DNA of 64,000 bases from an uncultured Phocaeicola sp. (GTDB taxonomy: Bacteria > Bacteroidota > Bacteroidia > Bacteroidales > Bacteroidaceae): the NCBI GenBank assembly GCA_944320815.1, contig CALUIZ010000002.1, forward strand, positions 62,001 through 126,000. Reading direction: 5' to 3'. The translations under genes and the position numbers were made by a program. The notes beneath the pieces are model-generated. The model did no database searches. It was not told where the DNA came from and was given only the letters and a program-made list of their open reading frames with translations. This document shows, piece after piece, positions 1 through 64,000 of the stretch. Position 1 is the first letter of the stretch. Every line of letters starts with the position of its first letter.

Positions 1-397
1 TGTGGTGCATGTGCTGTTCACTTTGCCGTTCATGAACTATTGGTGGTTTGCCGTGATTGTGATGATTGTGCTGGGTATCGCCTTCTCACTTGTGCCGAGT
101 GCCATGTGGCCGTCTGTCCCTAAAATCATTCCGTTGAAACAGCTTGGTTCCGCCTATGCCATTATTTTCTATATCCAGAACATCGGTCTGATGGCCGTGC
201 CCTGGCTGATTGGCTGGGTCATCGACCGTTTTGCCACGTTGCGTGATGCCGCAGGCAAGATTACGGGGTATGACTATACGGTTCCGATGGCAATCTTTTC
301 CGTCTTCGGACTTTGTGCCATTGTGATTGCCCTGTTGCTGCGTGCAGAGGATGCGAGAAAGCATTACGGGCTTGAAGAAGCGAACATCAAGAAATAA
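1..397 (+). CDS. MFS transporter, C-terminal part
   Basis: The reading frame is open from the left edge and ends with TAA at 395-397, so only about the last 131 residues of a larger protein are present. The visible part has four hydrophobic segments (near residues 14-35, 50-70 and 93-115 of the fragment, plus the short N-terminal one) separated by short polar loops, and a charged cytoplasmic tail ending in EEANIKK. The segment with VPSAMWPSVPKIIP followed by LGSAYAIIFYIQNIGL is typical of the C-terminal half of Bacteroidetes major facilitator proteins. The substrate cannot be read from this fragment. It is separated from the converging nadK by a strong hairpin. Confidence 0.75.
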   Translation, partial: VVHVLFTLPFMNYWWFAVIVMIVLGIAFSLVPSAMWPSVPKIIPLKQLGSAYAIIFYIQNIGLMAVPWLIGWVIDRFATLRDAAGKITGYDYTVPMAIFSVFGLCAIVIALLLRAEDARKHYGLEEANIKK

Positions 398-445
398 AGG
401 TGAAACAAAGGATGCCGATGCCTCGTGGGATGGCTTCGGGAAAAA

Positions 446-493
446 AGAAAGCGGTCCGGAATGAACGGTAATTGTCATTCCGGACCGCTTTCT
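446..493. terminator. bidirectional intrinsic terminator
   Basis: A perfect 19-bp inverted repeat (446-464 against 475-493) with a 10-nt loop lies between the convergent MFS and nadK genes. An A-run (441-446) on the left gives a U-tract for the minus-strand transcript; the right side reads TTTCTCT for the plus-strand transcript. Confidence 0.85.
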
Positions 494-503
494 CTGTATC
501 TTG

Positions 504-1376
504 TCACTGTCTGTTGTCCGCTCCCCACATCAGTTTTTCCCTCAGCGTATTGAAGAAAGAGTGATGGCATCGTTTCACAATCCGGACAAAATAGTCGGCG
601 CGCCGTATGGTCAGGCGGGTGCCTTCGCGGCAGGTCTCACTCCGTCCGTCGATGGAAACCCAGAAATTGTGGCTCCGGCTTTCCACGTCAAGTATGATTT
701 CCCAGTCATCGCGAATGACTATCGGCCGCACGTTGAGGCTGTGCGGGGCAACCGGTGTGATGGAGAAGGTGCCGCTTTGCGGAACCATAATAGGGCCTCC
801 CACACTGAGTGAATATCCGGTGGAGCCGGTAGGGGTGGCCACAATCAGTCCGTCTGCCTGATACACATTGAGCGGTTCGTTGTTGATGTAGGCCTTGATG
901 GTAATCATCGATGAACTGTCCTGCTTCAGTACCGCTATTTCGTTCAGTCCGCAGGGGTATCCTTTCAGCACCTGTCCGCTGCTTGTCAGCTTCAGCACGC
1001 GTCTCGGTTCGGCCAGATATTTTCCCCGGTAGATTTCATCGAACGTCTCTTCCATCTGGTCGGGTGATATGTCTGCCAGAAATCCCAGTCTTCCCGTGTT
1101 GATTCCGAGAATGGGAATTTCCTTTTTGCCCACCCGGCTGGCCGCTCTCAGAAAAGTGCCGTCTCCTCCTATGCTCAGGGCCATGTCGGCGTTGAAGTCA
1201 TTCCCCTCAAAGGTTTCCAGTCCTCCGAGGTCGGCTTTCGTGTGATGTTTCAGAAAATAATAGAATTCACTGCTGATGCAGATCTGTGCTTCCTTGCGCC
1301 GCAGTATCTCCAGCAGGTTGGCTATGTGTGCTGATTTGTGTTCCTGGTAGGTGTTCCCAAAAAGGGCAAACTTCAT
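504..1376 (-). CDS. nadK: NAD kinase
   Basis: Phosphorylates NAD to NADP with ATP or polyphosphate, in the cytoplasm; it is the only route to NADP in most bacteria. The 290-residue product has the family's diagnostic GGDGTF motif (residues 70-75), [10 protein letters not shown] (91-100) and the [10 protein letters not shown] loop (180-189), and a C-terminal beta domain ending in the usual conserved region. The frame stays open to 1475, but the start at 1376 ([10 protein letters not shown]) matches the family N-terminus and removes a basic, non-conserved extension. A TAnnTTTG element (1473-1480, minus strand) would give a 5' leader of about 90 nt. It is transcribed divergently from exbB. NadD, another NAD enzyme, lies 11 kb away at 12082. 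Confidence 0.95.
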
Positions 1377-1472
1377 GTTCGCTTGCATATATTGTCGCTT
1401 TTTATCAATCTTTTTAAGAAATATCATGGCAAGTTTCCCGTAAAACCTGCTAACTTTGCATATTGTTGTGCG

Positions 1473-1480
1473 CAAAGATA
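1473..1480 (-). promoter_or_regulatory. putative -7 element of nadK
   Basis: Minus-strand TATCTTTG fits the Bacteroides -7 consensus TAnnTTTG, upstream of the nadK start. No convincing -33 TTTG was found at the usual spacing. A second match, TAACTTTG, lies on the plus strand at 1451-1458 and could serve exbB. Confidence 0.45.
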
Positions 1481-1567
1481 TAAATTTTCAGGCAAAATGA
1501 ATTTGCGCGCTTCTTATTTTGAATATATATAATGTAGTGGACGAATAAAAATTGTATTTTGTGAATT

Positions 1568-2281
1568 ATGATGCAGACTTTATTTGCGGCAGCCCAGACT
1601 GCCGCCGAAACATTGTCCGGTGAAAATCCGGTGCTGACGCCTGTAATGACGGGCGAACCTCAGATGAATCTTTGGGATATGGCCTGCAAAGGGGGATGGA
1701 TTATGATTGTGCTGGCCGTGATGTCGGTCATTGCCTTCTATATCTTCTTTGAGCGGGCCGTGACGATACGCAAGGCGGCGAAGGGCGACCCTTTGTTCAT
1801 GGACCGCATCCGCGATTATGTGAAGTCGGGCGACATGAAATCGGCCATCAACTATTGCCGGATGACCGACACTCCTTCCGCACGCATGATTGAGAAGGGT
1901 ATCAAGCGTATGGGACGTCCGGTGTCGGACATCCAGGCGGCCATCGAGAACACGGGAAACATTGAGGTGGCGAAACTGGAAGACAAGCTCTCCATCATGG
2001 CGACCATTTCCAGCGGCGCGCCGATGCTGGGTTTCCTTGGAACCGTGACCGGTATGGTGCGGGCGTTCTGGAACATGGCCAATGCCGGGAACAACATTGA
2101 CATCACGCTGCTCTCAAGCGGTATCTATGAGGCAATGATTACCACGGTGGGCGGTCTGATTGTGGGTATCGCGGTGATGTTCGCCTACAATCATCTGGTG
2201 TACCGCATCGACAAGGTGGTGAATCAGATGGAGGCCCGCACGATGGCTTTCATGGATTTGCTGAATGAGCCTAATTCTTAA
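1568..2281 (+). CDS. exbB: ExbB/TolQ/MotA-family proton channel
   Basis: Inner-membrane channel subunit that, with ExbD, uses proton flow to energise TonB and so the outer-membrane TonB-dependent transporters. The 237-residue protein has the family layout: a short periplasmic N-terminus, a first transmembrane segment (about residues 44-64), a long cytoplasmic loop with a conserved basic segment, and two more membrane segments (about 140-165 and 185-207). The segment with GAPMLGFLGTVTGM is the conserved pore-lining motif. It begins a co-directional run of six genes; exbD begins within or just after its last codons. A partner transporter, the SusC homologue at 38113, is in the same window. Confidence 0.92.
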   Translation: MMQTLFAAAQTAAETLSGENPVLTPVMTGEPQMNLWDMACKGGWIMIVLAVMSVIAFYIFFERAVTIRKAAKGDPLFMDRIRDYVKSGDMKSAINYCRMTDTPSARMIEKGIKRMGRPVSDIQAAIENTGNIEVAKLEDKLSIMATISSGAPMLGFLGTVTGMVRAFWNMANAGNNIDITLLSSGIYEAMITTVGGLIVGIAVMFAYNHLVYRIDKVVNQMEARTMAFMDLLNEPNS

Positions 2282-2291
2282 ATCCGGGAGT

Positions 2292-2711
2292 ATGGCACTG
2301 AAGAGAAGACAAAAAATATCGCCTGTGTTCAATATGTCGTCCATGACGGACCTCATCTTCCTGCTGCTGATATTCTTCATGATTACCTCTACCATGGTGT
2401 CGCCGAATGCCATCAAGGTGCTTCTTCCTCAGGGGACGGAGCAGACCTCGGCCAAACCGATGACGAGGGTGATTATCGACAAGAACCTGAACTATTACGG
2501 GGCTTTCGGCAATGAGGATGAGATGCCGCTTGATGTGGACGAGCTGACGGCATTCCTGCAGGAATGTGCGCAGAAAGAGCCTGAGATGTATGTGGCTCTC
2601 TATGCGGACGAGTCGATACCGTACAGGGAGATTGTGCGTGTGCTGAACATAGCGAACGAGAATCATTTTAAGATGGTACTGGCCACACGCAGGCCGGACA
2701 AGAGAAATTGA
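2292..2711 (+). CDS. exbD: ExbD/TolR biopolymer transport protein
   Basis: Partner of ExbB in the TonB motor. It is single-pass, with a short basic cytoplasmic N-terminus (ALKRRQK), a conserved membrane segment that begins with the SMTDLIFLLLIFF motif whose Asp is the proton-carrying residue in the family, and a periplasmic domain of about 95 residues. I chose 2292 because GGGAG precedes it at a fitting distance and the resulting N-terminus matches the family; an upstream ATG at 2265 overlaps the end of exbB by 17 nt and is possible. tonB follows after 4 nt. Confidence 0.9.
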   Translation: MALKRRQKISPVFNMSSMTDLIFLLLIFFMITSTMVSPNAIKVLLPQGTEQTSAKPMTRVIIDKNLNYYGAFGNEDEMPLDVDELTAFLQECAQKEPEMYVALYADESIPYREIVRVLNIANENHFKMVLATRRPDKRN

Positions 2712-2715
2712 CGGG

Positions 2716-3501
2716 ATGAAACGAAGCAAGATAACAGGAATCGTATGTACGGCGGTGCTTCATCTGGGTGTGCTGGCGTTGCTTTTTCTTCTGACTTTCT
2801 CCGTGCCGGAGGAGCAGGAGGAAGGGGGAGTGCCTGTTATGCTGGGTGACGCTGAGTCGGGAGGTGGAGAGGAGGAAGCCTATTCGCTGACGGAGGTGGA
2901 TGTGATGCCTTCCTCTGAAGAGGTCCCCGAATCGGAAACGGCCGACCGCCCGATGATTTCGCAGGAAGAAGACTCGCCCATGCAGGTGGAGAAAGAACCG
3001 TCACGGAAAGAGCAGGTGCAGGAAGCGGTTCCGAAACCTGAAGTGAAGGAGAAGACTGAAGCCGAGAAACGGGCTGAAGCGGAACGTGCGGCGGCTCAGG
3101 CTGCTGCAAACAAGATTGCGGGCGCTTTCGGGAAAGGGTCGAAGATGGGCAGTACGGGTGATGGAACCGGAACACACCGTCAGGGAAGCGCAGCGGGAAA
3201 CAGTGATGAAGGCAAGACCTCGGGCGTGGGCAGTGCGTACGCCCTGCAGGGACGTTCGTTGGGGACAGGTTCATTGCCGGTTCCCGTATATGATGTGCAG
3301 GATGAAGGCCGGGTGGTGGTCACTATTGTGGTGAATCCGGCAGGGCAGGTAATCCGTACAAGCATAAACAAGCGTACCAATACCGTGAATCCGGCTTTGC
3401 GCCGGGCTGCGCTGGAAGCGGCTCAGAAGGCCCGTTTCAATGCGATTGACGGGGTGGACAACCAGAGCGGCACAATCACGTATTATTTCAAGTTGAAATA
3501 G
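2716..3501 (+). CDS. tonB: TonB-family energy transducer
   Basis: Carries energy from ExbB/ExbD to TonB-dependent outer-membrane transporters. The 261-residue protein has one N-terminal membrane anchor (about residues 8-28), a long low-complexity periplasmic linker rich in Glu, Pro, Lys and Ala (about 30-140), a Gly/Ser-rich stretch, and a C-terminal TonB-like fold (about 185-261) including VVVTIVVNPAGQV and the repeated basic region before the final YYFKLK. The order exbB-exbD-tonB with short spacing supports a single motor operon. Which transporter it serves cannot be told from sequence. Confidence 0.88.
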   Translation: MKRSKITGIVCTAVLHLGVLALLFLLTFSVPEEQEEGGVPVMLGDAESGGGEEEAYSLTEVDVMPSSEEVPESETADRPMISQEEDSPMQVEKEPSRKEQVQEAVPKPEVKEKTEAEKRAEAERAAAQAAANKIAGAFGKGSKMGSTGDGTGTHRQGSAAGNSDEGKTSGVGSAYALQGRSLGTGSLPVPVYDVQDEGRVVVTIVVNPAGQVIRTSINKRTNTVNPALRRAALEAAQKARFNAIDGVDNQSGTITYYFKLK

Positions 3502-3525
3502 ATTGTCAAACTAAATAAATGGAAT

Positions 3526-4074
3526 ATGAAAACAGTTTGTATTTTTTTGGCGGAAGGCTTTGAGGAAAGCGAAGCTCTGTTGCCGTTGGATATCATGCGC
3601 CGCGGAGGCTTGGATGTGAAGACTGTGTCGGTGACGGGAGACAAGGCCGTGAAAGGTGCCCATGCTGTTCCGGTAGTGGCCGACATGTTGTTTGAAGACC
3701 TGAAAGAGGAAGACGTTGAAATGATTGTGCTTCCCGGAGGTCTGCCCGGCGCGACCAACCTGGATGCACATGCGGGGCTGGACAAGCTGATAGGGAGTTT
3801 CGCATCTGCACAGAAGCCTCTGGCCGCTATCTGTGCCGCTCCTATGGTGTATGGCAGACGTGGACTGCTGAAGGGCAAGAAGGCTACCTGCTATCCGGGT
3901 TTCGACAAATATCTGGAAGGTGCTGAATATACCGGCAATATGGTGGAGGTATGTGATAACTTCATTCTGGGGAAAGGTCCGGCGGCTGCGGCTGAATTCG
4001 GATTCGCTCTGTTGGGGAAACTGGCGGGCGAGGCGAAGGTGCAGGAAGTGAAATCTGGAATGTTGTTCGTCTGA
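3526..4074 (+). CDS. DJ-1/PfpI-family protein
   Basis: A 182-residue member of the DJ-1/ThiJ/PfpI superfamily, whose members act in protein and nucleotide deglycation, chaperoning or oxidative-stress sensing; the precise role here is not known. The nucleophile elbow AICAAP puts the reactive cysteine at residue 103, and the conserved acidic residues of the GFEESEA motif (12-18) lie where the family's Cys-interacting Glu is expected. Its TGA overlaps the ispD ATG by one base (ATGA-type coupling at 4072-4076), so the two are probably translationally coupled. The tonB stop lies 24 nt upstream. Confidence 0.88.
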
Positions 4075-4745
4075 TGAGGAAATATCTGGTCGTTGTGGCA
4101 GGAGGGAAAGGGCTGCGTATGGGGGGGAGTGTCCCCAAGCAGTTTCTTCCGGTAAAGGGAAAGCCCGTGCTGATGCGTACGCTTGAAACTTTCCACTCCT
4201 GCGACAACGGGATAGAATTGATTGTGGTGCTCCCGGAGGAACAGCAGTCCTATTGGAGGCAGCTTTGTGTGGAGTATGGTTTCACTGTCCCTCATCGAGT
4301 GGTTTCGGGTGGTGAGACGCGTTTTCATTCGGTGAAGAACGGACTTTCTCTGATTCCTGATTCGGATGGAGTTGTCGGTGTGCACGATGGGGTTCGTCCG
4401 TTTGTCTCTGCGGAAGTGATAGCTGAATGTTACCGGCAGGCTGCAGAGAGAGAGGCGGTGGTGCCGGTTGTCGGTGTGGTGGAAACTGTGCGTCATCTGT
4501 TGCCCGGCGGAAGAAGCGAGACTGTTCCGCGGGATGACTATAAACTGGTACAGACTCCTCAGGTGTTTACGGTGAGTCTGTTGAAGCGGGCCTATTCCCA
4601 GGATTATGTGCCGGAGTTTACGGACGATGCTTCTGTGGTCGAGGCATTGGGACATCCGGTGTGTCTGATTCCGGGCAATCGGGAGAACATCAAGCTGACC
4701 ACTCCTTTTGATTTGAAGATGGCGGAGGTGCTTATTGAAGGCTGA
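4074..4745 (+). CDS. ispD: 2-C-methyl-D-erythritol 4-phosphate cytidylyltransferase
   Basis: Third enzyme of the non-mevalonate (MEP) isoprenoid pathway, joining CTP and MEP to give CDP-ME in the cytoplasm. The 223-residue length is typical. The nucleotide-binding start [20 protein letters not shown] carries the Gly-rich loop with the conserved Arg and Lys, and HDGVRPFV and the later PQVF and TDDASVVE motifs are all present. Its stop overlaps the recG start at 4745, so it is tightly coupled to recG. The isoprenoids it supplies also feed MenA, encoded nearby on the other strand. Confidence 0.95.
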
Positions 4746-6844
4746 TGATTGACCTGTCTACACGCGACATAAAGTTTTTGCAGGGTGTGGGGCCGCAGCG
4801 CGCGTCTGTCCTGAACAAGGAACTGAACATTTTTTCCTTTAAGGATTTGCTGTATTATTTCCCTTATAAGTATGTGGACAGAAGCCGGCTGTATCTCATC
4901 CGTGAGATTGACGGGAACATGCCTTACATCCAGTTGCGCGGGCGGATACTGAGTTTTGAGACTTTCGGTGAGGGACGCCAGCGGAGGCTGGTAGGACACT
5001 TTACGGACGGTACGGGAGTGGTTGACCTGGTCTGGTTTCAGGGCTTGAAGTATATTGAAGGAAGATACAAGGCGAACGAAGAATACATCGTGTTCGGGAA
5101 ACCTACTGTGTACAACGGACGCATCAATGTGGCGCATCCGGACATTGACCCTTCCGCTGATCTGAAACTGAGCGAGATGGGACTTGAACCTTATTACAAT
5201 ACGACGGAAGCGATGAAGCGTCGCGGTCTCAATTCTCATGCCGTTGAGAAGCTGATGAAGAATCTTTTCGCTGCTTTGCAGAACGAGACATTCGATGAAA
5301 CGCTCAGTCCGTCGATGGTGGCGGCTTATCGTCTGATGCCGTTGACTGATGCTTTATATAATGTCCATTTTCCCCGCAATCCGGAACTTCTGCGGAAGGC
5401 CCGATACCGTCTGAAATTCGAGGAACTTTTTTATGTGCAACTGAATATCCTGCGCTATACGAAGGAGCGGAGAAACAAGTTCCGCGGACTGGTTTTTGGG
5501 CGTGTAGGGGAAATTTTCAATACTTTCTATTCAAAGAATCTTCCTTTTGAACTAACCAATGCCCAGAAGCGTGTAATCAAGGAGATGCGACGCGACATGG
5601 GAAGCGGACGGCAGATGAACCGTCTGCTTCAGGGAGATGTGGGAAGCGGAAAGACACTGGTTGCGCTGATGACCATGCTTATTGCGCTCGACAATGGCTA
5701 TCAGGCTTGTATGATGGCTCCTACGGAAATATTGGCGACTCAGCATTATGAGACTGTCACCCGTTTTCTTGAGGGAATGAATGTGCGGGTGGAGCTGCTT
5801 ACGGGCAGTGTGAAAGGAAAGAAGCGTGAGACTATCCTGCGTGATTTGCTTACGGGCGATGTGCATATCCTTATCGGGACTCATGCGGTGATAGAAGATA
5901 CGGTGGGATTTTCTTCTTTGGGACTGGTCGTGATAGACGAACAGCACCGTTTCGGTGTGGCACAGCGGGCCAAGCTCTGGGCGAAGAACGTATCTCCTCC
6001 TCATGTGCTGGTGATGACGGCCACTCCTATTCCGCGCACGCTGGCTATGACTCTTTATGGTGACCTTGATGTGTCGGTCATAGACGAGCTTCCGCCCGGA
6101 CGGAAGCCCATACAGACGGTCCATCAGTTTGACAATCGCCGGGCAAGCATGTATGCGTTCATGCGGAAACAGATTCAGGAAGGACGTCAGGTGTATGTGG
6201 TGTATCCGCTGATTCAGGAGAGCGAGAAGATGGACATCAAGAATCTGGAGGACGGTTATCTGCACATCTGTGAGGTTTTTCCTGAATACAAAGTCAGTAA
6301 GGTACATGGCAAGATGAAACCGGCGGAGAAAGATGAAGAGATGCAGCGTTTCCTTCGGAATGAAACGCAGATTATGGTAGCAACTACTGTCATCGAAGTT
6401 GGCGTAAATGTACCGAACGCTTCGGTTATGGTGATAGAGAATGCCGAACGTTTCGGCCTGTCCCAGCTTCATCAGTTGCGCGGACGGGTAGGAAGAGGTG
6501 CCGACCAGTCGTATTGCATTCTGGTGACAGGCTATAAACTGACAGAAGAGACCCGGAAGCGCATTGAAATCATGGTGCAGACAAACGACGGATTTGAAAT
6601 AGCGGAAGCCGACCTGAAACTCCGCGGTCCCGGTGATCTGGAAGGGACGCAACAGAGCGGTGTGGCCTTCGACCTGAAGATAGCTGACATAGCCAGAGAC
6701 GGACAGTTGTTGCAGTATGTGCGGGATATAGCCGAGGCACTTCTTGATGCCGATCCCAATGGGGAGCGTCCGGAAAATGCCGTTGTATGGAAACAGTTGA
6801 AAGAACTGCGGAAAAAGAACGTGCACTGGGCGGTCATCTCCTGA
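4745..6844 (+). CDS. recG: ATP-dependent DNA helicase RecG
   Basis: Branch-migration helicase that regresses stalled replication forks and processes recombination intermediates. The 699-residue protein has the N-terminal wedge/OB region (about residues 50-160), Walker A GDVGSGKT (about 298-305), the DEQH box (about 398-401), the TATPIPRT motif III region, and the motif VI region QLHQLRGRVGRG (about 577-588). Length and motif order agree with RecG and not with PriA or Mfd. It is the last gene of the exbB-recG run; the next genes are convergent on the minus strand with only one base between. Confidence 0.96.
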   Translation: MIDLSTRDIKFLQGVGPQRASVLNKELNIFSFKDLLYYFPYKYVDRSRLYLIREIDGNMPYIQLRGRILSFETFGEGRQRRLVGHFTDGTGVVDLVWFQGLKYIEGRYKANEEYIVFGKPTVYNGRINVAHPDIDPSADLKLSEMGLEPYYNTTEAMKRRGLNSHAVEKLMKNLFAALQNETFDETLSPSMVAAYRLMPLTDALYNVHFPRNPELLRKARYRLKFEELFYVQLNILRYTKERRNKFRGLVFGRVGEIFNTFYSKNLPFELTNAQKRVIKEMRRDMGSGRQMNRLLQGDVGSGKTLVALMTMLIALDNGYQACMMAPTEILATQHYETVTRFLEGMNVRVELLTGSVKGKKRETILRDLLTGDVHILIGTHAVIEDTVGFSSLGLVVIDEQHRFGVAQRAKLWAKNVSPPHVLVMTATPIPRTLAMTLYGDLDVSVIDELPPGRKPIQTVHQFDNRRASMYAFMRKQIQEGRQVYVVYPLIQESEKMDIKNLEDGYLHICEVFPEYKVSKVHGKMKPAEKDEEMQRFLRNETQIMVATTVIEVGVNVPNASVMVIENAERFGLSQLHQLRGRVGRGADQSYCILVTGYKLTEETRKRIEIMVQTNDGFEIAEADLKLRGPGDLEGTQQSGVAFDLKIADIARDGQLLQYVRDIAEALLDADPNGERPENAVVWKQLKELRKKNVHWAVIS

Positions 6845-6845
6845 T

Positions 6846-7328
6846 TTAAAGCAGAAGCTCATAGTCGAGGATGCCCAGCCAGCGTCCGAATTTATACCCT
6901 ACTTCCTGAAAATGCGATGCCTGTCTGAATCCTAACTTTTCATGCAGGGCGATGCTCTCTCCATTTCCTTCCGTGATGCAGGCTATGAGCGCATGGAATT
7001 CGGACTTCCTGCATTCTTCAATCAGAGCTTTCATGAGAACGCTTCCTATGCCTTGCCTTTTGTATGATGGATGAAGATAGACAGTCGTTTCTACGGTACG
7101 GCTGTAGGCGGCCTTTTCCTTCCAGCCGTGTGCATAGCAATATCCGATGATTTCATGGTTTTGTTCATAAACCAGATAGGGATAATGTGTGGCTATTCGG
7201 CTGATGCGTTCTCTCATTTCCGTTTCGTCTACAGGTTCCGTTTCAAAGGTAATGATAGTGTCTTGTATATACTTGTTGTATATATCCGCAATCTGTGCGG
7301 CATCCTGTGTCCTGACATGACGTATCAT
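6846..7328 (-). CDS. GNAT N-acetyltransferase, phosphinothricin-acetyltransferase-like
   Basis: A 160-residue GCN5-related acetyltransferase using acetyl-CoA. The acetyl-CoA loop RQGIGSVLM (about residues 91-99) is intact, and the start MIRHVRTQDAAQIADIYN and the EVGYKFGRWLG segment near the C-terminus are characteristic of the PAT/Bar-like subgroup, whose members acetylate small amines such as methionine sulfoximine or phosphinothricin. The natural substrate is not known. It lies 3 nt downstream of menA and is probably co-transcribed, without an obvious functional tie. Confidence 0.88.
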   Translation of the reverse strand: MIRHVRTQDAAQIADIYNKYIQDTIITFETEPVDETEMRERISRIATHYPYLVYEQNHEIIGYCYAHGWKEKAAYSRTVETTVYLHPSYKRQGIGSVLMKALIEECRKSEFHALIACITEGNGESIALHEKLGFRQASHFQEVGYKFGRWLGILDYELLL

Positions 7329-7331
7329 AGA

Positions 7332-8222
7332 CTATAATATTAATCCGACAGCGAGCAGAAGCCCGAAGAGAAACATGTTTCTTGAAGTCTCTCCCAGAAT
7401 GAGATTCAGTTCTTTCCCATGGTTGATTTTTGCCATTCTGATGGTGGTGAAAATATGGAACAGCAGATAGAGTTGCGGGAGAAGGGCGGCGAAAATCTTT
7501 CCGAGTGTGACAAAATAAAAACAGCACCAGCATGCGGTCAGCCCGAGAACAAAATAAAGAATCAGTCCGATGCGTGCTCCGAAGCGTACGACCAATGTAC
7601 GTTTTCCGCTGATGGCATCCTGCTGGCGGTCGCGGAAGTTGTTTACCATCAGCAACGTGTCGATGACGAGTCCGCAGGCGAGTGCTCCCATCGTTACGGC
7701 CATGTTCCATTCGTGCGCCATGACGTAATAAGTGCATCCTACAGGGACGAAGCCGAAGAATACCAGTACCAGCACATCGCCCCATCCGTGATAGGCGAGG
7801 GGATAAGGTCCGGTAGTGTAGAGGAAAGCGAATATGAGACAGGCGATTCCGACCGGAATCATTTCCCATCCTCCATAGCAGAGCAGACACAGGCCGACGG
7901 CTGCCGCCAGTCCTGTTGTGACGATGATGCCCGTTTTCATGGCCTTCACCGTAATCCATCCCTGCGCGCAGGCACGTTCCGGCCCGAGCCGGTCCTCGCG
8001 GTCACTTCCTTTCAGAAAGTCGAACAGGTCGTTGATAAGGTTTGAATCGATTTGCATCAGGAAGGCAAACAGAAAGCAGAGTGTTGCAGGAATGATTTGA
8101 AAATGTCCGTAAATGTAAGCCAGTGCGCAGCCTGTCATGACAGGAATTGCGGCGGCGGTCAGTGTTTTGGGGCGTGCCGCCAATACCCATGCCTTGAAAG
8201 AATTGGTCTGTATTGTGTTCAT
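7332..8222 (-). CDS. menA: 1,4-dihydroxy-2-naphthoate polyprenyltransferase
   Basis: Membrane UbiA-family prenyltransferase that attaches the polyprenyl chain to DHNA in menaquinone synthesis. The 296-residue protein shows about eight to nine hydrophobic helices and both Asp-rich motifs: NLINDLFDFLKGSDRED (about residues 63-79) and NNFRDRQQDAISGKRT (about 192-207). These bind the prenyl diphosphate through magnesium. The N-terminus KAWVLAARPKTLTAAAIPV is typical of MenA. A TAACTTTG element on the minus strand (8244-8251) lies just upstream. The GNAT gene follows almost without gap. Confidence 0.94.
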   Translation of the reverse strand: MNTIQTNSFKAWVLAARPKTLTAAAIPVMTGCALAYIYGHFQIIPATLCFLFAFLMQIDSNLINDLFDFLKGSDREDRLGPERACAQGWITVKAMKTGIIVTTGLAAAVGLCLLCYGGWEMIPVGIACLIFAFLYTTGPYPLAYHGWGDVLVLVFFGFVPVGCTYYVMAHEWNMAVTMGALACGLVIDTLLMVNNFRDRQQDAISGKRTLVVRFGARIGLILYFVLGLTACWCCFYFVTLGKIFAALLPQLYLLFHIFTTIRMAKINHGKELNLILGETSRNMFLFGLLLAVGLIL

Positions 8223-8243
8223 GACTTTTTATTGTTGTTGCGG

Positions 8244-8251
8244 CAAAGTTA
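8244..8251 (-). promoter_or_regulatory. putative -7 element of menA
   Basis: Minus-strand TAACTTTG fits TAnnTTTG and would start transcription about 15 nt before the menA ATG. No clear -33 element is seen. Confidence 0.4.
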
Positions 8252-8325
8252 GCTAATTTTTGTCAATTACGCCTGTGTCTGTCACAATAGCTTTTTCGCG
8301 GCTTTTTTTTAAAAGGAATATAGTG

Positions 8326-8333
8326 TACTTTTG
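8326..8333 (+). promoter_or_regulatory. putative -7 element of the thioredoxin-fold gene
   Basis: TACTTTTG fits TAnnTTTG, about 27 nt before the ATG at 8360. A T-run (8303-8310) lies about where the -33 element is expected. Confidence 0.45.
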
Positions 8334-8359
8334 ACTTGTAAATAAAATAATTGAATGCC

Positions 8360-10267
8360 ATGACACAACGTTTGAGTATGACAGTCATATCCTTGTTCTG
8401 TGCATTGTCTTTGTTTGCCGGAAAAAGAAGGATAGTAGAGTTGCCTGCGGTAAAAGCAGCCAACACTTCTGCGATAGAAATCAAGAGTGTGGAATTGTCT
8501 GACACAGCAACCGTGCTTGATGTCAGTGCCTGGTATCGGCCCCACTATTGGATACGTATCAGCCGTGATTCGTATCTGCTTGGAGACAATGGCGGGAAAT
8601 ATCCGATACGGTTCGGTACGGGGATAGAGCTGGGCAAGGAATTCTGGATGCCTGACAGCGGGACGGCTTCATTCAAGCTGCATTTTCCCGCCTTACCGGA
8701 GGAAGTGAAATCGTTCAGCTTTATAGAAGGAGATGTTGAAGACGGATGGAGAATTTTGGGAGTCATGCTGGAAGGGGAGAAAGACATCGTTCCTGAGCCT
8801 TACCGTTCGCAGCGTTTGGGGAGGCCGGAACCTTTGCCACATCCTGCTTTGACAGGAGGAAAGGCCACAGTTGAAGGGAAGTTGTTGGGCTATGTGCCGG
8901 AATTAGGACTGAAGCCATGCTTCCGTGTGCCTGTCTTGTGTGAGGGAAGTTTTGATTTTATTCCTGTGGATGTAAATCCGGACGGGACGTTTGTCGCGGA
9001 ACTTGAACTGGCTTCCGCTTCACAGGTGATGTTCGAGGCCGGTCCGTCTAGTTCGGGTGTGCGCATGTTCGTGGAACCGGGAGATACGTTGCGGGCAGCG
9101 GTGAATCTTCCTGAACTGATGCGGTCGGGAAGCCGTCTTCGGAAGCATCTGCCTTCACTTGGGAAAGTCTGTTATTTCAGCGGACATCTGGCTGCCTTGA
9201 ATGATGAGATTCTTTCGCGATGGCCTTCTCTCCCGAAATTGCCTTCGTATGAGGTCTATTTTCAGGATGTGGCAGGAATGACATTGGATGCCTACAAGAA
9301 GTACTGGCTGGAAAAAGAGCAGGCGTTGGAAAAGGAAATTGGCCGTGACAGGACATTGAGCGAGGGATGCCGCACTCTGTATATGAACCAATTGCGTTTG
9401 GACTGTGTAAATTCCCTGGATATGGCAAGGAGCAATTTGTCGGAGGCTCTGGTGGCCCGCGGCGGAATTTCCAGGGAGGAAGCCTATCAGAAGGTGGGCG
9501 GCATGGGATTCCCTTCGGATTATTTCGATTACCTGGAAAAGCTGCCTGTGTTGAATGATCCTCAGGCGATTTTCAATTTTTCTTATGCGCAGGTGCTGAA
9601 ATACAATGCCTACGACAAGCCGGATTCAGTAGTGAAGGATATTGAGCTGTGGCTGCCGAGGGAGAAAGGCTTTTATGCCGATTTGTCGGAGGTCATAAGG
9701 ATGGTACAGAAAATTCAGGATTTTATACCCCTGGACGAGACCGAACTGGCGGGTCTGCGAAATACAAAGTATCCTTATTTGGCAGAACGGCTGGAACGAA
9801 TGAATGGCAGTCTTCTGACTCTGATTGCTGAAAATGCGAAGAAGACTGGCTATACGGTGAATGAAGCGGGGAAGGTCAGCAATGAGGACCTGTTTTATTC
9901 GATGGTTTCCAAATTCAAGGGAAAAGTGGTTCTGGTAGATTTCTGGGCCACGTGGTGCGGTCCTTGTCGTCAGGCCATGAAACAGATGCAGCCGATGAAG
10001 GAAGAATTGAAGGACAAGGATATCGTATATCTGTTCGTTGCCGGAGAAAATTCGCCGGAGGAGACTTGGGAGCACATGATTCCGGACATTCATGGCGAAC
10101 ATTTCCGTCTGACAGATGAACAATGGAACTATCTGAATGAAGAATTTTCCATACAGGGTGTACCCACTTATCTGCTGGTGAACAAAGAGGGGAGGATTGT
10201 ACGGAAATATACAGGGTTTCCGGGAGTGGGAGAGATGAAGTCTAAACTGTTGGAATTATGCGAATGA
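8360..10267 (+). CDS. exported TlpA-like thioredoxin-fold protein
   Basis: A 635-residue exported protein with a signal peptide (about residues 1-20, ending SLFAG), a long N-terminal region without recognisable domain, and a C-terminal thioredoxin domain (about 505-635). The domain has the redox motif WCGPC within VLVDFWATWCGPCR and the cis-proline loop GVPTYLLVN. Bacteroidetes have many such TlpA/AhpC-TSA-type proteins, thought to reduce periplasmic disulphides or act in cytochrome maturation; the substrate is unknown. A TTG in frame at 8351 is possible, but ATG at 8360 gives the better signal peptide. Its last codons overlap the next gene by 10 nt. Confidence 0.85.
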   Translation: MTQRLSMTVISLFCALSLFAGKRRIVELPAVKAANTSAIEIKSVELSDTATVLDVSAWYRPHYWIRISRDSYLLGDNGGKYPIRFGTGIELGKEFWMPDSGTASFKLHFPALPEEVKSFSFIEGDVEDGWRILGVMLEGEKDIVPEPYRSQRLGRPEPLPHPALTGGKATVEGKLLGYVPELGLKPCFRVPVLCEGSFDFIPVDVNPDGTFVAELELASASQVMFEAGPSSSGVRMFVEPGDTLRAAVNLPELMRSGSRLRKHLPSLGKVCYFSGHLAALNDEILSRWPSLPKLPSYEVYFQDVAGMTLDAYKKYWLEKEQALEKEIGRDRTLSEGCRTLYMNQLRLDCVNSLDMARSNLSEALVARGGISREEAYQKVGGMGFPSDYFDYLEKLPVLNDPQAIFNFSYAQVLKYNAYDKPDSVVKDIELWLPREKGFYADLSEVIRMVQKIQDFIPLDETELAGLRNTKYPYLAERLERMNGSLLTLIAENAKKTGYTVNEAGKVSNEDLFYSMVSKFKGKVVLVDFWATWCGPCRQAMKQMQPMKEELKDKDIVYLFVAGENSPEETWEHMIPDIHGEHFRLTDEQWNYLNEEFSIQGVPTYLLVNKEGRIVRKYTGFPGVGEMKSKLLELCE

Positions 10268-11109
10268 GGAAGGAAATACTGTTCTTCTTTTCTGTCCTGT
10301 TTGCAGTTGCTTTTCTGCTTCCTTCGTGTGCCACAGCTTCTTTTTCGAAATACAAGGGAGTAGGCCGCATCAAGCAGTATGACTTCTACAGCGAGCAGGT
10401 GCCTGATTCGTTCGACGGATTCCGCATAGCCTTCGCGACGGATTTTCATTATGAAAGCCGTTTTACTGCGAAACGGCTTCCCGGAGTTGTACGTGCACTT
10501 CATGCCACAGATGCCGATGTGCTGCTGTTGGGAGGGGACTATCGCGGAAGGAACGGAGGGAATGTGGACGAGCTGTTTGCGGCCTTGCGGCAGGTGCATA
10601 CCCGTTACGGTACTTATGCCGTGATGGGAAATCATGAGAGAGGGGAGGCGGATACGCTGGTGCGTAGGGCAATGGCGCATACCGGCGTTCGTCTGCTGGA
10701 ACATGAGGTGGATACCCTCTGGAAAGGGAATGAATACATCTTGGTCTGTGGCATCCGCAATCCGTTTGATCTGAAGCGGAACGGGGTGTCGCCCACATTG
10801 GCACTCAGTCCGGACGACTTTGTGGTGATGCTGGTCCATACACCCGATTATGTGGAGGATGTGGATGTGTCGAACACTGACCTGGCCTTGGCTGGACATA
10901 CGCACGGAGGGCAGGTAAGTCTGTTCAGACGATGGACACCCGCCCATTTCTCGAAATACGGCAACCGCTTTCTGACTGGTCTGAGATACAGCAGTCGGGG
11001 CATTCCGGTCATCATCAGCAACGGTCTGGGCACATCGCGTAAGGATGTCCGTCTGTTCACTCCGAGTGAGGTGGTGCTGATTGTGCTGCATAAAAAGAAG
11101 AGCGAATGA
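10258..11109 (+). CDS. metallophosphoesterase lipoprotein or exported protein
   Basis: A 283-residue calcineurin-like phosphoesterase of the YkuE type. All metal-binding blocks are present in order: TDFHYES, GGDYRGRNGG, GNHERGE and AGHTHGGQ. The N-terminus has a hydrophobic segment followed by LPSCATAS, which fits a lipobox with the lipidated Cys near residue 23. YkuE-like enzymes act on phospholipid headgroups or other phosphodiesters at the membrane; the substrate here is not known. It overlaps the upstream thioredoxin-fold gene by 10 nt and is surely co-transcribed. A second in-frame ATG lies at 10264. Confidence 0.85.
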   Translation: MRMRKEILFFFSVLFAVAFLLPSCATASFSKYKGVGRIKQYDFYSEQVPDSFDGFRIAFATDFHYESRFTAKRLPGVVRALHATDADVLLLGGDYRGRNGGNVDELFAALRQVHTRYGTYAVMGNHERGEADTLVRRAMAHTGVRLLEHEVDTLWKGNEYILVCGIRNPFDLKRNGVSPTLALSPDDFVVMLVHTPDYVEDVDVSNTDLALAGHTHGGQVSLFRRWTPAHFSKYGNRFLTGLRYSSRGIPVIISNGLGTSRKDVRLFTPSEVVLIVLHKKKSE

Positions 11110-11123
11110 GATTATGAAAAAAA

Positions 11124-11155
11124 CAGGCGGTTGTCCTGATTCGGATAACCGCCTG
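11124..11155. terminator. bidirectional intrinsic terminator
   Basis: A 13-bp stem with one G-T pair (11124-11136 against 11143-11155) and a 6-nt loop lies between the convergent metallophosphoesterase and dehydrogenase-like genes. An A-run on the left (11116-11123) gives a U-tract on the minus strand. Confidence 0.8.
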
Positions 11156-11180
11156 CCTTATTTGAATTTCCCGTTTGTTT

Positions 11181-12089
11181 TCAGATGTTTTCCCGCTTGT
11201 CCAGAAACGTCTTGATGTTGTCCAGCGTTTTGCGGGAAAGCCGTCCGGTGCTTTGGATGGACTTTCCGGCGACAACCGGTGTATAGAATACATTCGGAAG
11301 TCCGGCCAGCTCATCGGCAAGCGTGCCCATTCCTGTCCCGTCGCAGAAATAATGGCTGTCCGGATTGGCCGCAAGCCATCTTTTCAAAGCTCCCATATCG
11401 AAAGTGGCTCCGATGGACGTATTCATCAGAATCTTTCCGTTCCCGAAGATGCGGAACTCTTTTTCTCCCAGCAGATACGTGTTTCTCGGCAGACAGGTAA
11501 GCACGATGTCGCATGTGCGGAGCAGTCCGTCCAAATCCAGATAGCGGAAACCTTTGTCCTCGGCTTCCGGTTTCCGGTTGCGGCTGTAATAATACACTTC
11601 GGAGCCGAAGAAACGGAAAGCGTCGGCCAGCATGCCCCCGGTTTTCCCCAGTCCGATGATTCCCACCTTTTGGCGGGTGAGTTCTTGTTTGTCGGCTTTC
11701 CACTGCTTTCCGCCGAATCCGTGCATGAAGCGCACCAGTTCGCTGATGGCATACTCCACGACCCCCTCATCGCCGTAGTCCTTCACTCCGGTTACGGTGA
11801 TTCCTTTCCGGCATGCTTCGGTCAGATCCACATTGCACGATGAGGCTTCGTAGAGCGTGCAGCACATACCGATGTACCGGATATTCGGGCAGGCATCCAG
11901 AATCTTCTTTGTAATCTGTGTCTTGAACGACACAAGCACTGCATCAGCGTTCCCTATCCGGCGGATTATTTCCTCTTCGTTTTCCGGAAACGTATCATAC
12001 AGGTTTACTTCTTTTGCATAGTGTAGAAGTTCTTTTCTTGCTTCCTCGCTGATAAGCGTATCTTCTACTGCTACAAGTTTCTCAAACAT
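11181..12089 (-). CDS. D-2-hydroxyacid dehydrogenase homologue with altered active site
   Basis: A 302-residue protein of the D-isomer 2-hydroxyacid dehydrogenase family. The NAD-binding Rossmann loop GLGKTGG (residues 146-152) and the following NAD-domain strands are well kept. However, the family's catalytic Arg (in NTxRG) is Ile226 in NTSIG, and the catalytic His (in TPHxA) is Val272 in TPVVA. It therefore may bind NAD(P) without classic dehydrogenase activity, or use another mechanism. I chose the start at 12089 ([10 protein letters not shown]); the upstream frame is the antisense-like tail of nadD. It overlaps nadD by 8 nt and is the last gene of the yicC-gmk-nadD run. Confidence 0.8.
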
Positions 12090-12687
12090 GGTCGGTCTGT
12101 TTATAAAGGTTCTTTTTCTTGATAATCCGGTACACTTCCGGATGCAGGAAGTAGCGGACATCTTTTCCCTCATGAATGGCGTTGCGGATGAAGGTTGAGC
12201 TGACTTCAATCAGTGGAGTGTCCACCATACGGACACGGGGAGGAAGGGCTTCCGGTTTGAGCGGAAATCCTTTCCGGGGATATATCAGCACATGATGATT
12301 CCGGATGATTTCTTCCGGTGACTTCCATCGGTCGAAGGCGGCCCAGTTGTCGGCTCCGATGACAAGATGAAACTCCCGCTCAGGAAAGGTTTCCGCCAAG
12401 CGGTTCAGTGTGGTGACAGTGTAGGAAGGCTTGGGAAGCTGAAACTCAAAGTCGGAAGCATAGAAATGCGGATAGTCTTTTATGGCTTCCTCTACCATCT
12501 CCAGCCGGATATGGTCATCAAGCAATGCGTCGTTCCGCTTGAAAGGATTCTGCGGAGTGACCATGAACCACAGTTCGTCAATCTCTCCGAACTCGCACAG
12601 GTAGTTCGCCAATGCCAGATGGCCGATATGAATCGGATTGAACGTGCCTCCGAATATTCCCGTCCTTATTTTATGGCTTTTCTCCAT
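12082..12687 (-). CDS. nadD: nicotinate-nucleotide adenylyltransferase
   Basis: Adenylates nicotinate mononucleotide to deamido-NAD in the cytoplasm. The 201-residue product has the nucleotidyltransferase signature [12 protein letters not shown] near the N-terminus and the ISSTxIR-type motif VSSTFIR near the C-terminus, followed by the usual [10 protein letters not shown] end. The start at 12687 ([14 protein letters not shown]) is preferred; ATG at 12711 would add eight residues and increase the overlap with the small membrane-protein gene. The downstream dehydrogenase homologue overlaps by 8 nt. Confidence 0.94.
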
Positions 12688-12854
12688 TGGCGGAAATTGA
12701 AAATCTGCCATATTGCAACCAGCAGCATCGCAACGGCAATGACATACTCTTCCTTATAGGCGGCTATTATCCCCACGGCTACGGCTGTCAGACCGATGAA
12801 TATGCAGAGGGCGGTGAGCATGCGCATCACCTTCTGCGGGTTTTTTGTCTTCAT
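12666..12854 (-). CDS. small two-helix membrane protein
   Basis: A 62-residue open frame between gmk (10 nt upstream) and nadD (overlapping it by about 22 nt). It has a basic N-terminus ([11 protein letters not shown]), two hydrophobic helices (about residues 12-30 and 36-52) and a basic end (FRQWRKAIK), which would put both ends in the cytoplasm. The position filling the gap between two real genes and the membrane-protein composition support a real gene. Function is not known. Confidence 0.65.
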
Positions 12855-12864
12855 TGGATTCCGG

Positions 12865-13431
12865 TTATTGGCGGTTGATAAATTCAGAAATAATTCTCAG
12901 GGCCTCGGCTTCAGCCTGTTCCAGATTGTCATTTATGATGCGCACATCGAACTTGTCCGCATAGCCCAATTCAAATTCCGCTTTGGCAATCCGGCTTTCG
13001 ATGACTTCGGGTGCGTCTGTTCCGCGTCCCACAAGCCGTTTGCGCAACTCTTCTATTGAGGGTGGCTGGATGAATACTGAAAGCGCACGGTCGCCATAGA
13101 AGCGTTTGATGTTGCATCCGCCCACTACATCCACATCAAAAATCACGTTCTGTCCGGCGGAGAGCTGCTTTTCGACCTGTGATTTGAGCGTGCCGTAGAA
13201 ACGGTCTGTATAGACCTCTTCGTATTCCAGAAATTCATCATTGGCGATGCGTTGTCTGAATTCTTTCGGTGAGAGGAAAAAGTATTCCACCCCGTTCTGT
13301 TCCGTCCCTCTCGGCGGGCGGCTGGTTGCGGAGATGGAAAAGGCCAGATTCAGGTTCTGCTGCAGCAGATAATTGATGATGGTTGACTTGCCGGAACCCG
13401 ATGGGGCTGAGAATATAATCAGTTTGCTCAT
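12865..13431 (-). CDS. gmk: guanylate kinase
   Basis: Phosphorylates GMP to GDP with ATP. The 188-residue protein starts with the P-loop SAPSGSGKST (about residues 8-17) and carries the GMP-binding SATSRPPRGTE and EYFF blocks (about 35-52), and the VDVVGG motif (about 99-104). Length and motif spacing match the family. It is part of the yicC-gmk-nadD minus-strand run; the combination of yicC next to gmk is common in bacteria. Confidence 0.96.
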   Translation of the reverse strand: MSKLIIFSAPSGSGKSTIINYLLQQNLNLAFSISATSRPPRGTEQNGVEYFFLSPKEFRQRIANDEFLEYEEVYTDRFYGTLKSQVEKQLSAGQNVIFDVDVVGGCNIKRFYGDRALSVFIQPPSIEELRKRLVGRGTDAPEVIESRIAKAEFELGYADKFDVRIINDNLEQAEAEALRIISEFINRQ

Positions 13432-13444
13432 AAAGTGAAGAGTT

Positions 13445-13499
13445 AAGGATGAAGGGTGAAGGACCGGGAGTGAATCTTCATTCCTGATTCTTCATCCTT
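13445..13499. repeat. short inverted repeat between yicC and gmk
   Basis: AAGGATGAAG (13445-13454) and its perfect complement CTTCATCCTT (13490-13499) flank a purine-rich spacer with further GTGAAGG/CTTCATTCC similarity. It may form a hairpin in the yicC-gmk intergenic message. Confidence 0.6.
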
Positions 13500-13508
13500 C
13501 ATTTAAAT

Positions 13509-14384
13509 TTACATTACGTTAAGTACCTGTTCTTTGATCTGTTCGAGTTCATCTTTCATCTGGACGACGATGTTCTGCATTTCCGCATGGTTCGATTTGC
13601 TTCCGGTCGTGTTGATTTCGCGTCCCATTTCCTGTGCGATGAACCCCAGCTTTTTGCCTTGTCCGTGTCCGTTGGACATCGTTTCGCGGAAATACTTCAG
13701 ATGGTTGGCCAGACGTTGCTTTTCCTCATTGATGTCAAGTTTCTCGATATAGTAGATCAGTTCCTGTTCCAGGCGGTTCTTATCGTAGTCCGTGTTGAGC
13801 ACACGTTCCAGTGCGTCCGTAATTTTGTCCTTGATTTTAGTCACCCGCTCCTTTTCATAAGGCTCGATGGATTTCAGCAGGCGTTCAATGTTGTCCAGCT
13901 TTTCAGTGAATTTCCTTTCAAGGGCAGCTCCTTCCTGTTTCCTGAAATCTACCAGATGCTGAATGGCTTCCTCTATCGTTTTCTTTACCGCAGCCCATTC
14001 TTCGTCCTGAAGTTCCTGTGTCTCCACCTTGGTCAGTACGTCGGGCATACGGAGGAGAGTGGCGAACCAGTCCTGCGGAAGAGGAATCCGGCAATTTTCT
14101 GCAATCGTTTTAATCTGGTTGTAATAGTTCTCCACCAGAGCCACATTGATGGGTGTGGCAGCTTCAGCCGTATCTTTTTCAATCCATATGTAGAGATCCA
14201 CCTTTCCTCTTTCAAGTGCCTGGGCTATCATGTTTCTGATTTCCATTTCCTTTTCGCGATAAAGAGGAGCAATCCGCGCAGACAAGTCCATTGCCTTGCT
14301 GTTGAGTGATTTTATTTCGACATTAATCTTCTTGTCACCGAACGTGGTGGTCGCTTTTCCGTATCCGGTCATTGATTGTATCAT
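13509..14384 (-). CDS. yicC: YicC-family endoribonuclease-like protein
   Basis: A 291-residue YicC/YloC protein. It has the family start MIQSMTGYGKA, the helical middle part and the conserved C-terminal block AQEMGREINTTGSKSN that ends with the EQIKEQVLNV-type tail. Family members act on RNA, for example in small-RNA turnover in E. coli. A TAACTTTG element on the minus strand (14417-14424) precedes the start. It is the first gene of the yicC-gmk-nadD run. Confidence 0.93.
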   Translation of the reverse strand: MIQSMTGYGKATTTFGDKKINVEIKSLNSKAMDLSARIAPLYREKEMEIRNMIAQALERGKVDLYIWIEKDTAEAATPINVALVENYYNQIKTIAENCRIPLPQDWFATLLRMPDVLTKVETQELQDEEWAAVKKTIEEAIQHLVDFRKQEGAALERKFTEKLDNIERLLKSIEPYEKERVTKIKDKITDALERVLNTDYDKNRLEQELIYYIEKLDINEEKQRLANHLKYFRETMSNGHGQGKKLGFIAQEMGREINTTGSKSNHAEMQNIVVQMKDELEQIKEQVLNVM

Positions 14385-14416
14385 AACTTCTGTTTTTTTT
14401 TAAGTCATCCAAAGTG

Positions 14417-14424
14417 CAAAGTTA
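14417..14424 (-). promoter_or_regulatory. putative -7 element of yicC
   Basis: Minus-strand TAACTTTG fits TAnnTTTG about 33 nt before the yicC start. Confidence 0.45.
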
Positions 14425-14482
14425 TGAAAATCCGCGGGAAATGGAGAAGATATGGCGGAAAGAAAAATCGGATGCACCGGAA

Positions 14483-14574
14483 TATTCTCTATTCGGATAT
14501 TTTCTATTCTCTATCTCTAGGTTAAAGATATGTATCTTTAGATTGGATTTATGTATCTCTAGACTAGAGATAGA
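14483..14574 (+). repeat. direct repeats with 21-bp period upstream of the tubulin-like operon
   Basis: TATCTCTAG at 14512, TATCTTTAG at 14533 and TATCTCTAG at 14554 start exactly 21 bp apart, two turns of the helix. The next 12 bases are also related (AT-rich, ending TATG in the first two units). Just upstream TATTCTCTAT occurs at 14483 and 14505, 22 bp apart. The last unit contains a perfect palindrome ATCTCTAG-A-CTAGAGAT (14555-14571). Even spacing by helical turns suggests an array of protein-binding sites about 300-390 bp before the first gene of the operon. Confidence 0.65.
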
Positions 14575-14872
14575 GATTTTGTCCTTGTGTATTGGATTTT
14601 GGATCGGCTTCGGCGGACTTCTTTTTCTCCGGGTGTTTTATATGAATCTTGACGTTTCTGTAGTCTGGTCGGCATATCGGACAATAGGAACGGAGGGTGG
14701 CCGGTTCTTTTTCTCTTTTTACGAATCTGCAATGTTTGGGTGCGAACAGGAAGCGTTAGACTATACATGGTGTTAAAAAAGAATAAATAAATGTACGGTT
14801 CCGCTGACAATATTAATCTATTTTGATTTTTATTGTAGTTTTATGCGGCAGTAAAATATTATAATAATTTTG
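14575..14872. other. leader region of the tubulin-like operon
   Basis: About 300 bp without a convincing gene. The last 110 bp before the ATG at 14873 are AT-rich. No exact TAnnTTTG at a useful distance was found; CTATTTTGA at 14819-14827 is a near match with one base missing in the spacer. Confidence 0.5.
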
Positions 14873-15370
14873 ATGATTTCGTTTTTTGGAAACATACTGG
14901 CTTTTGCAATCGGTGCGTTATGTATTTCGACGGTACTGGTTCTCGTTCTACTGGTCACGGTACATTTAATTTATCCCGACTATTTGCGTAATGCACTTTT
15001 GGGTACGGTAGCGTTGACGTTGCCGTTATTTGTTTTTTTACTGGTGCAGTCTTTTCTGTTCTGCGGTGCCGTGTCCGTAAGGAATTGTGTCGTGTCGATA
15101 GAGGAAAATGTCGGGTCAGCGTCGGGAATGGCCAGTGAAATTATAAGCAGTTATCCGTTTCTGAGCGGTTTCTTCCCGTTAGAAGAAGGGGCGGAAGTTC
15201 CGGACGATTGTCTGTCAGAGCTCAGTTCCGCCGTATCGCATTATATATGGCGGCGTGTGTTGTGGGGAACGGGCGTGTTTGTATTGGCAGGACTTGTGAT
15301 TTTCTTCAATGCGGACAAGAAACAGAGACAGCTTGATTATCTGCGCCACCGTAATCTGATGAATTTATAA
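14873..15370 (+). CDS. multi-pass membrane protein, first gene of tubulin-like operon
   Basis: A 165-residue protein with no family I recognise. Two long hydrophobic helices lie near residues 3-30 and 38-62; a soluble loop of about 65 residues follows, then a third helix (about 130-147) and a basic tail (ADKKQRQLDYLRHRN). The loop is presumably periplasmic if the basic tail is cytoplasmic. ATG at 14873 is chosen over an adjacent TTG. It lies 20 nt before the tubulin-like gene, so an anchoring or scaffold role at the membrane is plausible; this is inference. Confidence 0.7.
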   Translation: MISFFGNILAFAIGALCISTVLVLVLLVTVHLIYPDYLRNALLGTVALTLPLFVFLLVQSFLFCGAVSVRNCVVSIEENVGSASGMASEIISSYPFLSGFFPLEEGAEVPDDCLSELSSAVSHYIWRRVLWGTGVFVLAGLVIFFNADKKQRQLDYLRHRNLMNL

Positions 15371-15390
15371 ACCTAATATTTTGAGATTTT

Positions 15391-18300
15391 ATGGATATTA
15401 ATGAAAATCACATTCTTGTTGGTCTGGGTGGAACAGGAGGGAAAGTTCTGAAAGCTTTTCGTAAAAGATTGTTTCAGGAGCATACTGCAGATCAACGTGC
15501 AAAACTTCCGCTAGGTTATGTGTATGTAGATTCTTCAAAAGAGATGATGCAGCCTAATGACATTACTTTCAGAGTGTTGGGGCAGGACGCTTCATTCAAT
15601 GAGAGTGAGTTTGTCTTTATTAAAGGAATCAATCTGCAAAGTGTGTTCAGTAATCCGAGCGGTTTCCCCGGTCTGAAGGGATTTATCGGTGATCCTGAAG
15701 TGATGCAGAAGACAATAGGCAGTGTGGAGGCTGCTGCTGCGCAAAAACGTCGTGCCGGACGCATTCTGTTCGGAAGTTCCGTGCAGGCCTATCTGAATAC
15801 GTTGAAGGGACAATATACGAAAGTAAAAAGTATCAGCAGTACTACAAAGCTGAATATACACATCTTTACCGGATTGGCCGGCGGAACAGGCTCCGGTTCT
15901 ATCATCGATGTGTTGGCGCAGACCCGCAATGAGTATCGTGACGCTAATATTATATTGTATGCGATGATACCGGAACACACTCCTCCCGGTACGTGCGATG
16001 CAGGCCGTTATCATGCGAATGGTTATGCAGCTTTAACCGAGATGAATGCTATGATGGTGAAGAAATATATGCCTTATGACGTTACGGGACATTCAGAGCG
16101 TGTGCCTTTGGAAAATGCTTCAAGGGTCGTGAACAGTTGCATTCTTTACAGTAACGAGAATGAGAACGGACTTACGGTTGAACCTCACAAACAGTTGCCT
16201 GCAATTGTTTCGGATTTTGCCTATAACCGTATATTCCTTGAACAGAATGACAATACGGAAGAGTTTTTGCGTTCGTATGCTCTTGAAAACATTGAGGATT
16301 TCCGGAATGAGAACAGCGAAACGGTGAAAGAAGGGAATATTGATGTGGTGCGTACGAAACTGTTCAGCTCTTTCGGTATCAAGCGGGTGGTCATTCCTGA
16401 AGAGGAAATCATTGAATATTTTACCTATTCGTTCGGTCGTCAGGCCTTGCTGCAGATGCGTTTTAACAATTGGAATGATGACATGGGGTTCCGTGACACT
16501 CCTGCCAATATAGATTTTCATTCGTTCGTTGCGGAGGCGGAAAATCTGGAACGATGGCGGATGACGGACAAGCATCTGACGCTTGACAAGCCGATCCTTG
16601 ATTCGGATCAGAAGAAGTGGAACGGATTCGCTGATTATTGGGGCGGTGTGATTCCTTTATGGACAGAGGAGGCAAGTAAGCAGAAGATGCCATTGAATGA
16701 ACTTGAACGATTCTGCTCAGAGGGGTATGATAAGTTCTTCCGTAAAGTTGGTGTGAAGAATTTCTTTGAAGGGAAGATGCAGGCCCGTGAGGAGCACGCT
16801 AATGAAATCTGTTCTCTGGTAGAGCAATATATGTTCGACAAATGGAGTACGGGGGATTTGTCTTTATACAACCTGTGTCAGCTTATCGACCGTGTCATTG
16901 AGGCGGCGGATTTGAAACGGAAAGAGTATGAAGGTAGAATTACAACCTGGAACCAGTCGATAGACCAGCTTGAGAAGGCTAAGGCAATGAACCAGCTGGA
17001 CTGGTCCAGCAAAGGGTTTATCGGTGGATTGCTGTCGAAAAACAAACTGATTCAAGCCCACTCCACTATTATGCAGCAGTTATATCTGAAGAAGACGGAA
17101 GTGGAAGGATTGCATTTCGCTGTGGCTATGCTGGCCGTTCTGTTGAACAAGTTGAATGCGTTGCGTGGGCGTATTGAGCGTTTCGTCAACATAATCAATG
17201 AAGCATTGGAAAATGCGGAGAAGCAGATAGGAAGCCGTTGTCAGGACAAGACCGGTATCTCCAATCTTCAGGAAACTATAATCCGTTTCTATGACAATAA
17301 CGCCGTGATGAAGTTCACGAAAGATGTCATCAAGGACAGGAACCGTCAGAAAGGTATTGCTGACGAGTTCCGTCAGGAGGTGCTTAAGCAGATAGGTACG
17401 GAGCATACTTTTGCGCGTGCCAATGCGACCATATCTTCGGACAGTATTTCCAATCTGCTTGATACTGTTGTCCGTGGAAAAGCTATAACGATTCATGACG
17501 AAGTGTTGATAGAGGACAATGAAAAGTTGATTAACCGGAATATTCTGGAACAGCTGCAGGAACAATATCATTCGGATGATGAGTTGAAGCAGTTTGCCAA
17601 GAAAATTATTGAGCAGAGTGGAGTGTTCCTTACATTCAATCAGACAGAAATCAATCGTGCTGTAAAAAACAATCCGATTCCACAACCGGGGCAGAATATA
17701 GACCGAAAGATTGTATTGGTAAATCTACCTAAAGTTGAAGGCAATGAAGTGGTTCAGAGGTTTGCCATGAAGCTTAAGGATGCTTTAGTGAATGCCGTGA
17801 CCGGAGGTGTGTTGGTTAAAGTGGATATGAACGGTACAAGAAAGAACGAGATGACAATTTCGAGCATAACCTATTGCTTCCCGGCACGTGCACTCAAGGA
17901 ATTGCCTTATCTGAAAGAGAAATATGATTATCTGGTGAATAACCCAAACGAAGCGCGCCAGAACCGGATTGTGCTGCATACGGAAGGAACCGGTGAAAAC
18001 TTCCCCAGCTTGTTTGTCAAGCAGGAAATGTTGCCGTCAGATGTCCGTAAGAAGTATACTCCGTATCTGATGACCGCTTATGCATTAGGCATTATAAAAT
18101 ATGCCGACAGGCAGGATGGTACAGGATTGAGTGCTTATGGGACAATCGAAGAGGATGCTTTGGGGCTGGAAATTCTGAATCCGTTTGCGGATAAATTTAC
18201 GGAGATTCCTTATTCTTCTAAATTTACGGAAGAGTTCGGGGAGGATTTGGCCGATAAATTGAAGTCCGCTCTGAAAACGGACTATCTGCATGTGGAAAAA

Positions 18301-18435
18301 CGGAAAACGTTGGTTACTCAGATTCAGAAACTGATTAAAGAGGTAATCCTGCCGGAATGTGGAGGCAATCAGGGTGGCGAGCAATTCCTCTTCTTTAAGG
18401 ATGCGGCATTGAAAGCAATAGAATTGGTAAAATAA
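15391..18435 (+). CDS. tubulin/FtsZ-superfamily-like protein
   Basis: A 1014-residue cytoplasmic protein. The N-terminus ILVGLGGTGGKVL (residues 8-20) and GLAGGTGSGSIID (161-173) match the first nucleotide loop and the G-box signature of the tubulin/FtsZ superfamily, as in the Tubulin_2-type bacterial proteins. The N-terminal part (about 1-400) would be the GTPase; the remainder is long, Lys/Glu-rich and helical, with likely coiled coil at about 505-680, and a C-terminal region of about 300 residues. It has no signal peptide or membrane helix. FtsZ and bacterial tubulins are about 350-480 residues, so more than half of this protein is extra. The neighbouring genes encode membrane and exported proteins. 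GTP binding is supported; polymerisation is not shown. Confidence 0.82.
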   Translation: MDINENHILVGLGGTGGKVLKAFRKRLFQEHTADQRAKLPLGYVYVDSSKEMMQPNDITFRVLGQDASFNESEFVFIKGINLQSVFSNPSGFPGLKGFIGDPEVMQKTIGSVEAAAAQKRRAGRILFGSSVQAYLNTLKGQYTKVKSISSTTKLNIHIFTGLAGGTGSGSIIDVLAQTRNEYRDANIILYAMIPEHTPPGTCDAGRYHANGYAALTEMNAMMVKKYMPYDVTGHSERVPLENASRVVNSCILYSNENENGLTVEPHKQLPAIVSDFAYNRIFLEQNDNTEEFLRSYALENIEDFRNENSETVKEGNIDVVRTKLFSSFGIKRVVIPEEEIIEYFTYSFGRQALLQMRFNNWNDDMGFRDTPANIDFHSFVAEAENLERWRMTDKHLTLDKPILDSDQKKWNGFADYWGGVIPLWTEEASKQKMPLNELERFCSEGYDKFFRKVGVKNFFEGKMQAREEHANEICSLVEQYMFDKWSTGDLSLYNLCQLIDRVIEAADLKRKEYEGRITTWNQSIDQLEKAKAMNQLDWSSKGFIGGLLSKNKLIQAHSTIMQQLYLKKTEVEGLHFAVAMLAVLLNKLNALRGRIERFVNIINEALENAEKQIGSRCQDKTGISNLQETIIRFYDNNAVMKFTKDVIKDRNRQKGIADEFRQEVLKQIGTEHTFARANATISSDSISNLLDTVVRGKAITIHDEVLIEDNEKLINRNILEQLQEQYHSDDELKQFAKKIIEQSGVFLTFNQTEINRAVKNNPIPQPGQNIDRKIVLVNLPKVEGNEVVQRFAMKLKDALVNAVTGGVLVKVDMNGTRKNEMTISSITYCFPARALKELPYLKEKYDYLVNNPNEARQNRIVLHTEGTGENFPSLFVKQEMLPSDVRKKYTPYLMTAYALGIIKYADRQDGTGLSAYGTIEEDALGLEILNPFADKFTEIPYSSKFTEEFGEDLADKLKSALKTDYLHVEKRKTLVTQIQKLIKEVILPECGGNQGGEQFLFFKDAALKAIELVK

Positions 18436-18446
18436 AAAAGAAGATT

Positions 18447-19100
18447 ATGAGTGGAAATAAAGCTGTTGTAAAGAAAGGGCGTTGTCTGAATATAGGCAAT
18501 TGCAATAAGGCGAACACGAAAGAGATCATTGAGGTCAATATCGGTGAGGACTTTATATGTCCTGAGTGCGGTGGCGAACTGGTTGAAGTAAAGCCGAAAA
18601 AGTCGGTGTTGCCTTATATTGTTGGAGGTGTCGTTGTAGTCGCCTTGGTCGTTGTGGGCTTGATGTTTGGCTTGAAGGGCGGGGAAAGTCCGGTTGAGGA
18701 TCCCGGAGAAGAACCGGAGATGGGAATCAGTAGCGGCAGTGTGGATTCGCTTGATGTGGATACATCAAATGTTGCTGTTGAGGCTTCGGGTGAAGATGCA
18801 ATAAAGCCGGAAACGGAAAAAGCTGGTAAAACTTCTCCCTCTTCTCCACGGATGGGAACATTGAACTTTGATTACGGCACCTATGTGGGAAGTATATCCG
18901 GAGGGAAAGCCAACGGATTGGGAACGCTGACTTATACGAAAAGACATCGTATCAGTACTAGTGATTCTCAGGAACGTTTTGCGGAACCGGGCGATTATGT
19001 GAAAGGTGACTTTGAGAATAATGAAGTGAAGACTGTCAAATGGTATGGTGCTGACAATAAGTTGAAAGGTGCCATCTTTGCAGGTTCTAACGGATTGTAG
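18447..19100 (+). CDS. zinc-ribbon, single-pass membrane, MORN-like protein
   Basis: A 217-residue protein of three parts. The N-terminal part has four Cys in a ribbon pattern (CLNIGNC near residues 12-18 and CPEC near 38-41). A hydrophobic helix follows (about 52-74), and then an acidic Ser/Glu-rich linker (about 76-130). The C-terminal part has Gly/Tyr repeats similar to MORN motifs (YGTYVGSISGGKANGLGTLTY region, then a second unit GDYVKGDFENNEV). With Lys before the helix, the ribbon should be cytoplasmic and the MORN-like part periplasmic, so it could link the tubulin-like protein to the exported proteins downstream. That link is inferred from order and topology only. Confidence 0.75.
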   Translation: MSGNKAVVKKGRCLNIGNCNKANTKEIIEVNIGEDFICPECGGELVEVKPKKSVLPYIVGGVVVVALVVVGLMFGLKGGESPVEDPGEEPEMGISSGSVDSLDVDTSNVAVEASGEDAIKPETEKAGKTSPSSPRMGTLNFDYGTYVGSISGGKANGLGTLTYTKRHRISTSDSQERFAEPGDYVKGDFENNEVKTVKWYGADNKLKGAIFAGSNGL

Positions 19101-19101
19101 T

Positions 19102-20238
19102 ATGATGTCTTCTCTCCGGTTTATAGGGATTCTGACTATAATGCTGGCTGTGGCGGTTCCGGCTACAGCCGGACATGGTGAGAATGCAGGGCATTGTGTG
19201 CTTTTGCAGGATGCGCTTCGGGTACATGGATTGGAAAGAACTTCTGAGAGTGTTCCTGTTCCTGACTGCGGTTCCCGGACATTTCATATGAAGTGGAATG
19301 GGACAGTTCTGCAGGATGCCGGAATCAATCTTTTCCCGGAAGACATGGAAAAGATCTATTCACCGGAAGTGTATGATTTCGTCGAACGCTTTTTCTTGTT
19401 GTTCGCCCTTCAGACTGAAGACGGCAGGAAGAATCTTTTGCGTCAAGATCATTTGAGATTGAATGTCAACGGGCGGGATTACAGTTCCGCCCGAGTGGCT
19501 CCGTGCAGCTTGCTTCAGGCTGTGGATGTTGAATCTCCTTTTGCTTTGAATGCGGACTCTTCTTGTTTTTATGCTTCCTGGCAGGGAATAGGCTTAAAGG
19601 TTGACTTTGTGTTTCCGAAACAATACGATTTGATATTCGGAAAGGATAAAAGGATGTTGACGGAAGAATTGCCATCCAGGTTGGAAAGTGTGTCGGATTC
19701 TGTCGCTATGGATAAGTTGGATTTTGATCTGTCTTCTTTTCAGCGGACGGCTTTAAAAGATGTTTATTTTGATTCGGAGGGGACGTTTCTGATTCCGCAG
19801 ATGAAAAGTGGAACCTATTTACAGAGAACAAAGGAAGGGTTTGATTATCTGTTTGATGAAAGATTTCCGGAAGAGTCGATGCTGAATCTTTTTACCGGAG
19901 CTTTTCGGATGGATATACCGATGGAGGCAGATTTGACGGTGAAGGGATATAGGTATGACTCCGCCAGTCTGATAACGTTGAAGCGTTTGACTGCGTTCAT
20001 GGACGGGACAGGCTGTAAGGCTTATGTGGGAATCGAAACGGTTTCTGAAGGGGAAATCACCGGTACGGTGGTCTATTTTAATTGGGATCTGATGTATGAA
20101 CATCTGTTGTGTTTCAGATTCCCATGTAGGGGATTTCATGATAAAAGGGAGAAGGCGAAGTTGGTATTGTATCCTTATATTCCTTTGAATAATGTGGAGA
20201 ATCTATATGATGATGTATCCGAACTTCCTTTGTCATGA
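19102..20238 (+). CDS. exported protein of unknown function
   Basis: A 378-residue protein with a signal peptide (about residues 1-24, ending PATAG). No known domain is recognised. It is rich in Phe, Tyr and Asp and looks like mixed beta structure. It starts 1 nt after the stop of the zinc-ribbon gene, so the two are probably translationally coupled; the frame is open further upstream to 19069, but the signal peptide decides for 19102 or 19105. It probably acts in the periplasm or on the cell surface with the neighbouring exported proteins. Confidence 0.7.
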   Translation: MMSSLRFIGILTIMLAVAVPATAGHGENAGHCVLLQDALRVHGLERTSESVPVPDCGSRTFHMKWNGTVLQDAGINLFPEDMEKIYSPEVYDFVERFFLLFALQTEDGRKNLLRQDHLRLNVNGRDYSSARVAPCSLLQAVDVESPFALNADSSCFYASWQGIGLKVDFVFPKQYDLIFGKDKRMLTEELPSRLESVSDSVAMDKLDFDLSSFQRTALKDVYFDSEGTFLIPQMKSGTYLQRTKEGFDYLFDERFPEESMLNLFTGAFRMDIPMEADLTVKGYRYDSASLITLKRLTAFMDGTGCKAYVGIETVSEGEITGTVVYFNWDLMYEHLLCFRFPCRGFHDKREKAKLVLYPYIPLNNVENLYDDVSELPLS

Positions 20239-20266
20239 TTTGAATAATGATAATTAAAATGTGGAA

Positions 20267-21106
20267 ATGAAGAACTTTCTGATATTTATATTTTTGTCTG
20301 CGTTTTTCCCTTGTGTCTTGTCGGCTCAGGTTGCTTATATGGAGGAAAAGGCGAAAGTGAATAAGATTAAGCGTAACTCGCAATATCTGTATGGGGAAGG
20401 TGTGGCTGCAACTTTGGAGGACGCTACGAGTCTTGCTGAGCAGAATCTTAAGAATGCCATTCTCACAGAAATGAGCGGAAACGATAAACTTCAGGGTGCT
20501 GACAAAATACTGGTCAATTCAATCAAGAAGCATTCCGAGAAGATTCAACTGAAGAGAGGGGCGATGGAACGTGTTTTTCTTTATGTCGAGAAGAAAAACC
20601 TTTTTCCCGCAGACCGTATGGTCGCGTTGGATATCTCGGCTTCTGTTCAGCCGGAATCGGTTGTTGTGGATGAAATCCCAGAACAATCGGGAGATGAAAA
20701 TCCAGATGTCATTGAACGGAAGAGTGGGGAAGCTCCTTCCGGGTATGTTGACACTGGGGCGGACAGTCAGAAAAAATCGGTTTTTGAATCTCTTGTGGAG
20801 TCCGTATCTTCATCAGCTCCTGTTGAAGTTTCATCGTCTGTGCTTCAGACAATATTGACTAAAAGGACGGTGTCTGAACTGGAGTCACTTATGCGGAATT
20901 TGAAAGCCGAGCATAAATTGATGTGGGGAAATGTCCGTTCTTCCGTTAATCCGCAGTGGTATGTAGCCGTTTTTTCGGGGAATGAGGTCAAGGCTGTCCT
21001 CGATCGTGAAACTTCTGGAAAGAGGACGGATTTGTTGACCGGAAAACAAGCCGCTTTGGATGATTATGCGTCGGATGTAAAAGTATGGTTTATCCTGTAT
21101 GAATAA
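20267..21106 (+). CDS. exported protein, N-terminal part LPP20-like
   Basis: A 279-residue protein with a signal peptide (about residues 1-20, LSAQ cleavage). Residues about 35-110 (YLYGEGVAATLEDATSLAEQ and following) resemble the LPP20/FlgT-type small domain found in outer-membrane and flagellar lipoproteins, with the usual Gly-x-Gly then long helix. A Ser/Glu-rich linker and a second small domain follow (about 185-279). ATG at 20267 is preferred over GTG at 20261. It is part of the tubulin-like operon. The domain resemblance is by eye and modest. Confidence 0.62.
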   Translation: MKNFLIFIFLSAFFPCVLSAQVAYMEEKAKVNKIKRNSQYLYGEGVAATLEDATSLAEQNLKNAILTEMSGNDKLQGADKILVNSIKKHSEKIQLKRGAMERVFLYVEKKNLFPADRMVALDISASVQPESVVVDEIPEQSGDENPDVIERKSGEAPSGYVDTGADSQKKSVFESLVESVSSSAPVEVSSSVLQTILTKRTVSELESLMRNLKAEHKLMWGNVRSSVNPQWYVAVFSGNEVKAVLDRETSGKRTDLLTGKQAALDDYASDVKVWFILYE

Positions 21107-21118
21107 AAATGTTGTGAA

Positions 21119-22087
21119 ATGAAAAAAATGTGGATATTTTTATTGGGCTTGTTAGGCACTGTCAGTGCATTTGCCCAGTATGAAACAGTTCTGGAGGTGA
21201 CAGATGCACCGAATACGACAGTTAAGTTGAATATGGAGCGTAATGGTACGCTTTTGCTTACAGAGTTGAATAATGCACAAGGGGAACAAAGGAGCTTGTC
21301 GTTAGGGGGGATTGATATTAGCGACCAGGCGGCCGAATCATTGATGATAATGTGGGAGGTTTGTCCTTTCAGATGTGATGAGCTTGAAATAATAGAGCCA
21401 TGTTTGCATGTGGGAAACAATCAGGCCTTACAAATACGTAATATTCCGGTAATTATGGAACCGAGGGAGGGCGAAAGGTTTGAAGAAGATGAGTATCAGG
21501 AAATTGTGTTGAATTTTGATAATTCCGGTAAGATTGTCAATCTTTGCTTTGCCTTGAATCAGACAATCTATAGCCAGGTGATGCGGAGTAATTTAGAGGT
21601 GACTGACTTGAGGCGGCGGTCACTTGTGCTGGATTTTGTAGAACAGTTCCGCACCGCATATAACAGAAAGGATATGGCTTTTCTGGAAGATATATTCAGT
21701 GATGATGCGCTGATTATCACCGGATCTGTACGTAAGCGTGTGAGTAATGATGGTGTGGGGTTTGTTTCAGGTGTGACGTATAAAGTGCAGAATAAGAAAA
21801 CTTATCTTAGCAATCTGTCAAATGTATTCAGGTCTAACCGACGTATAAATGTTGTCTTTGAGGATGTGAAAGTGATGAAGCATCGTCAGAAAGATTATAT
21901 TTATGGGGTAAAGCTGGTCCAGCATTGGAATGCTGACCGCTATAGTGACAAGGGATACCTGTTTCTGTTGTGGGACTTTAAAGATGAAGCCAATCCGAAG
22001 ATTCATGTGCGTACCTGGCAACCCTATAATGAAACGCCTAAGGAGGAAGTGTTTGGTTTGCAGTCATTTAATACAAGTAAGCTATGA
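21119..22087 (+). CDS. exported protein with NTF2/SnoaL-like C-terminal domain
   Basis: A 322-residue protein with a signal peptide (about residues 1-19, AFAQ cleavage). The N-terminal half is beta-rich and unrecognised. Residues about 175-305 look like an NTF2/SnoaL fold: an amphipathic helix LVLDFVEQFRTAYNRKDMAFLEDIF, FSDDALIITG, and late strands including GYLFLLWDFKD with the conserved aromatic positions. Such domains usually bind small ligands or mediate dimerisation. Its stop overlaps the start of the next gene by 4 nt (ATGA). Confidence 0.65.
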   Translation: MKKMWIFLLGLLGTVSAFAQYETVLEVTDAPNTTVKLNMERNGTLLLTELNNAQGEQRSLSLGGIDISDQAAESLMIMWEVCPFRCDELEIIEPCLHVGNNQALQIRNIPVIMEPREGERFEEDEYQEIVLNFDNSGKIVNLCFALNQTIYSQVMRSNLEVTDLRRRSLVLDFVEQFRTAYNRKDMAFLEDIFSDDALIITGSVRKRVSNDGVGFVSGVTYKVQNKKTYLSNLSNVFRSNRRINVVFEDVKVMKHRQKDYIYGVKLVQHWNADRYSDKGYLFLLWDFKDEANPKIHVRTWQPYNETPKEEVFGLQSFNTSKL

Positions 22088-23511
22088 GAAGCAGAATGAT
22101 TAGGAGTAAGTGCGCTTTTGTCGTATTGTTGTGGCTTTCCTCTTTTTTTACTTCGTTGGCTCAGGATATAAGAATCACGCGTCAGCCGGATCGCTCATAT
22201 CCGGATGCGTATATGGCTAAGCTTGAGTTTGTCTCGAATAGTGACAAGTTGGAGTTCAATGAAAATACAGGCGTGACTATGTCTGCCCCGGAGCAACGTA
22301 ATGGAAAATATGTTTATTCTGCCGTTATTGATGTTGCGGATGGGGGAGGACTGAACTTTCAGATATGGCAGCGTGGCAGTGTGGATAAAAAGGAACTGGA
22401 AGTAATGTTGGACGAAAAGACATGGGTGTCTTTTGATATTGAAGTGACAGAACTTCCGCTTATAATTCAGGATATAAAGGTTACCGCACCGCATGTTGCC
22501 CATGCGCAGGCGCAGACAGCGTTGATTTCTGTTCTTTGCAATGACGGGACTTTGGATGTTGAGGTATATGCCGGACAGGCAAAGGCTTCTAATGTAAAGT
22601 CTGATGCTCCTGTGAAGAAGGAGGATGGTTCGTATGAGTATCTTCAGACTGTGGATTTGACTGGGGTTCCCCCGGAAACAGAATATTCTTTGCGTCTGAC
22701 AGTAGGGGGTAATCCGGAAGTTAAGTCATTCGTTGTAGGTCAGTTGGCTCAGAAGGATGGAGTTGAGATTGCTGTGAGTGTGGTTCAGGAGTCATCATGT
22801 TTTCGTCACAATGAAAGCATGGCCGAGAATGCTTTTATCAACGGGTTGTATCGCGAGGCATACTTTGCCTATAAGGATGCGCTTGAGTGTGATGATAAGG
22901 AAGATGAAGGGATGATTAAAAAGAAAATGAGAAACTCAGCCATATTGACCAATGCGAAATCCAGGGTAATGAAGCATGTTGAGAAAGCGGATGCTTTCCG
23001 GAGAAATGGAGAGATGGACAGTTGTATGCATTATTATCAGGATGCTTATAAATATGCAGCGGCCATTCTGAAGATGAATCCTAACGATTCTTATTGTATA
23101 CGTTTCAACAGAGATTACGCAAAGATAAGGAGTGAACTGCCCAGAGTTGTGTCCGGAATAGTGGTAGATCAGGGCAAGCTGGGATTGGATGGAAAAAATC
23201 TGCCTTTGGCCAACGTGTATGTCGTTTTGTATAGGCATGAAGTGGAAATGGATCGGATTAAAGGAGTGATGACACCTAAACCGGGCAAAGTCCTTGAAAC
23301 GAAAGTCTTGGCAAAAACAGATGAGACCGGACGTTTTGAAGCTTTTGTCCCCCGGAACAATTCTTATGCTATTTATGTGCTGTATTTTGTATTTGATAAG
23401 GAGGAGACTGGTCTGACGCGTGTGCCGGAAATAAAGTATGTGCCGAATGACAAGGATGTGCAGAAAGGGCTTGTGGTTCGTTTTATTTCAAAGAGAATAA
23501 ATAAAAATTAA
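22084..23511 (+). CDS. exported protein with TPR-like and Ig-like regions
   Basis: A 475-residue protein with a signal peptide (about residues 1-27, SLAQ cleavage). The N-terminal half (about 28-225) is beta-rich and may hold two Ig-like domains. A helical region follows (about 235-350), with two TPR-like units such as FINGLYREAYFAYKDALE and EMDSCMHYYQDAYKYA. The C-terminal part (about 355-470) resembles a carboxypeptidase-regulatory/Cna-B-type beta-sandwich, including VVSGIVVDQG, ANVYVVLYR and TDETGRFEAFVP. The repeat and sandwich content suggests a binding or scaffold protein in the periplasm. It overlaps the upstream gene by 4 nt. Confidence 0.68.
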   Translation: MRSRMIRSKCAFVVLLWLSSFFTSLAQDIRITRQPDRSYPDAYMAKLEFVSNSDKLEFNENTGVTMSAPEQRNGKYVYSAVIDVADGGGLNFQIWQRGSVDKKELEVMLDEKTWVSFDIEVTELPLIIQDIKVTAPHVAHAQAQTALISVLCNDGTLDVEVYAGQAKASNVKSDAPVKKEDGSYEYLQTVDLTGVPPETEYSLRLTVGGNPEVKSFVVGQLAQKDGVEIAVSVVQESSCFRHNESMAENAFINGLYREAYFAYKDALECDDKEDEGMIKKKMRNSAILTNAKSRVMKHVEKADAFRRNGEMDSCMHYYQDAYKYAAAILKMNPNDSYCIRFNRDYAKIRSELPRVVSGIVVDQGKLGLDGKNLPLANVYVVLYRHEVEMDRIKGVMTPKPGKVLETKVLAKTDETGRFEAFVPRNNSYAIYVLYFVFDKEETGLTRVPEIKYVPNDKDVQKGLVVRFISKRINKN

Positions 23512-23534
23512 TGTTAAATTAAAGCCAAACAGTT

Positions 23535-24278
23535 ATGAAAAAGAATTATGTGAAAATTGTACTTCTGGCTATTATTGCCATGATGTGCTTTGCTCCAGTG
23601 GCGGAAGCCAAGAGTGACAAGAAAAAGAAAGAGAAAAAGAAATTTGAATGGGTTATGCCCGAGAAATTGACCGGGCTTGAGGATTTCGATCAGTATCTTC
23701 TGACTTGTGATACATTGTATAATCGTATTACGACTTATCGTGATTCCATTCATTTTTTTCAGATTGACACAGTGTTGGTTAAAGACAATGGCGTTGCTTA
23801 CTATGACATACAGATCCGTGATGAGCAGGGCACAAAACGTAGTTGGATTCAGTCTATCCAGCAGGGAGCTGATTTAATATTTACCGGTACTGATATTGTC
23901 TTGGATGCGGCTAATATAACTTTAATGACGACATCGGCCGGATTATCTCTTACTTCGAAGCCGATGCTTGCATTTTCTTATGGTAAATATCTTAAGGCCG
24001 GGCCGAAGATAGTCGGGCTTGCGTATAATGAGGTGAAGGAGATTGTGAACCGTACAAAAGCTCAGATGAAAACTATGAAAGAAATCCATAAAAATAAGGT
24101 TGATAAGTCAACGGATACAGATTATTTGGTTCTTGTTCCGGAAGGTGAAGAAATTAATCTGGAGGAATGTGTAGAACTGAGTTCGATTGATTTGGGAGAT
24201 ACTGCCGCTCAGGATCTTCCGGCGGAATTGTTGGACGAAAGTCTTGATGCTGAGTTGACGGTGGAAGAACCGAAATAA
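23535..24278 (+). CDS. exported protein of unknown function, last gene of operon
   Basis: A 247-residue protein with a signal peptide (about residues 1-25, AEA cleavage) followed at once by a Lys run (KSDKKKKEKKK). The middle part contains a hydrophobic region (about 120-160, VLDAANITLMTTSAGLSL) that may be a membrane-embedded or aggregation-prone helix pair. The C-terminus is strongly acidic (LDESLDAELTVEEPK). No domain is recognised. A perfect terminator follows its stop, so it closes the operon. Confidence 0.65.
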   Translation: MKKNYVKIVLLAIIAMMCFAPVAEAKSDKKKKEKKKFEWVMPEKLTGLEDFDQYLLTCDTLYNRITTYRDSIHFFQIDTVLVKDNGVAYYDIQIRDEQGTKRSWIQSIQQGADLIFTGTDIVLDAANITLMTTSAGLSLTSKPMLAFSYGKYLKAGPKIVGLAYNEVKEIVNRTKAQMKTMKEIHKNKVDKSTDTDYLVLVPEGEEINLEECVELSSIDLGDTAAQDLPAELLDESLDAELTVEEPK

Positions 24279-24280
24279 AA

Positions 24281-24319
24281 GAAAAATCCCCATTACGAAT
24301 TGAGTGATGGGGATTTTTC
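24281..24319. terminator. bidirectional intrinsic terminator
   Basis: A perfect 13-bp inverted repeat (24281-24293 against 24307-24319) with 13-nt loop. The arms carry A and T runs, so it works in both directions between the tubulin-like operon and the convergent utilisation-locus operon. Confidence 0.9.
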
Positions 24320-24340
24320 TTTATCTGTTGTGGTTATATT

Positions 24341-25783
24341 TTATTCCCAGTCGTCCGTGCGGAAAGGGATGAGCGGAAGTTCGCGCAGATTTGCCACGTT
24401 GCCCGGAAGGAAGTCGCGGAATCCATAGCGGACGGCAACGGGTTTCGTCACCTTGTCGCAGGTCACCCGGATACGGATCTTCTGGTCTTCCCATTTCACC
24501 TCTCCTTGTGCGGGATAGAAGACACGGTCTTCGCCTGCCATCTCAAATCCGACCATTCCGTTCATACGGTTAAAGCCATTTCTGGCATGGCTGAAGTCCA
24601 GAATTGCGGCATTGCCTTCTATAGTCATTGACTGGTAGGCGGGGCTGTCCGCTTCGATACCCTGTATGTGGTATGTCTTTGCCAGTGCCTGATATGCCAG
24701 ACGTTCTCCCACGTGCTTCTTGTCTTTCGGGTGGATGTTGGTCGCTTCATAGGGTTCCACCAGGTCGTTGGTTGAAATCATGGCACTGTTCGGAATCAGA
24801 GATTCGGCTTTGTGCTGCGCCTCGCGCAACAAGGCTCCTGCCGTGCCTTTCCCGTCTCCGAAGGGTGCGGTCTCCACAAAGTAGAACGGGAGTTCTCCCA
24901 GTCCCCACTCTTTCCGCCACAGGTCGACCATTGTTTTCAGACGTTCGGCATACGTCTTGTGTCTTCCTACATTCGCCTCCCCCTGATACCAGAGAAATCC
25001 CTTGATGGTATAATTCTGGAGAGGCTTCAGCATGCCGTTGTACATTATTGTGGGACTCATCCAATGCCACCAGTCGCCGGGCTGGACTTTGCGGATGTCT
25101 CGTTCCAGGTTGATGTCCGGATAGGTGGAGACAATCTCTTTCGGCAGCCATCCTTCAACCGATGAGCCTCCCCAACTGCAGTTGATGATGCCTACGGGAA
25201 TGTCGAGCACCTTGTTCACCATTCGTGCGAAGAAGAAGGCGGTGGCACTGAAGCGCGGAGCATTTTCAGGACAACTCGTTTCCCATTTTCCCCTGCAGCG
25301 GTCGGCTGGTGCGGTTTTTCCGTCTCTCCCTACCGTGGCTACGCGGATTCCTTTCCATCTGGAGGCGAGGGCGATTTCCTCGTTCGCGCCTTCTATAGGG
25401 CAGTTGTCGAATCCGGCAAGCGGCATCTCCATGTTCGACTGGCCGGAGCAGAACCATACTTCGCCGATGAGTATGTTGTTCAGCACGACTGGAGTGCCGT
25501 CTGAAATCTCGATGGTGTAGGCGGTATATCCGGCTTCAGGCGTCAGGACGGATGTGAGCCATTTCCCGTCCTTGTCTGCCTTTGCCTGATAGGTCTTGTC
25601 GTTCCATGATGTCCTGACGGTGATGGTTGCGTTCGGATCCGCCCATCCCCACAGACGTGCATCCGTCTGTTGTTGAAGAACCATGTTGTCACTTAAAATC
25701 TCAGGCAGGACAACTTTTGCCTGCAATGCATGTCCGCTTCCAGAAAGGAATGCGGCAGCTATCAGAAAATTCCTTATTTGCAT
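24341..25783 (-). CDS. sialate-O-acetylesterase-type carbohydrate esterase
   Basis: A 480-residue exported esterase (signal peptide about residues 1-22) of the SASA/SGNH type. The nucleophile block CSGQSNMEM places Ser116; WYQGEAN (about 265-271) is the second conserved block; D340 and H351 (in NIHP) fit the catalytic Asp/His pair. Family members remove O-acetyl groups from sialic acid or from plant glycans. As last gene of a xyloglucan-type locus, deacetylation of xyloglucan side chains is the more likely job (inference). It begins 16 nt after the GH97 stop and ends at a terminator shared with the tubulin-like operon. Confidence 0.85.
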   Translation of the reverse strand: MQIRNFLIAAAFLSGSGHALQAKVVLPEILSDNMVLQQQTDARLWGWADPNATITVRTSWNDKTYQAKADKDGKWLTSVLTPEAGYTAYTIEISDGTPVVLNNILIGEVWFCSGQSNMEMPLAGFDNCPIEGANEEIALASRWKGIRVATVGRDGKTAPADRCRGKWETSCPENAPRFSATAFFFARMVNKVLDIPVGIINCSWGGSSVEGWLPKEIVSTYPDINLERDIRKVQPGDWWHWMSPTIMYNGMLKPLQNYTIKGFLWYQGEANVGRHKTYAERLKTMVDLWRKEWGLGELPFYFVETAPFGDGKGTAGALLREAQHKAESLIPNSAMISTNDLVEPYEATNIHPKDKKHVGERLAYQALAKTYHIQGIEADSPAYQSMTIEGNAAILDFSHARNGFNRMNGMVGFEMAGEDRVFYPAQGEVKWEDQKIRIRVTCDKVTKPVAVRYGFRDFLPGNVANLRELPLIPFRTDDWE

Positions 25784-25799
25784 AATCTGGGTCTTTATG

Positions 25800-27743
25800 T
25801 CATTTAACCAATACGACCCCGCCTTCAGGCTGGATAACTACTTTCACTTCTGAAGGTTTCTTGATAGCCTTTTCCTTCATTTGAAGCAAGCGGTCATTTG
25901 TGTCAGAATAGAACGGTATTTTATCCCCTTTCTGAAGCATGGGGAGATTCAGGGTCAGTTTCAGCGGCTCTTTTTGTGCATTGATTCCTGCAATGTACCA
26001 TTTGTCGGCATGGCGGCGGGCCAGCACACAGTATTTTCCCGGATAACCGTCGATGAACACCGTCTCGTCCCATGTGGTAGGCACGTCCTTCAGGAAGTCC
26101 AGTGCCTGTTGGGGCGCGTCTGTCAGGTTGTTCGGTGTGATGGCGAAGTTCTGTATCGGGTTCTGGAAGAGGACGGCAGTGGCAAGTTGGAATGCATCCG
26201 TAGTCTTGCGTATAGAACCGCCGTCGTTCGTGCGGTTGTACCGTTTGTTCAGTATGCTTCCGCCGAACTCCATGCAGCCCACCGTGTTACGGATGAACGG
26301 GTGCAGACAGGCATTGAAGGCTTCCACATCATCGTAATGCTGGCTGAACACAAAATTCTCGGAAGCCAGCACCGCTTCACTTCCCACGTAGTTGGGATAC
26401 ATCCGTTCCCATCCGCGGGGGAGCGTGCATCCGTGGAAGATGACCATCAGTCCGTAGTCGTCCGCATCACTCAGGATGGCTTCGTAGAGCCGCATTGTCT
26501 CCTGCTTGTCTCCGCCGAAGAAATCTACCTTGATTCCTTTCACACCGAGCTTCTTCATCCATTTCATTTCCTTTTTCCGCTCGATGGGGTTATCCATCTT
26601 GTTGATGGGGCCTTGTATGATGTCGTTCCAATAGCCGCTGGAACTGTACCAGAGGAACACATCCACGTTTTTCGATTGCGCATACTTTATGAGTTCTTCC
26701 ATCCGGTCATACCCGATGTTCTTGTCCCACCAGCTGTCAATCAACGTATATTTGAATCCCATGGTTGCGGCGAGGTCGATGAACTTCACCTGGTCGTCAT
26801 AGTTGATGCTCGCGTCTTGCCATACGAGCCAGCTCCATGTGCCTTTGCCGTATTGGTAGGTGTGTTCCGATGTGTAGAGCGGTTTCACCACGTCCCAAGG
26901 AACGGTCGTTTCCACTATCGGTTTCAGGTTGTCGCCTACCGTAATCGTGCGCCAGGGGGTTATGCCCGGAAGAGCCAGCCCCGGAGCTACAGTGCCGTTT
27001 CCGTTATTTTCTTCCGGCATGGGGAAGACAATGGTGAAAAGGCCTTCCGGTGTCGCGTCGCTCAGGTGTGAGGCGCAATACCTTGAGTCGACTCCGGTTT
27101 CACTCACCAGTGCCCAGCCGTCATTGCCGATGCGGAACAGACCGGGGAAGGTGAATCCCTCTCCGAATTGTGAGCGCGTGGTAAGCGGGGCATCCGTGAT
27201 GTATTCTTCCTCATAGCTCGGTTTGGTACGTTTCCATCCGATCATCGGAGTGCTTTGCGGGGTGAGGAACACCGTCGTATAAGACGGGAAGTCGAATCCA
27301 GTGGCTTCCTTTTCGATGACGATGCTGCCCGTTTCTCCATAGCGGGGCATTTCATAGCGGAAAGCGATGTCGTTGTCGCTTACGCGGAATGTCACGTCTA
27401 TCGGTTTCTTGTCTGCATTTTCAAGCGTTACCGTCAGCTCATTGGCCTGGTATTTCACTTCAGAATGTTTGATGCGGTCCAGCTTGTAGTCTTCCTCAAT
27501 GCTGCGGGACTTCTGTTCCACGTATGTCATTCCTTTGCTGAAGTCGCCTATGTCTGCGACAAATCCCAGAGGGGACTTCTCTAAAATCGTTTTTCCTTTG
27601 TAAGTAACCGAATAGAACGGATTGCCGTTGTCTACCGATACTTCTACTTTAAGCTGGTTGTCCGGACCGGAAACCGTAGCTTGTTGCGCCCAGATGGAAG
27701 ATGCTCCCAGTGCAAGCGCGAATAAGATGGTTTGTCTTTTCAT
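25800..27743 (-). CDS. glycoside hydrolase family 97, retaining type
   Basis: A 647-residue exported GH97 enzyme (signal peptide about residues 1-20). The N-terminal beta-sandwich (about 25-280) and the TIM barrel (about 285-560) are followed by the usual C-terminal sheet. Family 97 holds inverting alpha-glucosidases such as SusB and retaining enzymes (alpha-galactosidase, beta-L-arabinopyranosidase). Here Asp407 (KVDFFGGD) and Glu462 lie 55 residues apart, the same spacing as the nucleophile and acid/base of the retaining BtGal97b (Asp415 and Glu470 by recollection), so the retaining group is favoured. It sits between GH2 and the esterase. Its place in xyloglucan breakdown is not obvious. 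Confidence 0.85.
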   Translation of the reverse strand: MKRQTILFALALGASSIWAQQATVSGPDNQLKVEVSVDNGNPFYSVTYKGKTILEKSPLGFVADIGDFSKGMTYVEQKSRSIEEDYKLDRIKHSEVKYQANELTVTLENADKKPIDVTFRVSDNDIAFRYEMPRYGETGSIVIEKEATGFDFPSYTTVFLTPQSTPMIGWKRTKPSYEEEYITDAPLTTRSQFGEGFTFPGLFRIGNDGWALVSETGVDSRYCASHLSDATPEGLFTIVFPMPEENNGNGTVAPGLALPGITPWRTITVGDNLKPIVETTVPWDVVKPLYTSEHTYQYGKGTWSWLVWQDASINYDDQVKFIDLAATMGFKYTLIDSWWDKNIGYDRMEELIKYAQSKNVDVFLWYSSSGYWNDIIQGPINKMDNPIERKKEMKWMKKLGVKGIKVDFFGGDKQETMRLYEAILSDADDYGLMVIFHGCTLPRGWERMYPNYVGSEAVLASENFVFSQHYDDVEAFNACLHPFIRNTVGCMEFGGSILNKRYNRTNDGGSIRKTTDAFQLATAVLFQNPIQNFAITPNNLTDAPQQALDFLKDVPTTWDETVFIDGYPGKYCVLARRHADKWYIAGINAQKEPLKLTLNLPMLQKGDKIPFYSDTNDRLLQMKEKAIKKPSEVKVVIQPEGGVVLVK

Positions 27744-27788
27744 GATACAATTATTATGTTTTAATTTCTGAATGGCTCTGTGGTATGT

Positions 27789-30236
27789 TTATTTTACGCG
27801 AATTGTATAGGTCGCACTTTTTATGTCTTTCCCTTCTACGGATAATGTCGCTTCTCCGGCTTCTCCCGTGCTTTGCAGCAATATCTGTGCAAGACCGTTG
27901 AATGTCTTCACCTGATATGTACGTGCATTGCGGTCTGCTGGACGTTCATCCTCCTTATAGGCCGGATCCCCGTTGCCTACGCCTAATATACGTATCGGGC
28001 CGCTGACTGTCAGCTTTAACGGGAGACATGCCGTGGGGGTGAAGTTCTTTTTCTTGTCCTGAAGCTCCACGCAGACAACCGATACGTCCCTGTTGTCGGC
28101 CTGTATTGTGTCGCGGTCTGCCGTCAGTACAATACGTTCAGGTGTTCCGGCGGTGCGGACGATACGGACAAGCTGTCGTTTGCCGTTCTTGTATCCGACC
28201 GCTTTTACGCTTCCGGGGCGGTAGACCGTTTCCCAAGAGAGGTGCCCGTTCTTTGGCATCGCCTTGCGTCCCAGTCTCTTCCCGTTTACAATCAGTTCCA
28301 CCTCATCGCAATTGCTGTATGCCCATACGCTCACGCTGTCCCCTTCGTGCCCTTCCAGATTCCAGTGAGGGAAGATGTGCAGTACAGTTTCTTCCGTCCA
28401 CCATGCTTTCAGGTAATACGCTTCGTCTTTCGGAAAGCCGCAGTAGTCAAAGATTCCTTTGTGCGCGCCAGTTTGCGGATAGCCGACGGGATTGGGTTCT
28501 CCGCGGAAATCGAAGCCTATCCAATAGAACACTCCTCCAAGCCAGGGTCGTTCGTCATAAAACTTCCATCCCCGTTCGATGCGGTTCAGCGTTCCGTCCT
28601 TTTCGTCAGGAGTGCGGTTCGGTGCGGCTATGTATCCCTCTTTGACATTGTCGTAATAAACCCCTCTCGTCCCACATCCTGAAATCTCTTCGGTGCCGAT
28701 ACCAATCCGTCCGGGATATTCTGTCCGGTATTTGTCTATCGGATTTTGGAGGATGTAGTTATAACCTGCCACATCGGGCGAGAGCAGTACGGCCGGACCA
28801 CCTGCAGAAGCTACGGTCATAAGCCGCGAGGGGTCGAAGCGGTGGCAATATTCACGCATGGAGGCGATGACATTTGTGCCCTGTGCGCTCCATTCCATCC
28901 CCCATTCCTCATTTCCTACACTCCACAGAATGACGCTCGGATGGTTGCGGTCACGCTCAATCATGCGTTTCAGCAGGCGGATATGTTCTTCATTGACTCC
29001 GGTCAGCCGGTTTTCTTCTATGACCAGAATACCCAAACTGTCGCATGCGTCCAGCAGTTCCGGTGTCATGGGGTTATGTGAGGACCGGTAGGCGTTGCAT
29101 CCGAATTCCTTGAGCCGTTTCAGGCGGAAAGCCTGCAGGGCATCGGGAAGTGCGGAACCGACTCCGGCATGATCCTGATGCATATTCACCCCTTTCAGTT
29201 TCAGCGGTTTTCCGTTCAGGAAGAATCCCATGTCCGCATCGAACTTGACATCACGGATACCGATTGTGGTCATGTATGTGTCGGTGAGCTTGCCGTCCCG
29301 GAAAACCTCGGTGCGTACTTTGTATAGATAAGGAGTGTCTACGCTCCAGAGTTTCGGGCTCTTTACGCTTAACTTTATGAAGCTTACCTGTGAAGTCTTG
29401 GGCTTTATCGGGTTTCCTTCCTGCTCGCAGTCACTCACCTTTTTCCCTTCAGCGTCCAACAGCGTGTGGCGCAGGCGATAGGAGGGCACCGTTTCCAGGC
29501 CGGAGTTTTCTACCTTTGTCTCTATGGTCAGTGTGGCCTGGTCGTACGGCTCTTCCAATGTGCTGTAGACAAATGTGCCGAAAGGTGCGATATGAAGCGG
29601 GGACATCTTGTTCAGCCATACGTGACGGTAGATTCCCGCCCCTTCGTAGAACCAGCCTTCTTCCAGCGTTGCGTCCGCACGGACCGTGATAAGGTTTTCT
29701 CCTCCATAGTTCAAGTAGTCCGATATGTCGTACACTTGCGTGGCATATCCGCTAGGCTCTCCACCCAGATAGAATCCGTTCACCCAGACGCGGGAGTCAC
29801 GGAAAATACCGTCGAATTGCAGGCTGATGTGTTTCCCCAAGTCCGTTTCGGGGATTATGATGGTCTTGCGATACCATCCGGCACTGCACTCGGGATATTT
29901 ATGGCCTACCGTCTTGTATCCGTGGCTATGGCTGGCCTCTTTAGCATAAGGCAAGTCTACTGCCCAGTCGTGCGGCAGGTCCACACGCTTCCATCCGGTC
30001 GCGTCAAACTTTGCGGCATATGGCCCCGTATTGTGTACGGATGCGGCTTTGGTGAGATAGTTGAAATCTTCCGTTCCGCACCCGAAATCCTTTTCAGGCG
30101 AAGCGGCATTGCCCAGGGCGAACTGCCAGTCTTCGTCCAGCCGGATTCGTTCGCGCTGCGCATGTGCCGTCACGTGTCCCAGCGTGCAGAGCAGGACAAC
30201 TGCGGTCAATCTGCGGATTGTAAATTTTCTGTTCAT
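27789..30236 (-). CDS. glycoside hydrolase family 2, beta-galactosidase-type
   Basis: An 815-residue exported enzyme (signal peptide about residues 1-26) with the GH2 order: sugar-binding jelly roll (about 30-210), Ig-like domain (about 215-330), TIM barrel (about 335-620), and C-terminal Ig-like domains. The acid/base is Glu443 in SVGNEEWG and the nucleophile is probably Glu516 in GIGTEEIS. The GTEDFNYLTKAASVHN start is typical of the beta-galactosidase found in xyloglucan loci (BoGH2A type), which removes galactose from the xylosyl side chains. It follows GH43 by 24 nt, and a tandem heptamer repeat lies in that gap. Confidence 0.88.
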   Translation of the reverse strand: MNRKFTIRRLTAVVLLCTLGHVTAHAQRERIRLDEDWQFALGNAASPEKDFGCGTEDFNYLTKAASVHNTGPYAAKFDATGWKRVDLPHDWAVDLPYAKEASHSHGYKTVGHKYPECSAGWYRKTIIIPETDLGKHISLQFDGIFRDSRVWVNGFYLGGEPSGYATQVYDISDYLNYGGENLITVRADATLEEGWFYEGAGIYRHVWLNKMSPLHIAPFGTFVYSTLEEPYDQATLTIETKVENSGLETVPSYRLRHTLLDAEGKKVSDCEQEGNPIKPKTSQVSFIKLSVKSPKLWSVDTPYLYKVRTEVFRDGKLTDTYMTTIGIRDVKFDADMGFFLNGKPLKLKGVNMHQDHAGVGSALPDALQAFRLKRLKEFGCNAYRSSHNPMTPELLDACDSLGILVIEENRLTGVNEEHIRLLKRMIERDRNHPSVILWSVGNEEWGMEWSAQGTNVIASMREYCHRFDPSRLMTVASAGGPAVLLSPDVAGYNYILQNPIDKYRTEYPGRIGIGTEEISGCGTRGVYYDNVKEGYIAAPNRTPDEKDGTLNRIERGWKFYDERPWLGGVFYWIGFDFRGEPNPVGYPQTGAHKGIFDYCGFPKDEAYYLKAWWTEETVLHIFPHWNLEGHEGDSVSVWAYSNCDEVELIVNGKRLGRKAMPKNGHLSWETVYRPGSVKAVGYKNGKRQLVRIVRTAGTPERIVLTADRDTIQADNRDVSVVCVELQDKKKNFTPTACLPLKLTVSGPIRILGVGNGDPAYKEDERPADRNARTYQVKTFNGLAQILLQSTGEAGEATLSVEGKDIKSATYTIRVK

Positions 30237-30260
30237 TCTTAATTCTTAATTCTTCATTCT

Positions 30261-30262
<2 letters not shown>
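30235..30262. repeat. four tandem heptamers between GH43 and GH2 genes
   Basis: ATTCTTA, ATTCTTA, ATTCTTC, ATTCTTC follow one another without gap. On the coding (minus) strand this is a GAAGAAT/TAAGAAT array filling the space from the GH43 stop to the GH2 start. Such arrays are common between Bacteroides genes and may affect ribosome entry. Confidence 0.7.
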
Positions 30263-33269
<3,007 letters not shown>

Positions 33270-33289
33270 TCAAAATAGTTTGGCTTTTA

Positions 33290-33368
33290 AACACAGAGAC
33301 ACGAAGTCACAGGGAATCTGTTTGGGTCATCAGACGGATAAAGCTCTGTGCTTCCGTGTCTCAGTATT
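33290..33368. repeat. imperfect intergenic inverted repeat, copy 1
   Basis: Arms of about 24 bp at 33290-33313 and 33344-33368 with sequence of the type ACACAGAGACACGAAG / CTTCCGTGTCTCAGT. It lies in the 211-bp gap between the GH5 stop and the GH43 start. A related element is at 61153-61236. Confidence 0.65.
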
Positions 33369-33375
33369 CTGCGGG

Positions 33376-34914
33376 TTAGTATGGGTATTGGCCTTTCGCC
33401 GCACCTTCCATCAGCATTTCATGGATGACAGGCACCACGAGTTCCAGCTTGTTGCGGTCGAAGTAACGTGCACCCTGGATGTCCCATAAGAATGGAACCG
33501 CGCCGTAGTTCTTTGCCTGTTCCGCCACATAACCGAGGAAGTAGCCTTCCGACTCTTCACATTTTTCTTGAAGCATGTCCATGTTTGCCACAATCTTGTC
33601 GTAGTTCTGGTAGTCTTCAAGATTCGGGTCGTTTGCAAACTCCCGGTAAGACACGCCGAACTCTCCGATGATTACAGGGATTCCCTGGTCGACGAATTTG
33701 GTTTTCATCTTGTTCATCTGTTCGTGTACGTAGCCTTCCTGGTTTTCGTAGTCAAACTTTCCATCCATGTATTCGAGGGCATATTGTTCATAAGGTTCTC
33801 CCCAGAAATAGGTCATGCTTGAAGCCAGTTCGGTGGATGGGTCGTTGATACAGAAGTTGTAGGGGACATAATAGTGCACTTCTACCATCAGACGTGCTGT
33901 AGCGGGGTCTTCGGGCAGTTCGAACCAGTCGTATGTCTTGTCGATGTTGGTGTCCGGTCCCTGTACAATCAGGTTGCGGTAGGCATTGTTCCCTCCCGTG
34001 TTGCGTACGGCATTCACGAATGCCTGTTCATAGCGGTGCAATACCGCCATGTCTTCGCGGTTCGCTACGGCCGGTTCGTTGGCCCCCGCGAACAGCAAAT
34101 GTCCGTCATAGTCGCGGAAAGCGGTGGCAATCTGGGTCCAGAAGTCATAAACCTTGGCTTCTACCGTTGCGATGGAGTCCGGTGTCAGCGCGGATGCGTC
34201 GCAGCTCTGGTCCTGCCATCCTCCGTCCCAGTGGATGTTCACGATGGCATGCATGTCTTCCTTGATGCAGTAGTCCACAACTTCCTTCACACGGTTCATC
34301 CAGTCAGCTTTAATGGTCTTTCCGTCGGCTTCCAGATATTGGGGCTGGTTCCATGCGCACGGGATGCGGACCGCGTTGAATCCCAATTCTTTTATTTTGC
34401 TGATGACAGCCTGGCTTGCTTCTCCTCCCCATGAGCCTTCTCCGTCCGGAGCCTCGAGCGTATTGCCCAGATTCCAGCCGATGGAGATGGATCTGGCAAT
34501 CTCGATGGCATCCTGTTCCATGCCTTCCGGACAGATGATGTCGGATTTGGAGCCTTGCGTCACCTCATACTGTTTGATGTTGCCGCCTGCATTCATGGTG
34601 ATGGTTGCTTTGCGTGCCTGCCCTTCAGTATTCCGTTCGTAGGTGATTTTAATGTATTGTTCTTCTGTGGGTGTACCGGAAACATTCGACAGCGTGCACC
34701 AGGGCTGGTCGCTTGTGAGCGTCCAGCCAGTGTTTGATGCAAGAGCTACCATGACATGTCCCTGTCCGTAGCCGAATGAGAAGTCCGTAACTTCCTTTCC
34801 GTCGCGGCTGAGGGAGAATACGGCTCCCTCCACTACGTCGTCATCCTTGCATGACTGCAGACCGACGGTCATCGTAAGAAGGATGAAGAACAGATATAAA
34901 TAGGTCTTTTTCAT
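33376..34914 (-). CDS. BACON-domain GH5 endo-glucanase lipoprotein
   Basis: A 512-residue lipoprotein (lipobox LQSC, Cys22) with an N-terminal BACON domain (about residues 40-122, including the TGWTLTSDQPWCTLSN segment) and a C-terminal GH5 barrel (about 130-505). Glu280 (GANEP) is the acid/base and Glu418 (IIGEFG) the nucleophile; HWDGGW and HYYVP are the usual substrate-binding blocks. This is the architecture of BoGH5A, the surface endo-xyloglucanase of Bacteroides ovatus, and the position right after the glycan-binding protein is the same. It would start the attack by cutting the xyloglucan backbone outside the cell. Confidence 0.9.
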   Translation of the reverse strand: MKKTYLYLFFILLTMTVGLQSCKDDDVVEGAVFSLSRDGKEVTDFSFGYGQGHVMVALASNTGWTLTSDQPWCTLSNVSGTPTEEQYIKITYERNTEGQARKATITMNAGGNIKQYEVTQGSKSDIICPEGMEQDAIEIARSISIGWNLGNTLEAPDGEGSWGGEASQAVISKIKELGFNAVRIPCAWNQPQYLEADGKTIKADWMNRVKEVVDYCIKEDMHAIVNIHWDGGWQDQSCDASALTPDSIATVEAKVYDFWTQIATAFRDYDGHLLFAGANEPAVANREDMAVLHRYEQAFVNAVRNTGGNNAYRNLIVQGPDTNIDKTYDWFELPEDPATARLMVEVHYYVPYNFCINDPSTELASSMTYFWGEPYEQYALEYMDGKFDYENQEGYVHEQMNKMKTKFVDQGIPVIIGEFGVSYREFANDPNLEDYQNYDKIVANMDMLQEKCEESEGYFLGYVAEQAKNYGAVPFLWDIQGARYFDRNKLELVVPVIHEMLMEGAAKGQYPY

Positions 34915-34941
34915 ATGTTTCTGATTTTAGTTGTTCGGTTA

Positions 34942-36429
34942 TTATATTGGCATAATGCGGAAGTTGTCCACATAAATTTCCACCTTCGTGTCCTTCGGAC
35001 AATTCGGATAAGTGATATAGAAGTTCAGCACTTGCTTGTGGTTTGCAGTGAACGCTCCCCATGTCGTCTCTTCCACGAGAGACTCCAGCGGAATGCTGCA
35101 TTGCATCCATTCCTTGACTTCCATCTTGCCCGTGTAGTCACTGACGGGAGTGTAGCCGGTCAGTGAGAATACACCGTCGCCGCTTGCCTCTCCCATGGTT
35201 ACCTGGATGACAGGACCCTCCATGGCTTCTCCGAGATAGCATTCATACTGCAGTTCCAGTTCAGAAATCGGAGTGCTTTCCGGTATGATGCTGGAACTTG
35301 GCCATACAGGCGTATGGAGCGTTTGCTGCCACCACCATTGTTCGGCTGACGTAATTATTCCTTTCATGCCAGTGCAGTTTCCGGTAGAAGTGTAAGGAGC
35401 CTCTTCGCCGTTCGCTACAAATATGCCCAGGTTTGCACCGCTCCACATCGGGTCGAGCCCTCCGGTTCCGTCGTAGTCTATTATTACGTTCTCAAGAGGG
35501 TAGAAGTTGTCCAATTCTGCGGTTCCTCCTATTGTCGTGACCGAAATCTTGCCTGAATGTGCCGGTGCCTGAGGCATGGTGAAGGTAATCGCATCGAATG
35601 CCTGCGATATTTCAAGGTCTTCTTTCGGAATGGTGATTTCACCGTTGATGTTTACTTCCGACGCATCGATGAAATTCTTTCCCGTAATGGTCACTTCGCT
35701 TCCTACGACCGGCATGGTTGAACTGACACCCGTGATTTCCGGTTTCGGTCCGTTATGTGCGAACTCGATGCAGGCGTCACTTGTATAGCATTCCATAATG
35801 ATGTATCCGTCCTCCATCAGTTTGTCTGGCACAGCGAAGGTTATCTGGTCAAAATCGCTGCTAACCTGATAGTCTGTGATGGGTTGTGTAACTTCAACCG
35901 AATCTTTGGTGAAGTAGATACGTTTGATTTCATAGAAGTTTTCCCCAATCAAGGTGATTTCGTCTCCCGGATCAATCGGATAGAAAGCCGATATGTAGGA
36001 GATGACCGGACCGGGTGAGAGGACATGCAGCGGGTAGGTGGCTATGCCATGGTCGGTTACAATCCGCAATTCGGAAGGAATGTCAGGATTCGGTCCTGAC
36101 AACAGGAAATCCTCGTCGGATGGAACTGTGACAATCAGACTGGTTGCTGTCCCATAGTTGGCGTTGAAACTGATTTCCTGGTCATTGATATACACCTCCT
36201 TTACTCCTGTCAGGTTCTCGCCGATTATGGCGATCATGGTTCCGGGGCTTACGTCAGTAAATGTGCTGTCCGCCAATGCAGGGTCGGTCATTCGTATGTA
36301 GTGTATGACGGGCAGGCCGTTTCCTTCTCCGTCATCCTTGCAAGATGTTACAGCGAAGGCAATCATGAGGGCTAGGAAAAGCATTCCGGGCCATCCGGCT
36401 TTCATTATTCGGTTGTTCTGTCTTTTCAT
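34942..36429 (-). CDS. TIG/IPT-domain surface glycan-binding lipoprotein
   Basis: A 495-residue lipoprotein (lipobox near residues 27-30, TSC) with three IPT/TIG Ig-like domains (about residues 40-310: IGENLTGVKEVYIN, IGENFYEIKRIYF and ITGKNFIDASEVNIN are the repeated cores) and a C-terminal domain of about 180 residues rich in Trp (QWWWQQTLHTPVWP). This is the SusE-position or SGBP-B type protein. In the ovatus xyloglucan locus the C-terminal domain of this protein binds the polysaccharide through aromatic residues. It lies 11 nt behind susD and 27 nt before the GH5 gene. Confidence 0.85.
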   Translation of the reverse strand: MKRQNNRIMKAGWPGMLFLALMIAFAVTSCKDDGEGNGLPVIHYIRMTDPALADSTFTDVSPGTMIAIIGENLTGVKEVYINDQEISFNANYGTATSLIVTVPSDEDFLLSGPNPDIPSELRIVTDHGIATYPLHVLSPGPVISYISAFYPIDPGDEITLIGENFYEIKRIYFTKDSVEVTQPITDYQVSSDFDQITFAVPDKLMEDGYIIMECYTSDACIEFAHNGPKPEITGVSSTMPVVGSEVTITGKNFIDASEVNINGEITIPKEDLEISQAFDAITFTMPQAPAHSGKISVTTIGGTAELDNFYPLENVIIDYDGTGGLDPMWSGANLGIFVANGEEAPYTSTGNCTGMKGIITSAEQWWWQQTLHTPVWPSSSIIPESTPISELELQYECYLGEAMEGPVIQVTMGEASGDGVFSLTGYTPVSDYTGKMEVKEWMQCSIPLESLVEETTWGAFTANHKQVLNFYITYPNCPKDTKVEIYVDNFRIMPI

Positions 36430-36440
36430 GGTTTGTCAGT

Positions 36441-38090
36441 TTATTCATTAAACGTATAGGGAACAGGTTCTTCTTTCAGCAGCGGATTCTGGATTACGTC
36501 CGATTCCGGATATGGGAAGAAGATGTCATCGTCTGCGATGTTGATTTCTATTTGAGGTTCTTCATAATAGTCCGGACCCTCCTGGAAAGTTCCGCTGGCA
36601 TCGTTGTTGCCGAAATGCAGGTATCCTTTTTCGTCTTTTTTGATTACGGGTGCTCTGTATCCGCGTTGCTGGTTGTTGAAATAGTTTAGCATATAGTCCG
36701 GTTTCCAGCAGTACCATGATACCATGTCATACCAGTTGCAGTATTCCATGCTGAACTCTATTCTGCGTTCGCGGATGATGTCATCGAAGGTGACGGATGT
36801 TTTCTCCCAATCTCCTTTCCCGTTGAATGCACGGTGTCTCACTTTGTTGAAATATTCTAGCCCGGGACCTTCCGTCAGTCTTTCTTTGTTGCCCAGACAG
36901 GCTTCCGCATAGGTCAGATACACGTCTGCCAGACGCAGGATGTAGGTGTTGAGCGGCGAGTTCATCGACTGCACATATCCGTCGTTGTCATCATCCGGAC
37001 CTCCTACGACTCCCTTCTTTATCGGTGAGCCGGTTGCTGTATAGGTATATCCTCCGTCGGCGATGCAGATATACGGATAGTAGCTTCCCTGCGTGAAGAA
37101 TGTGGCGTTGCGGCGCAGCGTGTCGCCCAGTTCGTATTGTTGCAGCATGTCAATGCTGGCCGCATAGCTGCTCCATACGTTCACTCCTCCTGTCACTTCC
37201 GTAGAGAAGGCAAGGTCTGCATACAGTGTATTGCATACGCCCCATTCTCCCAGAGGTACCCACTGCATAGCGAGCAGAGACTCTTCATTGTTGTTTTGCT
37301 TATATTTGAAGAGATCTTCATAGTTGGGGAGCAGTTCCAGTCCGCTGTTGTCGCATACGTCTGCCGCATATTGTTTGGCCAGTTCCAGATCGGCTTCGTC
37401 ACGCTGTCCGCCCTTCTTCCATCCGGAACGCGCCAGATAGACTTTGGCCAGCATGCCTTTCGCCGCCCAGCTGGTGGCTCTTCCCGGCTGGTCTCCTTTT
37501 TCCGGCAGATTTTCCACCGCGTAGTTCAGGTCGTTGATGATGAACCGGAATACATCCTCTTCACGGTTGAGCGGCTGCACGGGATTGTCCACTATAACCT
37601 GATTGTTTTCCATGAGGATAACCGGTCCCCATGCGCGCACCATGTAGAAGTAGGCGCAGGCTCTCATCAGCCGTGCCTCGGCAATGCCTTTCGCTTTGGC
37701 CGCTTCGCTCACATCACCCGTTGATTTCTCTTTTATGTTCTGGATGACGGAATTCGACATGGTGATTACGGAATAGAACGATTTCCATGCGCTTGACAAC
37801 AGTTCGTTGAGCGCAGTCACCTGGAAGGTGGTGAACTCAGGATTTCCCCATGGACTGTACATGTCATTGGCGCGTCCGCTTCCGATAGGGACGATGGCAC
37901 GCTGGTTATAGTCGAACCATGCCCGGTTATACAAAGGGGCGGTTGCGGCTTCTATCGCGTCATCGGATGCGTAGAAGTTTGCATCCGTATAGGAGCCTTC
38001 AGGTGTCCTGTCAAGGAAACTGTCGCTGCATCCCGTCAGGATTCCAGCCAAGACGGCCAGGATTGAAAATATTCTGGTTTTACTTTTCAT
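36441..38090 (-). CDS. SusD-family glycan-binding lipoprotein
   Basis: A 549-residue lipoprotein (lipobox LTGC near residue 21) with the SusD/RagB layout: LDRTPEGSYTDANFYASDDAIEAA start, TPR-like helices such as ARLMRACAYFYMVRAWGPV, and the C-terminal domain ending with LPYPESDVIQNP-like FPYPESD. It forms the lid of the SusC transporter and binds the glycan at the surface. It directly follows susC (22 nt), as in almost all Bacteroidetes utilisation loci. Confidence 0.95.
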   Translation of the reverse strand: MKSKTRIFSILAVLAGILTGCSDSFLDRTPEGSYTDANFYASDDAIEAATAPLYNRAWFDYNQRAIVPIGSGRANDMYSPWGNPEFTTFQVTALNELLSSAWKSFYSVITMSNSVIQNIKEKSTGDVSEAAKAKGIAEARLMRACAYFYMVRAWGPVILMENNQVIVDNPVQPLNREEDVFRFIINDLNYAVENLPEKGDQPGRATSWAAKGMLAKVYLARSGWKKGGQRDEADLELAKQYAADVCDNSGLELLPNYEDLFKYKQNNNEESLLAMQWVPLGEWGVCNTLYADLAFSTEVTGGVNVWSSYAASIDMLQQYELGDTLRRNATFFTQGSYYPYICIADGGYTYTATGSPIKKGVVGGPDDDNDGYVQSMNSPLNTYILRLADVYLTYAEACLGNKERLTEGPGLEYFNKVRHRAFNGKGDWEKTSVTFDDIIRERRIEFSMEYCNWYDMVSWYCWKPDYMLNYFNNQQRGYRAPVIKKDEKGYLHFGNNDASGTFQEGPDYYEEPQIEINIADDDIFFPYPESDVIQNPLLKEEPVPYTFNE

Positions 38091-38112
38091 TGCTATACTG
38101 TGTTATTAAGGT

Positions 38113-41100
38113 TTAGAAACTCAGATTCAGTCCGAATGTATAGATGCGCTGTGACGGATAACGTGCGTAGTCCACACCCCGGAGCAGCACATTGTAGTTG
38201 TAGGCTCCCACTTCAGGGTCATACCCTTTGTATTTGGTGAACGTGAAGGCATTCTGTATGTTCATGTACACGCGCAAATTCTCTATGTGCCATTTGCGGA
38301 TCCATTTCTGCGGGAAGGTGTATCCTAAAGAGATATTCTTGATCCGCAGGTAAGAGCCGTCTTCCACAAATCGGCTGCTCATACGGTTGTTGTCATTGCC
38401 GTCCGCCGTGTTGAGGCGTTGCACTGTGGCTGATTCAGGATTAGACACATGTACGTTCCATATTTCGTTAGGTGAGTTAGGATCAATCAGTTCCACACGT
38501 GCGATACCCGTAGCTTCTTTCAGCAGGTTGCTGTTGCGCATCGGGTTCGTGAAGTCCTGACGGAACAGGTTGACCAGCTTGTTGCCGTACACTCCGTTGA
38601 TGAAGATGTTCAGGTCGAAGCCTTTGTAGGTGAAGTTGTTGTTGAACCCGTAAGAGAACTTCGGTTCCGGATTTCCCAGATACGTGCGGTCCTGTTCGTC
38701 AATCACTCCGTCACCGTTCAGGTCCTCAAAGATATAGTCGCCCACCCATACCTCGTCTTCCGCGATATGCTGGTTTTCAGGAAGTGCCACAGGGATTCTG
38801 CTTCCGTTCTTGTCGAGCAGGAAGTTTCCGTCCGCGTCACGCCGGTAGAAGTCGCTTTCTTCTTTGAACATGCCGATGACATTGTAGCCGTAGTATTGTC
38901 CTACAGGTTGGCCTACGGTGGAATAGGTCAGTGTCTGCGCTCCGTCGATGGTTCCTGAAAGTCCCGAGGTTTCCGTGTAGAGTTTGGTGATTTTGTTCTT
39001 GTTGAACGAAATCGTCAGTCCTGACCGCCATACGAAGTCTTTGGTCGAAATGTTCACCGTGTTCAAGGTGAATTCAGCTCCCCGGTTCTGCATGGCTCCG
39101 GTGTTGGCCCACGGCGACTGGATGATTCCGGTCACGTATGACGGCAGAGAGGCCTGCATCAGCAGGTTGTCTGTGTTCTTGAAATAGGTGTCGAAAATGA
39201 ATTCAACCCGGTTGTCGAACATGTTGAGGTCGAGTCCCACGTTCCAAGCCTTGGTCTCTTCCCATTTCAGCTTGTCGTTCGGATAGTTGCCGGCATAGAA
39301 TCCGGTTCCCCAGATGCTTGCCGCTGACGACATGGTGACTCCATAGGCATAGCTTGATGCCGACTGATTACCTACAAGACCCCATCCCAATCTCAGTTTC
39401 AGATTGTTGAGCCATCTCACGTTTTTCAGGAAGCGTTCGTTGTTGATTTTCCATGCCAGAGCTGCGGAAGGGAACATGCCCCATCGGTTTTCCGGACCAA
39501 AGCTGGAAGAACCGTCGCCGCGCAGCGTGAAGGTTGCCAGATAGCGGTCGTCGTATCCGTAATTCAGTCGTCCGTAGTAGGATTCGATAGCCGATGAGCC
39601 TCTTCCACTGCCGTTCTTCGCTGTAGAAGCATCGCCCATGTTCAGTTCGTGGATAGTGTTGAACAAGTAATTGTCACGGCTTCCATAGAGATTCTCGTAG
39701 TAGTTCTCCTGCGCTTCGTGTCCCACCATGGCCGACACGTTATGCTTGCCGAAGGTCCCGTTGTAGGTCAGGTAAGTCTTGAGTGTCCAGTTGGAGCCGT
39801 TGCTTGCGTCCCTCCGGCCAGTGGATGACTGTACATAATGGCCGTAGTCATACGACGGCGTATATTGATAAGCTGTATTGTAGTAATAGTTTCCCGCATA
39901 TTCCGCACGGAACACCAGACCTTTCCATAAAGTCACGTCCGCGAAGAAGTCCACGTACATTTGCATTCCCTTGTTGTAGTTCTCGCGCATCAAGGCTTCC
40001 GCCACCGGATTGGAGAAATACGTTCCGTACATGTTCTCGGCCTGCGCTCCCCAGCTTCCGTCCGGGTTGCGTGCCGGTGTGTCGGGCAACTGTTCGATGG
40101 CGGTACGGATAATGTTACCGGTGTCTATCGTATTGTTCTGTGTGGTGTGAGCCACGGAAGCTCTCAGTCCGGTAGACAGCCATTTCGTGATTTTGTTGTC
40201 CATGTTGATGCGGGCGGAGAAACGCTCGAAGTCGGAGCCGATGGCGATACCTTCCTGCTGCAGATAGCCGGCGGAGAGGGAGTATTTCAGATTGTCGTTA
40301 CCTCCCGATATGTTCACCTGATGGTTGTGCATCGATGCATTCTGGAAGATTTCTCCTTGCCAGTCAGTTCCTTCTCCCAACAGGCTGATGTCGGCGAACT
40401 CCGCACGTTCACCGAAGCCGATTACTTCCGCACGCAGGTTCTGGTATTCCGCATATTCGCGCAGGTTCATCACATCCAGCTTCTTCGGAAGCTGCTGCAG
40501 ACCGTAATAACCTTCATACGAGATGCGGGTCTTTCCTGCCTGTCCCTGTCTGGTCGTGATGAGTACCACACCGTTTGATGCGCGCGAGCCATAGATGGCA
40601 GTGGCGGAAGCGTCTTTCAGGATTTCCATCGACACGATGTCCGAAGGGTTGATGGATGACAGCACACTTGAGTTGGTGGAGTTGTTTCCGGAGATGGCCA
40701 CACCATCGATCACATAGAGCGGCTCATTGCCGTTCAGTGAGTTGATACCACGGATGCTGACCGAAATACCGCCGCCCGGAGTACCTGAGTTCTGCGTTAC
40801 CGACACACCGGCCGCGCGTCCCTGAAGTGCCTGGTCGAGTGAAGTGATGACAGACTGCTTGATTTCGTCTTCACCCACTGACACGACCGAGCCGGTCAGG
40901 TCGCTCCGTTTCATTGTTCCGTAACCGACAACGACCACTTCATCCAATACTTTCGAGTCTTCTTCCAGCTCTACATTGATAACGGTCTTGTTGGCTTTCA
41001 CTTCCTGGTTCTCGAATCCGATGTAAGAGAATACCAGCGTCTCGTTTGTCTTTGCCTGGATGGAGAATTTTCCGTCGAGGTCGGTGATGGTTCCCACACT

Positions 41101-41295
41101 GGGCCGTTCCTTGATCTGTACGCTTACACCAATCAGCGGTTCGCCGTCCATGCCGGATGTGACGGTCCCCGTCACAGTCCTGTTCTGGAGTGGGGCGGCA
41201 AAGAAGTTGGCGGTTGTAGCCCCCAGAAGGAAGAGGACCAATACGATACGGCATAAACAGAAGTTCATGCGCTTTTCTTTAAACACGTTTCCCAT
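38113..41295 (-). CDS. SusC-family TonB-dependent outer-membrane transporter
   Basis: A 1060-residue TonB-dependent transporter. After the signal peptide come a carboxypeptidase-D-like regulatory domain (about residues 38-118, TVTGTVTSGMDGEPLIGVSV), a TonB box and plug (DEVVVVGYGT near 117-126), and a long barrel ending in the terminal aromatic FGLNLSF. It imports oligosaccharides produced by the surface GH5 with energy from TonB/ExbBD. Two starts are possible: 41295 (MGNVFKEKR) or 41268 (MNFCLCR). A TACATTTG promoter element lies about 66 nt upstream. It is the first gene of the eight-gene minus-strand operon. Confidence 0.96.
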   Translation of the reverse strand: MGNVFKEKRMNFCLCRIVLVLFLLGATTANFFAAPLQNRTVTGTVTSGMDGEPLIGVSVQIKERPSVGTITDLDGKFSIQAKTNETLVFSYIGFENQEVKANKTVINVELEEDSKVLDEVVVVGYGTMKRSDLTGSVVSVGEDEIKQSVITSLDQALQGRAAGVSVTQNSGTPGGGISVSIRGINSLNGNEPLYVIDGVAISGNNSTNSSVLSSINPSDIVSMEILKDASATAIYGSRASNGVVLITTRQGQAGKTRISYEGYYGLQQLPKKLDVMNLREYAEYQNLRAEVIGFGERAEFADISLLGEGTDWQGEIFQNASMHNHQVNISGGNDNLKYSLSAGYLQQEGIAIGSDFERFSARINMDNKITKWLSTGLRASVAHTTQNNTIDTGNIIRTAIEQLPDTPARNPDGSWGAQAENMYGTYFSNPVAEALMRENYNKGMQMYVDFFADVTLWKGLVFRAEYAGNYYYNTAYQYTPSYDYGHYVQSSTGRRDASNGSNWTLKTYLTYNGTFGKHNVSAMVGHEAQENYYENLYGSRDNYLFNTIHELNMGDASTAKNGSGRGSSAIESYYGRLNYGYDDRYLATFTLRGDGSSSFGPENRWGMFPSAALAWKINNERFLKNVRWLNNLKLRLGWGLVGNQSASSYAYGVTMSSAASIWGTGFYAGNYPNDKLKWEETKAWNVGLDLNMFDNRVEFIFDTYFKNTDNLLMQASLPSYVTGIIQSPWANTGAMQNRGAEFTLNTVNISTKDFVWRSGLTISFNKNKITKLYTETSGLSGTIDGAQTLTYSTVGQPVGQYYGYNVIGMFKEESDFYRRDADGNFLLDKNGSRIPVALPENQHIAEDEVWVGDYIFEDLNGDGVIDEQDRTYLGNPEPKFSYGFNNNFTYKGFDLNIFINGVYGNKLVNLFRQDFTNPMRNSNLLKEATGIARVELIDPNSPNEIWNVHVSNPESATVQRLNTADGNDNNRMSSRFVEDGSYLRIKNISLGYTFPQKWIRKWHIENLRVYMNIQNAFTFTKYKGYDPEVGAYNYNVLLRGVDYARYPSQRIYTFGLNLSF

Positions 41296-41360
41296 GATAC
41301 AACATCATTTTAAAGTTAACTGAAATTTGTTCATCTTCTTTTTGTGAATGATTACGTCAG

Positions 41361-41368
41361 CAAATGTA
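41361..41368 (-). promoter_or_regulatory. putative -7 element of the susC operon
   Basis: Minus-strand TACATTTG fits TAnnTTTG and would give a leader of about 60 nt before the susC start. It lies just after a short intrinsic terminator that ends the upstream GH3 transcript. A -33 TTTG at the usual spacing is not evident. Confidence 0.55.
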
Positions 41369-41370
41369 CG

Positions 41371-41391
41371 AAAAACCCCAATGGAGGGGCT
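41371..41391 (-). terminator. short intrinsic terminator before susC
   Basis: On the minus strand AGCCCC-TCCATT-GGGGTT followed by a T-run forms a 6-bp stem (one G-T pair) with U-tract. It is placed to stop readthrough from the GH3 unit just before the susC promoter. Confidence 0.5.
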
Positions 41392-41753
41392 GACCAGATG
41401 TTTTCCTGTTGTGACATATTTGTCATTGTGGCGGAGTGAAATGTTGCTATGGAATGTATCAAATGTTGCATGTCTTTTCCCGACCTTTCCGGAAGTGTCT
41501 GATGCATAGTGTGGAACGCTTTCAGAACCGTGTCCGGAAGGCTTTGTCGGCCGGATGTGGAATCTTGTGACCGGCCGGAACTATTTTGGGGCGGATGTCC
41601 GGAATGGACATAAAAAAATGACGGGATACCTCAATGGAAGTGTCCCGTCATTCGGATTGAAATATCCCGTTGTTTTGGATGAAACGTCCTGTTGTCTTTG
41701 GAAGAAGACTGAAAGGACAGGAACGGATAGTCAGGGATGTCCGTTCGCTGGTG
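41392..41753. other. intergenic region between GH3 and susC
   Basis: About 360 bp without a convincing gene. It holds one good terminator hairpin (41617-41652); the rest (41400-41610, 41655-41750) shows no motif I can name. It contains several CCGGAA/TTCCGG-type short words (41490-41610), whose meaning is unclear. Confidence 0.5.
41617..41652 (-). terminator. intrinsic terminator of the esterase-GH3 unit
   Basis: Stem of 13 bp with one G-T pair (41617-41629 against 41640-41652) and a 10-nt loop. An A-run at 41612-41618 on the plus strand gives the U-tract of the minus-strand transcript about 100 nt after the GH3 stop. Confidence 0.75.
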
Positions 41754-44108
41754 CTATCTGTTCGGTGTTTCCCATACCTTCGTTTCGCTGCATTTCAGGT
41801 CAATCCACTGGTCTCCGGCCTTGAACTTGAAGTCGCCTTCCTCCAGTCGCCATTTGCCGTCGTAGCCCACGAATGCCATGTCACTCCCTTTCAGTTTCAG
41901 CGTGACAGTCTTGGTTTCTCCCGGCTCAAGCGAAACCTTGTCGAAATTGCGCAGACGTATGTTGTCGGGAGTGCTGCTTGCCACCAGGTCTTTCGAGAAC
42001 AGGAGCACGCTCTCTTTACCCGCCATCTTTCCGGTGTTTGTCACGTCAACCATGAAAGTCAGCTCATCATCGGCGGTGAATGCGGTCTTGTCCACCTTCA
42101 GATTTGCATATTTGTAAGTGGTGTAGCTCAATCCGAAGCCGAAAGGCCATTGAATGTCCATTACCGAATCATAGTTGTAGTTTCCTCCCATCTGACCTAT
42201 GTTCTCACAAGGCTTGTAGTCGTAAGTGGCCAGCGCATTGATGTGTCTCGGATAAGTGAACGGCATTTTTCCGCTGAAGTTTGCGTCTCCGGCAAGCAGG
42301 TTAGCCAGCGCGTCACCTCCGTAGTTGCTTGGAAGCATCACGTTGACGATGGCTTTCGCAAGCGGTTCGATGTCCTTGATGAGGCGCGGACGTCCCTGGT
42401 TCAGGACCAGTACGATGGGCTTTCCGGTTTTTGCCAGAGCCTTCACCAGTTCCTGCTGGTTGGCGGAAAGGTTCAGGTCGGTCAGGTTGCCCGGCGTTTC
42501 ACAGTAAGAGTTCTCTCCGATGCAGGCGATGATTACGTCGGCACGGCTCGCAGCGGCCACAGCCTTCCCGATTTCCGGTTTGTTTTCCTCCCACCAGTTG
42601 TCGTTCTTGTAGGGAGCATACGTTACGCCCGGTTCATAAATAATGTTCTCTTTTCCGTATTTGTTGCACAAAGACTCGTAGATTGTATTGTAGGCTTGCG
42701 CACATTCGTCAGCACGGTGTCCCTGCCAGCTGTACGACCATCCTCCGTTGAGGCAGCGCATGGAATTGGCGTTCGGTCCGGTGAGCAGAATCCGTTTTCC
42801 TTTGGCGAGCGGAAGCAGATTGCCTTCGTTTTTCACCAGCACTTCCGACTCCTCCGCAGCTTGAAGTGCAACCTTGGCAAACTCTTCCGAACCGAACTTG
42901 TCATATTCCTTTATGTCCCAATAAGGATTGTCGAACAGGCCGAGGCGGTATTTCAGACGCAGCACACGCGACACGGCATCGTCGATGCGGCTCATCGGCA
43001 CTTCGCCTTCCTCCACCAGCTCCTTCAGGTAATCGCAGAAACTGACTTCATACGGCACCATCGACATGTCGATGCCCGCGTTGATGGCAATCTTTATGGC
43101 TTCTTTCTTTGTGGCGGCGATATGGTCGCGGACGCAGAGGTTATTGATGTCCGCCCAGTCGGTCACGATAAGGCCGTCCCAGTTCAGGTCTTCTTTCAGC
43201 CACTGCGTCAGGTATTCCTTGTTGGCATGGAACGGCATCCCGTTGTCCACGCTGGAGTTGACCATGACACTCAGTGCGCCGTGGCGTACCGCCGCAAGGT
43301 AGGGGGCGAAATGCTTTTCTCTCATGTCGCTCCGCGAGATGGAAGAGGGTGTGCGGTCTTTGCCGGATACGGGCACTCCGTAGCCCATGTAATGTTTCAT
43401 GCAGGCTGCCACGCTGTGTTTGCCGATGTGATTGGGATCTTCTCCTTGGAAGCCTTCCACGGCAGCCTTTCCCATTTCCGCGTTCACGTAGCAGTCCTCT
43501 CCGTAGTTTTCCCACATGCGCGACCAGCGCGGGTCTCTTCCCAAATCGACAACCGGCGCGAAATTCCACGGAATGTTGCAGGCTTTCGTTTCATAGGCGG
43601 AGATTTCCGCGCTCCGTTTCACGAGGTCGCGGTTGAAAGTGGCTGCCATGTTCACCCCTTGCGGGAACATGGTGCCGTCCAGCGTGTAGGTCGTTCCGTG
43701 TATCTGGTCTACTCCATAGATGCAGGGAATGCCGATTTCTTTCATTGAAAGTTCCTGAATCTGTTTGATAGCTTCTGCCCATTTCTCTTTGGTCTGGGCA
43801 ATACTCAGGGGCACGTTCAGCAACGAGCCGACTTTGTATTTCCCGATTACGGTGTCAAGCTTTTCTTTGTCGAGGGTGAAACCGTTTTTCTGGCTTGCTT
43901 CGAAATCAGTCACTACATCAATGGTGATTTCGCACATCTGTCCGATTTTTTCTTCCAGCGTCATTTTGTCCAGCCATTGCCGGATGTTGTTCTCGATTTC
44001 CGGATCTGAAGGAATGGCGGGTGCCGTCTTTTGTTGCTGGCATCCGGTCTGTAGCATGGTACCCGTGCATATGACGGATGCCAACGCGAGCTTAGTGATG
44101 TTTCTCAT
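41754..44108 (-). CDS. GH3 beta-glucosidase-type lipoprotein
   Basis: A 784-residue protein with a lipobox (TGC, Cys23), the GH3 TIM barrel (about residues 35-380), the alpha/beta sandwich (about 400-610) and the C-terminal fibronectin-like domain (about 690-784, with [21 protein letters not shown]). The nucleophile is Asp317 in IVTDWAD. KHYMGYG is the conserved substrate-binding KH. Such enzymes trim beta-linked glucose from the non-reducing ends of the xyloglucan backbone after xylose removal. It is the second gene of an SGNH-esterase/GH3 unit, 20 nt behind the esterase. Confidence 0.9.
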
Positions 44109-44128
44109 GAAATCTGCTTTTTAGTTGG

Positions 44129-44899
44129 TTAATATTGTTTGTCTCCTGTCTCAACGGTTGAGTGGCAGTGCGGTTCGTTCTCCTTTCCGCAAAGATAATT
44201 CTTTTTATGGCTCGGAAGATTCTTTTCTTCCGTATATGCGGTCGGAACTTCTTTCCTGATTGCCTGATAGATAAATCCCGCAAGTCTGGCGGCTCCCTCC
44301 TTGTCCGGATGAACTCCGTCAGGGCATTCTTTCTGGCAGTAAGGACGCATCTGGGTATAGAGGTCGATGACAGGAAGATGACATTCATGCGCCACTTCCC
44401 TGATGCGCGGGATGATTCCGTTCCGGATGATGCTGTCGTTGATGGAATACGGGTTCTCGTTTGCAGGGATAGGCAGGCACAGGTAAATTCGAGGGTGTGA
44501 ACTCAAGGTGTCGAGTGCGTGGATTAACGTGCGGAGGTCGGTCTTGAATTCCTGTTTGTGCTGCCAATTCCATGCTTTCGAATCGTTTGTCCCCAATTTG
44601 ATGATTGCCACGTCGGGCAGGCTGGCCAGCGCATTCTTGAAACACTGTTCTTTCATGTAAGGCACATCTCCTTCTATGGTCAGTGTGCGTCCGCTTGCGC
44701 CGAAATTTTTGACGGAATATCCGTCTCCTAGCAATTGTTGTAATACGGAGGGCCAACTTTCCGTGTCAGGGTGTTGCAGTCCGTATCCTTCCGTGATGCT
44801 GTTGCCTATGCAGGCTACTTTGACAGGATGCTGTCCCGGCTGCGCGGAAGCGAACAGGGGCAGTAAGAGGCATAGCCATGCGAATCGTTTCTTTTTCAT
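44129..44899 (-). CDS. exported SGNH/GDSL esterase
   Basis: A 256-residue exported protein (signal peptide about residues 1-20, FASAQ) of the SGNH hydrolase fold. Block I GNSITEG gives the nucleophile Ser; LGTND is block III; DGVHPD near the C-terminus gives the catalytic Asp/His. Such enzymes in glycan loci usually remove acetyl groups. It is the second esterase of the locus, with a different fold family signature from the SASA-type enzyme at 24341. ATG at 44899 gives the signal peptide; the frame stays open to 45022 without coding sense. A TACCTTTG element lies about 33 nt upstream. Confidence 0.85.
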   Translation of the reverse strand: MKKKRFAWLCLLLPLFASAQPGQHPVKVACIGNSITEGYGLQHPDTESWPSVLQQLLGDGYSVKNFGASGRTLTIEGDVPYMKEQCFKNALASLPDVAIIKLGTNDSKAWNWQHKQEFKTDLRTLIHALDTLSSHPRIYLCLPIPANENPYSINDSIIRNGIIPRIREVAHECHLPVIDLYTQMRPYCQKECPDGVHPDKEGAARLAGFIYQAIRKEVPTAYTEEKNLPSHKKNYLCGKENEPHCHSTVETGDKQY

Positions 44900-44931
44900 G
44901 TGAGTAGGATTTTTTGTGGTTCTCGTTTCTA

Positions 44932-44939
44932 CAAAGGTA
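44932..44939 (-). promoter_or_regulatory. putative -7 element of the SGNH esterase-GH3 unit
   Basis: Minus-strand TACCTTTG fits TAnnTTTG, about 33 nt before the esterase start. Confidence 0.45.
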
Positions 44940-45110
44940 GTCTTTTTGAACTTTGGGCAGCATGACCGGATGTTTCGGAATGCGGTGCGGATTGTTGGAA
45001 GCGGAGAGGAGTTACAAATCATGCCCTGTTTGATAACATTTGGTCCGGCCGCATAACAAATCCTTATGCTCTTGTTACGAATCCGACTGACGCTTCTCTT
45101 TTATATTGCG

Positions 45111-45118
45111 TAATTTTG
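45111..45118 (+). promoter_or_regulatory. putative -7 element of the fimbrillin-like gene
   Basis: TAATTTTG fits TAnnTTTG, about 60 nt before the ATG at 45179, on the strand opposite to the esterase promoter. Confidence 0.5.
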
Positions 45119-45178
45119 TTCCCGTAACATATGCAGCTTTTGGATGCGTTTTGTTGAATCATTAAACATTTAATCATT

Positions 45179-47104
45179 ATGAAAAAGACATTTTTTTGGG
45201 GAGTGGTGGCCTCCATGCTGGTTGCCTCCTGCTCGGAAGAGGACGGCCTGAACCAGGGCGTCTCCGACGGAATCACGTTTTCATCTGTTGTCGGCTCGCG
45301 TGCCACGGACACAAGCTTTGAGGCCAATGATGAAATAGGTATCTCGATGTATGCCAATGGGGCTGTTGCGGGCAGCGCGACCAATGTGAAGTATGCCACG
45401 GCCGACGGCTCTTCCTTTACCTCCCAGACTCCGATAACTTGGGGTCTCGCCGGAGGAGCGGATGAGGCTGATTTTGTCGGGGTTTATCCATATAAGGCGG
45501 ACGGTGTGGTGGACGGTGCTTATACTGTCACTCTCTCTACAGAAGGAGGCGCCTTGAGTAAAAATGATGTGATGTATGCCAGAACGACAAGTGAGGTAGG
45601 CAAGAAGAATGTGAACCTGATTTTCAGGCACAAGCTTGTGAAGGTGGTGATGCAGGTTTATGACGAGAATGGAAAGGGACTCGCCGGTGCTGACGTAAAG
45701 ATAGACAAGCAGCAGACTACCGGAACGCTGGACCTTTCTGATGGTACTGTAACCGTGACGGGCGATGCTTCCGCTGAACTGGCATTTGCGACAAATCCGG
45801 ATATTACCGGCCAGTATCAGACTATCGTGATGCCTTCGGATGCCTTGCAGGGAAGATGCATCACAATTTCTTACAACGGGAAAGACTATCCTTGTCCGAT
45901 AGACGCTTATGCGTTCGAGTCAGGCAAAAGGATAACTTTTTCCGCTACCATCAGTCCGAATGGGACAGTTTCTCCGGGCCAGACAACGGATGTGTCGGCT
46001 GATGTGACCGACTGGGATGACGAAGTGGTGGATTCCGGATGGATTTTCGCTGAAGGCGAAGAGTTTGAAGTGACAGGGAAAAATTCGCGTCAGTTGGCTG
46101 CGGATGTTGCCTTGAGCAATGTTCCTGTTGAAATCGGCGGTTTTGAGGGTGATCTCCTTGCTACCGACGTGTATAGTCTGGAATATACAAGGGAAAGTGG
46201 TGAGAACACAGCTGCCATTTCCGTGAGCGGCAAGGTGTATACGTTGCCTGCCGGACAGATGAGCGGCACGATTCTGATAGCGGTTGGAGAAAACGTGAAC
46301 GGCATTTCGGTCTCTTCGGAAGATGCGGGCATCACACTGACAAAGGTGCTGGTCTATACGAACGAAAGGATTGTGGCACCTATCCTGCTTTGGGAAGGTG
46401 ACGGTACGGTAGGAAACGGAGCTGCCGATATGGGTGTTTGGCCGCCTAAATTGGCCGAATTTACCATTGGTGAGGCTGACAGGGGCGAACTTGTTGTTGG
46501 GGCGACTGTCCAGATTCATTACACGACATTGGGCACGCTGAACATTTCCAATGGACCGGGTTTTTACAGCAACAATAACTTTGGTGAAAACGATGAGGAA
46601 AACAAGGTGGTTTCAACGGTTGTCACTTTGCCTTTGTATGAAGCGATTGTGAACAGCGACTATAAGGTAACGGTGGCTACAGACTGGGAAGGCAAGGCTG
46701 TAATCAGCAAAGTGAAACTTGTTCCTTCAACTGAAGAAGGCATCTCCGGGAATCTGTTGTGGTGGACAGGTGTTGATGTGTATATGACTTGGAGGCGGAT
46801 TGACATGTGGCTTCCTGCCAGTCTGGCCGAAGGAGACATCATACGTGTCAACTGCAAGGATGTGAGTGAAGGCGCAAAATTGAAGGGGGCGAAAATCTCA
46901 TGGGGAGCGGCCGGAGAAGAACAGGATGTCGTGCTCGCAGAACAGACTCCTTCGGTGGGAGCGGCGACTGTGGACTTTAAGATAGACGCAGCTACCCTTT
47001 CAACGCTGACTGAAAAGATAGGAGTGGGTACGGCATTGACTCTTGTCGGTGAAAATCTTGCCGTTACAAGCATTGAACTTGTCCGTGCCGGTGCCGCTCA
47101 ATGA
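45179..47104 (+). CDS. fimbrillin-like lipoprotein with C-terminal repeat domains
   Basis: A 641-residue lipoprotein (lipobox VASC, Cys18). Residues about 30-280 match the fimbrillin/Mfa-like fold, with GISMYANGA, FVGVYPYKADG, NVNLIFRHKLVKVVMQVYD and an FSATIS end. Behind it come three beta-rich units: about 287-395, 398-517 and 522-639. They share the ending pattern ITLTKVLVYT, AVISKVKLVP and AVTSIELVRA, and the latter two share the start LLW. They look like small jelly-roll carbohydrate-binding modules. Between the esterase and GH5 genes of a glycan locus, a surface glycan-binding role is likely (inference). A terminator follows. Confidence 0.7.
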   Translation: MKKTFFWGVVASMLVASCSEEDGLNQGVSDGITFSSVVGSRATDTSFEANDEIGISMYANGAVAGSATNVKYATADGSSFTSQTPITWGLAGGADEADFVGVYPYKADGVVDGAYTVTLSTEGGALSKNDVMYARTTSEVGKKNVNLIFRHKLVKVVMQVYDENGKGLAGADVKIDKQQTTGTLDLSDGTVTVTGDASAELAFATNPDITGQYQTIVMPSDALQGRCITISYNGKDYPCPIDAYAFESGKRITFSATISPNGTVSPGQTTDVSADVTDWDDEVVDSGWIFAEGEEFEVTGKNSRQLAADVALSNVPVEIGGFEGDLLATDVYSLEYTRESGENTAAISVSGKVYTLPAGQMSGTILIAVGENVNGISVSSEDAGITLTKVLVYTNERIVAPILLWEGDGTVGNGAADMGVWPPKLAEFTIGEADRGELVVGATVQIHYTTLGTLNISNGPGFYSNNNFGENDEENKVVSTVVTLPLYEAIVNSDYKVTVATDWEGKAVISKVKLVPSTEEGISGNLLWWTGVDVYMTWRRIDMWLPASLAEGDIIRVNCKDVSEGAKLKGAKISWGAAGEEQDVVLAEQTPSVGAATVDFKIDAATLSTLTEKIGVGTALTLVGENLAVTSIELVRAGAAQ

Positions 47105-47149
47105 ATCAAGCTTTCAATGGATGATATAATAATTCTTTAACTGACAGAC

Positions 47150-47194
47150 GAGGCTGTCTCAAAATGAAAGCCAACTTTATTTTGAGATGGCCTC
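47150..47194 (+). terminator. intrinsic terminator of the fimbrillin-like gene
   Basis: A 16-bp stem with two G-T pairs (47150-47165 against 47179-47194) closed by a 13-nt loop, about 45 nt after the stop. Its GAGGCTGT-TC core recurs in the terminator at 60421. Confidence 0.75.
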
Positions 47195-47218
47195 CGTTGT
47201 TTTATCAAAGCAGACATT

Positions 47219-48490
47219 ATGGGTGCACATTTATCGAAAAATGGGAAAATGATTGTCGTGGGGCTGGCTCTTGCGCTGGCTGTGTCAATCCTGTGGGTTG
47301 TAGGCATGGGAAAGAAAGACTGTGCGGAGAAAACTTCTCCCGGAGTGAGGGGAGAAACTCCTTATGAGGTGGCGGCAAGTCTGGGCTTGGGCTGGAACCT
47401 TGGCAACCAGTTGGACGCGTTCCGTGACGGAGTGGCAGAGGAAACTGCCTGGGGAAATGCCTCTGTGACGCAGGAGTTCTTCTGTCGGCTGGCATCCGCC
47501 GGCTTCACTTCTGTCCGTATTCCGGTCACATGGATGGGACATTTCGGCGGAGCACCGGACTACATCATCGATTCAGACTACATGAGCAGGGTGGCGGAAG
47601 TGGTGAACTATGCGGAAAAAGCCGGGTTGAATGTACTTGTCAACGTCCATCACGACGGATCCTGGCTTGACATCAAAAAGGCGGCCGTTGACGAAAAGGT
47701 GAATGAAAGAATCAAAGTTCAGCTAAAAGCGATATGGACGCAGATAGCCGAACGTTTCAAGGAGAAGGGAAACTTTTTGGTGTTCGAAGCGATGAACGAA
47801 ATCCACGACGGCGGTTGGGGATGGGGAGACAACCGCAAGGACGGCGGAAGGCAATATGCTGTGATGAACGAGTGGAACCAGACGTTTGTGGATGCAGTTC
47901 GTGCCACGGGCGGAAACAATACGGACCGTTATCTCGGCATTCCACCCTATGTGACCAATATTGACATTGCGATGGAAGACTTCGTGTTGCCGGAAGATGT
48001 GGCTGACAATCGTCTGATGGTGGCTGTCCATTTCTATGACCCTGTGGAGTTCGCGCTGAATGCCACGTGCTCGGAATGGGGGCATGCCGCCGACCCGGCA
48101 AAGAAGGCTCATTGGGGCGATGAGAACAATGTGCGTGCCCAGTTCGGCAAGATGAAATCCGCGTTTGTCGACAAGGGAATTCCGGTATATCTCGGCGAGA
48201 TGGGATGTGTGCATTATGATGACGCGCGTGCGGAATCGTTCCGTCTGTATTACCTTGAATACGTGTGCAAAGCTGCGAAGGATTACGGGATGGCTCCTTT
48301 TTATTGGGACAACGGAGGAACCGGAAGCGGAACCGAAATGTCCGGTCTGTTTAATCGGGGCACGGGCGAGTTGCTGAACAATGCTCAAGAGGTGATAGAC
48401 GTGATGAAGCGTGCCATTTTTACGGAAGACGAATCTTATACGTTGCAATGGGTGTATGACCATTGCACGCCTTCCGGAAAAGAAGACTGA
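47219..48490 (+). CDS. GH5 endo-glucanase, membrane-anchored
   Basis: A 423-residue protein with an N-terminal membrane helix (about residues 11-30) that lacks a clear cleavage site or lipobox. A short linker with Cys35 follows, then a GH5 barrel (about 50-410). Glu194 (EAMNEIHD) is the acid/base and Glu327 (LGEMG) the nucleophile; VNVHHDGSW and HFYDP are the usual blocks. It lacks the BACON domain found in the other GH5 of the locus (33376). Anchoring at the inner membrane facing the periplasm is plausible. Its precise endo-specificity (xyloglucan or cellulose-like glucan) is not known. Confidence 0.82.
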   Translation: MGAHLSKNGKMIVVGLALALAVSILWVVGMGKKDCAEKTSPGVRGETPYEVAASLGLGWNLGNQLDAFRDGVAEETAWGNASVTQEFFCRLASAGFTSVRIPVTWMGHFGGAPDYIIDSDYMSRVAEVVNYAEKAGLNVLVNVHHDGSWLDIKKAAVDEKVNERIKVQLKAIWTQIAERFKEKGNFLVFEAMNEIHDGGWGWGDNRKDGGRQYAVMNEWNQTFVDAVRATGGNNTDRYLGIPPYVTNIDIAMEDFVLPEDVADNRLMVAVHFYDPVEFALNATCSEWGHAADPAKKAHWGDENNVRAQFGKMKSAFVDKGIPVYLGEMGCVHYDDARAESFRLYYLEYVCKAAKDYGMAPFYWDNGGTGSGTEMSGLFNRGTGELLNNAQEVIDVMKRAIFTEDESYTLQWVYDHCTPSGKED

Positions 48491-48642
48491 AGAATGATGT
48501 TGGAATGCTACGATTGAAGCCTGTTTTTGAGAGCGGCTGGGATTTTATTTTCAGCATGCCTGCTCTGGTTGGCATTGATTTATTTGTATGAAAGCAGATT
48601 TTTTGTTTTCTTTGTCTTACAAATCAAGGAAAAACACACGTG

Positions 48643-51600
48643 ATGAACAGAGTATTCGTTTTAATCCCTTTTCTGCTGGCATTCCTTTCATTGTCTGCCC
48701 AGCCTTTCATGTTCAGACATTTGGAAGTCGCTGACGGACTGTCGAACAATTTGGTCTTTTCTATCTTTAAAGACAAGGAAGGCTTTATGTGGTTTGGTAC
48801 GAATTCCGGCCTGAACCGTTTTGATGGATATACGTTCAAAGTTTACCGTCATTTGTCGGATGATTCCAGTTCGCTTCCCAACAACTCTGTGCAGGCTATA
48901 ACAGAAACGCCGGAAGATTTTCTTTGGATAAGGATGAGTACCGGATATGCGCTTTTTGATAAGGCGAAAGATTCGTTCATTTCCGACCTGGATGGTTTCA
49001 TGGAAAGGTTGGGGAGCAGGGGAAAGCCTGAATGCGTGTATGTGGACTCGCTTGGAAACACGTGGATTTCCGTTGCGGGAGAGGGATTCTACCGTTATCG
49101 AAAGGGTAAGGAAACGAAGCTTCTGTCTCTGTACACTTACGGTCTTCCTGATTCGGGAGTGACAGCCATTGGGGAGTGTGCTGAAGGTATGCTCTTCTTG
49201 TATAATACAGGGAAACTTGTCTGCTTCAGTTTGCCGGATTTGACGCTGAAGTGGGTAAAGGATGACATAATGGATAAGTTGAAGGGTGCCTACACGCATT
49301 TTTCCTTGTTTGTGGACAAGGAAGGATGTGTTTGGATATTCGGTTCGTCGGGCTTGTGGGTGTATGATGCGGTGAAGGGCCAATGGCATCCTGAAATGGC
49401 CGCACATTGGAAAGAACAGAATGATATTGTGCATGCGGTGTCGCAGGATGAGAAAGGCAGAATCTGGATAGGACGGGATTACGGAGGGATTGATGTGTTT
49501 GACAAGCGCACAGGCAGAATAGTCAGGGTAGTCAACGATGAAAATTCTCCCCGGAGTCTGTCACATAACACGGTCTATTGCTTGTATGCAGACTGTAATG
49601 GCCTGATGTGGGCGGGTACTTACAAGAAAGGTATATCCTGCTATGGGGAGAGCATGTTTAAGTTCAATATGCATGAGCTGGGTGACATAACTTGTATGGA
49701 GCAGGCTGATGACGAAAGACTGTGGCTGGGTACGAATGACAAAGGTGTTCTTTTATGGAATTTCAGGTCGGGAGAGACAGAAAAAAGTTTCAGTTTTTCT
49801 GTTCCCATAGTGTCCTTGCTGAAATCGGAGGACGGCCGGCTGTGGATAGGCACGTTCAATGGCGGACTGTATTGTCTGGATAGCCGGTCGGGCATGACCA
49901 GATATACTTCTGAGAAAGAAGGGCTGTCGGGCAACAGTATCTGGACGCTTGCTGAAGCGGACGGTCATCTCTGGATTGGTTATCTGGACGGGGGACTTCA
50001 ATACCTGAACCTGAAGGATGGTACGCTGGAGACATACGAAGGGGTGAGCGGACTCGTGGCTTCTTTGTGCGTTTCAGATGACAATGCTCTGGTGGTCGGT
50101 ACGCCTACATCGACTTTCCTCATCGATCTTCAGACACTGGAAAAGCATAATATTCAAGACGGAGCCTTATCGGAAAGGCAGGATGTCAACCACGTATATT
50201 GCGACAGCCGTGGATTGGTTTGGATTGCCATGCGTGAGGGCTTGAGAATGTACGACAAGAAGCGTCATTCCGTAAAGGAGTTTCCGGGTATAACCGGTAC
50301 GCAGGGGGAAATCATTGCGGGTGTGACGGAAGACCATGACCATGACATGTGGATTTCGTCGACAAGACGGATGATTCATCTGAAGGTATCGAAAGACAGC
50401 AAGGGGGAATATGTTTTTGAACCGCATGTGTATAATGACAAGGATGGTCTTCAGAACTGCGACTTCAATCTGAGGGCGATAAAGACATTGGACAATGGCA
50501 TGATTGTGGCCGGCGGACTTTATGGTCTGAATGTGTTCACCCCGGCGGATATCCATTACAATAAAGTATTGCCGAAGGTGATGTTCTCTGCATTGTATCT
50601 GTTCAGTGAAGAAATAGAGGTAGGCAAGGAATATGACGGTCATGTAGTGCTTCCGGAGAATCTGGACATTCTTCGGAGAATCGAGCTGGATCATGGACAG
50701 AACATCTTTACGCTGGAATTTGCCACCGATAATTTTAATTTGCCGGAAAAGACGACTTATATGTACAGAATGGACGGCTTCAACGACGAATGGCTGGTTT
50801 TGCCGGTGGGCATGAACCGGTTGACGTTCACCAGTCTGGCTCCGGGGAAATATGTGTTGAATGTAAAGGCGGTAAACAGTGACGGTTATGAAGGAACCGA
50901 TGTGGCGCAGTTGGAAGTCGTTGTCCGTCCTCCCTTCTGGATGACTTGGTGGGCTTATCTGTGTTATGCTCTTGTTGTAGTACTGGCTTTGCTGCTTGCC
51001 CGCAGACATATATTGAGGCGGGAACGGGAGAAATTCCATATTCAGCAGGTGGAACGGGAGGCGGCGAAGAATGAGGAAATCAATCAGATGAAGTTCCGTT
51101 TCTTCACCAACATCAGTCATGAACTCCGCACTCCGCTCACGCTGATTATCGCTCCTTTGGAGGAGTTGCTTGCTAAGGAGCCGGACGGGGCGCAAAAGTC
51201 GATGCTGATGCTGATGTACAGGAACGCAAGACGCCTGCTGTTGCTGGTCAACCAGTTGCTCGACTTCAGGAAGGGTGAGATGAGCGGACATCAGCTTTCT
51301 CTGTCGGAAGGCGATATTGTGCCATATATACATGAGGTATGCAATTCGTTCTTGCTGATGGCAGACAAGAAGCATATTCAGTTTTCTTTCTTTTCTGGAG
51401 TGGAAAGTTTTTCGATGGCCTTTGATGCCGACAAAATAGGAAAAGTGGTGATGAACCTGCTTTCGAATGCTTTCAAATATACTCCTGAGGGCGGACGTGT
51501 GACCGTCATGCTGGAGCATGTGGAAGGGGAGAATGAAATGTTGGAAATAAAAGTGTCGGATACGGGTATAGGTATTTCTGATGCGGACAAGGAACGTATT

Positions 51601-52620
51601 TTCGACCGTTTCTACCAGACCAGTCATAAAGGGATGGAGGAGACCACGGGGAGTGGTATCGGCCTGAGTCTGGTTCATGATTTTGTCGGTTTGCATGATG
51701 GTACAGTGGAGGTGTTCGACAATATAGGGACGGGAACGGTGTTTGTCGTGCGTCTTCCGGTCAAGCATGTGGATGTTGTTGCCGAACTTCCGGAGCCGGT
51801 TGTTGCCCGGCAGGATTCGGATTCCACTCCGGATCAGATGGTGGAACGGGCCGACCGTGACAGTTTTCCACTTCTGCTTGTGGTTGATGACAACGAAGAC
51901 TTCCGTCTGTTCATGCAGCACAGTCTGGAACTGCAGTATCGGGTGGAGGTGGCTTCGAACGGTGAAGAAGCTTGGAGGAAGATACAGGAAAAGCAACCCG
52001 ATCTGGTAATCAGTGACGTAATGATGCCGGTAATGGACGGCAATGAGTTGTGCCGGCTGATAAAATCGGACAAACGGACATCGCATATCCCGGTCATCCT
52101 GCTTACGGCACGTCAGGCGGTAGAGTCGAAGGTGAAGGGACTCGAAACGGGAGCGGACGATTATGTGACCAAGCCTTTCAACATGATTGTGCTGGTCTTG
52201 CGCATTCGCAAGCTGATAGAACTGAGCCGATACCGTCAGGCTACGCATGCGGTGATTGACCCGACTCCCAGCGACATTGTAATCACCTCTTTGGACGAGA
52301 AACTGATAGAGAAGGCAATCAAATACGTGGAGGACAACATTTCCCGGAGTGATTTGTCGGTAGAGGAACTGAGCCGCGAACTTGGTATGAGCCGTGTGCA
52401 TCTGTACAAGAAGTTGTTGCAGATAACCGGCAAGACTCCGATTGAGTTCATCCGTGTGATCCGTCTGAAGCGTGCCGCCCAGTTGCTGCGTGAAAGTCAG
52501 CTTCATGTGTCGGAAGTGGCGTATGAAGTAGGGTTCAACAATCCGAAATATTTCAGCCGGTATTTCAAGGATGAATTCGGTGTCCTGCCTTCTGCATATC
52601 AGGAAAAAGAGGGGAAATAA
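48643..52620 (+). CDS. hybrid two-component system regulator
   Basis: A 1325-residue one-protein sensor and regulator. In order: signal peptide; two seven-blade propellers (about residues 25-660, many W-x-G repeat cores such as MWFGTNSGL and IWIGYLDGG); Y_Y_Y domain (about 690-765); one membrane helix (about 768-790); histidine kinase with His826 (FFTNISHELRTP) and ATPase motifs (NAFKYTPEG, DTGIGI, GSGIGL); receiver domain with phosphoacceptor Asp1125 (ISDVMMP); and AraC-type DNA-binding domain (about 1220-1325). Such regulators sense the oligosaccharide in the periplasm and switch on the locus. GTG at 48640 could also start it. Confidence 0.95.
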   Translation: MNRVFVLIPFLLAFLSLSAQPFMFRHLEVADGLSNNLVFSIFKDKEGFMWFGTNSGLNRFDGYTFKVYRHLSDDSSSLPNNSVQAITETPEDFLWIRMSTGYALFDKAKDSFISDLDGFMERLGSRGKPECVYVDSLGNTWISVAGEGFYRYRKGKETKLLSLYTYGLPDSGVTAIGECAEGMLFLYNTGKLVCFSLPDLTLKWVKDDIMDKLKGAYTHFSLFVDKEGCVWIFGSSGLWVYDAVKGQWHPEMAAHWKEQNDIVHAVSQDEKGRIWIGRDYGGIDVFDKRTGRIVRVVNDENSPRSLSHNTVYCLYADCNGLMWAGTYKKGISCYGESMFKFNMHELGDITCMEQADDERLWLGTNDKGVLLWNFRSGETEKSFSFSVPIVSLLKSEDGRLWIGTFNGGLYCLDSRSGMTRYTSEKEGLSGNSIWTLAEADGHLWIGYLDGGLQYLNLKDGTLETYEGVSGLVASLCVSDDNALVVGTPTSTFLIDLQTLEKHNIQDGALSERQDVNHVYCDSRGLVWIAMREGLRMYDKKRHSVKEFPGITGTQGEIIAGVTEDHDHDMWISSTRRMIHLKVSKDSKGEYVFEPHVYNDKDGLQNCDFNLRAIKTLDNGMIVAGGLYGLNVFTPADIHYNKVLPKVMFSALYLFSEEIEVGKEYDGHVVLPENLDILRRIELDHGQNIFTLEFATDNFNLPEKTTYMYRMDGFNDEWLVLPVGMNRLTFTSLAPGKYVLNVKAVNSDGYEGTDVAQLEVVVRPPFWMTWWAYLCYALVVVLALLLARRHILRREREKFHIQQVEREAAKNEEINQMKFRFFTNISHELRTPLTLIIAPLEELLAKEPDGAQKSMLMLMYRNARRLLLLVNQLLDFRKGEMSGHQLSLSEGDIVPYIHEVCNSFLLMADKKHIQFSFFSGVESFSMAFDADKIGKVVMNLLSNAFKYTPEGGRVTVMLEHVEGENEMLEIKVSDTGIGISDADKERIFDRFYQTSHKGMEETTGSGIGLSLVHDFVGLHDGTVEVFDNIGTGTVFVVRLPVKHVDVVAELPEPVVARQDSDSTPDQMVERADRDSFPLLLVVDDNEDFRLFMQHSLELQYRVEVASNGEEAWRKIQEKQPDLVISDVMMPVMDGNELCRLIKSDKRTSHIPVILLTARQAVESKVKGLETGADDYVTKPFNMIVLVLRIRKLIELSRYRQATHAVIDPTPSDIVITSLDEKLIEKAIKYVEDNISRSDLSVEELSRELGMSRVHLYKKLLQITGKTPIEFIRVIRLKRAAQLLRESQLHVSEVAYEVGFNNPKYFSRYFKDEFGVLPSAYQEKEGK

Positions 52621-52717
52621 CAAATCATACCCCATACGGAAACAAATAAGATGGCAGGCTGCCAAATAGCGGTCCTTATACAAAACATTTGAGTTCATGA
52701 ATCTGATTGACAACTTC

Positions 52718-52725
52718 TACTTTTG
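52718..52725 (+). promoter_or_regulatory. putative -7 element of the GH31-GH2-GH3 unit
   Basis: TACTTTTG fits TAnnTTTG, about 46 nt before the GH31 ATG. The HTCS-GH31 gap is 151 bp; no exact HTCS binding repeats were found by eye. Confidence 0.5.
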
Positions 52726-52771
52726 CAATAAAGAAATCTTTATTGTCTAACTTTTAAAATCAATTGGATAT

Positions 52772-55651
52772 ATGAATATGAAAGGCATTCCTTATTGTCT
52801 GTTGGCCGGTTTGTTGCTTGGCTCATGTTCGGGCATTTATGAACAGACAGAGAATGGGGTGATTGTAAAGGTCCAGCAGAAGGGAGATACGGATGTGCGT
52901 CTGGTCCGTCTGCAAGTGATGGGGAACAAACTGATACATGTATCGGCTACTCCAGAGCACAAGTTCGCCGACCCTCAGAGCCTGATTGTGATACCGCAAA
53001 AGGAGCAGACACCGTTTGAAGTGGAACAGCAGGGGGATACAGTGACGGTTCTGACCGAAGATGTTCGTGCTTCCGTGCTTGCCTCTACAGGAGAAGTCTG
53101 GTTTACGGATGAAGACGGCAACATGATTCTTCGGGAGAACAAGGGAGGCGGAAAGACTTTCGTCCCGATAGAGGTGGAAGGCACGAAAGGGTATACTGTC
53201 CGTCAGGTGTTCGAGTCGCCGGATGATGAGGCATTTTATGGACTGGGGCAGCATCAGGCCGATGAGTTCAATTACAAGGGAAAGAACGAGGAACTGTTCC
53301 AATACAATACGAAAGTTTCTGTTCCGTTCATCGTTTCCAACAAGAATTACGGTGTGCTGCTCGACAGCTATTCGCTTTGCCGTTTCGGGAATCCGAACGA
53401 TTACTCCCAGTTGGGCGAGGTGTTCAAGCTGTATGACAAGGACGGGAAGGAAGGTGCGATTACAGGGACTTACGTTCCGTCACCCGAATCGGGTGCCAAA
53501 ACTCTGGTGCGCCGTGAGTATTCTTTGTATTTTGAGCATTTGTGCCGTGAAGATATTTCCAGGGTGGTGAATCTGCCCGAGAAGTTTCCTCTTTATGGCT
53601 CCAAGGTGACCTACGAAGGCTTCATCGAACCCTCGAAGAGCGGAAATTTCAATTTCATTCTTTATTATGCGGGATATACAAAGGTGTATATAGACGGCAA
53701 GTTGGTGGTGCCCGAGCGTTGGCGTACGGCATGGAATCCTAACAGTTATAAAGTAAGCGTCTATTTGGAAGCGGGCAAGCGTTTGCCTTTGAAGGTGGAA
53801 TGGGTTCCTGATGGAGCGGTATCCTATTCCGGTCTGCGCGTGCTGGCTCCGGTCGGTCCGGAGGAACAGGGCAAGCAGTCGTGGTGGAGCGAAATGACCA
53901 AGCAGCTTGACTATTATTTCGTTGCGGGCGATGACATGGATGAAGTGATCAGCGGATACCGTACGCTGACCGGAAAGTCGCAGATTATGCCGAAGTGGGC
54001 GATGGGCTATTGGCAAAGCCGTGAGAAATACAATACGCAGGCGGAGATGCTGGGTGCCTTGAAAGGCTTCCGTGACCGGCGGATTCCGATAGACAACATT
54101 GTGCTCGACTGGAACCATTGGCCGGAGAACGCATGGGGAAGCCATGAGTTCGACAAGGCGCGTTTCCCGAATCCGAAAGAAATGGTTGATTCTATCCATG
54201 CCATGCACGGACGGATGATGATTTCTGTCTGGCCGAAATTCTATACCACAACCGAACATTTCAAGGAGTTCGACGAGAAAGGCTGGATGTATCGGCAGTC
54301 GGTGAAGGACAATCTGAAAGACTGGGTGGGCCCGGGCTATACATACGGATTCTATGATGCGTACAGTGCCGACGCGCGCAAGCTTTTCTGGAATCAGATG
54401 TACGAGCATTATTATCCGCTGGGCATCGATGCGTGGTGGATGGATGCCAGCGAGCCGAATGTGCGTGACTGTACTGATATGCAATACCGCAAGGACTTGT
54501 GTGGCCCTACGGCATTAGGCTCTTCTACTGAGTTCTTCAATGCTTATGCTCTGATGAACGCTGACGCTATCTATAACGGTCAGCGCGGGGTGGATAACAA
54601 CAAGCGTGTGTTCTTGTTGACCCGTTCGGGCTTTGCCGGACTGCAACGCTATTCCACTGCAACCTGGAGCGGTGACATCGCTACCCGTTGGGAAGACATG
54701 AAGGCGCAGATTTCCGCCGGATTGAATTTCGCCATGAGTGGCATTCCGTATTGGACGATGGATATCGGCGGTTTTTGTGTGGAGAGCCGTTATGTGGCCG
54801 GGCAGAAACAATGGAACGAGACGAAGACCGAGAATGCCGACTATAAGGAATGGCGTGAGCTGAACACGCGCTGGTTCCAGTTCGGCGCGTTCTGCCCGCT
54901 GTACCGTGCGCACGGCCAGTATCCGTTCCGTGAACCATGGGAAATAGCTCCCGAAGGACATCCTGCCTACAATTCAATCGTTTATTATACGAAGTTACGC
55001 TACAATATGATGCCATATATTTATTCTTTGGCAGGAATGACTTGGTTCAAGGACTATACGATCATGCGTCCGCTGGTGATGGATTTTACAGCTGACACGA
55101 ATGTAAACAACATCGGCGACCAGTTCATGTTCGGTCCCGCCTTTATGGTCTCGCCTGTATATCGTTATGGTGACAGAAGCCGCGAAGTCTATTTCCCGGA
55201 ATCAGAAGGGTGGTATGACTTCTATACCGGAAAGTATCAGAAGGGAGGAGAAAAAATCGAGGCAGACGCTCCGTATGAACGGTTGCCGCTGTATGTACGT
55301 GCCGGTTCCATCGTTCCGTTCGGTGAAGACATTCAGTACACGGATGAGAAACCTGCCGACCATATTGTCCTGTATGTATATCAAGGTGCTGACGGTGAGT
55401 TTACACTTTATGAAGATGAAGGGGTGAACTACAATTACGAGAAAGGGCTGTATTCGATGATTCCGATGGAGTATGATGATGAAACGCGTACATTGACCAT
55501 CGGAGAACGTCAGGGTTCATTCCCCGGCATGCTGAAGGAACGCTCCTTTACGGTGGTCGTTGTCGGCAAGGACAACCCCCAGGCTTTCGATTTGAAGGCA
55601 AAAGGTGTGGAAGTGAAGTATACAGGTAGTGAGCAAACCGTGAAATTGTAA
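52772..55651 (+). CDS. GH31 alpha-xylosidase-type lipoprotein with PA14 insert
   Basis: A 959-residue protein with lipobox LGSC (Cys19). It has the GH31 N-terminal sandwich, a PA14 insert (about residues 265-360, ending around LRVLAPVGP), the TIM barrel (about 400-740), and C-terminal sandwiches. The nucleophile is Asp558 in WMDASEP; the acid/base lies in WSGDIATRWEDM. The PA14 insert is found in BoGH31A, the alpha-xylosidase of the ovatus xyloglucan locus, and this architecture points to the same role: removing alpha-1,6-xylose from the backbone. It begins a three-gene unit GH31-GH2-GH3, 21 nt from the next gene. Confidence 0.9.
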   Translation: MNMKGIPYCLLAGLLLGSCSGIYEQTENGVIVKVQQKGDTDVRLVRLQVMGNKLIHVSATPEHKFADPQSLIVIPQKEQTPFEVEQQGDTVTVLTEDVRASVLASTGEVWFTDEDGNMILRENKGGGKTFVPIEVEGTKGYTVRQVFESPDDEAFYGLGQHQADEFNYKGKNEELFQYNTKVSVPFIVSNKNYGVLLDSYSLCRFGNPNDYSQLGEVFKLYDKDGKEGAITGTYVPSPESGAKTLVRREYSLYFEHLCREDISRVVNLPEKFPLYGSKVTYEGFIEPSKSGNFNFILYYAGYTKVYIDGKLVVPERWRTAWNPNSYKVSVYLEAGKRLPLKVEWVPDGAVSYSGLRVLAPVGPEEQGKQSWWSEMTKQLDYYFVAGDDMDEVISGYRTLTGKSQIMPKWAMGYWQSREKYNTQAEMLGALKGFRDRRIPIDNIVLDWNHWPENAWGSHEFDKARFPNPKEMVDSIHAMHGRMMISVWPKFYTTTEHFKEFDEKGWMYRQSVKDNLKDWVGPGYTYGFYDAYSADARKLFWNQMYEHYYPLGIDAWWMDASEPNVRDCTDMQYRKDLCGPTALGSSTEFFNAYALMNADAIYNGQRGVDNNKRVFLLTRSGFAGLQRYSTATWSGDIATRWEDMKAQISAGLNFAMSGIPYWTMDIGGFCVESRYVAGQKQWNETKTENADYKEWRELNTRWFQFGAFCPLYRAHGQYPFREPWEIAPEGHPAYNSIVYYTKLRYNMMPYIYSLAGMTWFKDYTIMRPLVMDFTADTNVNNIGDQFMFGPAFMVSPVYRYGDRSREVYFPESEGWYDFYTGKYQKGGEKIEADAPYERLPLYVRAGSIVPFGEDIQYTDEKPADHIVLYVYQGADGEFTLYEDEGVNYNYEKGLYSMIPMEYDDETRTLTIGERQGSFPGMLKERSFTVVVVGKDNPQAFDLKAKGVEVKYTGSEQTVKL

Positions 55652-55672
55652 TTTGTTGCAGTTGTTGTTCAT

Positions 55673-58180
55673 ATGATTAATAGATTAGTATCGTTTGTGT
55701 TGGGAGTCTGCTGCATGGCTTTCGGGTCATGCGGCACCTCTCCCGATGCTCTTCGTGAACGTATTGATTTCAATGAAGGGTGGCGTTTCTGTTTGGGCGA
55801 CGGACCTGAATATGCGGATGCCGGGTTTGTGGATGAAGGCTGGCGTGTGCTGAATCTGCCGCATGACTGGGCCATAGAGGGTGACTTCAGCAAGGACAAT
55901 CCGTCCGGGACGGGCGGAGGTGCATTGCCCGGTGGCATAGGATGGTACAGAAAAACATTCGTACCCGAAAAGTCTGATTCGGACAAAAAGTTCCGCATCG
56001 TTTTCGACGGTGTCTATATGAATTCGGAGGTCTTTCTCAATGGTATCTCACTGGGAGATCGTCCTTATGGTTACATAACATTCAGCTATGACCTTACCCC
56101 ACATCTGAAATGGGGTGAAGAGAACGTGCTTGCCGTGCGTGTGGATAATTCAGAACAGCCCAATTCGCGTTGGTATTCCGGTTGCGGTATTTATCGGAAT
56201 GTGTGGCTCGTGAAGACGGATCCCGTGCATGTCGCCGAATGGGGAACATATGTGACGACTCCCGTCGTGAATGAGTCGGAAGCAGTCGTAGCCGTACAGA
56301 CAACTGTTTCTAATGAGGACAGAAAAGCGGCACGGGTGATTGTCCGCTCTTCGCTGTATGATGCGGAAAGACGGTGTGTGGCGGAGACTGATACTCTGTG
56401 CGACATAAACGGAACGGAAGACACTATTGCGGTACAGGAACTGACCGTTGCGGATCCGCAGCTTTGGAATGTAGACAGTCCTTATCTTTATACATTGGTG
56501 ACGGAACTGCTTGACGGAGAACGCTGCATAGACCGCTACGAGACTTCCGTGGGTATCCGTACTTTCAGTTTCGATGCGAAGAAGGGTTTTTCGCTTAACG
56601 GAAAGCCGATGAAGATAAACGGAGTGTGCATGCATCACGATTTGGGCTGTCTGGGTGCGGCGGTGAACGTCCGTGCCATCGAACGTCAGCTTCAGATTCT
56701 GAAGGAAATGGGATGTAACGGCATACGCTGTTCGCACAATCCTCCGGCTCCCGAACTGCTTGATTTGTGCGACCGGATGGGGTTTGTCGTGATGGATGAG
56801 GCTTTTGACATGTGGCGCAAGAAGAAGACTGCTCATGACTATTCCCGCTATTTCAACGAATGGCATGAGAGGGATTTGCGTGACTTTATCCTTCGCGACC
56901 GGAACCATCCTTCCATTTTCATGTGGAGCATCGGAAACGAGGTGCTGGAGCAGTGGAGTCATGCAGACGCAGACACTTTGAGTCTGGAGGAGGCGAATCT
57001 GATACTGAATTTCGGGCATTCGAAGGAAATGCTTGCCAAGGATGGGGAGACGAGCGTGAATTCGCTGCTGACAAAGAAATTGGCTGATATAGTGAAACAG
57101 CTCGACCCGACACGTCCCGTTACAGCGGGATGCAATGAACCGAATCCGTTCAACCATCTGTTCCGGTCGGGTGCGCTTGACATTATAGGTTATAACTATC
57201 ATAATGTGAATGTTCCGGATGTGCCTGAAAATTTCCCGGGAAAGCCTTTCATCATTACCGAAAGCAATTCTGCATTGGCTACGCGGGGATATTACCGGAT
57301 GCCGAGCGACAAGATGTTCGCTTGGCCTGAAAGGTGGGACAAACCTTTCAGTGACCCTAGCTTTTCCTGTTCTTCTTACGACAATTGTCATGCGTCGTGG
57401 GGAAATACGCACGAGGAATCCATCAAGCTTATACGTGACAATGACTTTGTCAGCGGACAGTATGTGTGGACGGGCTTTGACTATATCGGTGAGCCGACTC
57501 CTTATGGATGGCCTGCACGCAGTTCCTATTTCGGTATCGTTGATTTGGCCGGATTCCCGAAGGATGTCTATTATCTTTATCAGTCGGAATGGTCGGACAA
57601 GCAGGTGCTCCATCTGTTCCCGCATTGGAACTGGAAACCGGGACAGACTGTGGATATGTGGTGTTATTATAACAATGCGGACGAAGTGGAGCTGTTTGTC
57701 AACGGGAAGTCGCAGGGAGTGAAGTCGAAAACGGAGGACTGCCTGCATGCAATGTGGCGTGTGACGTTTGAACCGGGAAGCGTGAAGGTCGTTGCCCGAA
57801 AAGACGGCAAGACGGTGGGGGAGAAGGAAATCCGTACCGCGGGAGAACCGGCGCAGATCCGTCTGACTCCTGACCGTTCACAATTGACGGCTGACGGAAA
57901 GGATTTGAGTTTCATTACGGTTGAGATTCTGGACAAGGATGGGAATCTTTGCCCGAATGCCGATAATCTGGTGAATTTCAACGTGAAAGGGAACGCTTTT
58001 ATTGCGGGTGTAGACAACGGAAGTCCGATATCAATGGAGCGTTTCAAGGACAACAAACGTTACGCATTTTATGGTAAATGTCTGGTTGTGGTTCAGAATA
58101 AAGAAAAGCAGGGAGCGGTGAGTGTGGAAGCCGTTTCCGAGGGATTGCAATCAGGGAAAGTGGATATAATTATTGAATGA
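55673..58180 (+). CDS. glycoside hydrolase family 2 lipoprotein, beta-galactosidase-type
   Basis: An 835-residue protein (lipobox FGSC, Cys20) with the GH2 order of jelly roll, Ig-like domain and TIM barrel, plus C-terminal Ig-like domains. The acid/base is Glu423 in SIGNEV and the likely nucleophile Glu530 in IITESNS. VWTGFDYIGEPTPYGWP is the well-kept galactosidase segment. It is the second GH2 of the locus and only loosely like the one at 27789, so the two may differ in bond or location. Its stop overlaps the GH3 start (ATGA at 58177-58180). Confidence 0.87.
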   Translation: MINRLVSFVLGVCCMAFGSCGTSPDALRERIDFNEGWRFCLGDGPEYADAGFVDEGWRVLNLPHDWAIEGDFSKDNPSGTGGGALPGGIGWYRKTFVPEKSDSDKKFRIVFDGVYMNSEVFLNGISLGDRPYGYITFSYDLTPHLKWGEENVLAVRVDNSEQPNSRWYSGCGIYRNVWLVKTDPVHVAEWGTYVTTPVVNESEAVVAVQTTVSNEDRKAARVIVRSSLYDAERRCVAETDTLCDINGTEDTIAVQELTVADPQLWNVDSPYLYTLVTELLDGERCIDRYETSVGIRTFSFDAKKGFSLNGKPMKINGVCMHHDLGCLGAAVNVRAIERQLQILKEMGCNGIRCSHNPPAPELLDLCDRMGFVVMDEAFDMWRKKKTAHDYSRYFNEWHERDLRDFILRDRNHPSIFMWSIGNEVLEQWSHADADTLSLEEANLILNFGHSKEMLAKDGETSVNSLLTKKLADIVKQLDPTRPVTAGCNEPNPFNHLFRSGALDIIGYNYHNVNVPDVPENFPGKPFIITESNSALATRGYYRMPSDKMFAWPERWDKPFSDPSFSCSSYDNCHASWGNTHEESIKLIRDNDFVSGQYVWTGFDYIGEPTPYGWPARSSYFGIVDLAGFPKDVYYLYQSEWSDKQVLHLFPHWNWKPGQTVDMWCYYNNADEVELFVNGKSQGVKSKTEDCLHAMWRVTFEPGSVKVVARKDGKTVGEKEIRTAGEPAQIRLTPDRSQLTADGKDLSFITVEILDKDGNLCPNADNLVNFNVKGNAFIAGVDNGSPISMERFKDNKRYAFYGKCLVVVQNKEKQGAVSVEAVSEGLQSGKVDIIIE

Positions 58181-60396
58181 ATAGAATGAAAAAGATATTG
58201 TTTGCATATATGTTTGCCGTTGTTGCGGCAGGAGTGCGGGCTCAGGAGAATTTGCCCGTTTATCTGGATGACAGTCAGCCGCTCGAGCTTCGTGTACAGG
58301 ATGCTTTGAGTAGGATGACAGTGGAAGAAAAAGCGCGGTTGAGCTATGCGCAGGGAAAGTTCAGCTCGCCGGGTTGTCCCCGCTTGGGAATCCCCGAACT
58401 TTGGTATTCAGACGGACCTCATGGAGTGCGTGCGGAAATCAACTGGAATGATTGGGGATATGCCGGATGGACGAATGACAGTTGTACGGCTTTTCCTGCC
58501 TTGACTTGTCTGGCGGCTACATGGAATCCGGAGTTGGCCGGGAAATACGGAAAGGCTATCGGAGAGGAGGCCCGTTACCGTGAGAAAGATCTGTTGCTGG
58601 GACCAGGTGTCAACATTTACCGTACACCACTGAACGGACGTAATTTTGAGTATATGGGAGAGGACCCTTATCTTGCTGCGGAGATGTGCGTTCCCTATAT
58701 TCAGGAACTGCAGAAGAACGGAGTGGCCGCTTGTGTGAAACATTATGCGCTGAACAATCAGGAATTGTGGCGCGGTCATATTGATGTGGAGCTGAGTGAC
58801 CGTGCGCTGTATGAGATTTATCTGCCTGCTTTCAAGGCGGCAGTGACGGAAGGCGGCGCATGGACCATAATGGGTTCTTATAATAAGGTAAGGGGAACTC
58901 ATGCCACTCACAATAAGTTGCTGAACAATGACATTCTGAAAGGCGAATGGAAATTCGACGGATGTGTGGTGACCGACTGGGGAGCCGCGCACGATACTTA
59001 TGAGGCCGCCATGTATGGACTGGACCTGGAGATGGGCTCCTATACCAACGGACTGACATCGGAATCAGAATTTGGATATGACGACTATTATTTGGGCAAG
59101 GCTTATCTGAAAATGATAAAGGAAGGAAAGGTTCCGATGGAAGTGGTCAATGACAAGGCGGCCCGTGTGCTCCGACTGATTTTCCGTACTTCCATGAACC
59201 GCAACAAACCGTTCGGTTCCATGTGTACGGAAGCGCATTATCAGGCTGCATACGAAATCGCGACAGAGGGGACGGTTCTTCTCAAGAACGGGAACGGGAA
59301 GAAACAGAAAGGGCTGCTTCCCGTTCAGCCGGGGAAATACAGACGTATCCTCGTGGTGGGGGACAATGCGACACGCAATCTGATGGTTGGCGGAGGGTCT
59401 TCGGAACTGAAAGTGAAAGATTTCATCTCACCGCTGGAAGGGTTGCGCAAGGTGTTCGGCGAGGTGGTATATGCCCAGGGATATGCTGCCGGCCGTCCGA
59501 TGTATGGTCAGGTAGATGAGATTCCGCAGACTGTGGTGGATTCGTTGCGGAATGATGCGGTAGAGAAAGCGGCGGACGCGGATCTGGTGATTTTTGTGGG
59601 CGGACTGAACAAGAACCATCAGCAGGATTGTGAAGCGGGCGACCGTATCACTTATAATCTCCCGTTCGGGCAAGACGAACTGATTGAGTCGTTGTTGGAA
59701 GTGAACAGGAATCTGGTGGTTGTACTGGTAAGTGGCAATGCGGTGGCGATGCCTTGGCTGGATGAAGTTCCTTCAGTCGTACAGACATGGTATTTGGGTA
59801 CGGTAACCGGGAAAGCGTTGGCGGATGTGCTGGGCGGTGACGTGAATCCGAGCGGGAAACTTCCGTTCACCTATCCGGTAAAACTGGAAGATTGTCCGGC
59901 TCACCATTTTGACGAGCTTTGCTATCCGGGCGACAGCATCAGGGAGGTGTACAAGGAAGACATTCTGGTCGGTTACAGATGGTATGACACGAAAAAGATC
60001 AGACCTTTGTTCCCGTTCGGCTACGGATTGAGCTATACCACATTTGAGTATGGAAAGGCTGAACTTTCTTCCGACAAGATGACGGATTCAGATGAGATAC
60101 AGTTGTCTTGTACGGTGAAGAATACGGGCAATGTGGCCGGAAAAGAAACCGTACAGTTGTATGTGGGCGATGAAAAGTGCAGCGTGCTCCGTCCGTTGAA
60201 GGAACTGAAAGGATTCCAGAAAGTTTCCTTGCGTCCGGGAGAGGAGAAGACGGTCACGTTTACAGTTACTCCGGAAATGCTGCAGTTTTTTGATGACAAG
60301 ACACATGAATGGCGTGCGGAGCCGGGCAAGTTCAAATTGTATGTAGGTGCTTCGTCGGCAGATGTGCGCAGTACGGCAGAATTTATTTATCAGTAG
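58177..60396 (+). CDS. GH3 beta-glucosidase-type enzyme
   Basis: A 739-residue exported enzyme (signal peptide about residues 1-22, VRAQ cleavage). It shows the barrel with KHYALNNQE, nucleophile Asp267 in VVTDWGAA, the sandwich domain (about 360-580) and the fibronectin-like C-terminal domain. It has no lipobox, so it is probably periplasmic, whereas the GH3 at 41754 is a lipoprotein. It is the last gene of GH31-GH2-GH3 and would complete backbone breakdown to glucose. Confidence 0.9.
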   Translation: MNRMKKILFAYMFAVVAAGVRAQENLPVYLDDSQPLELRVQDALSRMTVEEKARLSYAQGKFSSPGCPRLGIPELWYSDGPHGVRAEINWNDWGYAGWTNDSCTAFPALTCLAATWNPELAGKYGKAIGEEARYREKDLLLGPGVNIYRTPLNGRNFEYMGEDPYLAAEMCVPYIQELQKNGVAACVKHYALNNQELWRGHIDVELSDRALYEIYLPAFKAAVTEGGAWTIMGSYNKVRGTHATHNKLLNNDILKGEWKFDGCVVTDWGAAHDTYEAAMYGLDLEMGSYTNGLTSESEFGYDDYYLGKAYLKMIKEGKVPMEVVNDKAARVLRLIFRTSMNRNKPFGSMCTEAHYQAAYEIATEGTVLLKNGNGKKQKGLLPVQPGKYRRILVVGDNATRNLMVGGGSSELKVKDFISPLEGLRKVFGEVVYAQGYAAGRPMYGQVDEIPQTVVDSLRNDAVEKAADADLVIFVGGLNKNHQQDCEAGDRITYNLPFGQDELIESLLEVNRNLVVVLVSGNAVAMPWLDEVPSVVQTWYLGTVTGKALADVLGGDVNPSGKLPFTYPVKLEDCPAHHFDELCYPGDSIREVYKEDILVGYRWYDTKKIRPLFPFGYGLSYTTFEYGKAELSSDKMTDSDEIQLSCTVKNTGNVAGKETVQLYVGDEKCSVLRPLKELKGFQKVSLRPGEEKTVTFTVTPEMLQFFDDKTHEWRAEPGKFKLYVGASSADVRSTAEFIYQ

Positions 60397-60420
60397 TAAG
60401 GACTCCATCGTTTGGACGGA

Positions 60421-60460
60421 CTTGAGGCTGTGTCAACATCTGATTTGAGGCAGCCTCAAG
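60421..60460 (+). terminator. intrinsic terminator of the GH31-GH2-GH3 unit
   Basis: Perfect 10-bp arms CTTGAGGCTG (60421-60430) and CAGCCTCAAG (60451-60460), extended by TCAA/TTGA inside, about 25 nt after the GH3 stop. The U-tract is weak. Confidence 0.65.
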
Positions 60461-60545
60461 ATGAAAACCGGTTGGCAGTCCGAAAAAAAGTAATTTGGGG
60501 CAGATGTTCTGTAATCTGTCCACTGCCGTTTTGCCTGCTTTTCCC

Positions 60546-60553
60546 TATTTTTG
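60546..60553 (+). promoter_or_regulatory. putative -7 element of the acetyltransferase gene
   Basis: TATTTTTG fits TAnnTTTG, about 29 nt before the ATG at 60582. Confidence 0.5.
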
Positions 60554-60581
60554 CTCCCGGAACAGTTTAGAGAAAAACAGT

Positions 60582-61142
60582 ATGACACTTGATGATTTTT
60601 TGGAATATGTAAAGAGTGGAAAAGCTCTGAATACAGAGGAAATCCACCGCTTCATGGATGAAATGAGCGATGAGGCACGACGCATCACCTTCAGGCTGAA
60701 CTCGGCATACCATACCCCGGATGAAGTGAGGGAAATGCTTGCCGCGCTTTTCGGGCAACCGGTCAATCCTACGCTCCGCGTTTTTCCTCCGTTCTATACG
60801 GATTTCGGGAAAAACATCCATATCGGGAAGAATGTGTTCATCAACGCCTGCTGCCACTTCCAGGACCACGGCGGCGTGACATTGGGCGACGGATGTCAGA
60901 TAGGGCATAATGTAGTGTTTGCCACGCTGAACCATGGAACCGCACCCGAAGACCGTGTGCATACTTACCCTGCGCCTATTGTATTGGGAAAGAATGTATG
61001 GGTAGGCTCCAACTCGACCATCCTGCAGGGAGTGACCGTTGGCGACAATGCCATCATCGCCGCAGGAGCGGTGGTGACGAAGGATGTGCCTGCCAACAGT
61101 GTTGTGGGAGGTGTGCCCGCCAGGTTTATCAAATCCGTCTGA
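60582..61142 (+). CDS. hexapeptide-repeat O-acetyltransferase, maltose/galactoside type
   Basis: A 186-residue acetyltransferase of the left-handed beta-helix type (maa/lacA-like). The N-terminal helix region is followed by hexapeptide repeats (from about residue 70, e.g. IHIGKNVFINACCHF, VTLGDGCQIG, IVLGKNVWVGSNSTI, VTVGDNAIIAAGAVVTKDVP). The catalytic His lies in NHGT. Members acetylate sugars or galactosides with acetyl-CoA. The role here is not known; the gene stands after the utilisation locus with its own promoter. I chose ATG at 60582; the frame extends to 60495 but without sense. Confidence 0.85.
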   Translation: MTLDDFLEYVKSGKALNTEEIHRFMDEMSDEARRITFRLNSAYHTPDEVREMLAALFGQPVNPTLRVFPPFYTDFGKNIHIGKNVFINACCHFQDHGGVTLGDGCQIGHNVVFATLNHGTAPEDRVHTYPAPIVLGKNVWVGSNSTILQGVTVGDNAIIAAGAVVTKDVPANSVVGGVPARFIKSV

Positions 61143-61152
61143 TTCTTTAATT

Positions 61153-61236
61153 GAACACGGAGACACACAGACACGGAGGTTTGTTCTATGTTTTGGAATC
61201 AAATTATATTCTCTGTGTCTGTGTGTCTCTGCGTTC
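61153..61236. repeat. imperfect intergenic inverted repeat, copy 2
   Basis: Arms of 26 bp (61153-61178 against 61211-61236) with about 23 matching positions, of type GAACACGGAGACACACAGACACGGAG, lie between the convergent acetyltransferase and DUF456 genes. It resembles the element at 33290-33368 and may serve as a bidirectional terminator. Confidence 0.75.
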
Positions 61237-61247
61237 TTCTGTAAAAT

Positions 61248-61721
61248 TCAAAAGCAGGCAGCGATGAACTGCCAGATGAAATAACCGCAAAGCATTAGCT
61301 TGATGACCGTTCCGAACAGGAAGCCGAGCAGTGAACCGATGCCGGACTTCAGTGCATACTTTAAATTCTTGTCACCCAGCAGCTCGCCTACGACCGCACC
61401 GAGGAAAGGGCCGAGCACGATTCCCCACGGAGAAAAGAAGATGCCGACAACCGTACCGATGACGCATCCCCAGCTCCCCCATTTCGTTCCCCCGGCATAT
61501 TTGCTTCCCAACATCGGGATGATATAGTCAAGCACTTGGACCAGTACGACCAGTACTGCCCAGGTTATCAGTTGGGCCGGTGTGAACTGGATGCGGTCGG
61601 TGAGATGGAAAAGAATCATCCCCACGTATGCCACGGGCGGGCCGGGAAGGGCCGGAAGTACGGAACCCAGTACGGCAACCACCAGACAGAGGATTCCAAG
61701 TATGATCAGAAATATGTCCAT
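61248..61721 (-). CDS. DUF456-family membrane protein
   Basis: A 157-residue membrane protein with about five hydrophobic segments, Gly-rich, including LPALPGPPVAYVGM, YIIPMLGSKYAGGTKWG and the GPFLGAVVGELLGDK segments typical of DUF456. The function of the family is not known. It starts 5 nt behind the stop of the upstream choloylglycine-hydrolase-family gene and is probably co-transcribed with it. Confidence 0.85.
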   Translation of the reverse strand: MDIFLIILGILCLVVAVLGSVLPALPGPPVAYVGMILFHLTDRIQFTPAQLITWAVLVVLVQVLDYIIPMLGSKYAGGTKWGSWGCVIGTVVGIFFSPWGIVLGPFLGAVVGELLGDKNLKYALKSGIGSLLGFLFGTVIKLMLCGYFIWQFIAACF

Positions 61722-61726
61722 GAGCC

Positions 61727-62821
61727 TTATTTACAGTATATGTCAGCAATCGGCTGCCGTTTCACTTTGTCCAGAGGAACAGCCCTGTATTTAATCTTTG
61801 AGAAATCAATCTTGTTCAGGTCTATCCTTCTGATGGCACTGTCGTACATTGTCCGGTAATAGATGACACGGTGCGTCACGTCCGTGGCCGAAGTCCATTG
61901 TGTCGCGCTCGGGATATCGGCCGGAATTTTTCCGTCCGCAAACTCGATGCCTACCGGGATGTCGAAATTGTTCAAAATCTGGAAACCTTGCAGCACGGCA
62001 TCCTCCCCTGTCTTCTGTAACGGTGCCGTAGCCTGATAGAAGGCGGCACGCACGAAGCGTGAAGGCGGAGTCACGTCACCCGGAATGCCCAGAAAACCGC
62101 TCCCCGCACCGAATGACTTCAGCTCCCGGTTGCCCAGTTTTTTGGCCGGCGCACTTCCCGGAAACAGATTCACGTAGTTGTTGAGATTGGTCAGTTGCCA
62201 CTCGAATCCCGGTGAGTTGGTAAGCACTCCCAGTTCATTTTCATAGAAATTGGGCTTCCCGCCTACAATCTCCAGCACGATTTGTCGTCCCGACGGCTCG
62301 GTGAAACGCCAGTGTACGGTAGAGGCACGAGGGTCGATGGCTATCACATGAATCCCCTCTATGGCTTTCTTCACTTCATCTACCGTGGCGCAGGTTGCCA
62401 ATATATAAGGTACGAGTTGCAGGTCTGCCACACTTTCCGCCTTTTCCGCTTCCACATAAGCCTCATATTCTCCGTATCCGGGGAAGTAGAAAAGTCCGGC
62501 AGAAAGTCCCGCTTCGTTCAGTCCCTCCGCCACAAATTCCTTCTGTTCCACTGCCAGTCCCACATAGCCATAGCGCGCCGCGAATCTCTTTCCGTCTGTC
62601 ACACCTCCCGGAACATAGGACTGCTGCACATATCCGCGCGGTACGATGACATACTGGCTGTTCAAATCACTTCCGCCCCATTCGATTGTCCGTGCCACGA
62701 CCCGGCTGCTGTCAGCCGCGCTGAGTGAGATGCCGGTACATGCCGAAGCTTCAGCGGTTGGCAGAGAAACGGCCACACAGACGGCTGCGCTCCATAAGAA
62801 AGAATACAAACTTTTTTTCAT
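61727..62821 (-). CDS. choloylglycine-hydrolase-family enzyme, bile salt hydrolase candidate
   Basis: A 364-residue member of the Ntn-hydrolase linear-amide C-N hydrolase family (bile salt hydrolase/penicillin V acylase). After a signal peptide (about residues 1-27) the chain would begin with Cys28 (CTGIS), which is the N-terminal nucleophile in this family; VVARTIEW carries the conserved Arg, and LTNSPGFEWQLTNLNNY carries the conserved Asn positions. In gut Bacteroides the same family includes deconjugating bile salt hydrolases, but substrate (bile salt or penicillin V-like acyl amide) cannot be settled by eye. The protein is probably periplasmic. DUF456 follows after 5 nt. Confidence 0.85.
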   Translation of the reverse strand: MKKSLYSFLWSAAVCVAVSLPTAEASACTGISLSAADSSRVVARTIEWGGSDLNSQYVIVPRGYVQQSYVPGGVTDGKRFAARYGYVGLAVEQKEFVAEGLNEAGLSAGLFYFPGYGEYEAYVEAEKAESVADLQLVPYILATCATVDEVKKAIEGIHVIAIDPRASTVHWRFTEPSGRQIVLEIVGGKPNFYENELGVLTNSPGFEWQLTNLNNYVNLFPGSAPAKKLGNRELKSFGAGSGFLGIPGDVTPPSRFVRAAFYQATAPLQKTGEDAVLQGFQILNNFDIPVGIEFADGKIPADIPSATQWTSATDVTHRVIYYRTMYDSAIRRIDLNKIDFSKIKYRAVPLDKVKRQPIADIYCK

Positions 62822-63260
62822 AACGGTGATGTTTAATGGAATCTCCGCACTTCCTGCATGTTCCCGTCATTTCTGGAAAAACAAAGGGTTGTTCTGATTC
62901 ATGTAGCCGCTTATTACAGATGAAATGAACGGTTGTTTTGTCTACAGACCGGGAACCTTTTCGTGAAGGCTGCGGGAATCCGGATTTTACTTGCTGTTTT
63001 ATTGTCCGAATATACGAAATAAAAACGATTTCTGTCTGATTTTGTTCATTTTTCTTTTTATCTGATATATCCCAAGGCTCCTCGGAACCGTGTGACGGTA
63101 TTGCGGGATCTGTTCTGCCGGACAAAGGAAAATATCTGTTTCAGCTTGATCCGGAAGATATAAAAACTGGAGACGTTAAATTGATATAAAAAGGTTTCGC
63201 GAGGCGGAAAATCCGGAAAAATGATTTTGAAATGTCATGCTTAAATCATATTTTCGCTTT
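62822..63260. other. intergenic region between the hydrolase and TetR genes
   Basis: About 440 bp of divergent intergenic DNA without a convincing gene. I found no exact TAnnTTTG for the minus-strand hydrolase. The region is A/T-rich at its right end, where two short palindromes precede the tetR start. Confidence 0.5.
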
Positions 63261-63293
63261 TAACAAAATTGTTAGTCTTATTGGTTGAACCAA
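63261..63293. promoter_or_regulatory. candidate operator palindromes before tetR-family gene
   Basis: TAACAA-AA-TTGTTA (63261-63274) and TTGGT-TGA-ACCAA (63281-63293) start 20 bp apart and end 12 bp before the TetR ATG. Self-repressing TetR proteins often bind such paired palindromes in their own promoter. The arms are short, so chance is possible. Confidence 0.35.
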
Positions 63294-63305
63294 ATAGTTT
63301 GCGAT

Positions 63306-63938
63306 ATGGATAAAGCACAGAACCACTTACAGGACACAGAGACAAGAATCCTTCAGGCCGCTGAAAAAGAATTCTTTGAAAAAGGATATGCCGGAGCAAG
63401 GACAGCTTCCATCGCGGAAGCCGCCGGTGTGACTCATGCCATGCTTCATTATTATTTCCGCACGAAGGACAAGCTCTTCGAGCGGATTGTGTCGGGAAAG
63501 ATAAACATGCTGGCCGATATTCTGTTGAGTGCCGTCGGCGATGCCAATCTGCCTCTGGAAGAGAGGATCCGGCAGGGAATCGAACGGCATTTTGACTTCA
63601 TCTCCGCCAACCGGGATTTGCCGAGGTTCATCGTCAATGAAGTGCTCTCCCGTCCGGAACAGGTTGACGCGATGAACAGAAACGTACAGAGTATTGTGAA
63701 TGAAGTTTTGGACAATCTACAGCAAGAGATTGACGAATATGCCGCCAAAGGGCTTTGCCGCCGAGTTGATGCGCGGATGCTGCTGATTGACATCGTATCG
63801 CTCAACGTGTTCCCGTTCATGGCGGCACCTATTGTTTACGGAGCCATAGGGAGTGCCTATGGAGATTACGAAGAGTTCCTGGCACGGCGCAAGAGAGAGA
63901 ATGTAAAGACTATTTTGGAGAAACTTAAAATCAATTGA
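63306..63938 (+). CDS. TetR-family transcriptional regulator
   Basis: A 210-residue regulator with the N-terminal TetR helix-turn-helix (about residues 12-58: ILQAAEKEFFEKGYAGARTASIAEAAGVTHAMLHYYFRTKDKLF is the HTH region) and a helical ligand-binding domain. ATG at 63306 is chosen over TTG at 63285. It is followed after 2 nt by the start of an exported protein gene; this arrangement is common for regulators of efflux operons. The ligand is not known. Confidence 0.88.
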   Translation: MDKAQNHLQDTETRILQAAEKEFFEKGYAGARTASIAEAAGVTHAMLHYYFRTKDKLFERIVSGKINMLADILLSAVGDANLPLEERIRQGIERHFDFISANRDLPRFIVNEVLSRPEQVDAMNRNVQSIVNEVLDNLQQEIDEYAAKGLCRRVDARMLLIDIVSLNVFPFMAAPIVYGAIGSAYGDYEEFLARRKRENVKTILEKLKIN

Positions 63939-63940
63939 TT

Positions 63941-64000
63941 ATGTGGAAACAGTATCTGTTCTTGGCATTGTCACTGTTCGCAAGTGTCCGTCTGTCCGCC
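63941..64000 (+). CDS. start of an exported protein, cut at the window edge
   Basis: The first 20 codons (MWKQYLFLALSLFASVRLSA) form a signal peptide. The gene lies 2 nt after the TetR stop and is probably in the same operon. A TolC-like or other efflux outer-membrane component is likely from context only; nothing more can be read. Confidence 0.55.
   Translation, partial: MWKQYLFLALSLFASVRLSA

Follow-up and report, generated by a model that had tools for sequence, protein, structure and literature searches.

The FtsZl1 family of tubulin-like proteins was defined by Makarova and Koonin in 2010, with a member from Bacteroides caccae in their Figure 1, and was proposed to act as a multi-component membrane-remodelling machine (PMC2875224). 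The majority of FtsZl1 operons contain a gene for a vWA protein, and a reviewer of that paper already raised the puzzle of cytoplasm versus periplasm (PMC2875224). The T6–H7 segment and the tubulin-like C-terminal part of the family went unrecognized in 2010; according to the same authors, all characterized members of the FtsZ/tubulin superfamily polymerize (PMC2875224). The equivalence of FtsZl1 with Tubulin_2 is given in PMC9871819. Kaur 2020 counted tubulin operons from other phyla as conflict systems, and described systems in those phyla that combine tubulin with DO-GTPase and GAP1 (PMC7159879).

The window analysed here, a 64,000-nt stretch of DNA (G000:C2:62001-126000) within a 3.14-Mb genome, carries eight ORFs, all on the + strand, between 14873 and 24278, and an ORF check returned the same positions as the earlier note. 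The genes are separated by 20, 11, 1, 22 or 28, 12, -4 and 23 nt, with 28 nt as the maximum. The gap list given earlier stands, except that its fourth value becomes 22 nt if P5 starts at GTG 20261 rather than at ATG 20267 (28 nt). A hairpin of 19 pairs followed by a T tract, an intrinsic terminator at 24278..24322 (+), closes the operon; the remaining terminator-like sites of the region were no more numerous than in shuffled sequences. ORFs, gaps and hairpin agree with the earlier claim of an eight-gene operon with a single closing terminator, and the eight genes are confirmed as one transcription unit ending at this site. A 488-bp intergenic region (14385-14872) separates P1 from the divergent yicC, and a 120-aa ORF of doubtful status lies between the two genes (14414-14776). 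Matches to the Bacteroides -7 box upstream of the operon were no commoner than expected by chance, Rfam returned zero matches within the operon, and no tRNA was found within the 64,000-nt window.

The second gene (15391..18435, +) encodes TUB, a 1014-aa Tubulin_2/FtsZl1 protein identified by Pfam, alignment and an AlphaFold model. TUB matched Pfam Tubulin_2 (PF13809) at E=3.2e-67 and 227.7 bits, compared with a curated cut-off of 27, and Pfam Tubulin (PF00091) at 5e-5, which is under the cut-off of that family. The model, built from 18 relatives, reached a mean pLDDT of 86.9 and a pTM of 0.69. When it was compared with solved structures by VIA-align, three CetZ chains were the top matches (Z 25.9, 24.9 and 24.0), followed by tubulins at Z ~23, and Foldseek gave a concordant result. 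In the best alignment, 310 of 360 CetZ residues were matched at an rmsd of 3.8, with CetZ residues 1-346 laid onto TUB 4-855, bearing out the tubulin-superfamily membership that had been claimed from the sequence. The predicted structure has both domains of the tubulin fold, the C-terminal sheet among them: a GTPase domain (about 1-357, from model and alignment) in which S7-H9 of tubulin can be matched to strand 325-334 and helix 337-357, a mostly helical insert of ~410 residues (about 358-771), the tubulin C-terminal sheet (about 772-830) with strands 772-780, 808-815 and 820-830 fitting S8-S10, and an extra C-terminal domain (838-1014). Long helices at 492-540 and 542-614 correspond to the helical region of FtsZl1 proteins. 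We therefore read the model as a whole tubulin fold that is split between H9 and S8 by the helical insert, with approximate borders, because the 310 matched CetZ residues exceed what the N-terminal domain alone could cover. Profile alignment of the C-terminal half with FtsZ (hhalign) was too weak, and searches of solved-structure sequences with the TUB profile gave nothing useful. The earlier note had called the protein oversized; it is indeed large, and the model explains this by the insert, but its size is normal for the FtsZl1 family. A canonical FtsZ is also encoded in the genome, at G000:C17, which rules out TUB as an FtsZ replacement; TUB is therefore not the division protein.

Both GTP-binding motifs reported for TUB, T1 (GLGGTGGK, 11-18) and T4 (GLAGGTGSGS, 161-170), proved intact. 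Their glycines are near-invariant among 48 full-length TUB copies, with the T4 core (GGTGSG) kept in 48/48. After a short H7-like helix, the model places a candidate T7 loop, E299-N300...E307, of which E299/N300 are conserved in 47 and E307 in all of the 48 copies. Two loci (L165 and L166) each encode a 774-aa tandem paralogue (g05) directly upstream of intact TUB, in which T1 reads GLGDNGS, T4 reads SLS--EGAG and the E-N pair is absent. That all three are lost together points to the E-N...E loop as a part of the nucleotide site, like T7. A second copy of 561 aa in L179 (g14) is partly degenerate (GLGRLGG, SDGTGSG, ET). Such degenerate copies are candidate pseudo-GTPase partners, and their presence suggests that active and inactive TUB subunits may be paired in some species.

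TUB is flanked by genes for two membrane proteins. P1 (14873..15370, +) is an inner-membrane protein that occupies the same slot in most loci; hydropathy and the family alignment support its three transmembrane (TM) stretches (8-26, 46-64 and 129-147), as previously described. By the positive-inside rule, its TM2-TM3 domain (~65 aa) is predicted to be periplasmic and its C-terminal tail, which is Arg-rich in most relatives, cytoplasmic. P3 (18447..19100, +) combines a zinc ribbon (C13, C19, C38 and C41, on the predicted cytoplasmic side), one TM helix (58-76 by hydropathy), an acidic linker and a MORN-like domain, as recognized from profile searches, hydropathy and its pairing with TUB. The MORN unit was weak when a single sequence was used (E=0.076) and clear with the family profile (3e-9 against solved MORN1), in line with the cytoplasm-to-periplasm zinc-ribbon/MORN protein proposed in the earlier note. 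Outside Bacteroidales, too, the zinc-ribbon and TM half of P3 accompanies TUB: L061 has it joined to PBP_like_2 and OmpA domains, and in the Paraburkholderia locus L195 a P3-like N-terminal half (E=1e-12) is fused to TPRs. Co-variation with TUB was highest for P3 (Mantel r 0.56), then P1 (0.43), and ranged from 0.27 to 0.33 for P4-P8, all values being uncorrected for linkage. As the TUB-P3 pairing persists even in Paraburkholderia, P3 is probably a tubulin-to-periplasm adaptor with an exchangeable periplasmic domain.

The remaining five proteins have signal-peptide-like N termini without a lipobox, as judged by hydropathy, consistent with the five exported proteins noted earlier. Fold hints for all of them were weak. 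The C-terminal half of the P4 model (19102..20238, +; pLDDT 82) weakly resembles NTF2-like cones (Z 6.7). P5 (20261..21106, +, from the GTG start) has a conserved N-terminal domain and showed a weak LPP20 match in one relative. P6 (21119..22087, +) is the most conserved exported protein of the cassette and has an NTF2-like C-terminal domain, matching Cds6_C (best member 6.9e-5) and, weakly in 14/17, DUF4440. Against solved structures its profile found 4xzz alone, at 0.26, an entry that we take to be H. pylori Csd6; the profiles of P4, P5 and P7 yielded nothing useful in solved-structure sequences. P7 (22084..23511, +) has a TPR-like middle and a weakly carboxypeptidase-regulatory-like C terminus by profile matches, and constitutes the exchangeable slot of the cassette; the type found in the window is homologous to the common 520-aa type (hhalign probability 98%). 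P8 (23535..24278, +) is a basic/acidic protein by family comparison, and many of its relatives contain a glycine-zipper-like stretch.

Whole-genome searches detected relatives in 12/61 genomes of the genus and 15/393 of the order, both counts including a few weak matches, and in 40/399 genomes of the family (26/208 among the good ones). In 34 of the 50 loci with a called TUB, P1-TUB-P3-P4-P5-P6 runs uninterrupted; most exceptions trace to the end of a contig, to frameshifted drafts (L014) or to genes that the simple ORF caller overlooked. P7-P8 come next in 21 of those 34 loci, and a second group of loci has PEGA, FGE-sulfatase and outer-membrane beta-barrel proteins in their place. Gaps of ≤50 nt separate 238 of the 286 neighbouring cassette gene pairs. 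Flanking genes vary among loci, and relatives have another gene upstream of yicC. The recurrence of gene order with unlike flanks is thus confirmed as going beyond chance. It shows that the genes are not scattered in relatives. Neither of the two refuting conditions checked from the earlier note, a fold unlike tubulin and scattered neighbourhoods, therefore applies. The earlier interpretation is supported in part: the tubulin fold, the single operon and a cytoplasmic tubulin tied to membrane and exported proteins hold up.

Compared with the window, two genomes of the same genus are 88% (G413) and 83% (G408) identical in YicC and 31% and 37% identical in TUB, respectively, whereas a genome of another family (G729) is 59% identical in YicC and 65% in TUB. 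This discordance in both directions means that vertical descent alone is insufficient to explain the distribution; judged by these comparisons, the cassette, which is patchy within the family, moves horizontally. Between the window and L043, dN was low (0.13-0.69) and is stated alone because synonymous sites are saturated. Among the commonest flanking families, none pointed to a mobile element at the cassette borders. A defence-island location was ruled out: the flanks consist largely of metabolic or housekeeping genes, with no enrichment and no defence-gene clustering among 110 flanking proteins. Phage origin was rejected after zero matches in 50,697 phage records and none confirmed among viral contigs, as was plasmid origin, for which the single distant match fell on a 1.09-Mb Paraburkholderia replicon.

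Other loci of the family differ in content. In relatives, the partner genes include some that encode OmpA, PEGA and beta-barrel domains. The Paraburkholderia locus L195 (plasmid NZ_CP155075, 6698-14429) carries a proteobacterial form of the pair, TUB with a partner of zinc-ribbon-TM-TPR architecture; Gly-zipper, caspase (C14) and DUF4384 genes lie immediately upstream of TUB, and a divergent CsgG gene is found on the opposite strand. In two Bacteroidota loci of vWA type (L065 and L069), a gene for an exported vWA protein adjoins the tubulin gene; L063 (G393, 2923-6486), in which a 1187-aa protein with protein kinase and HSP70 domains adjoins the FtsZl1 gene, probably also belongs to this type. 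A distinct FtsZl1 locus from the genus of the window (L067, G396, 922-11619), not of the eight-gene type, encodes a predicted Zn-protease (DUF2268) together with an exported protein of 550 aa and another protein of 1009 aa. In L071 (G184, 172-9524), a Tubulin_2-like gene shares its strand with the genes of three proteins that resemble TerD by eye, which hints at a connection with operons of the tellurite-resistance type. Finally, an in-frame TAG splits TUB of L056 (G836) into 755 and 265 aa in an otherwise intact cassette.

We consider it an even call that the cassette is a horizontally moving GTPase scaffold that is tethered to the membrane and exerts its action across the envelope. Starting from the predicted fold, the GTP motifs, the operon, the gene order, the TUB-P3 pairing and the export signals, this reading would add TUB polymerization, physical contacts, a direction of coupling and an outcome. 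By analogy with the superfamily, TUB would bind GTP and assemble head to tail in the cytoplasm, each neighbouring subunit contributing its T7-like E299-N300...E307 loop to complete hydrolysis. The zinc ribbon of P3 and the basic tail of P1 would hold the assembly at the inner membrane, and the P3 TM helix would relay its state or position to the periplasmic MORN domain. That domain may in turn organize P4-P6 and the exchangeable P7-P8 at the wall and outer membrane, with the PEGA, FGE-sulfatase and beta-barrel module substituting for P7-P8 where present, such that the envelope would be braced or remodelled locally. Arguing for this reading are the structural match to CetZ, the near-invariant T1/T4 glycines and E-N...E loop, the persistence of the P3 zinc ribbon and TM helix with TUB, the co-variation of P3 and P1 with TUB, the OmpA, PEGA and beta-barrel domains of partner genes, and the separate canonical FtsZ. 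Arguing against it are an insert that could block filament assembly, the weak profile comparison with FtsZ, the weak fold hints for P4-P8 and a patchy spread that would also suit a conflict system. More tentatively, the cassette may represent a separate class of envelope machine driven by a tubulin, marked by a split tubulin fold with a helical arm, a zinc-ribbon TM adaptor with interchangeable periplasmic heads, interchangeable wall/outer-membrane modules, and GTP-driven assembly transmitted across the inner membrane.

A role in anti-phage or inter-bacterial conflict, with variable exported or outer-membrane parts that sense an invader or rival and tubulin assembly as the triggered effector, along the lines that Kaur 2020 put forward for operons of this GTPase/tubulin kind (PMC7159879), appears rather unlikely to us. 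Patchy presence in the family, the horizontal movement indicated by G413 and G729, the caspase gene beside TUB in L195, and a constant core with a variable end carrying PEGA and FGE-sulfatase, domains named in that study (PMC7159879), all speak for it. However, PADLOC gave no match above noise for the eight proteins (the sole hit was PDC-M42C for P5, at 0.016), the flanking proteins showed no defence-gene clustering, the window cassette lacks GAP1, DO-GTPase, vWA, nuclease and pore domains, and its variation is modest. It is less probable still that a surface product of the P7/P8 type is delivered through outer-membrane partners, with the tubulin positioning or powering this delivery. Such an export or assembly platform would account for five exported proteins and for the beta-barrel and CsgG-type genes that adjoin TUB in relatives, and the exchangeable module could be its cargo, yet the cassette has no channel, pilin or secretion ATPase, and the CsgG gene of L195 lies on the opposite strand.

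TUB could also be a non-polymerizing GTP switch, its insert and extra C-terminal domain forming a fixed complex at P3 and P1. In its favour, the 410-residue insert lies in the C-terminal half, and the pseudo-GTPase paralogues next to TUB point to hetero-dimers in certain species. Since the T7-like acidic loop is retained and polymerization is common to all characterized superfamily members (PMC2875224), we give this alternative little credence. Under the scaffold reading, genuine coupling would mean that a tubulin works across the inner membrane in a role other than cell division, and P3 as likely adaptor renders the cytoplasm-to-periplasm puzzle testable.

FtsZl1 has been a widespread and unexplained branch of tubulins since 2010, of which a compact eight-gene Bacteroidales version is now defined, in carriers related to tractable gut species. 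The earlier statement that its function is not described was too strong given the published proposals of a membrane-remodelling machine and a conflict role. What is new here is a structural reason for the size of TUB, the natural occurrence of pseudo-GTPase copies and a set of residues suited to mutation; part of the Bacteroides gene set is possibly already listed in the supplement of Makarova and Koonin.

Among described systems, FtsZl1 is the closest: TUB belongs to the same family, is likewise large, with an N-terminal GTPase part and a long helical region, and is encoded in an operon with membrane and exported proteins in a genome that also has canonical FtsZ (PMC2875224). In contrast to the 2010 description, the model reveals a complete tubulin fold with an insert. 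Unlike FtsZl1 operons with vWA, OmpA, kinase and GTPase genes, the window cassette has no vWA, kinase or GTPase genes, and its type is defined by a constant P1-P3-P4-P5-P6 set; the vWA-type loci L065 and L069 (probably also L063) share its Pfam family and phylum but not its gene set. CetZ, the archaeal shape tubulins, provided the best structural matches, but these proteins are ~360 aa long and without insert, and none is known to be encoded in an operon of this kind. The GAP1-N2 DO-GTPase tubulin systems resemble the cassette in having a tubulin with a C-terminal helical extension, zinc ribbons, TM links, NTF2/PEGA/FGE-type domains and a patchy distribution (PMC7159879). They occur in firmicutes and actinobacteria, whereas the window cassette is found in Bacteroidales and lacks DO-GTPase, GAP1, FNIII and vWA; domain searches of the eight proteins found no vWA at E≤1 and zero matches to GTPase or GAP1 families. 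Because it lacks vWA, DO-GTPase and GAP1, the window cassette is, by its predicted gene content, a separate type within the FtsZl1 family.
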